Below are positions 1 to 34,146 of a stretch of DNA of 34,146 bases, one piece after another. Numbering within the stretch: the first letter of the stretch is position 1; every line of letters starts with the position of its first letter. The notes beneath the pieces were generated by a model. The model did not search any database. It saw only the letters and a program-made list of their open reading frames with translations, and was not told where the DNA came from. The position numbers were made by a program, and so were the translations under genes. The stretch is taken from assembly GCF_017982655.1 (NCBI RefSeq), contig NZ_JABXYX010000085.1, positions 1 through 34,146 of the forward strand, read 5' to 3'. This DNA is from Brasilonema sp. CT11. GTDB taxonomy: Bacteria > Cyanobacteriota > Cyanobacteriia > Cyanobacteriales > Nostocaceae.

Positions 1-9
1 AATATTTAT

Positions 10-1839
10 TTATTGAGATGAGTCATCTATTTTGATCTGATCATTTGTGATAGGTTTAGTAATACTTTCTTTTTGACCTATTTGATTTCGATAGTCCTTT
101 ATCTTCATAACTTTCCAGTTAGAATCTTGTGCAAGTTCTAATACCCATTGATGATAATCAAATAGGCTTTCTCTATGTCCAACACTAATAAACGTTGTTT
201 TCGTCTCTTGTAACTGTTGATATAAATGACCTTCATTTTTCAGATCTAAGGCACTTGTTGCTTCATCTAATATCGTGAACCTTGGATGAGTAACTAATAA
301 TCGTGCAAAAGCCAGACGTTGTTGTTCTCCTAGCGATAGTATGTTCTCCCAAGGAACTTCCGTATCGAAGCTATCGACTCGACTTAGCAAGTTTTGTAGG
401 TTGACTTGTTGCAAAACTTCTTTGAGTTCTGCGTCGGTCATTTGACTATTTGTACTAGGATAAAGCAATTGTTCGCGCAAGGTTCCTAAAATTATGTAAG
501 GACGTTGGGGTAAAAATAAAACTTCTTCTAATGGAGGTCGCATCAAACGACCACTCCCCGCATTCCACAAGCCAGCGATCGCTCTTAGCAGTGAGCTTTT
601 ACCTCGACCACTGGAACCGACAATCAATAAACCTTCTCCAGCTTTGACAGACAGTGACAAATTTTCAACTATCACCTGTTCATAGTCAGGCGTTTGTAAA
701 GTGACATTCTCAAAAGCTATCTGATTTTCTTCTATTGTTTTAATGGTAGTTACACCTTCTGGTTGTTTAGTAACAGCTTCTAACGCATCGGAAAATTCAG
801 ATAACCGTTCAACATAGCTAGAAAATATTCCAAAATTCCCAAATTGATTGATCAAATCACCCAAAGCATTAGCAAAAAAATAGCAACATACAGATGCTTG
901 GATAATTTCTCCAAATTCCATTTCACCTTTAATCTGTAAAGGCCCAAACACTATATATGGAAATATTTGAATTACAGCTTGATAACCTCTATTAAAAATC
1001 TCATTGTTTCTCTCCCAATCAATTTTGCGTTTAGCATTTTTTATCAAATTACTAAATCGGCGGGAAATAATATTTGATTCCTGCTTCTCTCCTCGAAAGA
1101 AAGCTACTGACTCAGCATGAGTGCGGAAATGAGTCAGGCAATAGGTGTAGTCAGCTTTCGCTTCAAGTTCTTCTCGACTAATTTTATTTAACTCTTGCGT
1201 CAAGTAAACAGCAATCAAATTGCCTATAACTGTATAAGTAACTAAAATCAGTGCAACAGACTGAGAGATTGACCAAAGAACTAATAAAAAAGCTGTCATC
1301 TCCAGTATTTTTTCCAGAAGAGTAGCTGAAAAACTTAAAGCATTGCTTGCAATGGGTTCGATTTCTTGAGATAAACGTTGATCTGGATTATCAATATTAG
1401 ATTTAAAGTTAATTTTGTAATAAGCTCGACTGTTTAAATATTTTGATAAAATCTTATTATTTAGCCATTGATACCACTCTAAAGCAATTTTTTTTCTCAC
1501 TAGTCTGGAGAACCCCGCTAAGATAGTTCCCAATACCAGAGCTGAACCATAAAGTAGTAAAGCATCATAAAACTTAGAGATTTCCTTCTCCTTAATGATG
1601 ATATCGGCCAAATAGCGATTAATAAAGCTATTAAAAACATTTGCACCAACAAGCGCAATTATTAATAAGATCAGGAGAATAAGCATTCCCCATGAGCGAA
1701 TCACCTCTGAGAATGCTCTGTCTCCTGGCTCGTTTGGATACCAGTAAGGTTGGGCGACCGCTTTTACGTCTTTCCAAAATTGAATAAAACCTAAAAAAGC
1801 ATTTGTTGAAGGTTGAGCTTGAACAACTTGGGTTGGCAT
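10..1839 (-). CDS. ABC transporter, fused membrane and ATPase domains (SbmA/YddA-like)
   Basis: Half-transporter of 609 residues that probably works as a homodimer in a membrane, most likely moving the cluster's peptide. The N-terminal half has hydrophobic segments near residues 52-70, 92-110, 172-212, 289-305 and 312-333, preceded by a PYWYPNE stretch that resembles the entry motif of the ABC_membrane_2 (SbmA/BacA, YddA, ABCD) family. The C-terminal ATPase has Walker A GSSGRGKSS near residue 409, signature LSLGEQQR near 500, Walker B FTILDEATSALD near 525 and an H-loop SVGHR near 553. It is divergent from the NRPS genes, with mobile-element debris in between. A broken copy of its first 27 codons lies at 31503, after the methylproline genes, so this gene family has been duplicated or moved within the cluster. 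Members of this family can import or export, so the direction is inferred. The published ncp cluster also includes a transporter, but I cannot confirm its symbol. Confidence 0.9.
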   Translation of the reverse strand: MPTQVVQAQPSTNAFLGFIQFWKDVKAVAQPYWYPNEPGDRAFSEVIRSWGMLILLILLIIALVGANVFNSFINRYLADIIIKEKEISKFYDALLLYGSALVLGTILAGFSRLVRKKIALEWYQWLNNKILSKYLNSRAYYKINFKSNIDNPDQRLSQEIEPIASNALSFSATLLEKILEMTAFLLVLWSISQSVALILVTYTVIGNLIAVYLTQELNKISREELEAKADYTYCLTHFRTHAESVAFFRGEKQESNIISRRFSNLIKNAKRKIDWERNNEIFNRGYQAVIQIFPYIVFGPLQIKGEMEFGEIIQASVCCYFFANALGDLINQFGNFGIFSSYVERLSEFSDALEAVTKQPEGVTTIKTIEENQIAFENVTLQTPDYEQVIVENLSLSVKAGEGLLIVGSSGRGKSSLLRAIAGLWNAGSGRLMRPPLEEVLFLPQRPYIILGTLREQLLYPSTNSQMTDAELKEVLQQVNLQNLLSRVDSFDTEVPWENILSLGEQQRLAFARLLVTHPRFTILDEATSALDLKNEGHLYQQLQETKTTFISVGHRESLFDYHQWVLELAQDSNWKVMKIKDYRNQIGQKESITKPITNDQIKIDDSSQ

Positions 1840-1999
1840 ATTCTGAAACTAAACTAAGATTTTACGTAATAATTAAGCTAGCTATATGGAAATAGTGTTA
1901 AGGCTCAATTTCTTACTAAATAAGCATTGTAGCTATAAACAAAGTAGCAAACTGACCTAGTGTAATTGTTGGGCTTTTTGGGGAATGATAGGCTTTTTT

Positions 2000-2550
2000 T
2001 CACAAACCAGTAAATATGCTTATAAATGTATTATTTAGCTTAATTTTTATACTAAGTAAATAGAAAAAAATAAACAAAGTTGTGTAAAGAAAGATTAAGA
2101 GTGGAATAACGATGGCGCGTATCGATTGTTTGCTGCTTGTTTCTTGCTCAGTGTTTTCAAAGTGAAAGCGTTGAGCGTGGTATGAGGCTTTATAGGCTCG
2201 ACAATCAATACCTCTGATGACAGCAATTGCCAAATCATATTCATCCTCAAACATGCGTCCAGCAATCTCATCCTCTTTGAGCTGCTGCCACTCGGATTCA
2301 ATCAAATTCATCTGTGAACAATAGGAGGGTAAAAAGAATATATAAAGTCCTGAACTTTCCCAAATCGGAAAATATTCACGTACTTCTTTACAAGTATGAA
2401 CGTTTCCTCGGTCTTGAACTATAACTGTAATTTGACCGGTTTGGGCAAACAATCGTTGGGCGTTTTCGGCTTGCCAGTTCATCATTTTGATGTATGTTTT
2501 GTGATTGATACTACCAATACAATATCTTTGGTGTCGATACTTGACAGCAG
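2000..2550 (-). pseudogene. IS630-type transposase remnant, 5' truncated
   Basis: This is the C-terminal part of an IS630-family DDE transposase. The reading frame carries the second catalytic Asp in IVQDRGNVH and the final Glu in the block SQMNLIESEWQQLKEDE, both typical of this family. An ATG occurs at 2485, but the homologous reading frame continues upstream without a start (YCIGSINHKTYIK precedes it) up to about 2550, where an inverted-repeat element begins. The N-terminal helix-turn-helix region and the first catalytic Asp are missing. The last 40 or so residues (after about 2110) are hydrophobic and look like read-through into flanking DNA. It cannot encode an active transposase and marks past insertion between the transporter and the NRPS genes. 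Confidence 0.85.
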
Positions 2551-2739
2551 TTAACGGGACTTAAACATTTTTGAGGCAGAAATAAGCCCCAAACCTATGC
2601 AGGACAAGGGAAATACACCAAAGACTCAAAAATGCCTGAAAACCAGATATATCAAGAAACTAGGCAAAACGATGTTAAACTCCCTCTATATATAGATTTG
2701 AGGTTATTTTCTGGCTACTTTTTGTCTAAGTCCCATTAA
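2551..2739. mobile_element. 189-bp MITE-like element with 17-bp imperfect inverted ends
   Basis: The left end at 2551-2567 reads TTAACGGGACTTAAACA. The right end at 2723-2739, read on the other strand, is TTAATGGGACTTAGACA. These match at 15 of 17 positions. There is no coding capacity between them. The TTAA at both outer edges could be a target duplication or part of the repeat. The left edge coincides with the point where the IS630 transposase frame is lost, so the element may have cut or been inserted into that gene. I do not recognise the family. Confidence 0.55.
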
Positions 2740-2849
2740 TAAGTTTTCAGCAGATAGTTTTTGCGCCATGTGTCATATTCTATAACGTAGTATATATTAA
2801 TTTACATTTTTATTTTTTGTTTTTACCTTAATTTACCGAGCGGATACTT

Positions 2850-2903
2850 CTTAACTGTCTTAACTGTCTTAACTGTCTTAACTGTCTTAACTGTCTTAAC
2901 TGG
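2850..2903. repeat. 9-bp tandem repeat, five perfect copies plus one variant
   Basis: The unit CTTAACTGT is repeated head to tail from 2850 to 2894 (five exact copies), followed by CTTAACTGG at 2895-2903. It lies about 270 nt upstream of the first ORF of the NRPS operon. Short tandemly repeated repetitive sequences are common between genes in heterocystous cyanobacteria. The copy number probably varies between strains. The rest of the 2740-3170 stretch is AT-rich and shows no gene. Confidence 0.95.
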
Positions 2904-3132
2904 TATTGTATTTTGTTGGCTAAGGTGAGAGAATTCACAAATTCAAGTAAAAAGTACAGCTTTTAATAAACAAACTCGGTTTATTTAAAAGTAAAATTTT
3001 CTTACAATATAAAAAATCCTATTAACCAAGTATTTTATGATAAAAATAAGTTATATGCCCCAGAAAATATAGCTAATACTAAGTTTATTTTTAGTAAGGC
3101 TGTAATAATTTAAGGTAGCTTGATAGGAAAGT

Positions 3133-3138
3133 TATAAT
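3133..3138 (+). promoter_or_regulatory. candidate -10 box for the NRPS operon
   Basis: A perfect TATAAT lies 32 nt upstream of the docking-domain ORF start at 3171, in very AT-rich DNA. No convincing -35 hexamer stands at the usual distance (about 3110-3115 reads TTAAGG), so it would need an activator or an extended context. A weaker alternative is TACAAT at 3003-3008. Transcript mapping would decide. Confidence 0.35.
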
Positions 3139-3170
3139 TTTATTAAAATTAGCATCGATTAAGTACAATT

Positions 3171-3311
3171 ATGAATTTAACAGAGCTTATCAAAAATCTT
3201 TCAGCCAAGAATATTGATCTGTGGGTTGATGGAGACAAACTGCACTATCGATCGCCGGAACATTCACTAACCCCTGAGTTATTGCAAAAAATTAAGCAAT
3301 CTGAATCATAA
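3171..3311 (+). CDS. Stand-alone TubC-type N-terminal docking domain (46 aa)
   Basis: The translation begins MNLTELIKNLSAKNIDLW and contains the pattern of TubC_N docking domains found at the start of many cyanobacterial NRPS and PKS proteins: a helix, then a hairpin (WVDGDKLHYRSPEHSLTP), then a helix (ELLQKIKQ). These domains bind the C-terminal tail of an upstream synthase. The ORF ends with TAA at 3309-3311, and ncpA starts at 3315 in the same frame. Reading through the stop gives KIKQSES-stop-IMRIL, which continues the last docking helix (compare the usual KQHKxEI..L ending). The most likely history is a single fused gene split by one nonsense change (for example GAA, AAA or CAA to TAA). 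ncpA would then be translated by reinitiation at the ATG 3 nt later. No upstream synthase exists in this window for it to dock with. A sequencing error is possible. Confidence 0.7.
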   Translation: MNLTELIKNLSAKNIDLWVDGDKLHYRSPEHSLTPELLQKIKQSES

Positions 3312-3314
3312 ATT

Positions 3315-6300
3315 ATGCGAATTTTATCCCAGAGTACCGATCAGGCTGCAACTTATCCCCTCTCTCACGGTCAAAAGGCACTCTACTACTTGTATCAATT
3401 AGCTCCAATGGGGGCTGCTTATAACGTCACATATGCAGCAAAATTAGTTACAAATTTAGATATTCCCGCCCTTAAACAGGCAGCACAAGCTCTAGTTGAA
3501 AGGCATCCAGTTTTGAGGACTACCTTTGCAACCGTTGACGGCGAACCTGTGCAAACAGTTCACGAAAATCAGCAAATTGACTTTAACATCCAAGAAGCTT
3601 TCGATTTTAGCCAAGATCATCTAAACAACTGGCTCTCAGAAAAAAGCGATCGCCCTTTCAACTTAGAACAGGGGCCAATATTGCACTTTGATTTATTAAT
3701 TAACCATATTAAAACTGATAAATTAGCAAAAAAAGAATATATTCTCTTAATCACGCTACATCAGATAGTCGGGGATTTCTGGTCTTTAGAAATCATGACC
3801 GGTGAACTGAGAGCCTTGTATAAAGCGATCGCCACAGGTGAAGCAGCCCAATTATCAGCACAAAACTATCAATATCAAGATTACGTCAACTGGTCAGAGC
3901 AAATGCTCGCTAGTTCAGATGGAGAAAGTTTGTGGACTTACTGGCAGCAACAACTATCTGGTGAGTTGCCATTGCTAAATTTGCCAACAGATCGACCAAG
4001 ACCTCAAATCCAAACCTATAACGGCGCTTCCCGCTTTTTTACTATTGAAGAAGAACTGCGGCAATTGCTCACAGAATTGGCGACCAAAGAAGGTGCGTCT
4101 CTTTATATCCTTTTATTAACAGCATTACAAATACTATTACTACGTTATACCAATCAAGAAGATATTTTAATTGGCTCTTCAATGGTGAATCGGAGCCGTT
4201 CAGAGTTTGAAAATATTGTCGGTCATTTTACTAATCCTGTGGTCTTGCGAGGAGACCTTTCAGGAAAACCGACTTTTCAAGAGTTGCTTAGGCGATCGCA
4301 CTCTTGTGTGTTAAATGCCCTAGACCATCAAGATTATCCCTTTCCCCTGCTGGTAGAGCAACTGCAACCTGTCCGTAACTCCAGTTTTTCGCCGCTCTAT
4401 CAGGTAGCCTTAGTCTGGGATCGCTTTCACCAGAGTATAGATATTGATGGTTTGATTTTGGAATCATTGATTCTTGAGTCTAAAGAAGCCGCCTTTGATA
4501 TAACTTTAACCATTCTTGAGGAGACTAGCTCACTCAACGGTACATGGAATTATAACACTGACTTATTTGATGACAGCACGATCGCGCGGATGATGGGGCA
4601 TTTTCTAACTTTGCTCGAAGCAATTGTGGCAAATCCCCAGCAACGAATTGACCAATTACCTTTGTTGACACAATCTGAGGAACGGCAGTTATTAATCGAG
4701 TGGAATGATACTCAAGTAGACTATGCCCAAGATAAATGTATCCATCAGTTATTTGAGGAGCAGATGAAGCGGACACCCGATGCTGTGGCAGTGGTGTTTG
4801 AGAATCAACAATTGACGTACCACGAATTGAATTGTCGTGCTAACCAGTTGGCGCATTACTTACGTTCTTTGGGTGTAGGGGCGGATGTGCTAGTGGGAAT
4901 ATGTGTAGAGCGTTCTTTAGAGATGGTCGTCGGACTGTTGGGCATTCTCAAGGCGGGTGGTGCTTATGTACCACTTGACCCAGAATATCCCCAAGACCGT
5001 CTAAGCTTCATGCTAGAAGACGCTCAAGTTCCAGTATTACTCAGTCAACACCAACTCCTTGATCGACTACCTGAGTATCAGGCAAAACTGATTTGTTTAG
5101 ATGAAGTCTGGTCAGAAATTCTGCCTAACGAACAGAATAACCCTATTGAGGTAGTAACGCCTACTGACCTAGCGAATGTTATTTATACATCCGGCTCCAC
5201 AGGCAAACCCAAAGGGGTAATGATTGAGCATAGTGGATTGTGCAATCTAGCTCAAGCTCAGATTCAGATTTTTGGCTTGTCTGGTGATAGTCGAGTTCTT
5301 CAGTTTGCCTCCTTCAGTTTTGATGCTTGCATATCAGAAATCTTGATGGCTTTGGGATCGGGGGCAAGACTTTACTTAGGAACAAAAGACTCTCTGATGC
5401 CAGGTATGCCTTTAATTGAGCGATTCAGAGATGATGGCATTACCCATGTCACCCTACCACCATCAGCCTTGGCAGTCCTGCCAACAGAAGAACTGCCAAC
5501 ATTGCAAGCGATTATTGTCGCCGGAGAAGCCTGTCCTCTGGAACTGATGCGACAATGGTCAAAAAGCAGATACTTCTTCAACGCCTACGGTCCGACAGAA
5601 GCGAGTGTTTGTGCTGCGATCGCCAAATGCACTCCATTAGACCAAAAAATTTCCATCGGTCGTCCAATTTCCAATAAACAAATCTACATACTTGATCAAA
5701 ATTTACAACCAGTACCTGTGGGTGTACCAGGAGAACTGCACATAGGTGGTGTAGGATTAGCACGAGGTTATCTCAATCGCCCAGAATTAACACAAGAAAA
5801 ATTCATCCCCAACCCCTTCAACAATCGCACCAAAGGTGCGACTCAAAATTCAAAATTATATAAAACTGGAGATTTAGCTCGTTATCTACCAGATGGCAAT
5901 ATCGAATACTTGGGACGCATCGACAACCAAGTAAAAATCCGGGGATTCCGCATTGAGTTGGGAGAAATAGAAGCAACACTAAGCCAACATCCCCACGTGC
6001 AAGCATCATGTGTCATAGCCCGTGAAGATGCTCCTGGTGACAAGCGCCTAGTAGCCTACATCGTACCGCAGCCACAGGTGACACCTACAATTAGCGAACT
6101 GCGTAGCTTCCTCAAAGAAAAGCTACCAGAATACATGGTACCAAGTGCCTTCGTTATCTTAGAATGTTTACCACTTACCCCCAACGGCAAAATAAATCGT
6201 CGCGCTCTACCAGCACCAGAGCCAAGTAGTGAATTATCAGAGAAATATGTAGCTCCACACACCCCCATCGAAGAAATCCTGGCACTAATTTGGCAACAAG

Positions 6301-9300
6301 TCCTGAAAGTTGAGCTTGTAGGCAGAGATGATGACTTCTTTGAACTAGGAGGACACTCCCTACTAGGAACGCAATTCATCTCCCGTGTGCGTACCAGATT
6401 AAAAGTAGAACTACCATTACGTGAGTTATTTTCTGCACCAACAATTGCCCAGTTAGCACCATCGATTCAGCAGTTACAGCAGCAAGATATAGAACTGTCA
6501 GCACCACCCATCTTAAAGCGGGTAGAGAATGCAGAAATACCACTGTCATTTGCTCAACAGCGTTTGTGGTTTTTAGACCAGTTAGAGTTGAACAGTGCCT
6601 CATACAACCTATCCATAGGTTTGCGTCTAGTAGGAACTCTTAATATTGCAGCCTTAGAACAAAGCTTAATTGAAATTATTCATCGCCATGAAGCATTACG
6701 CACCAACTTTGTTACTGTTGATGGAAAGCCTTTACAAATAATTCAAACGGTAACGAACTGGACAGTAAGAGTCGTTGACTTGCAGCATTTATCAACACCT
6801 TTACTGAGCGAAGTCGCTGGCGGAGCCTCTGCCTCAGCAGAAGTAACAGAACAAAAAACGGCTGCACAGAAATTACTGGAACAACAAGCAATTGAGCCTT
6901 TTGACTTAGCTCATGATGCATTAATCAGAGCGACGTTGGTGGTGCTGTCTCCTACAGAACATTGGTTATCAGTGTGTATGCACCATACTGTCTGTGATGG
7001 CTGGTCAATAGGTGTGTTTGTCCAGGAGTTAGCAGCACTGTATAATGCTTATTCAATCGGTCAACCCTCTCTACGAGACGCTACGCGAACACCCCTGTTA
7101 CCACTACCAATTCAGTACGCAGATTTTGCAATTTGGCAAAGACAATGGTTAGTTGGAGAAGTACTACAAAACCAGTTGAGTTACTGGGAAAAACAGTTGG
7201 CAAATGCACCCACATTCTTGCCACTACCCACAGATAGACCAAGACCTGCTGTGCAGACTTTCAATGGCTCATATCATGTGTTTGCTCTGTCTGTTGAGTT
7301 GACCCAACAGTTGGAAAAACTGAGTCAACAGCAAGGTGTAACTATGTTTATGACTTTGTTGGCGGCTTATAATGCCCTACTTTATCGCTACACGGGACAA
7401 GAAGATATTTTGGTGGGGACACCAATTGCCTACCGCGATCGCACTGAGTTAGAAGGACTTATTGGCTTTTTTGTCAATACTTTAGTGATGCGAACTCAAG
7501 TTTCAGGCGATGGCAGTTTTAACGAATTACTCCCACGTATCCGGGAAATGGCACTGTCCGCCTACGCACATCAAGATTTGCCCTTTGAAATGCTAGTGGA
7601 AGCATTACAACCAGAACGGGACTTGAGCCATACACCATTGTTCCAAGTGATGTTTGTTCTCCTAAACGCTCCCATGTCTGAAATAGAGTTGACTGAGTTA
7701 AGTGTCACTGGCTTGCCAATAGGAATCACTACGGCAAAGTTTGACTTAACTTTATCAATGGAAAACACTCCTGGTGGACTGTTTGGGTGGTGGGAGTACA
7801 ACACTGACTTGTTTGATAGCAGCACTATCGAACGGATGACAGGTCATTTTGTGACGCTGCTTGAGGCAATTGTGGCAAATCCCAGCGAGCGGATTTCCCA
7901 ATTACCAATGCTCACAGCATCTGAGCAGCAACAGTTATTAGTGGAGTGGAATGATACAGGGGTAAATTATCCCCAGGATAAATGTATTCATCAGTTGTTT
8001 GAGGAGCAAGTTCAACGTACACCTGATGCTGTGGCAGTGGTGTTTGAGAATCAACAATTGACGTACCACGAATTGAATTGTCGTGCTAACCAGTTGGCAC
8101 ATTACTTGCTGTCTTTGGGAGTGGGAGCCGATGTGCTGGTGGGAATTTGTGTGGAGCGATCTTTGGAGATGATCGTGGGATTACTTGGTATTCTCAAGGC
8201 GGGTGGGGCTTATATACCACTTGACCCAGAATATCCCCAAGAGCGTCTGCGCTTTATCTTAGAAGATGCTCAAGTCTCAGTGCTGCTGAGTCAACAGCAT
8301 CTAGTTGAGAAATTACCTGAGTGTCAAGCGCAGCTTATAAGCTTGGATACTAATTGGCAGTTGATTTCTCAGTTGAGTCAAGAAAATCCCATCACTGATA
8401 TCCAAGCTAGTAACTTAGCTTATGTGATTTATACTTCCGGTTCTACAGGTCAGCCCAAGGGTGTGCAAATCTCACATCAATCTGTGAACAATTTCCTATC
8501 TGCCATGCAGCAGCGCCCAGGAATAACAAAACAAGATACACTGCTTGCAATCACTACTATCTCCTTTGATATTGCTGCTTTAGAAATTTTTCTGCCTATA
8601 ACTGTAGGTGCATCTATGGTCATAGCACGTCGTGACGTGACCCTTGATGGAAGAGAGTTATTTGACTTGCTAGTTAAGTCTAAGGCAACAATTATGCAAG
8701 CAACTCCAGCTACTTGGAGATTGCTTTTAGACTCCAACTACCAATTTAGCGATCTAAAAATACTTTGCGGGGGTGAAGCTTTACCTTGGGATCTTGTTAA
8801 TCAATTGCTTGCCAAAAGCGCTTCTTTGTGGAACCTTTATGGACCAACAGAGACTACTATTTGGTCAACAGTATGTCAACTTGAATCCCATGACAGCTTG
8901 ATTTCTATTGGTCGTCCAATTGACAATACCCAGATATACATACTAGACCAAAATTTACAACCAGTACCTGTAGGTGTACCAGGAGAGTTACACATCGGTG
9001 GTGCAGGATTAGCAAGAGGCTACTTGAACCGACCAGAATTAACACAAGAAAAATTCATTCCCAACCCGTTTGAGGAGGCAGGAGGGAGTAAATTATATAA
9101 AACTGGAGATTTAGCACGTTATCTACTAGATGGCAACATAGAATACCTGGGACGCATCGACAACCAAGTAAAAATCCGGGGATTCCGCATTGAATTGGGA
9201 GAAATAGAAACAGCACTGAGCCAACATCCCCATGTGCAAGCATCATGCGTCATAGCCCGTGAAGATGCTCCTGGTGACAAGCGCCTAGTAGCCTACATCG

Positions 9301-12300
9301 TACCCCAAGCACAAGTAACACTCACAATTAGCGAACTACGTAGCGGCCTCAAGAAAAAGTTACCAGACTACATGGTTCCTTCGGCAATAGTCATCTTGGA
9401 GTCTTTACCGCTTACCCCCAACGCCAAAGTAGACCGTCGCGCCCTACCAGCACCAGAGCTAAGTAATGAATTATTAGAGAAATATGTCGCCCCGCGTACA
9501 CCCATTGAGGAAATGCTTGCACTCCTGTGGGCGCAAGTTCTGAAAGTAGAGCTTGTGGGCAGACATGACAACTTCTTTGAACTTGGAGGACACTCCCTAC
9601 TAGCAACGCAACTTATTTCCCGTGTGCGTAGCGGCTTGAAAGTAGAACTGCCATTGCGTTCGTTGTTTGCTGCACCAACAATTGCTGAATTAGCCCCAAA
9701 CATTCAAAGGTTACAGCAACAAAACCTAGAACTTGCTGCACCACCCATTTTAAAGCGGGCAAACAATGCACAACTACCACTGTCTTATGCTCAACAGCGT
9801 TTATGGTTTTTAGACCAGTTCGAGCCCAACAGTGCCTCATACAACATCCCCTTCGGGTTGCGTTTAGTAGGAACTGTTAATGTTGGAGCATTAGAACAAA
9901 GCTTAATTGAAGTTATTCATCGTCACGAAGCATTACGTACCAACTTCATCACAGTTGATGGACAAGCTTCTCAAATAATTGAAACAGAAACGAATTGGAC
10001 AGTTACAATTGTTGATTTAAAGCATTTACCCTTAACAGAAATTGAAATAGCTGCACAGCAATTAGTTCAACAACAAGCGCTTCTTCCTTTTGACTTAGCG
10101 TCGGATGCATTAATCAGAGCAACATTAGTAATGCTGTCTCCTACAGAACAGTGGTTATTAGTGTGTATGCACCACGTTGTCAGTGATGGTTGGTCAATAG
10201 GTGTATTTGTCCAAGAGTTACAAGTACTGTATAATGCTTATTCTCAAGGTGAACTATCCCCTTTAATACCACTGGCGATTCAGTACGCAGATTTTGCTAT
10301 TTGGCAAAGACAATGGTTGCAAGGCTTGGTACTTAAGAGCCAATTGAGTTACTGGCAAGAACAATTGGTAAACGCACCTACATTTTTGCCACTACCCACA
10401 GACAGACCCAGACCTGCTGTGCAGACTTTTAATGGCGCAAATATGGAGTTTGCCTTGTCTGTTGAACTCACTCAACAACTGACAAAACTAAGTCAAGAGC
10501 AAGGGGTGACTTTGTTTATGACGCTGTTAGCGGCGTATAACACATTACTTTACCGCTATACGGGACAAACAGATATTTTGGTGGGGACACCAATTGCTAA
10601 CCGCGATCGCACTGAGATAGAGGGATTAATTGGCTTTTTTGTCAATACTTTGGTGATGCGGACTGATTTATCTGAAAATCCCAGTTTTAACGAATTACTC
10701 CCCCGCATTCGAGAAATGGCGCTGTCCGCTTACGCTCATCAAGATTTGCCATTTGAAATGTTGGTGGAAGCATTGCAGCCAGAACGAGACTTGAGTCATA
10801 CACCACTGTTCCAAGTGATGTTCGTCCTCCAGAATGCTCCCATAGAAGTGGAGTTGACTGGGTTAACTGTCAGCTCATTACCAATAGAAGGTGCGATCGC
10901 CAAGTTTGATTTAACTTTAGCAATAGAGAATACTACCACTGGACTCGTGGGAGGATGGGAGTATAACACAGACTTGTTTGATGCGTCCACTATTGAACGG
11001 ATGACGGGGCATTTTGTAACACTGCTAGAAGGTATTGTTGCTAATCCCAAACAGCGCATTTCTCAATTATCAATACTCACAATATTTGAGCAACAGCAGT
11101 TATTAGTTGAGTGGAATGATACTCAAGTAGATTATCCAATAGATAAATGTGTACATCAGTTGTTTGAGGAGCAGGTTGAGCGCACACCCAATGCAGTTGC
11201 AGTGGTGTTTGAAAATCAAAAATTGACGTACCACGAGTTGAATTGTCGTGCTAACCAATTAGCCCATTACTTGCAGTCTTTGGGTGTAGGGGCGGATGTG
11301 CTGGTTGGGATATGTGTAGAACGCTCCTTAGAAATGGTGGTGGGATTACTTGGTATTCTCAAGGCGGGTGGTGCTTACGTGCCACTTGACCCTGAGTATC
11401 CCCAAGACCGTCTCTCGTTCACGCTTGCAGACGCTCAAGTTTCCGTGCTACTTACCCAACAGCATTTAGTTGAGTCTCTTCCTCAACATCAGGCGCGTGT
11501 AGTCCACTTAGATCAAGACTGGATTGCGATCGCTAAGTTTAGCCAGGAGAATCCAATTGCTGAGGTGCAAGCTAGTAACATAGCTTATGTTATTTATACT
11601 TCTGGCTCTACTGGTCAACCCAAGGGGGTAATACTATCTCACAGTAACCTTTGCAACCACATGTTCTGGATGCAAGCAACATTCCCCTTGACTGAAAAAG
11701 ACAAAGTACTGCAAAAAACTCCCTTTGGCTTTGATGCCTCAGTTTGGGAATTCTACGCTCCATTGTTAGCAGGTGGACAGTTGTTAATAGCTGAACCAGG
11801 AGGTCATACTGACAGTGCTTATCTCTTAAAGTTAATTGTCCAGCAGCAGGTAACTACTATTCAACTTGTTCCATCTTTGCTGCAAATGCTTTTAGAACAA
11901 GGAGGAATCGAAACTTGTCACTCCCTCAAATACGTATTCTGTGGCGGTGAAGCCTTACCTGTTACTCTGCAAGAAAGCTTATTAAGTAAACTAGATGTAC
12001 ATTTGCACAATCTCTACGGACCAACAGAGACTTGTATTGATGCAACTTTCTGGAATTGTCAGCGTGAGATTTATCCACAACTTGTCCCCATTGGTCGTCC
12101 AATTTCCAACACGCAAATCTACATACTCGACCAAAACTTACAACCAGTACCTGTGGGTGTACCAGGAGAACTGCACATTGGTGGTGCAGGATTAGCAAAA
12201 GGATACCTCAACGCAAGAGAGCTAACACTTGAAAGATTTATCCCCAACCCGTTTAACAAGTCAAAAGTTAAAAGTCAAAAGTCAAAATTATATAAAACAG

Positions 12301-14339
12301 GGGACTTAGCACGTTACCTACCAGATGGAAATATCGAATATCTGGGTCGCATCGACAACCAAGTAAAAATTCGGGGTTTCCGCATCGAGTTGGGAGAAAT
12401 TGAAGCAGCACTAAGCCAACATAGTGATGTGCAAACATCTGTAGTCATCATTCGCGAAGACATTCCCGGATATAAGCGCCTAGTCGCCTATATAGTACCG
12501 CAGCAACAGATAACACCCACAGTTAGCAAACTGCGTAGCTTCCTGAAAGAAAAGCTACCAGAATACATGGTACCAAGTGCGATCGTTACCCTAGAATCCC
12601 TACCGCTTACCACCAACGGCAAAATAGATCGTCGCGCCCTACCAGCACCAGAAGCACGCACAGGAATAGAAAGCAGCTTGGTAGCACCGCGCAACCTCAT
12701 TGAAGAAAAATTAGCCCAAATTTGGGCGCAAGTGTTAAGAGTAGAGCAAATAAGCATACACGATAACTATTTTGAACTAGGAGGAGATTCCATCCTCAGC
12801 ATTCAAATCATCAGCAGAGCAAAAGCTGCCGGAATAAAACTGACAATTAAACAACTATTTGCTAATCAAACCATCGCCCAATTAGCCACAGTTGCAGGCA
12901 CAACAAAAGCACTCTCAATTGAACAAGGATTAGTTACAGGGACATTCCCCCTAACACCAATTCAACATTGGTTTTTTGAGCAGAAATTACCAGATAAACA
13001 CCACTTCAATCAATCATTTCTCCTCACAGTACCATCAAACCTCAACCTAGAAATATTAGAGCAAGTATGGCAGCAATTACTAAAACATCACGATGCTTTA
13101 AGGCTAAGATTCACAACAGGCACAATATGGCAGCAGATTCATGCCGACCCAACTGATAACATTACTATCCCCCGTGTTGACCTATCAAAAGTTCCAGAAA
13201 CTGAGATAGAAACTGTCATTGAAACTACAGCCAATGAATTACAGGCGAGTTTAAATCTGTCAGAAAATCTAGTGCAAGTAGCATTTTTCTGGCTGGGTAT
13301 TGACAAAAAAGCCCGATTACTGATAATTATTCACCATCTCGTAGTAGACGGGGTTTCCTGGCGGATATTGTTAGAAGATTTGCAGACAGCTTACCAGCAA
13401 CTAAGTCAAGGCAAAACCATTCAACTACCTGATAAAACCACATCCTTCAAAGATTGGGCGCTACAACTTACAGAATATGCCCAGTCAGAAATTTTAAAAT
13501 CACAACTAGATTATTGGTTGAGTCGATCTTACGATGCAGTTGATTCCATCCCAGTAGATTATGGACAAGGAATAAACACAACTGCATCCGCTAGGATCGT
13601 ATCAGTATCATTAAACGAAGCCGAAACTCTTTCCCTCCTGCAAGATGTCCCGAAAGCTTACAAAACACAAATAAACGATATCTTGCTAACTGCCTTAGCG
13701 CTGGTGTTGAGCGGATGGACTAACTCTGACTCAGTGTTATTCAACTTAGAAGGTCATGGGCGAGAAGAGATTATCGCTGGTGTAGATTTATCACGCACTG
13801 TTGGTTGGTTTACAACAATTTTCCCAGTGGTTGTGGAACTGGGAATCATAGATGATATTGGTACTGCTTTAAAATCTGTCAAGGAACAATTACGTGTAAT
13901 TCCTAATAAAGGTATTGGCTATGGCTTATTGCGTTATCTAAATGTTGATGCAGAAATTAGCGCCCAACTAGAGAAAATTCCTCAAGCAGAAATTAGCTTT
14001 AATTATTTGGGACAGTTTGCTCAAGTTGTGAATACATCTTCTTTGATGCAAGTAGCTAATGAGCCGATGGGAAACAGCGAGAGTTTACAAGGTCAGCGCC
14101 ATTGTTTGATAGACATTAATGCTATCATTATTAACGAAAAACTACAAATAGATTGGACATACAGCAGCAATATCCATCAGCACGAAACAATTGAAAATAT
14201 TGCCCAAGAATTTGTCGAAACGTTGCAAGATATAATTGCTCATTGTTTATCACCGGAAAATGCAGGTTATACGCCCACGGATTTCCCATTAATTCAACTT
14301 AACCAACTAGAAATAGATCAGATATTTCAAAATCTATGA
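3315..14339 (+). CDS. ncpA: NRPS, three modules plus epimerase: Tyr-Gly-D-Gln (NcpA type)
   Basis: Peptide synthetase of 3674 residues with order C-A-T, C-A-T, C-A-T-E. Module 1: C from about residue 14, A 480-960, T with phosphopantetheine Ser1015. Module 2: C 1074 on (His1223-His1224 of HHTVCDG), A 1558-2040, Ser2094. Module 3: C 2154 on (His2286-His2287), A 2613-3105, Ser3159 in LGGDS, the form usual before an epimerase. E starts near 3208, with HHLVVDG at 3340. Pocket residues (235, 236, 239, 278, 299, 301, 322, 330, 331) aligned by hand to GrsA are DASTIAAVC (Tyr), DILQLGLIW (Gly) and DAWQFGLID (Gln). The first C domain reads HQIVGDF at 149-155, so the catalytic second His is Gln. The C-terminal tail TPTDFPLIQLNQLEIDQIF resembles a communication domain for the next protein. 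The stop overlaps the ncpB start by 4 nt. Specificities come from memory of published codes, and the identity with NcpA comes from the combined pattern. Confidence 0.93.
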   Translation: MRILSQSTDQAATYPLSHGQKALYYLYQLAPMGAAYNVTYAAKLVTNLDIPALKQAAQALVERHPVLRTTFATVDGEPVQTVHENQQIDFNIQEAFDFSQDHLNNWLSEKSDRPFNLEQGPILHFDLLINHIKTDKLAKKEYILLITLHQIVGDFWSLEIMTGELRALYKAIATGEAAQLSAQNYQYQDYVNWSEQMLASSDGESLWTYWQQQLSGELPLLNLPTDRPRPQIQTYNGASRFFTIEEELRQLLTELATKEGASLYILLLTALQILLLRYTNQEDILIGSSMVNRSRSEFENIVGHFTNPVVLRGDLSGKPTFQELLRRSHSCVLNALDHQDYPFPLLVEQLQPVRNSSFSPLYQVALVWDRFHQSIDIDGLILESLILESKEAAFDITLTILEETSSLNGTWNYNTDLFDDSTIARMMGHFLTLLEAIVANPQQRIDQLPLLTQSEERQLLIEWNDTQVDYAQDKCIHQLFEEQMKRTPDAVAVVFENQQLTYHELNCRANQLAHYLRSLGVGADVLVGICVERSLEMVVGLLGILKAGGAYVPLDPEYPQDRLSFMLEDAQVPVLLSQHQLLDRLPEYQAKLICLDEVWSEILPNEQNNPIEVVTPTDLANVIYTSGSTGKPKGVMIEHSGLCNLAQAQIQIFGLSGDSRVLQFASFSFDACISEILMALGSGARLYLGTKDSLMPGMPLIERFRDDGITHVTLPPSALAVLPTEELPTLQAIIVAGEACPLELMRQWSKSRYFFNAYGPTEASVCAAIAKCTPLDQKISIGRPISNKQIYILDQNLQPVPVGVPGELHIGGVGLARGYLNRPELTQEKFIPNPFNNRTKGATQNSKLYKTGDLARYLPDGNIEYLGRIDNQVKIRGFRIELGEIEATLSQHPHVQASCVIAREDAPGDKRLVAYIVPQPQVTPTISELRSFLKEKLPEYMVPSAFVILECLPLTPNGKINRRALPAPEPSSELSEKYVAPHTPIEEILALIWQQVLKVELVGRDDDFFELGGHSLLGTQFISRVRTRLKVELPLRELFSAPTIAQLAPSIQQLQQQDIELSAPPILKRVENAEIPLSFAQQRLWFLDQLELNSASYNLSIGLRLVGTLNIAALEQSLIEIIHRHEALRTNFVTVDGKPLQIIQTVTNWTVRVVDLQHLSTPLLSEVAGGASASAEVTEQKTAAQKLLEQQAIEPFDLAHDALIRATLVVLSPTEHWLSVCMHHTVCDGWSIGVFVQELAALYNAYSIGQPSLRDATRTPLLPLPIQYADFAIWQRQWLVGEVLQNQLSYWEKQLANAPTFLPLPTDRPRPAVQTFNGSYHVFALSVELTQQLEKLSQQQGVTMFMTLLAAYNALLYRYTGQEDILVGTPIAYRDRTELEGLIGFFVNTLVMRTQVSGDGSFNELLPRIREMALSAYAHQDLPFEMLVEALQPERDLSHTPLFQVMFVLLNAPMSEIELTELSVTGLPIGITTAKFDLTLSMENTPGGLFGWWEYNTDLFDSSTIERMTGHFVTLLEAIVANPSERISQLPMLTASEQQQLLVEWNDTGVNYPQDKCIHQLFEEQVQRTPDAVAVVFENQQLTYHELNCRANQLAHYLLSLGVGADVLVGICVERSLEMIVGLLGILKAGGAYIPLDPEYPQERLRFILEDAQVSVLLSQQHLVEKLPECQAQLISLDTNWQLISQLSQENPITDIQASNLAYVIYTSGSTGQPKGVQISHQSVNNFLSAMQQRPGITKQDTLLAITTISFDIAALEIFLPITVGASMVIARRDVTLDGRELFDLLVKSKATIMQATPATWRLLLDSNYQFSDLKILCGGEALPWDLVNQLLAKSASLWNLYGPTETTIWSTVCQLESHDSLISIGRPIDNTQIYILDQNLQPVPVGVPGELHIGGAGLARGYLNRPELTQEKFIPNPFEEAGGSKLYKTGDLARYLLDGNIEYLGRIDNQVKIRGFRIELGEIETALSQHPHVQASCVIAREDAPGDKRLVAYIVPQAQVTLTISELRSGLKKKLPDYMVPSAIVILESLPLTPNAKVDRRALPAPELSNELLEKYVAPRTPIEEMLALLWAQVLKVELVGRHDNFFELGGHSLLATQLISRVRSGLKVELPLRSLFAAPTIAELAPNIQRLQQQNLELAAPPILKRANNAQLPLSYAQQRLWFLDQFEPNSASYNIPFGLRLVGTVNVGALEQSLIEVIHRHEALRTNFITVDGQASQIIETETNWTVTIVDLKHLPLTEIEIAAQQLVQQQALLPFDLASDALIRATLVMLSPTEQWLLVCMHHVVSDGWSIGVFVQELQVLYNAYSQGELSPLIPLAIQYADFAIWQRQWLQGLVLKSQLSYWQEQLVNAPTFLPLPTDRPRPAVQTFNGANMEFALSVELTQQLTKLSQEQGVTLFMTLLAAYNTLLYRYTGQTDILVGTPIANRDRTEIEGLIGFFVNTLVMRTDLSENPSFNELLPRIREMALSAYAHQDLPFEMLVEALQPERDLSHTPLFQVMFVLQNAPIEVELTGLTVSSLPIEGAIAKFDLTLAIENTTTGLVGGWEYNTDLFDASTIERMTGHFVTLLEGIVANPKQRISQLSILTIFEQQQLLVEWNDTQVDYPIDKCVHQLFEEQVERTPNAVAVVFENQKLTYHELNCRANQLAHYLQSLGVGADVLVGICVERSLEMVVGLLGILKAGGAYVPLDPEYPQDRLSFTLADAQVSVLLTQQHLVESLPQHQARVVHLDQDWIAIAKFSQENPIAEVQASNIAYVIYTSGSTGQPKGVILSHSNLCNHMFWMQATFPLTEKDKVLQKTPFGFDASVWEFYAPLLAGGQLLIAEPGGHTDSAYLLKLIVQQQVTTIQLVPSLLQMLLEQGGIETCHSLKYVFCGGEALPVTLQESLLSKLDVHLHNLYGPTETCIDATFWNCQREIYPQLVPIGRPISNTQIYILDQNLQPVPVGVPGELHIGGAGLAKGYLNARELTLERFIPNPFNKSKVKSQKSKLYKTGDLARYLPDGNIEYLGRIDNQVKIRGFRIELGEIEAALSQHSDVQTSVVIIREDIPGYKRLVAYIVPQQQITPTVSKLRSFLKEKLPEYMVPSAIVTLESLPLTTNGKIDRRALPAPEARTGIESSLVAPRNLIEEKLAQIWAQVLRVEQISIHDNYFELGGDSILSIQIISRAKAAGIKLTIKQLFANQTIAQLATVAGTTKALSIEQGLVTGTFPLTPIQHWFFEQKLPDKHHFNQSFLLTVPSNLNLEILEQVWQQLLKHHDALRLRFTTGTIWQQIHADPTDNITIPRVDLSKVPETEIETVIETTANELQASLNLSENLVQVAFFWLGIDKKARLLIIIHHLVVDGVSWRILLEDLQTAYQQLSQGKTIQLPDKTTSFKDWALQLTEYAQSEILKSQLDYWLSRSYDAVDSIPVDYGQGINTTASARIVSVSLNEAETLSLLQDVPKAYKTQINDILLTALALVLSGWTNSDSVLFNLEGHGREEIIAGVDLSRTVGWFTTIFPVVVELGIIDDIGTALKSVKEQLRVIPNKGIGYGLLRYLNVDAEISAQLEKIPQAEISFNYLGQFAQVVNTSSLMQVANEPMGNSESLQGQRHCLIDINAIIINEKLQIDWTYSSNIHQHETIENIAQEFVETLQDIIAHCLSPENAGYTPTDFPLIQLNQLEIDQIFQNL
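6802..6845 (+). repeat. In-frame small repeat inside ncpA condensation domain 2
   Basis: Compared with the other condensation domains of the cluster (for example HLPVTAQKTAAQKL in the last module), this one carries about 16 extra residues, PLLSEVAGGASASAE, at the same point. The inserted DNA begins TACTGAGCGA, contains GGCGGAGCC and ends AGAAGTA. The same start, middle and end recur in the insertion at 20427-20472. It is therefore a small dispersed repeat that entered the gene without breaking the frame. Confidence 0.7.
7068..7090 (+). repeat. 23-nt repeat in frame in condensation domain 2
   Basis: The sequence begins TCTCTACGAGAC and ends GCTACGCGAAC, encoding the extra residues SLRDATR between QP and TPLLPL. 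The other condensation domains read QPSPLLPL here. An identical 23-nt copy sits at the equivalent place in the last condensation domain of ncpB (24611-24633), and 13 nt of it (ACGCTACGCGAAC) occur again at 16127-16139. Confidence 0.8.
12258..12288 (+). repeat. AGTCAAA-type heptad repeat in an A-domain loop of module 3
   Basis: The loop between NPF and LYKTGD in adenylation domain 3 is encoded by AAGTCAAAAGTTAAAAGT followed by further AGTCAAA units, giving NKSKVKSQKSK. This is a run of 7-nt units of the kind known as STRR in heterocystous cyanobacteria, here translated in frame. The same loop carries different extra DNA in modules 1 and 5. Confidence 0.75.
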
Positions 14340-17300
14340 AATTAGAACTTAGCAAAACTGACCGCCAAAATATTGAAGATATTTATCCCTTATCTCCTAT
14401 GCAACAGGGGATGCTGTTTGAAAGTTTGTATGCTCCAGATTCAGGCGTATATTTTGAGCAGATAACTTGCATTTTGACGGGAAACCTAGATGTAAAAACC
14501 TTTGAGCAAGCTTGGCAGCACGTGGTAGCTCGGCATCCCGTCTTCCGCACAGCTTTCCTTTGGGAGTCTTTGAGCCAGCCAGTTCAAGTGGTGTATCGAC
14601 AGATAAATGTGACAGTCGAAACTTATGACTGGCGGGAGTTATCTACACTTGAGCAGCAACAGCAATTAGAGACTTTTCTGGATTCTGAGCGACAACAGGG
14701 TTTTCAAGTGTCGCAAGCGCCATTGATGCGTCTACATCTAATCCAGTTGGATGGGAATACTTATCAGTTTGTTTGGTGTCATCATCATTTATTACTTGAT
14801 GGCTGGTCGTCACCTTTAGTTTTCCAAGATCTGTTGGAGTTTTACCAAGCAATTTCTCAGGGTGAAAGTTTATCTAACATCGGAACTGTCAACTACCGCA
14901 ATTATATTGCTTGGTTACAGCAACAGGACCGAGATTTAGCTGATAAATTTTGGCGACAAAAACTCCAAGGTTTTACTACACCAACTCCTTTGACTGTAGA
15001 TAAACCATTGTCAATGCGCGAGCAGCATTTGGGCTACAGCGAACAACAAATTGACTTAACAGTGCCAGCGACAGCAGTAGTGATGTCTTTTGTTAGACAG
15101 CATCAATTGACGATGAGTAATTTGGTGCAGGCGACTTGGGGATTGTTGCTGTCTCGCTATAGCCAAGAAACAGATGTGGTTTTTGGTGCAACTGTGTCTG
15201 GTCGTCCGCCTGAACTTGTTGGTGTAGAGTCGATTGTAGGGTTATTTATCAATACTCTGCCAGTGCGAGTACAAATCTCCGAGCAGACTGAATTGTTGGG
15301 TTTATTGAAGGATTTACAGGCGCAACAGGTGGAGTCTGGGCAATTTTCCTATAGCTCATTGGCAGAGATTCAGAAGCTGAGTGATGTTCCCAAGGGTACG
15401 TCTTTGTTTGAGAGTATTGTTGTTTTTGAGAATTATCCTGTTGATACTGCTGTTCTACAAGGCAATAGCGATTTTTCCCTCTCGAATTTTAGGTGGATTG
15501 AACAAACAAATTATCCTCTGGCGGTTTTAGTTTCCCCTGGTGAGCAATTGTCGCCGAGGGTGATGTACGATGCTAGTCGATTTGAAGATGGAACGATTAG
15601 CCGGATGCTGGGTCATTTTAGAACAATGCTTGAGGTGATCGCTACTAATCCTCAGCAACGAATTTCCCAGTTGCTAATGCTAACAGAATCTGAGCAGCAA
15701 CAGTTATTAGTTGACTGGAATGATACCCAGGTAGATTACCCCCAAGATAAATGTATCCATAAGTTGTTTGAGGAGCAGGTAGAGCTTACACCCGATAATG
15801 TAGCAGTGGTGTACGAGAATCAACGTCTCACATACCACGAATTGAACAGCCGTGCTAACCAGTTGGCGCACTATCTGAAGTCTTTGGGTGTGAAAGCTGA
15901 TGCGTTGGTGGGGATATGTGTGGAGCGTTCCTTAGAAATGGTAGTGGGACTATTGGGGATTCTCAAGGCGGGTGGTGCTTATGTGCCACTTAACCCAGAA
16001 TATCCTCAAGAGCGATTGATCTTCATGCTTGAAGATACTCAGTTATCAGTCATATTGACTCAAGAAAAACTAGTTCATAAACTAGGCGATCGCCTCCGGC
16101 GCGACTTTGCTGATTCTCCAGAGGAAACGCTACGCGAACGCAAAGCTAATGTAATTTGCTTAGACTCAAACTGGGATATCATCAATCAACAAACACAACA
16201 AAACCCAACTACCAGCGTCAAAGCTGATAACTTAGCTTATGTAATGTACACCTCCGGTTCTACAGGTCAACCCAAAGGTGTGAGCATTGTCCATCGAAGT
16301 GTGGTTCGACTCGTCAAAAAAACCAATTATATCAGCATTTCTGCTGGTGATGTAATTGCACAAGCCTCAAATCACGCCTTCGATGCTGCTACCTTTGAAA
16401 TTTGGGGAGCGTTACTGAACGGAGCGCGGTTAGTAGGCGTGAGCAAAGATTTAGCACTTTCGCCTTCAGCTTTCGCAGTCTTTATGCGATCGCAAAGTAT
16501 CAGCGTGTTATTCTTGACAACTGCATTGTTCAATCAAATTGCTCAAGAAGTTCCCTCTGCTTTCAATTCACTACGGCATCTTCTGTTTGGCGGCGAGGCT
16601 GTCGATCCTAAATGGGTTAAAGAAGTACTCAAAAATGGTGCGCCGCAGCGACTGCTCCATGTTTATGGACCAACAGAGAATACAACATTTAGTTCCTGGT
16701 ACTTGGTGCAGGATGTGCCAGAAGGCGCGACAACTATTCCCATCGGGCAGCCAATTTCCAACACACAAATCTATTTGTTAGATTCCCAACTACAACCAGT
16801 AGGTATTGGTGTACCGGGAGAATTATACATAGGGGGAGATGGTTTAGCTAAGGAATACCTTAACCGCACCGAGTTAACACAAGAAAAATTCATCCCCAAC
16901 CCCTTTAGTTCTGACCTCAATTCACGTCTCTACAAAACCGGGGATAAAGCACGTTACTTAAGCGATGGCAATATTGAATACTTATATCGTATTGATAACC
17001 AAGTAAAAATACGTGGGTTAAGGATTGAGTTGGGCGAAATTGAAGCAGTCCTGAGCCAACACAGCGATGTGCAGGTATCTTGTGTCATTGTTCGCGAAGA
17101 TACCCCTGGAGATAAACGTTTAGTCGCCTACATCGTAACCCATCAAGACTGTCAACCTACGATGGGCGAAATACGTCAATTCCTCAAAGCAAAGCTGCCA
17201 GATTACATGATACCAAGTGCAATAGTTATCTTGGAATCTTTCCCTTTGACTTCCAACGGCAAAGTAGACCGCCGCGCCCTGCCAAAGCCAGACTTGGACA

Positions 17301-20300
17301 CCGCACTCGAAGAAAAATATGTCGCCCCGCGTACACCAATTGAGGAAATGCTTGCACTCCTGTGGACGCAAGTTTTGAAAGTAGAGCCAGTGGGTATTTA
17401 CAATAATTTCTTTGAACTTGGGGGACACTCACTGTTAGCAACGCAACTAGTTTCACGCATCCGCACTAGCTTCAAAGTAGAACTACCATTGCGTTCGTTA
17501 TTTGCTGCACCAACAATTGCGGAATTAGCGCCATTGATTCAACGGTTACAACAAGACTTAGAACTTGCCGCACCACCCATCTTCAGGCGGGCAGAAAATG
17601 CAAATTTACCACTGTCTTATGCTCAACAGCGGTTGTGGTTTTTAGATCAGTTCGAGCCGAACAGTTCTTTCTATAATATCCCCATTGGTTTGCGTTTAGT
17701 CGGAACTCTGAATGTTGTTGCCTTAGAAGAAAGCTTAATTGAAATTATTCATCGCCACGAAGCATTACGCACTAAATTCATCACAGTTGATGGACAAACT
17801 GCTCAAATCATTCATAATTGGAGGGAACAGGAAAATATACCTTGGACACTATCAGTTGTGGAGTTGCAGCATTTACCTTGGAGAGAACAAGAAATAGCTG
17901 CACAGAAATTAGTCCAACAACAAGCAATTGAGTCTTTTGACTTAGCGTCAGAAGTATTAATTAGAGCAACATTAGTGGTGCTGTCCGAGACAGAACATTG
18001 GTTAACCGTATGTATGCACCACATTGTCAGTGATGGTTGGTCAATGGGTGTATTTGTCGAGGAGTTACAAGCACTCTACAATGCTTATTCTCAGGGTCAA
18101 CCATCACCCCTGTTGCCACTACCAATTCAGTACGCAGATTTTGCAATTTGGCAAAGACAATGGTTAGTCGGGGAAGTACTACAAAACCACTTGAGTTACT
18201 GGCTTCAACAGTTAGCAAACGCACCCACATTCTTGCCACTACCCACAGACAGACCCAGATCGGCTGTGCAGACTTTCAATGGCGCACATCTGGAGTTTGC
18301 CCTGTCTGGTGAACTAACTCAACAACTGAGCAAACTGAGTCAACAGCTTGGGGTAACTTTGTTTATGACTTTGTTAGCGGCATATAATACTTTGCTTTAC
18401 CGCTACACAGGACAAACAGATATTTTGGTGGGGACACCAATTGCTAATCGCGATCGTACTGAGATAGAAGGGTTAATTGGCTTTTTTGTCAATACTTTAG
18501 TGATGCGGACAGATTTAGCAGGCAACCCCAGTTTTAACGAATTACTCCCGCGTATCCGGGAAATGGCACTGTCCGCCTACGCTCATCAAGATTTGCCCTT
18601 TGAAATGCTAGTGGAAGCATTGCAGCCAGAACGAGATCTTAGCCATACACCACTGTTCCAAGTGATGTTCGCTCTCCAAAACGCTCCCATATCTGAAATA
18701 GAGTTAACTGGGTTAAATGTCAGTGACTTGCCCATAGAAAGTTCCACAGCAAAGTTTGATCTGACCTTATCAATGGAAAACACTAGCACTGGACTAGTGG
18801 GAGGGTGGGATTATAACACTGACTTGTTTGATAGCAGTACCATTGAGCGCATGACTGGTCATTTTGTGAAACTACTTGAAGCAATTGTGGCGAATCCCCA
18901 AGAGCGCATTTCTCAATTACAAATACTCACAGCATCTGAACAGCAACAGTTATTAATTGAATGGAATGATACTCAAGTAGACTACGCCTGCGATAAATGT
19001 ATACATCAATTATTTGAAGAACAAGTGGAGCGTACCCCCAATGCAGTGGCGGTGATGTTTGAGAATCAACAATTGACGTACCACGAGTTGAATTGTCGTG
19101 CTAACCAGTTGGCGCATTACTTGCAGTCAGTGGGAGTGTCCGCCGATGTGCTGGTGGGGATTTGTGCCGAGCGCTCTTTTGAGATGATCGTGGGATTACT
19201 TGGTATTCTTAAGGCAGGTGGGGCTTACGTACCACTTGATCCAGAGTATCCCCAAGACCGTCTGAGTTTTATGCTCGAAGACACTCAAGTTTCCGTGCTA
19301 CTTACCCAACAGCATCTAGTTAAGAAATTACCTGAACATCAAGCGCGTGTCCTTTGCTTGGATACCGACTGGGAGATCATTACCCAATCGGTATCTAAGC
19401 AAAATCCAATCACTGGCATGCAAGCTACTAACTTGGCTTATGTAATTTACACTTCGGGTTCCACCGGAAAGCCTAAAGGAGCGATAAATACGCATCTAGG
19501 GATTTGCAATCGCCTCCTGTGGATGCAGCAAGCATATCAATTAACAGAAATAGACTGCGTTTTACAGAAAACTCCTTTCAGCTTTGATGTCTCGGTTTGG
19601 GAGTTTTTCTGGCCGTTAATGACTGGAGCGCGTTTAGTTGTAGCGAAACCAGGTGGACATAAAGATAGTGGTTACTTGGTCAAAGTAATACTAGAACAGC
19701 AAGTTACTACACTGCATTTTGTTCCTTCGATGCTCCAGATTTTTCTAGAAGAACAAGGTTTAAAAGATTGCAGTAGCTTGAAACAAGTTATTTGTAGTGG
19801 CGAAACACTGCCTTTAGAACTTCAGGAACGCTTTTTCGCTTGTTTAGGGTGTCAATTGCATAATCTCTACGGGCCGACAGAAGCGGCAATTGACGTCACC
19901 TTCTGGGAATGTCAATCAAAGAGCAATTTGAAAACTGTGCCTATTGGTCGCCCAATTTCCAATACGCAAATTTACATACTCGACCAAAACTTACAACCAG
20001 TACCTGTGGGTGTACCAGGAGAGTTACACATCGGTGGTGCAGGATTAGCAAGAGGATACCTCAACGCAACAGAGTTAACACAAGAGAAATTCATCCCTAA
20101 CCCCTTCAGTGGAAGTAGGGATGCAGGGGAGCAGAGGAGCAGAGGGTTAAGGGAGCGGAGGAGAAAAATAGCCCAATCTCCAGTCCCCAGCCACCGCCTG
20201 TATAAAACCGGAGATTTGGCTCGTTATCTACCAGATGGCAATATCGAATATCTGGGACGTATCGACAACCAAGTAAAAATCCGTGGATTCCGCATCGAAT

Positions 20301-23300
20301 TGGGAGAAATTGAAGCAGCACTAAGTCAACAAAAAGATGTGCAAACATCTGTGGTCATCGTCCGCGAAGATAACAAGAGTGACAAGCGCCTAGTCTCCTA
20401 CATCGTACTGCAACCAGAGCATACTCGTACTGAGCGACTCGTGCCGAGCGGAGCCGAGGTAAGTCGAAGTACACCTACAGTTAAAGAACTGCGTAGCTTC
20501 CTCAAACAAAAGCTACCAGAATACTTGATACCAAGTGCCTTCGTCATTTTAGAATCTTTACCCCTAACCTCCAACGGCAAAATAGACCGTCGTGCCCTAC
20601 CTTCCCCAGAGCCAAGTCATAAATTATCAGATAAATATGTAGCTCCACGTACACCCCTAGAAGAAATCCTTGCACTAATTTGGCAAGAAGTCCTAAAAAT
20701 AGAGCTTGTAGGCAGACATGATAACTTTTTTACCTTGGGAGGACACTCCTTATTAGCAACGCAACTCGTCTCTCGTGTGCGTAGCAGCTTGAAAGTAGAA
20801 CTGCCATTGCGTTCGTTATTTGCTGCACCAACAATTGCAGAGTTAGCACCATTAATTCAGCAATTACAGCAACAAGATATAGAACTTGCTGCACCACCAA
20901 TTTTAAGGCGGGCAGAGAATACAGAACTACCACTATCTTATGCTCAACAGCGTTTGTGGTTTTTGGACCAGTTCGAGCCGGACAGTCCCTTCTACAACAT
21001 CCCACTGGGGTTGCGCTTTGTCGGAAATGTGAATGTTGCCGCTTTGGAACAAAGCTTCAGGGAAATTATTCATCGCCACGAAGCATTACGCACTAATTTT
21101 GTTTCCGTTGATGGAAAACCAACTCAAATCATTCAAACAGAACCAAATTGGTCACTGACAGTTATTGAATTGCCGCATTTACCCTGGAGAGAACAAGAAA
21201 TAGCTGCACAGAAATTAGTCCAACAACAAGCAATTGAGCCTTTTAACTTAGCTCATGATGCATTAATCAGAGCGACATTAGTGGTGTTGTCTCCTACAGA
21301 ACAGTGGTTATCAGTGTCTATCCACCACGTTGTCAGTGATGGCTGGTCAATGGGTGTGTTTGTCGAGGAGTTACAAGCACTGTACAATGCTTATTCTCAG
21401 AGTCAACCCTCACCTCTGTTGCCACTGCCGATTCAGTATGCAGATTTTGCCTTATGGCAAAGACAATGGTTGCAAGGGGAAGTACTTAATAGTCAATTGA
21501 GTTACTGGAAAGAACAATTGGCTAATTCACTCACATTCTTGCCATTACCCACAGACAGACCCAGACCTGCTGTGCAGACTTTCAATGGTGCATATCAAGA
21601 ATTTGCCCTGTCTGTTGAGTTAACTCAACAACTAACCAAACTGAGTCAACAGCAAAGGGTGACTTTGTTTATGACTTTGTTAGCGGCATATAATACCCTG
21701 CTTTATCGCTACACAGGACAAGAAGATATCCTGGTGGGTTCGCCAATCGCTAACCGCGATCGCACTGAGATAGAGGGATTAATTGGCTTTTTTGTCAATA
21801 CCTTAGTTATGCGGACTAACTTGACAGAAAATCCCACCTTTAGCGAATTACTTATCCGTGTTCGGGATATGGCAATGGAGGCATACTCTCATCAGTATTT
21901 GCCCTTTGAAATGCTGGTGGAAGCATTGCAGCCAGAACGGGATCTCAGCCATACACCATTATTCCAGGTAATGTTTGTCCTCCAGAATGCGCCCACATCT
22001 GGATTAGAAATGAGTAAGCTCAATGTTAGTTCATTGCCAGTAAAACTGACAACTTCCAGGTTTGATTTAACCTTAATCATGCAGAACAGTCCTACTGGGC
22101 TGATAGGATTGTGGGAGTACAGCACTGACTTGTTTGATGCTAGTACTATCGAGCGCATGACAAGCCATTTTGTCACCTTGCTTGAAGGTATTGTTGCTAA
22201 CCCTCAACAGCAAATCTCACAATTGCCCCTGCTGAGTGAAGTTGAGCAACAAAAATTACTTCTTGAGTGGAACGATACTCAAGTTGATTATCCCCTTTAT
22301 AAGTGCATTTATCATTTGTTTGAGGAGCAGGTAGAACTGACACCCAATGCAGTGGCAGTTGTGTATGAAAATCAACAACTTACTTACAACCAATTAAATT
22401 GTTGCGCTAACCAATTAGCTCATCACTTGCGCTCTTTGGGTGTAGGTGCAGATATTCTAGTCGGTCTGTGTGTCGAGCGTTCTTTAGAGATGATCATCGG
22501 ACTGCTAGCAATTCTCAAAGCAGGTGGGGCATACCTACCACTTGACCCAGAGTATCCACCCGAGCGTTTGAGCTTTATTTTAGACGATACTCAAGTTAAA
22601 ATTTTACTGACGCAACAGCGACTTATTGATCGACTGCCCCTAAATCAAGCAGACAAGTTTTGCTTAGATACTGACGCTGAAGAGATTTCTAAATGCAGTC
22701 AGAACAATATAATTTCTGGCGTACAATCAAATAACTTAACTTATATAATTTATACCTCTGGTTCTACAGGCAAACCAAAGGGTATAGCAATGAGTCAACT
22801 TGCCCTTTGCAATCATATCTTATGGCATCGGGACAATCTGAAAATTGCTCGTGGAGCAAAAACCCTACAATTTGCTTCGATTAGCTTTGATGTCTCCTTT
22901 CAAGAAATCTTCACTACCTGGTGTTCTGGTGGCACATTATTCTTAATAACTGAGGAATTGCGCTACGATACAAGAGCTTTATTAGATTTTCTGCAAGAAA
23001 AAGCCATCCAGAGAATGTTTCTCCCCGTTGTGGGCTTACAGCAACTAGCTGAAGTCGCTGTTGGTAGTGAATTAATTAATACTCATTTGCGAGAAATTAT
23101 TACTTCTGGGGATCAGTTGCGAATTACCCCTGCTATTTATGAGTGGTTGGGTAAACTCACTGATTGTACATTGCACAATCAGTATGGGCCATCAGAGAGC
23201 CACTTAGCCACCAGTTTTACTTTGCCTCATACAGTAGAAACTTGGCCGCTACTACCTCCCATTGGGCGACCGATTACCAACACGCAAATTTACATACTAG

Positions 23301-26300
23301 GTAAATATTTACAGCCTGTACCCGTGGGTGTAACAGGAGAAGTGTACATTGCTGGTGTGCTTTTGGCACAAGGCTATTTCAACCGACCCCAGTTAACACA
23401 ACAGAAATTCATCCCCAACCTCTTTAGCACTGATCCTGATTCCCGTCTGTACCAAACTGGGGACTTAGCACGTTATTTACCTGACGGTAACATCGAATCT
23501 TTAGGACGCATCGATAATCAAGTTAAAATTCGCGGTTTTCGCATTGAGTTGGGCGAAGTTGAAGCAGTACTGGGACAACTAAGTGATGTACAAGCATCTT
23601 GTGCGGTTGTTCGAGAAGATACCCCAGGTGATAAACGCTTAGTCGCTTACATTGTGCCACAGCCAGAGCAGAGAGTATCTGTAAACGTTGTGCGTAGCTT
23701 CCTAAAGGAGAAGTTACCAGAGTATATGCTGCCAAGTGCAATAGTTATCTTGGAAGCTCTACCGATTACCTCCAACGGAAAATTAGACCGTCGCGCTTTG
23801 CCTGCACCTGATTTACACAGTCAATTATTAGATCAGTATGTTGCTCCACGTAACCCAATTGAAGAAATTTTGTCACTAATTTGGGCGCAAGTGCTGAAAG
23901 TAGACCTTGTGGGCATACATGATAACTTCTTTGAACTTGGAGGACATTCGCTACTAGCAACGCAACTGGTTTCCCGCGTCCGTACCAACTTGAAAGTAGA
24001 ACTACCATTGCGTACCTTATTTGCTGCACCAACAATTGCTCAATTATCCCAAAACATTCAACAGTTGCAGCAACAAGACTTAGAAATTGTTGCACCACCC
24101 ATCTTAAAGCGGACAGAGAATGCAGAAATACCACTGTCTTATGCTCAACAGCGGTTGTGGTTTTTAGACAAGTTAAACCCAAACAGTGCCTCATACAATA
24201 TCCCCGTTGGCTTACGTTTAATCGGAACTATTAATGTTGTTGCCTTAGAACAAAGCTTTAGGGAAATTATTCATCGCCACGAAGCATTACGTACCAACTT
24301 TGTTGTCGTTGATGGAAAGCCTTTACAAATAATTCAAACCCCCACAAATTGGACAGTTACTGTTGTTGACTTGCAGCATTTACCCGTAACAGCACAAAAA
24401 ACGGCTGCACAGAAATTACTGCAACAACAAGCAATTGAGCCTTTTGACTTAGAGTCAGAAACATTAATCAGAGCGACCTCAATGGTGCTATCTCCTACAG
24501 AACAGTGGTTATCTGTGTGTATGCACCACATTGTTAGTGATGGTTGGTCAATGAGTGTGTTTGTCGAGGAATTAACAACGCTTTACAATGCTTATTCTCA
24601 GGGTCAACCCTCTCTACGAGACGCTACGCGAACACCTTTGTTGCCACTGCCAATTCAGTACGCAGATTTTGCCTTATGGCAAAGACAATGGTTGCAAGGA
24701 GAAGTACTCAACAGCCAATTGAGTTACTGGAAACAACAATTGGCAAACGCACCCACATTCTTGCCATTACCCACAGACAGACCCAGACCTGCTGTGCAGA
24801 CTTTCAATGGCGCACATCTGGAGTTTACACTTTCTGTTGAGCTAACTCAAAAGTTGGTAAAACTGAGTCACGAGCAAGGGGTGACTTTGTTTATGACTTT
24901 GTTGGCGGCATATAATACTCTGCTTTATCGCTACACAGGTCAAACAGATATTTTGGTAGGGACACCAATTGCTAACCGCGATCGCACTGATATAGAAGGG
25001 TTAATTGGCTTTTTTGTCAATACCTTAGTCATGCGGACGAACTTGGCAGAAAACCTCAGCTTTAACGAATTACTCCCGCGCATGAGAGAAATGGCACTGT
25101 CCGCCTATGCTCATCAAGATTTGCCCTTTGAAATGTTGGTAGAAGCATTGCAGCCAGAACGAGACATGAGCCATACACCACTTTTCCAAGTGATGTTCGT
25201 TCTCCAGAATACTCCTGCGTCTCAATTGGAGTTGACCGGGTTAAGTGCCAGTGAATTGCCAATAGAGACTTCCACGACAAAGTTCGATCTGACTTTAGTA
25301 ATGGAGAACACTGGCACTGGACTAGTGGGGTGGTGGCAGTACAACACTGACTTGTTTGATAGCAGCACTATCGAACGAATGATGGGTCATTTTGCGTGTC
25401 TGCTAGAAGGTATTGTGGCGAATCCCCAAGAGCGGATTTCGCAATTACCAATGCTCACAGTGTCTGAGCAACAGCAGTTATTAGTTGAGTGGAATGATAC
25501 TCAAGTAGACTACGCCTGCGATAAATGTATTCATCAGTTGTTTGAAGAGCAAGTTCAACGCACACCCGATGCTGTGGCAGTTGTCTTTGAAAATGAACAA
25601 CTGACTTACCACCAGTTAAATTATCGTACTAACCAGTTAGCTGATTATTTGCAGTCCTTGGGAGTGTCCGCAGATGTACTGGTGGGGTTGTGTGTGGAGC
25701 GATCACTTTTAATGGTGATAGGATTGTTGGCAATTCTCAAAGCGGGTGCTGCTTACGTGCCCCTTGACCCAGAGTATCCTAGTGAGCGTCTGGGCTTTAT
25801 GCTAGAAGATACTCAAGTTCCGGTACTGCTCACCCAACAACACTTACTTTCTCAACTACCCCCAAATCAACCAAAGCTGGTTTTTCTAGATGAAATATGG
25901 TTAGAAATTGGTCAAAACAACCAAGATAACGTTACTAGTAAAGTCACGGCTTGTGATCTAGCGAATGTGATTTACACGAGCGGTTCCACAGGTAAACCCA
26001 AAGGGGTGATGGTTAAGCATCAGGGATTAGTGAACCTAGCTCAAGCTCAGATTCAAATTTTTGGCGTAAACTCTGATAGCCGCGTTCTTCAGTTTGCTTC
26101 CTTGAGTTTTGATGCTTGTATCTGGGAAGTTATTATGACCCTGAGCACAGGAGCAACACTATACCTGGGAACAAAAGACTCAATAATGCCCGGTATGCCG
26201 TTAATGGAGCGATTGCGCGACTATGGCATTACCCATGTCACCTTACCACCATCAGCTTTAGCAGTCCTACCTACTGAAGAACTTCCCAAACTGCAAACAA

Positions 26301-28477
26301 TCATCGTCGCTGGTGAAGCCTGTTCCCCTGAACTAATAAAACTTTGGTCTGCTGGTAGAAACTTCTTCAATGCTTATGGTCCAACAGAAGCCAGCGTCTG
26401 TGCCACAGTAGCCAAATGCACTCCAGAGGACAACAAAGTTACCATTGGTCGTCCAATTGCCAATACACAAATCTACATTTTAGACTCGCAATTACAACCA
26501 GTACCAATTGGTGTACCAGGAGAATTGCACATTGGTGGTGCAGGAGTGGCACGAGGTTATCTCCATCAAAGAGAGTTGACACAACAGAAATTTATCTCTA
26601 ATCTCTTTAACGATAAACCAGATTTCCAGCTTTACAAAACAGGAGACATAGGACGTTATCTACCAAACGGCAACATCGAATACCTGGGACGCATCGACAA
26701 TCAACTGAAAATCCGAGGTTTCCGAATTGAGTTAGGGGAAATTGAGGCAATACTGAGTCAGCATCCAGGAGTTAGGGAAAATGTGGTAGTAGCCAGAGAA
26801 GATATCCCAGGAGAAAAACGCTTAGTAGCTTATTTTGTGCCGCAGTTGGAGCAAACACCAACTACTAATGAGTTACGCATTCTCTTGACAGAAAAATTAC
26901 CACAGTACATGTTGCCTTCTGCTTTTGTCAAGTTAGAGTTTTTACCTTTAACTCCTAATGGCAAGGTAGACCGCAAAGCCTTACCTGTTCCTGATTCCCA
27001 GAATACCCAGTTGGCAGTCACTTTTGTGGCACCACGTACCCCTGTAGAGAAGATATTGGCAGATATTTGGGCTAATGCACTGCACATAGAGAAAGTGGGT
27101 GTTCTAGATAATTTCTTTGAGTTAGGAGGTCATTCACTGACAACAATTCGGGTAATGTCTGAGATAAATGAGACTTTCCAGATAAAGTTACCGTTGCGCC
27201 ACTTATTTACCGCCCCAACTATCGCTGAACTTGCTTATACGATTGAATTTACCTCTGGGGCAGATTCTAGTGTCAGTGCAAATGAAATTACCAGCGTAAA
27301 CTTACAGGCTGAAGTCGTCCTAGATCAAATAATTAACCCTCTTAACCTAGTTTATCAACCTGTAAGTGAACCTGCGGCGATTTTTCTCACGGGTGCAACA
27401 GGCTTTGTAGGTGCTTTTTTGCTGGCTGAATTATTACAACAAATTCCAGCCGATATCTATTGTTTAGTACGTGCTGCTGATTTTACCGCAGGGAAACAAC
27501 GACTCGAAGAAACCCTGAAAGCTTATTTACTTTGGGAGGAATCTTTTAACTCGCGGATTATTCCAGTATTAGGAGATTTATCTCAACCGCTTCTCGGTCT
27601 TTCTGATGAGCAGTTTCGCCTCATTGCTGGGAAAATTGACTCAATTTACCATAATGGCGCTTTGGTGAATAATGTTTATCCATACGCTTTGTTCAAAGCA
27701 GCAAATGTCCGTGGTACTGAGGAAGTCTTGAGATTAGCTAGTCAAATCAAAATCAAGCCTGTACATTTCATTTCTACTGCTAGCGTTTTCGTCTCAGATG
27801 AGTATTTCAAATTAGATGTTGTTCTAGAAAACGATCCTCTGGAACACAGTCAAGGACTTGTTGGAGGCTATCCCCAAAGTAAATGGGTGGCAGAAAAGAT
27901 TGTCATGATGGCACGCGATCGCGGTTTGCCTTGCAGTATCTACAGGCTTGGTAGAATAACATGGCACAGTCAAACCGGCGTTTGGAATTCAAATGACCTG
28001 TTTTATAGATTCATCAAAAGCTGCATTCAACTAAAAAGTGTGCCAGAAATGAACAGTATGGTAGAAATTACACCTGTAGACTATCTTGCCAAAGTTTTAA
28101 TCCACCTGTCGCGGCAGCCAGAATCTTTGGGCAAAGCCTTTCATCTCATGAATTCTGATTCTGCTCATTGGAGTCAATTTATTAACTGCATCCGCTCTTT
28201 GGGTTACCCACTGCAACAGCTTTCCTATGAGGATTGGCAAGCTGAACTACTTCGCAATACCCAAATTTCTACTGATAACGCTTTGTATTCAGCTATATCG
28301 CTGGCTGAATACAATACATCTTCACAGTCGAATGCAACATCTAGCTTAAAATTGGATTACCAAAATACCCTCAATGGACTTGCAGATACCGCCATTCGCT
28401 GGCCGGAAGTAGACGATAAATTACTCCAAGCTTTCTTTGCCAACTTTAACAATTGGACTTTGGACAAAAAAGGATAA
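14336..28477 (+). CDS. ncpB: NRPS, four modules plus terminal reductase: Ile-Ser-MePro-Phe (NcpB type)
   Basis: Peptide synthetase of 4713 residues with order C-A-T four times, then R. The ATG overlaps the ncpA stop (ATGA). The N-terminus, MKLELSKTDRQNIEDIYPLS, fits a communication-domain acceptor. Its C domain must take a D-Gln donor and has HHLLLDG at 150-156. T-domain serines are 1032, 2138, 3205 and 4267. Later C motifs start at His1228, His2330 and His3397. Hand-read pockets are DAFFLGVTF (Ile), DVWHISLID (Ser), DVQFISQLA (Pro-like, taken as 4-methylproline) and DAWTIAAVC (Phe). The reductase starts near 4345, with the NADPH motif TGATGFVG at 4352-4359 and the YxxxK pair Tyr4512/Lys4516, and it replaces a thioesterase. 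In the nostocyclopeptide system this domain releases an aldehyde that closes onto the N-terminal amine as an imine. Several loops carry small repeat insertions. No MbtH-like gene or phosphopantetheinyl transferase is seen in the window. Confidence 0.93.
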   Translation: MKLELSKTDRQNIEDIYPLSPMQQGMLFESLYAPDSGVYFEQITCILTGNLDVKTFEQAWQHVVARHPVFRTAFLWESLSQPVQVVYRQINVTVETYDWRELSTLEQQQQLETFLDSERQQGFQVSQAPLMRLHLIQLDGNTYQFVWCHHHLLLDGWSSPLVFQDLLEFYQAISQGESLSNIGTVNYRNYIAWLQQQDRDLADKFWRQKLQGFTTPTPLTVDKPLSMREQHLGYSEQQIDLTVPATAVVMSFVRQHQLTMSNLVQATWGLLLSRYSQETDVVFGATVSGRPPELVGVESIVGLFINTLPVRVQISEQTELLGLLKDLQAQQVESGQFSYSSLAEIQKLSDVPKGTSLFESIVVFENYPVDTAVLQGNSDFSLSNFRWIEQTNYPLAVLVSPGEQLSPRVMYDASRFEDGTISRMLGHFRTMLEVIATNPQQRISQLLMLTESEQQQLLVDWNDTQVDYPQDKCIHKLFEEQVELTPDNVAVVYENQRLTYHELNSRANQLAHYLKSLGVKADALVGICVERSLEMVVGLLGILKAGGAYVPLNPEYPQERLIFMLEDTQLSVILTQEKLVHKLGDRLRRDFADSPEETLRERKANVICLDSNWDIINQQTQQNPTTSVKADNLAYVMYTSGSTGQPKGVSIVHRSVVRLVKKTNYISISAGDVIAQASNHAFDAATFEIWGALLNGARLVGVSKDLALSPSAFAVFMRSQSISVLFLTTALFNQIAQEVPSAFNSLRHLLFGGEAVDPKWVKEVLKNGAPQRLLHVYGPTENTTFSSWYLVQDVPEGATTIPIGQPISNTQIYLLDSQLQPVGIGVPGELYIGGDGLAKEYLNRTELTQEKFIPNPFSSDLNSRLYKTGDKARYLSDGNIEYLYRIDNQVKIRGLRIELGEIEAVLSQHSDVQVSCVIVREDTPGDKRLVAYIVTHQDCQPTMGEIRQFLKAKLPDYMIPSAIVILESFPLTSNGKVDRRALPKPDLDTALEEKYVAPRTPIEEMLALLWTQVLKVEPVGIYNNFFELGGHSLLATQLVSRIRTSFKVELPLRSLFAAPTIAELAPLIQRLQQDLELAAPPIFRRAENANLPLSYAQQRLWFLDQFEPNSSFYNIPIGLRLVGTLNVVALEESLIEIIHRHEALRTKFITVDGQTAQIIHNWREQENIPWTLSVVELQHLPWREQEIAAQKLVQQQAIESFDLASEVLIRATLVVLSETEHWLTVCMHHIVSDGWSMGVFVEELQALYNAYSQGQPSPLLPLPIQYADFAIWQRQWLVGEVLQNHLSYWLQQLANAPTFLPLPTDRPRSAVQTFNGAHLEFALSGELTQQLSKLSQQLGVTLFMTLLAAYNTLLYRYTGQTDILVGTPIANRDRTEIEGLIGFFVNTLVMRTDLAGNPSFNELLPRIREMALSAYAHQDLPFEMLVEALQPERDLSHTPLFQVMFALQNAPISEIELTGLNVSDLPIESSTAKFDLTLSMENTSTGLVGGWDYNTDLFDSSTIERMTGHFVKLLEAIVANPQERISQLQILTASEQQQLLIEWNDTQVDYACDKCIHQLFEEQVERTPNAVAVMFENQQLTYHELNCRANQLAHYLQSVGVSADVLVGICAERSFEMIVGLLGILKAGGAYVPLDPEYPQDRLSFMLEDTQVSVLLTQQHLVKKLPEHQARVLCLDTDWEIITQSVSKQNPITGMQATNLAYVIYTSGSTGKPKGAINTHLGICNRLLWMQQAYQLTEIDCVLQKTPFSFDVSVWEFFWPLMTGARLVVAKPGGHKDSGYLVKVILEQQVTTLHFVPSMLQIFLEEQGLKDCSSLKQVICSGETLPLELQERFFACLGCQLHNLYGPTEAAIDVTFWECQSKSNLKTVPIGRPISNTQIYILDQNLQPVPVGVPGELHIGGAGLARGYLNATELTQEKFIPNPFSGSRDAGEQRSRGLRERRRKIAQSPVPSHRLYKTGDLARYLPDGNIEYLGRIDNQVKIRGFRIELGEIEAALSQQKDVQTSVVIVREDNKSDKRLVSYIVLQPEHTRTERLVPSGAEVSRSTPTVKELRSFLKQKLPEYLIPSAFVILESLPLTSNGKIDRRALPSPEPSHKLSDKYVAPRTPLEEILALIWQEVLKIELVGRHDNFFTLGGHSLLATQLVSRVRSSLKVELPLRSLFAAPTIAELAPLIQQLQQQDIELAAPPILRRAENTELPLSYAQQRLWFLDQFEPDSPFYNIPLGLRFVGNVNVAALEQSFREIIHRHEALRTNFVSVDGKPTQIIQTEPNWSLTVIELPHLPWREQEIAAQKLVQQQAIEPFNLAHDALIRATLVVLSPTEQWLSVSIHHVVSDGWSMGVFVEELQALYNAYSQSQPSPLLPLPIQYADFALWQRQWLQGEVLNSQLSYWKEQLANSLTFLPLPTDRPRPAVQTFNGAYQEFALSVELTQQLTKLSQQQRVTLFMTLLAAYNTLLYRYTGQEDILVGSPIANRDRTEIEGLIGFFVNTLVMRTNLTENPTFSELLIRVRDMAMEAYSHQYLPFEMLVEALQPERDLSHTPLFQVMFVLQNAPTSGLEMSKLNVSSLPVKLTTSRFDLTLIMQNSPTGLIGLWEYSTDLFDASTIERMTSHFVTLLEGIVANPQQQISQLPLLSEVEQQKLLLEWNDTQVDYPLYKCIYHLFEEQVELTPNAVAVVYENQQLTYNQLNCCANQLAHHLRSLGVGADILVGLCVERSLEMIIGLLAILKAGGAYLPLDPEYPPERLSFILDDTQVKILLTQQRLIDRLPLNQADKFCLDTDAEEISKCSQNNIISGVQSNNLTYIIYTSGSTGKPKGIAMSQLALCNHILWHRDNLKIARGAKTLQFASISFDVSFQEIFTTWCSGGTLFLITEELRYDTRALLDFLQEKAIQRMFLPVVGLQQLAEVAVGSELINTHLREIITSGDQLRITPAIYEWLGKLTDCTLHNQYGPSESHLATSFTLPHTVETWPLLPPIGRPITNTQIYILGKYLQPVPVGVTGEVYIAGVLLAQGYFNRPQLTQQKFIPNLFSTDPDSRLYQTGDLARYLPDGNIESLGRIDNQVKIRGFRIELGEVEAVLGQLSDVQASCAVVREDTPGDKRLVAYIVPQPEQRVSVNVVRSFLKEKLPEYMLPSAIVILEALPITSNGKLDRRALPAPDLHSQLLDQYVAPRNPIEEILSLIWAQVLKVDLVGIHDNFFELGGHSLLATQLVSRVRTNLKVELPLRTLFAAPTIAQLSQNIQQLQQQDLEIVAPPILKRTENAEIPLSYAQQRLWFLDKLNPNSASYNIPVGLRLIGTINVVALEQSFREIIHRHEALRTNFVVVDGKPLQIIQTPTNWTVTVVDLQHLPVTAQKTAAQKLLQQQAIEPFDLESETLIRATSMVLSPTEQWLSVCMHHIVSDGWSMSVFVEELTTLYNAYSQGQPSLRDATRTPLLPLPIQYADFALWQRQWLQGEVLNSQLSYWKQQLANAPTFLPLPTDRPRPAVQTFNGAHLEFTLSVELTQKLVKLSHEQGVTLFMTLLAAYNTLLYRYTGQTDILVGTPIANRDRTDIEGLIGFFVNTLVMRTNLAENLSFNELLPRMREMALSAYAHQDLPFEMLVEALQPERDMSHTPLFQVMFVLQNTPASQLELTGLSASELPIETSTTKFDLTLVMENTGTGLVGWWQYNTDLFDSSTIERMMGHFACLLEGIVANPQERISQLPMLTVSEQQQLLVEWNDTQVDYACDKCIHQLFEEQVQRTPDAVAVVFENEQLTYHQLNYRTNQLADYLQSLGVSADVLVGLCVERSLLMVIGLLAILKAGAAYVPLDPEYPSERLGFMLEDTQVPVLLTQQHLLSQLPPNQPKLVFLDEIWLEIGQNNQDNVTSKVTACDLANVIYTSGSTGKPKGVMVKHQGLVNLAQAQIQIFGVNSDSRVLQFASLSFDACIWEVIMTLSTGATLYLGTKDSIMPGMPLMERLRDYGITHVTLPPSALAVLPTEELPKLQTIIVAGEACSPELIKLWSAGRNFFNAYGPTEASVCATVAKCTPEDNKVTIGRPIANTQIYILDSQLQPVPIGVPGELHIGGAGVARGYLHQRELTQQKFISNLFNDKPDFQLYKTGDIGRYLPNGNIEYLGRIDNQLKIRGFRIELGEIEAILSQHPGVRENVVVAREDIPGEKRLVAYFVPQLEQTPTTNELRILLTEKLPQYMLPSAFVKLEFLPLTPNGKVDRKALPVPDSQNTQLAVTFVAPRTPVEKILADIWANALHIEKVGVLDNFFELGGHSLTTIRVMSEINETFQIKLPLRHLFTAPTIAELAYTIEFTSGADSSVSANEITSVNLQAEVVLDQIINPLNLVYQPVSEPAAIFLTGATGFVGAFLLAELLQQIPADIYCLVRAADFTAGKQRLEETLKAYLLWEESFNSRIIPVLGDLSQPLLGLSDEQFRLIAGKIDSIYHNGALVNNVYPYALFKAANVRGTEEVLRLASQIKIKPVHFISTASVFVSDEYFKLDVVLENDPLEHSQGLVGGYPQSKWVAEKIVMMARDRGLPCSIYRLGRITWHSQTGVWNSNDLFYRFIKSCIQLKSVPEMNSMVEITPVDYLAKVLIHLSRQPESLGKAFHLMNSDSAHWSQFINCIRSLGYPLQQLSYEDWQAELLRNTQISTDNALYSAISLAEYNTSSQSNATSSLKLDYQNTLNGLADTAIRWPEVDDKLLQAFFANFNNWTLDKKG
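16086..16146 (+). repeat. Repeat-derived insertion in the Ile A domain
   Basis: The stretch encoding GDRLRRDFADSPEETLRERK has no counterpart in sister A domains, which go straight from LVEKLPE to QAQLISLD or similar. It starts with a HIP1 octamer (16086-16093) and contains ACGCTACGCGAAC (16127-16139), shared with the repeats at 7068 and 24611. It adds about 15 residues in frame, in a region between the A2 and A3 core motifs. Confidence 0.6.
20104..20205 (+). repeat. Purine-rich repeat insertion in the loop before LYKTGD, Ser A domain
   Basis: Between NPF and LYKTGD this domain has about 25 residues, rich in Arg, Gly and Glu (SRDAGEQRSRGLRERRRK), where sister domains have 5 to 12. The DNA contains GGGGAGCAGAGGAGCAGAGG and then CCAATCTCCAGTCCCCAGCC. 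Both are low-complexity sequences typical of intergenic regions in Nostoc. The frame is kept. This is the same loop that carries the heptad repeat at 12258 in module 3 of ncpA. Confidence 0.65.
20427..20472 (+). repeat. 46-nt small dispersed repeat near the end of the Ser A domain
   Basis: Sister domains read QPQVTPTISELR or similar; here about 16 extra residues (TRTERLVPSGAEVSRS) come before TPTVKELR. The DNA is bracketed by GTAC on each side, starts TACTGAGCGA, has GAGCGGAGCC in the middle and ends GTCGAAGTAC. It shares its start, core and end with the insertion at 6802-6845. Confidence 0.7.
24611..24633 (+). repeat. 23-nt repeat in frame in the last condensation domain
   Basis: This copy is identical to the one at 7068-7090 and lies at the same place in the domain (QPSLRDATRTPLLPL). 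No other condensation domain of the cluster has it. Shared position and flanks suggest that the two domains descend from one another after the insertion, rather than two separate insertions. Confidence 0.8.
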
Positions 28478-28556
28478 TTGTCTGCTTTTACGCAAAAATG
28501 GCTAGATTATGAACCATAATGTGACCAGTTGAAATTTAAATGTAAGGAACTGTATT

Positions 28557-29351
28557 ATGACTGCTGCTTATAACCAGATTAAATCGCCAGTGTGGGAAAA
28601 CAAGCAAGAGTATCCCTTAACGAAAGAATCTTTAAAAATGTTGCTTGAAAAACGAATTCCTCTAATTCGGTTGAAAGAATTCGCCACACCTGAAGAGTGT
28701 GAGATGTTATATGCTCAATCTCAATTGCTCAACTTTAATGCTTATGAAGATGTGAGTCCCAAAATTGAAAAAGTTGGCATTACAGTGTTTGAATACAACA
28801 GCATTAGTAAAGGAGATTATTTTAAAGAAGTAGAAAAGGCTAGTAAATTAAGAGATTCCATTTTTGCAGCCTCCTTCAATCCATTGAAGCGCATAATGAT
28901 GAAATTCCAAGAGTGTGGCGCGAAGGTGCGAATTGCTTCGGAACCATTCTACGGTAGTTATTATGCAGGACTGATCAGAAAAATAGAGCATGGTACCCAA
29001 ACTCATATTGATTTCGCCCCATTGGAGCAATCAGGATGGGAAGTTTGTACAATTGTTACTCAACTTTCCTGGACTTTTTACTTGAAATTGTCTGACAACA
29101 ATCATGGTAAAACATACATTTATGATCGCCAATGGCAACCAGAAGATGAGCAATATAAACTCGATTCCTATGGATATAGTGATACAGTAATTGCAAATAA
29201 AGATCCGATCGCTTTCCAACCTTATGTCGGAGATGTATTGCTTTTCAATACAACCAACTTTCACTATGTTGAGCCGATGAATGGACAACGTGTGGCTTTC
29301 ACTTCCATGATTGGATTACTTCCTAACGGTGAAATTATTTTCTGGTCTTAA
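28557..29351 (+). CDS. Fe(II)/2-oxoglutarate oxygenase, probable L-leucine 5-hydroxylase
   Basis: Protein of 264 residues. The metal-binding triad of the Fe(II)/2-oxoglutarate superfamily is visible as His150-x-Asp152 (THIDFAPL) and His236 (NFHYVEP). Arg245 lies nine residues further on, where the 2-oxoglutarate carboxylate is usually bound. 4-Methylproline is made from leucine via 5-hydroxyleucine. The Nostoc punctiforme enzyme LdoA performs that first hydroxylation and is an oxygenase of this kind. Placement directly before the NosE-type and NosF-type genes makes this the likely first step. I cannot align it to LdoA here, so the substrate is inferred. An AAGGA ribosome site at 28544-28548 supports the start. 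A paralogue of equal length with the same residue numbers lies at 31728. Confidence 0.75.
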   Translation: MTAAYNQIKSPVWENKQEYPLTKESLKMLLEKRIPLIRLKEFATPEECEMLYAQSQLLNFNAYEDVSPKIEKVGITVFEYNSISKGDYFKEVEKASKLRDSIFAASFNPLKRIMMKFQECGAKVRIASEPFYGSYYAGLIRKIEHGTQTHIDFAPLEQSGWEVCTIVTQLSWTFYLKLSDNNHGKTYIYDRQWQPEDEQYKLDSYGYSDTVIANKDPIAFQPYVGDVLLFNTTNFHYVEPMNGQRVAFTSMIGLLPNGEIIFWS

Positions 29352-29361
29352 ACCGAAACTG

Positions 29362-29391
29362 TGTAGAGACGTTGCCTGCAAAGTCTCTACA
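29362..29391. repeat. 30-bp palindromic repeat between the oxygenase and ncpD
   Basis: TGTAGAGAC at 29362-29370 pairs with GTCTCTACA at 29383-29391. TTGC also pairs with GCAA inside, leaving one mismatch and a two-base loop. It resembles a GTAGAGACGTTGC-type palindrome that I recall as frequent between genes in Nostoc. In RNA it would form a strong hairpin, but no T-tract follows, so it is more likely a dispersed repeat or processing site than a terminator. It could weaken read-through into ncpD. Confidence 0.8.
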
Positions 29392-29429
29392 TCAATGGCA
29401 AATTGGAAAATACAGTGAGGTAATGATTC

Positions 29430-30536
29430 ATGCCCAAAGCAGCTGTGATGACTGCACCTAATTACCCAGTTCAAGTACAACAATTACCAGACCCTATTCT
29501 GGAAAAGGGTGGAATCATTATTGAAACCTTATATAGTGAAGTTTGTGGAACTGATGTACATTTACTACATGGGCACCTACAGGGAGTACCGTATCCAATC
29601 ATCCCAGGCCACTTCTCAGTTGGTCGTGTGGTGGAAACAGGTGGACGGGTTAGCGATGTCAATAGTAAATTAATTCAGCCCGGAGCGATCGTCACCTTTC
29701 TAGATGTCCACGAAACCTGTTACAATTGCTGGTATTGTCTAGTAGCCAAAGCATCCACTCGCTGTCCACAACGCAAAGTTTATGGTGTCACCTACTCTGC
29801 TCTAGATGGGTTACTGGGTGGCTGGTCGGAACTGATTTACCTCAAACCAGGGGTTAAAGTTCTAACTTTACCTGAAGAAGTCTCACCAAAGCAATTTATT
29901 GCTGGGGGATGTGCTTTACCAACTGCACTACATGCTATAGATCGAGCGCAGATTCAAATTGGTGATGTTGTTGTGGTACAAGGTTGCGGACCTGTGGGTT
30001 TGAATGTAGCAATTCTAGCTTTGCTATCAGGTGCGGGCAAAGTGATTGTCATTGATAAATATGAGAGTAGATTAGTTGTTGCCAAATCCTTCGGTGTAGA
30101 TGAAACCCTTGTAATTAAAGCTAACGATCCACGACAACATATTGAGCGGGTTTTGGAATTGACCCACGGACACGGTGCTGATGTCACTATTGAAGCCACA
30201 GGCGTTCCCATTGCTGTTAAAGAGGGCTTGAATATGACGAGAAATGGAGGTCGCTATGTTATTGTTGGGCATTACACTAATATGGGTGAGGTTCTCATCA
30301 ATCCACACTTAGAGATTAATCTAAAACATATTGATATTCGCGGAACTTGGGGAATCGATTTCAGCCATTTTTATAGAATGATTGAATTACTAAAATGTCA
30401 TAGTGATTCTAGAAAAAATATTGCTTGGTCAAGCATAATTAGCCGTTCATACACACTAGAAGAAATTAATAAGGCGCTGGCGGATGTAGAGCAAGGTTCT
30501 GTATTAAAAGCTGTGATTCAGCCTAATTTATCTTAA
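29430..30536 (+). CDS. ncpD: Zinc-dependent alcohol dehydrogenase, NosE type (methylproline synthesis)
   Basis: Medium-chain dehydrogenase of 368 residues. It would oxidise 5-hydroxyleucine to the semialdehyde, which closes spontaneously to a methylpyrroline carboxylate. Likely catalytic zinc ligands are Cys39 (CGTD), His61 and Cys161. Cys97, Cys100, Cys103 and Cys112 form the structural zinc site. The NAD site is GCGPVG at 185-190, and Asp209 (VIVIDK) points to NAD rather than NADP. The usual GHE motif reads GHF here (60-62), so the Glu next to the zinc His is missing. A GAGG ribosome site at 29417-29420 fits the ATG at 29430. It sits between the hydroxylase-like gene and the NosF-type reductase, matching the NosE-NosF pair of the nostopeptolide cluster. 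The symbol is given from memory of the ncp cluster. Confidence 0.88.
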   Translation: MPKAAVMTAPNYPVQVQQLPDPILEKGGIIIETLYSEVCGTDVHLLHGHLQGVPYPIIPGHFSVGRVVETGGRVSDVNSKLIQPGAIVTFLDVHETCYNCWYCLVAKASTRCPQRKVYGVTYSALDGLLGGWSELIYLKPGVKVLTLPEEVSPKQFIAGGCALPTALHAIDRAQIQIGDVVVVQGCGPVGLNVAILALLSGAGKVIVIDKYESRLVVAKSFGVDETLVIKANDPRQHIERVLELTHGHGADVTIEATGVPIAVKEGLNMTRNGGRYVIVGHYTNMGEVLINPHLEINLKHIDIRGTWGIDFSHFYRMIELLKCHSDSRKNIAWSSIISRSYTLEEINKALADVEQGSVLKAVIQPNLS

Positions 30537-30581
30537 TGCCAATAATATATTAAATGACTTGGATGACAGGGGGAAAATGAT

Positions 30582-31403
30582 ATGCTCGGAGATTTAAAAA
30601 TTGCCTTGCTTGGCGGTGGCACGATGGGCGAAATGATAATTAGTAGATTGTTATCGGTGAAAATTGTTCAAAAACCCGATCTAATTATTGTCAGCGATCC
30701 ACTTTCTGCGCGATGCCTTTATTTAGAAAAGAAATATGGAGTACGTACTACAACGAGCAATATAGAAGCGGTTCAAGGCGCATCTATTGTAATATTAGCG
30801 GTGAAGCCGCAGGTTTTGGCTTCTGTGATGGCTATGCTTAAGGATAAAATTTCACCTGATACTTTAGTAATTAGTATTGTGGGTGGAGTGAGTATTGCAT
30901 CTCTGTGCCAAGGGTTGAATCATTCTGCTGTTGTCCGTACAATGCCGAATATTGCTGTACAAGTTGGTCATGGGACTACGGTGTGGAGTGCATCATCAAG
31001 TGTGACAGAAATACAGCGATCGCATACCCAAAGCATTTTACAAGCATTAGGCAAGGAATTTGCTAGCCAAAATGAACATTACCTGGATATGGCAACTGCG
31101 TTGAGTAGCGCGGGGACTGGGTTTATATTTCTGTACATCGAAGCGATGATTGATGCTGGGGTTCAGATGGGTTTAACTCGCGCACAAGCCCAAGAACTAA
31201 CATTGCATACGATTGCTGGCAGTGTAGAACTTATGTTTCAAACTGATGAACATCCAGCAATCTTACGAAACAAGGTAACTAGTCCTGGGGGAGTGACTGC
31301 TGCTGGTCTTTACGAGTTAGAAAAAGGTGGTATGCGAACTGTGATTTCTAATGCTGTGCTTACTGCTTTTAGCCGCACCCAACAGTTAGGCAATATGATT
31401 TGA
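30582..31403 (+). CDS. ncpE: Pyrroline-5-carboxylate reductase homologue, NosF type (methylproline synthesis)
   Basis: ProC-family protein of 273 residues, close to the usual length. It would reduce 3-methyl-1-pyrroline-5-carboxylate to 4-methylproline. Visible family marks are the dinucleotide loop GGGTMG near residues 11-16, the AVKPQ motif near 73-77, RTMPN near 118-122 and the C-terminal signature VTSPGGVTAAGL. The segment that is SGSGPAY in housekeeping ProC is SSAGTGF here, changing residues that line the substrate site. That fits specialisation for a methylated ring. A strong AGGGGGA ribosome site at 30568-30574 precedes the ATG. The gap to ncpD is 45 nt, so both are probably co-transcribed. 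Confidence 0.9.
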   Translation: MLGDLKIALLGGGTMGEMIISRLLSVKIVQKPDLIIVSDPLSARCLYLEKKYGVRTTTSNIEAVQGASIVILAVKPQVLASVMAMLKDKISPDTLVISIVGGVSIASLCQGLNHSAVVRTMPNIAVQVGHGTTVWSASSSVTEIQRSHTQSILQALGKEFASQNEHYLDMATALSSAGTGFIFLYIEAMIDAGVQMGLTRAQAQELTLHTIAGSVELMFQTDEHPAILRNKVTSPGGVTAAGLYELEKGGMRTVISNAVLTAFSRTQQLGNMI

Positions 31404-31502
31404 AGAAGTAGTGGTGAACGGTATTCTTTATTCGGTATTTATAACTGACTATTTAGCCAAAAAAAATACTAACTTTGATAATATATTTTAGTTTACCAGA
31501 AT

Positions 31503-31670
31503 ATGTCAACCCAAGTTATTCAAGCTAAACCCGCAACAAATACTTTTTCAGACTTTATTCGGTTTTGGTTAGATGTAAAAGCGATCACCGGGTCTAGCAA
31601 AGGGGTATCTATCACTACTAGGGACGGCTTCACCTATCGCTATGAGAAAAATCCTAAGGTGTTGAAATGA
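31503..31670 (+). pseudogene. Remnant of a second ABC transporter gene (5' end only)
   Basis: An ATG-started frame of 55 codons begins MSTQVIQAKPATNTFSDF. It matches the first 27 residues of the transporter at 10-1839 in 18 positions, and similarity extends upstream of the start (TTAGTTTACCAGAATATG against TTAGTTTCAGAATATG). It is lost abruptly after VKA, near 31585. The remaining 28 codons (ITGSSKGVSITTRDGF onward) have no counterpart in the transporter. The rest of the gene is absent. This is probably the footprint of a transporter gene that once followed ncpE. Apart from this remnant, nothing else is seen in the gene-free stretch 31404-31727. Confidence 0.8.
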
Positions 31671-31727
31671 TGAGAGTTTAGCGGCTATCATTTCCGGTTT
31701 TTACAAAAATTTAATTTACCAAAAATT

Positions 31728-32522
31728 ATGATTGAGAAATTTCCTCTCCTAACAACCAAGTGGCAAACCTCAAATGACTGTGAAATGAACCCTGAAAATT
31801 TTCAGTTATTGCTGAGAAATGAGATTCCGTCAATTCGCATTTCTAAATTTGCTTCATCTAAAGAATGTAACAAATTAGCTTTAGCAATTAAGAAAGTTGG
31901 TTTTAATTTTTATGAAAATGTAGAACCACCAATTGGAAAAATTGGAGTCACCCAATTTGAACATATAAATAGGGATAAAATTGAATATTTTGAGGCAGTA
32001 AAAAAAGCTAAAGAAACTTATGACCAAGTAACTTCATTATCTTTTGACCCCCTAAAACGTTTGACGGCCATTCTGTGCAAAAATGCATCAAGTAAAGTAC
32101 AAATTGCTTATGAAAATGAAGCCTATGGATATTACTTCGCCGGATTGATACGTCACATTAATATAGCCTTGCTGCACTTAGACTTTGCTCCATTAGATGC
32201 TCCAAATTGGGCAATAGGAAATATTACCTCACAGCTAGTATGGAATTTTTATGTAAAAGCGCCTAGTCAAGGAGGTGTTTGCAAAGTCTATAACCGACAG
32301 TGGCAGCCAGAAGACGAAAAATATAAAACTCCTGCTTCGTATGGTTACGATCATTCCTTAGTAGCGACTTCAGAAGTAAAACATAATATTCCACTCACAG
32401 GAGATTTAGTCATCTTCAATAGCCGTAATTTTCATGAAGTTGTACCTGCCATTGGAGAGCGTATAACAATTAGCTCTTTTATTGGAAAAATGCCGGGAGG
32501 TGATTTAGTTTTTTGGTCGTAG
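31728..32522 (+). CDS. Second Fe(II)/2-oxoglutarate oxygenase, paralogue of the first
   Basis: Protein of 264 residues with the same motif positions as the oxygenase at 28557: His150-x-Asp152 (LHLDFAPLD), His236 (NFHEVVP) and Arg245. Shared blocks include YYFAGLIR, RQWQPEDE and the C-terminal FWS. All metal and co-substrate residues are present, so it should be active. Known nostocyclopeptides need only one leucine hydroxylation in the methylproline branch, so this copy has no assigned step. It could act on another carbon, another residue or another amino acid, or be a redundant copy. No good ribosome site is seen before the ATG. It stands just after a broken transporter copy, at a place of past rearrangement. 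Confidence 0.75.
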   Translation: MIEKFPLLTTKWQTSNDCEMNPENFQLLLRNEIPSIRISKFASSKECNKLALAIKKVGFNFYENVEPPIGKIGVTQFEHINRDKIEYFEAVKKAKETYDQVTSLSFDPLKRLTAILCKNASSKVQIAYENEAYGYYFAGLIRHINIALLHLDFAPLDAPNWAIGNITSQLVWNFYVKAPSQGGVCKVYNRQWQPEDEKYKTPASYGYDHSLVATSEVKHNIPLTGDLVIFNSRNFHEVVPAIGERITISSFIGKMPGGDLVFWS

Positions 32523-32569
32523 AGGCAAATTAGAACCTATAATGGGTAAAAGTAGCGAGCGCGACCATC

Positions 32570-32965
32570 ATGACTGAAAATTATGAAAATTATCAAGATC
32601 AACTGGTCTTCCAAGTTACTAAAAAAGAAGTAATAATACCTAAACAAGAAACAGATAAAATTAATTTTGAAATTTCTGGTGAGCAGTATTTAAAATATAT
32701 TCAGTGGAAACGAAAAGTAGAAGAGCGTATAGCTATACAGGAATTAGAAACAGGAAAAAGACTTTTTGACGGAGAAAAACTCAATCAAAATCAATTAAGT
32801 AAAATTAGAAAGCAATTAGAGTCTGGACAAGTAGAAGTGTACTATGGAGCAATAGAAGAAGGATATGTTTTTACCTTTTATCCTACTTCTGTAGTCGATA
32901 TTGTCAAAATAAAAAATACTTTAACAGGAGACGAAATTGACCTCACAGATTATGATAACTGGTAA
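32570..32965 (+). CDS. Hypothetical protein, 131 aa
   Basis: I do not recognise this protein. It is hydrophilic and acidic, with no signal peptide or membrane segment. The middle (about residues 38-85) looks helical and charged (EQYLKYIQWKRKVEERIA, then KLNQNQLSKIRKQLESGQ). The end looks like a small beta-rich part (VEVYYGAIEEGYVFTFYP, ending GDEIDLTDYDNW). It starts 47 nt after the second oxygenase on the same strand, so the two could share a transcript. Composition and codon use look normal for a real gene. Confidence 0.65.
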   Translation: MTENYENYQDQLVFQVTKKEVIIPKQETDKINFEISGEQYLKYIQWKRKVEERIAIQELETGKRLFDGEKLNQNQLSKIRKQLESGQVEVYYGAIEEGYVFTFYPTSVVDIVKIKNTLTGDEIDLTDYDNW

Positions 32966-33096
32966 TACTTTAAAACGGTAAAGATACTACAAAAAATTTG
33001 AGTTTTATCAGATCAAGAGTTTATATATTACTCAAATAATTCAACTTTCATTTCAATTGATCTATTAGTCTTTTAGTAAAGTTGAGAGATTTATCT

Positions 33097-33822
33097 ATGT
33101 CCACAGTACTGGCTTATCTTGAAGATACCTATAAATTCACTGATAAGGCTCACGTTGAGTATGTTGCCAATGATGAGCGGGGTTATTATTGTGTACTTGA
33201 TAGCACTGTGTTTTATCCGCAGGGTGGTGGTCAGCCTTCAGATATAGGCACTATTGAAGCAAAAGAAGTTCAGCTTCCAATCACCTTCGTAAGCTTTGTA
33301 GATGGAGATGTTCGTCATTATGGAGATTTTTCATCTGTATCCTTAGAAAAAGGCGAAGAGGTAACTTTATATGTTGATGAAGCCCGTCGTATGCAAAATG
33401 CTAAGGCTCATACGGCTGGACATCTTATGTACACCATAGTCGAATCCCTTGATAAAAATATAATCGCAGTTAAAGGGTATCATTTTCCGGATGGTTCCTA
33501 CGTAGAGTTTCAAGGAAGCCCTTCGTTTTATAATACGGAAACATTTATTGCTGAAGTCAATACAAAAATTAGTGAAGCTTTAAATCTAGCTAGCAGTTTA
33601 GAAGCTTCACTGATTATGCCAGAAGAATTAGCAATGCGTTGGTCTAACATCCCTCATAATTTACCTCCAGGAAAACCTTTGAGAGTAGTGACAATTGACA
33701 ATCTTCATCCAACTCCATGTGGGGGAACTCATTTAAAATCACTTAATGAATTAAAATGTGTAGTAGTTACAAAAGCAAAACGTCAAAAAGGAAATCTCAA
33801 GATTAGTTATAAATTCGAGTAA
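33097..33822 (+). CDS. alaX: Alanyl-tRNA editing protein, AlaX type
   Basis: Free-standing trans-editing protein of 241 residues, related to the C-terminal half of alanyl-tRNA synthetase. Such proteins hydrolyse wrongly charged tRNA(Ala), mainly seryl. The zinc ligands are HTAGH (His105, His109) and CGGTH (Cys208, His212). The Gly-rich motif PQGGGQPSDIG at 41-51 is the N-terminal feature of the medium-length AlaX group. I chose the ATG at 33097; a TTG at 33082 would add five residues, but GAGAG at 33084-33088 suits the ATG as a ribosome site. It follows the hypothetical gene after a 131-nt gap. Whether it belongs to the cluster or is housekeeping is not shown by the sequence. Confidence 0.88.
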   Translation: MSTVLAYLEDTYKFTDKAHVEYVANDERGYYCVLDSTVFYPQGGGQPSDIGTIEAKEVQLPITFVSFVDGDVRHYGDFSSVSLEKGEEVTLYVDEARRMQNAKAHTAGHLMYTIVESLDKNIIAVKGYHFPDGSYVEFQGSPSFYNTETFIAEVNTKISEALNLASSLEASLIMPEELAMRWSNIPHNLPPGKPLRVVTIDNLHPTPCGGTHLKSLNELKCVVVTKAKRQKGNLKISYKFE

Positions 33823-34146
33823 TTTCAAGCAAATAATTGGCTAACCTTAAATGACTGTGAAATGTAGAGTAAGCGCATTTCAAACCCTTAGGGACTTCCA
33901 GGAAATAAAATATACATTCAATCAAAATGATAATCATTAGACATCTCCGAAAAATGCTAAAACTGCTCTATCACTGGCTTTCAACAGGCGATCGCCAATT
34001 TAAAACATCAGCCAGGCTCCACGCGAAAATAAGCACTTGAGAGAGTTAGTGTTGATAATAATGCAAAAGTAAGTATTTTTAGACGCCAATTTTAACCTGG
34101 CAAAATAGCGCTATTTTATTTTTGTAATACTAATGCTTCTATTCGG
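33823..34146. other. Gene-free tail with a small oxygenase-like fragment
   Basis: No convincing gene is present. A 27-nt segment at 33838-33864 matches 25 of 27 positions of the second oxygenase gene at 31761-31787 and reads WLTLNDCEM before a stop. A HIP1 octamer lies near 33988. A palindrome AATGATAATCATT at 33926-33938 resembles the core of a Fur box but faces no gene. A 28-codon ORF at 33954-34040 has no supporting features. Confidence 0.5.

Follow-up and report, generated by a model that had tools for sequence, protein, structure and literature searches.

In Brasilonema sp. CT11, a short open reading frame (ORF) resembling a docking domain directly precedes the synthetase gene ncpA, and one in-frame stop codon stands between them. 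Did this stop cut NcpA off from an upstream partner, or did it strike an N-terminus whose partner was already gone? We analyzed the 34,146-nucleotide stretch of DNA carrying the locus (the window) together with its homologues. The explanation that we consider likely is that a nonsense mutation arose late, in a vestigial NcpA N-terminus whose upstream partner had been lost before.

The ncp cluster in the window

The window bears a nostocyclopeptide-type cluster. The ncpA gene (3315..14339, + strand; 3674 codons open) encodes three C-A-T modules followed by a terminal E domain, as we read the last of its four condensation-like domains. The ncpB gene (14336..28477, + strand; 4713 codons open) encodes four modules and a terminal reductase, and its start overlaps the ncpA stop. 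These domain counts are those of a nostocyclopeptide cluster. Also present were the zinc dehydrogenase and P5C reductase that methylproline would call for, and an ABC transporter (10..1839, − strand) divergent from ncpA. With the docking part excluded, the individual domains of NcpA were 78–93% identical to those of 11 ncpA-like relatives.

Several other features were observed in the window. A transposase fragment (DDE_3; 2000–2485, − strand) sits between the ABC transporter gene and ncpA. The ABC transporter start and the docking ATG are 1.33 kb apart, versus about 0.6–1.2 kb in relatives, with crude ORF starts used throughout. Upstream of ncpA, positions 2850–2903 hold a tandem repeat of CTTAACTGT, with five exact copies and a sixth carrying one mismatch as counted by eye. 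Two WelO5-like oxygenase genes (28557–29351 and 31728–32522) flank methylproline-type genes. An ORF at 33082–33822 resembles the final part of the alanyl-tRNA synthetase family profile as well as its second additional domain.

The 46-codon ORF is a truncated docking domain

At the junction, the ATG at 3171, the TAA at 3309–3311, the ATT at 3312–3314 and the ATG at 3315 are all in one frame. The 46-residue ORF (3171..3311, + strand), which ends in this TAA, matched the Pfam TubC_N profile (PF18563) with E = 5.7e-14. Its score of 52.4 bits against a cut-off of 26 indicated a docking domain and not a chance match. The ORF alone covered positions 2–42 of the 52 in the model; scored through the stop, the coverage was 2–52 and the score 58 bits. 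The initial annotation had described a complete docking domain in the ncpA frame, with only TAA ATT in between. The frame, the coordinates and the TubC-type match were as described; the domain is not complete, as the stop falls at residue 47 and helix 3 is absent.

Structures were modeled to locate the stop. In a fused Nostoc edaphicum homologue (L097), the predicted elements were a helix at residues 3–12, strands at 16–20 and 23–27, and helices at 35–43 and 45–54 (mean pLDDT 85; 76–85 over residues 1–50 and 64 over residues 51–60). On this model, docking residue 47 lies inside the first turn of helix 3. The helix 3 equivalent in the window (residues 45–54; 3303..3332, + strand), placed by transfer from L097, is interrupted by the stop, and its remainder now forms the start of NcpA. 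The 46-mer itself was modeled (mean pLDDT 77.6, pTM 0.40) as helix–strand–strand–helix, that is, helix 1, strands 1 and 2, and helix 2 of a beta-hairpin docking domain, with no third helix. By these predictions the docking ORF is incomplete, a truncated relative of TubC_N and not a full member with helix–strand–strand–helix–helix order. The fused homologue's docking domain keeps helix 3, whereas the window ORF stops before it and, ending at 3309–3311, is fused to no C, Cy or other synthetase domain.

The 46-mer resembles by sequence the beta-hairpin docking domains of AerJ (8aqq), TubC (2jug), EpoB (5t7z and 5t81) and Kj12 (6ewt and 6ewu). Its predicted fold gave TM scores, normalized by the 46-mer, of 0.82 to 8aqq_A and 0.87 to 5t81_A. 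A Foldseek search with the 46-mer model returned no E-value below 0.001, and the top nine rows were all docking or docking-synthetase structures.

The stop codon is found at one of 35 distinct junctions

C1-region homologues were drawn from 217 genomes of the family and a named genome collection (52 loci). C1 matches of at least 55% identity gave a junction table of 47 rows, including the window's own two; L107 and L108 were added, giving 49 rows and 35 distinct docking–C junctions. Only the window has a stop. At the position of its TAA (3309..3311, + strand), the other 34 junctions all have glutamate, with no stop and in one frame, bearing out the view that a single in-frame stop parts the docking domain from ncpA. 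No unrelated sequence was found upstream of the condensation domain when the homologues were checked for it. E47 was invariant in a 30-sequence alignment without the window that reached proteins about 38% identical.

TubC_N matches were also inspected in 40 hand-picked genomes. A stop inside the match occurred in 2 of 301 matches (12 + 141 + 148), namely in the window and in a decayed remnant in G129, a count that would miss a stop just behind a full match. In the strain's own genome, 1 of 12 TubC_N places had a stop. Some further C1-region matches outside the junction table reappeared among the TubC_N matches without a stop. A plasmid search gave a single weak match, in an adenylation gene, and a viral contig search found no relative. 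Among the titles, abstract openings and passages reached by a literature search, none described this stop.

The homologues were grouped by their C1 motif. In the window, C1 carries the degenerate active-site motif HQIVGDF (3759..3779, + strand) in place of the HHxxxDG of active condensation domains; in the remaining seven C and E domains of the two synthetases, the motif is HHxxxDG. Fourteen junction homologues share HQ with the window, 19 have HH, and L108 was left unclassed. Among the HH-type C1 domains, HHxxxDF was seen in 18 of 19 (e.g., L049, L051 and L114) and HHxxxDL in L059; none had HHxxxDG. All 14 HQ-type relatives have a fused docking domain, and all 14 lack the second C1 histidine. 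Eleven of them are ncpA-like as far as their contigs reach, and L102 is probably so; L105 and L106 encode a shorter, different synthetase. Seven HH sequences, treed with the HQ sequences, formed one group with support of 100. The closest relative of the window in the trees was Rhizonema sp. NSF051 (L046), with support of 64 and 51 in trees of docking plus C1 together and of 99 in a longer alignment. NcpA of Nostoc edaphicum CCNP1411, taken to be L097/L016, agrees with the window in gene, domain order, docking domain and degenerate C1 motif (PMC7551626); its docking domain is fused in a single frame of 3777 residues, whereas in the window it is split off.

The TAA is known from a single assembly, a 411-contig draft, and a base error is therefore our main doubt. 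If the TAA were a base-calling or assembly error, the strain would have a fused NcpA like its relatives. Besides the draft state of the assembly, the occurrence of the stop at only one of 35 distinct junctions and a docking ORF free of decay would fit such an error. Against an error, the remaining 3674 codons are open, and none of the genome's other 11 TubC_N places contains a stop. The ATG two codons past the stop is absent from 13 of the 14 HQ-type relatives and would fit a real split, though weakly, since the fused L105 shares it. On balance we regard an error as unlikely.

A linked partner gene and the second C1 histidine are missing in fused relatives

The genes upstream of the docking domain were compared, the count for the outgroup (HH) covering 10 of its 19 loci. 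In 8 of these 10, the docking–C gene is preceded by a same-strand ORF that ends at it or just short of it. Seven of the eight overlap the docking–C ATG by 4 nt, among them the ORF of L054, a mere 119-codon fragment; that of L052 ends about 110 nt upstream. In L056 and L059, no upstream gene was seen despite the retained HH. PKS domains were found in all seven upstream ORFs scanned (L054 left out), with a ketoreductase and a carrier domain in six and a ketosynthase only in L057. Their C-termini are alike (e.g., NNWIEGEL, NNWIEVEL and NNYIEGEL) and, judged by this resemblance, look as expected for a SLiM. The C1 domains of Nostocales docking–C synthetases downstream of PKS genes (L008/L114, L049, L051, L053, L055 and L057) are 59–78% identical to that of the window. 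These synthetases keep HH in C1 and are preceded by a PKS gene overlapping them by 4 nt; the window has neither. As PKS genes precede the outgroup genes, it is very likely that the ancestor of NcpA took a chain from an upstream partner, as the initial annotation had proposed.

No partner ORF was found near the docking ATG in any of the 12 distinct HQ-type loci whose sequence extends 1.5 kb or more upstream; L046 and L048, with too little upstream sequence, were left out of this count. Eleven of the 12 have a divergent ORF upstream whose N-terminus resembles, by eye, that of the window's ABC transporter. In the twelfth, L047, no same-strand ORF upstream ends within 1 kb. In the window, both upstream ORFs of at least 100 aa lie on the other strand, and no upstream-encoded SLiM partner was found among the linked genes.

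The same annotation had equated the stop with the loss of the link to this partner. The relatives speak against that, since the 12 HQ-type loci already have no partner gene and all 14 HQ-type sequences have no second C1 histidine, yet their docking domains are fused. The most economical order is thus that partner and histidine were lost first and that the stop came last, on the window branch.

The chemistry of the product was also considered. According to PMC7551626, NcpA has a docking domain and a degenerate C1 motif, C1 was suggested to be possibly inactive, and nostocyclopeptide is cyclized by an imine that involves the free Tyr1 amine. An imine with a free Tyr1 amine would leave no room for an upstream acyl donor, so NcpA should have to start the chain.

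We considered whether the 46-mer is still used, either as a free docking peptide acting in trans on NcpA or in competition for a PKS C-terminal motif. Its sequence is preserved, and the same genome (contig C351) has a PKS with the C-terminus NNWIEGKL beside a related docking domain (L008/L114), as such a use would favor. In known complexes, however, the SLiM strand lies against strand 2 and helices 2 and 3 (PMC9113145), so the 46-mer, which has no helix 3, should dock badly. There is also no partner gene beside ncpA, and the second histidine of C1 is lost. We therefore judge continued use of the 46-mer to be very unlikely.

The N-terminal part of ncpA is relaxed but not neutral

Selection was estimated with codon models. 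In the 11 ncpA-like sequences without the window, omega was 0.42 (0.28–0.66) for the docking domain and 0.39 (0.34–0.46) for C1. In the 19 HH sequences, the values were 0.24 (0.20–0.30) and 0.21 (0.20–0.22), respectively, in a comparison between clades of different depth. The other ncpA domains had omega values of 0.18–0.34, of which T1 (0.34) was not clearly below C1. The docking domains of partnerless ncpA genes had an omega below 1 (LRT 13.9), indicating some purifying selection. As omega was above that of the HH group and still below 1 for the docking domain, the N-terminal part of ncpA appears relaxed but not neutral. These sets exclude L102 (cut by a contig end and aligning badly late in the gene), L105 and L106, all three of which still enter the counts of junctions and motifs.

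On the window branch, the docking ORF showed no measurable speed-up (omega 0.47 versus 0.41, p = 0.86), and its codon changes were two silent and two amino-acid changes. C1 was weakly faster (0.65 versus 0.39, p = 0.10); the L046 branch gave 0.62 (p = 0.17). Foreground fits for A2 and E converged poorly (LRT zero or slightly below), and the values used are those of the background and of the docking and C1 foregrounds. By parsimony counts, which are rough and leave out variable sites, amino-acid to silent changes on the window branch were 21:9 in C1 versus 10:25 in A1 (Fisher p = 0.001). On the L046 branch, this contrast was lacking (24:14 versus 21:19, p = 0.37).

The lack of decay of the docking ORF on the window branch means that the stop is recent or that something still preserves the ORF. 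One such possibility is that the partnerless docking domain of NcpA still has a job, e.g., a contact with an unlinked protein, and that in this strain it has been freed as a trans peptide or as a tuner of NcpA synthesis. We consider this quite unlikely, and favor a late nonsense mutation in an N-terminus that was already vestigial.

Translation of NcpA probably starts at the ATG three bases past the stop

The ATG at 3315..3317 (+ strand) is the probable start of NcpA. Isoleucine stands there in 13 of the 14 HQ-type relatives; because the fused L105 has methionine, the start could predate the stop. It is the first in-frame ATG, GTG or TTG after the stop. The next candidates are a TTG at residue 26 and an ATG at residue 32, and a start at either would cut into C1. 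NcpA made from 3315 would keep C1 whole, as the first strand past the docking helices starts at residue 60 in the fused model.

The leader before the docking ATG (3125..3170, + strand) aligns with that of relatives, and the DNA match starts at or before 3125 in 9 of the 14 HQ-type ones. As this leader is common to the nine, 3171 is probably the inherited start, and ribosomes probably still begin there. No Shine–Dalgarno-like sequence was seen by eye before 3315. NcpA is probably made from the ATG at 3315, perhaps by termination–reinitiation; a restart three bases past termination would be plausible (PMC6728339).

Two other uses of the junction were weighed. If the stop were read through often enough, a fused NcpA would still be made, and the frame and both halves are indeed preserved across the stop. 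TAA is, however, a tight stop, and an ATG follows two codons later; read-through on this scale seems highly improbable. The small ORF might instead now be under selection as a leader whose translation, through coupling, controls how much NcpA is made. The stretch before 3171 is common to relatives, and stop and start are 3 nt apart, both consistent with such a role. Yet the ancestral frame already accounts for the position of the ORF without any selection, and the proposal overlaps the late nonsense mutation, differing only in the claimed selected role. We hold it to be extremely improbable.

Proposed course of events

Under the late nonsense mutation, the ancestor of NcpA would have been a docking–condensation–adenylation synthetase that received its chain from a PKS upstream, with a SLiM/beta-hairpin contact for docking. 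On the line leading to the first synthetase of the nostocyclopeptide pathway, the PKS partner and the second catalytic histidine of C1 would have been lost. Still fused, the docking domain and C1 would have persisted at the N-terminus as an extension under looser constraint. The docking domain would then have been split off in this strain, when a nonsense mutation hit the first turn of helix 3. Ribosomes would finish the 46-codon ORF and probably restart at the ATG three bases past the stop, giving a working NcpA, and the 46-mer without helix 3 would probably be a functionless by-product.

The comparison suggests an order for the change from an elongating to an initiating synthetase, in which loss of the partner gene and the histidine is followed by relaxed constraint and, at the end, by separation of the docking domain. 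The strain offers a natural experiment on whether nostocyclopeptide synthetases still make any use of their docking–C1 remnant. In annotation, the docking remnant goes unseen when the gene is started at 3315, and fused docking copies elsewhere hint at a partner although none is encoded next to them.

Other docking remnants

A short TubC_N frame in G179 (contig C268) was considered as a parallel split and rejected, because the frame is cut by the contig end. In L116 (G085, about 9738–9888, − strand), a docking domain lies in an 81-residue frame as an orphan; in the stretch read, no synthetase follows in frame. L109 (G129, 4814–4975) is a decayed docking–C1 remnant whose docking domain is interrupted by a TGA. 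L108 (G124, 11879–11933, − strand) is a second ncpA-like copy; its docking domain is present only from residue 31 onward. The first 30 docking residues are replaced by unrelated sequence, methyltransferase-like by eye, and the C1 frame closes after 1802 codons.
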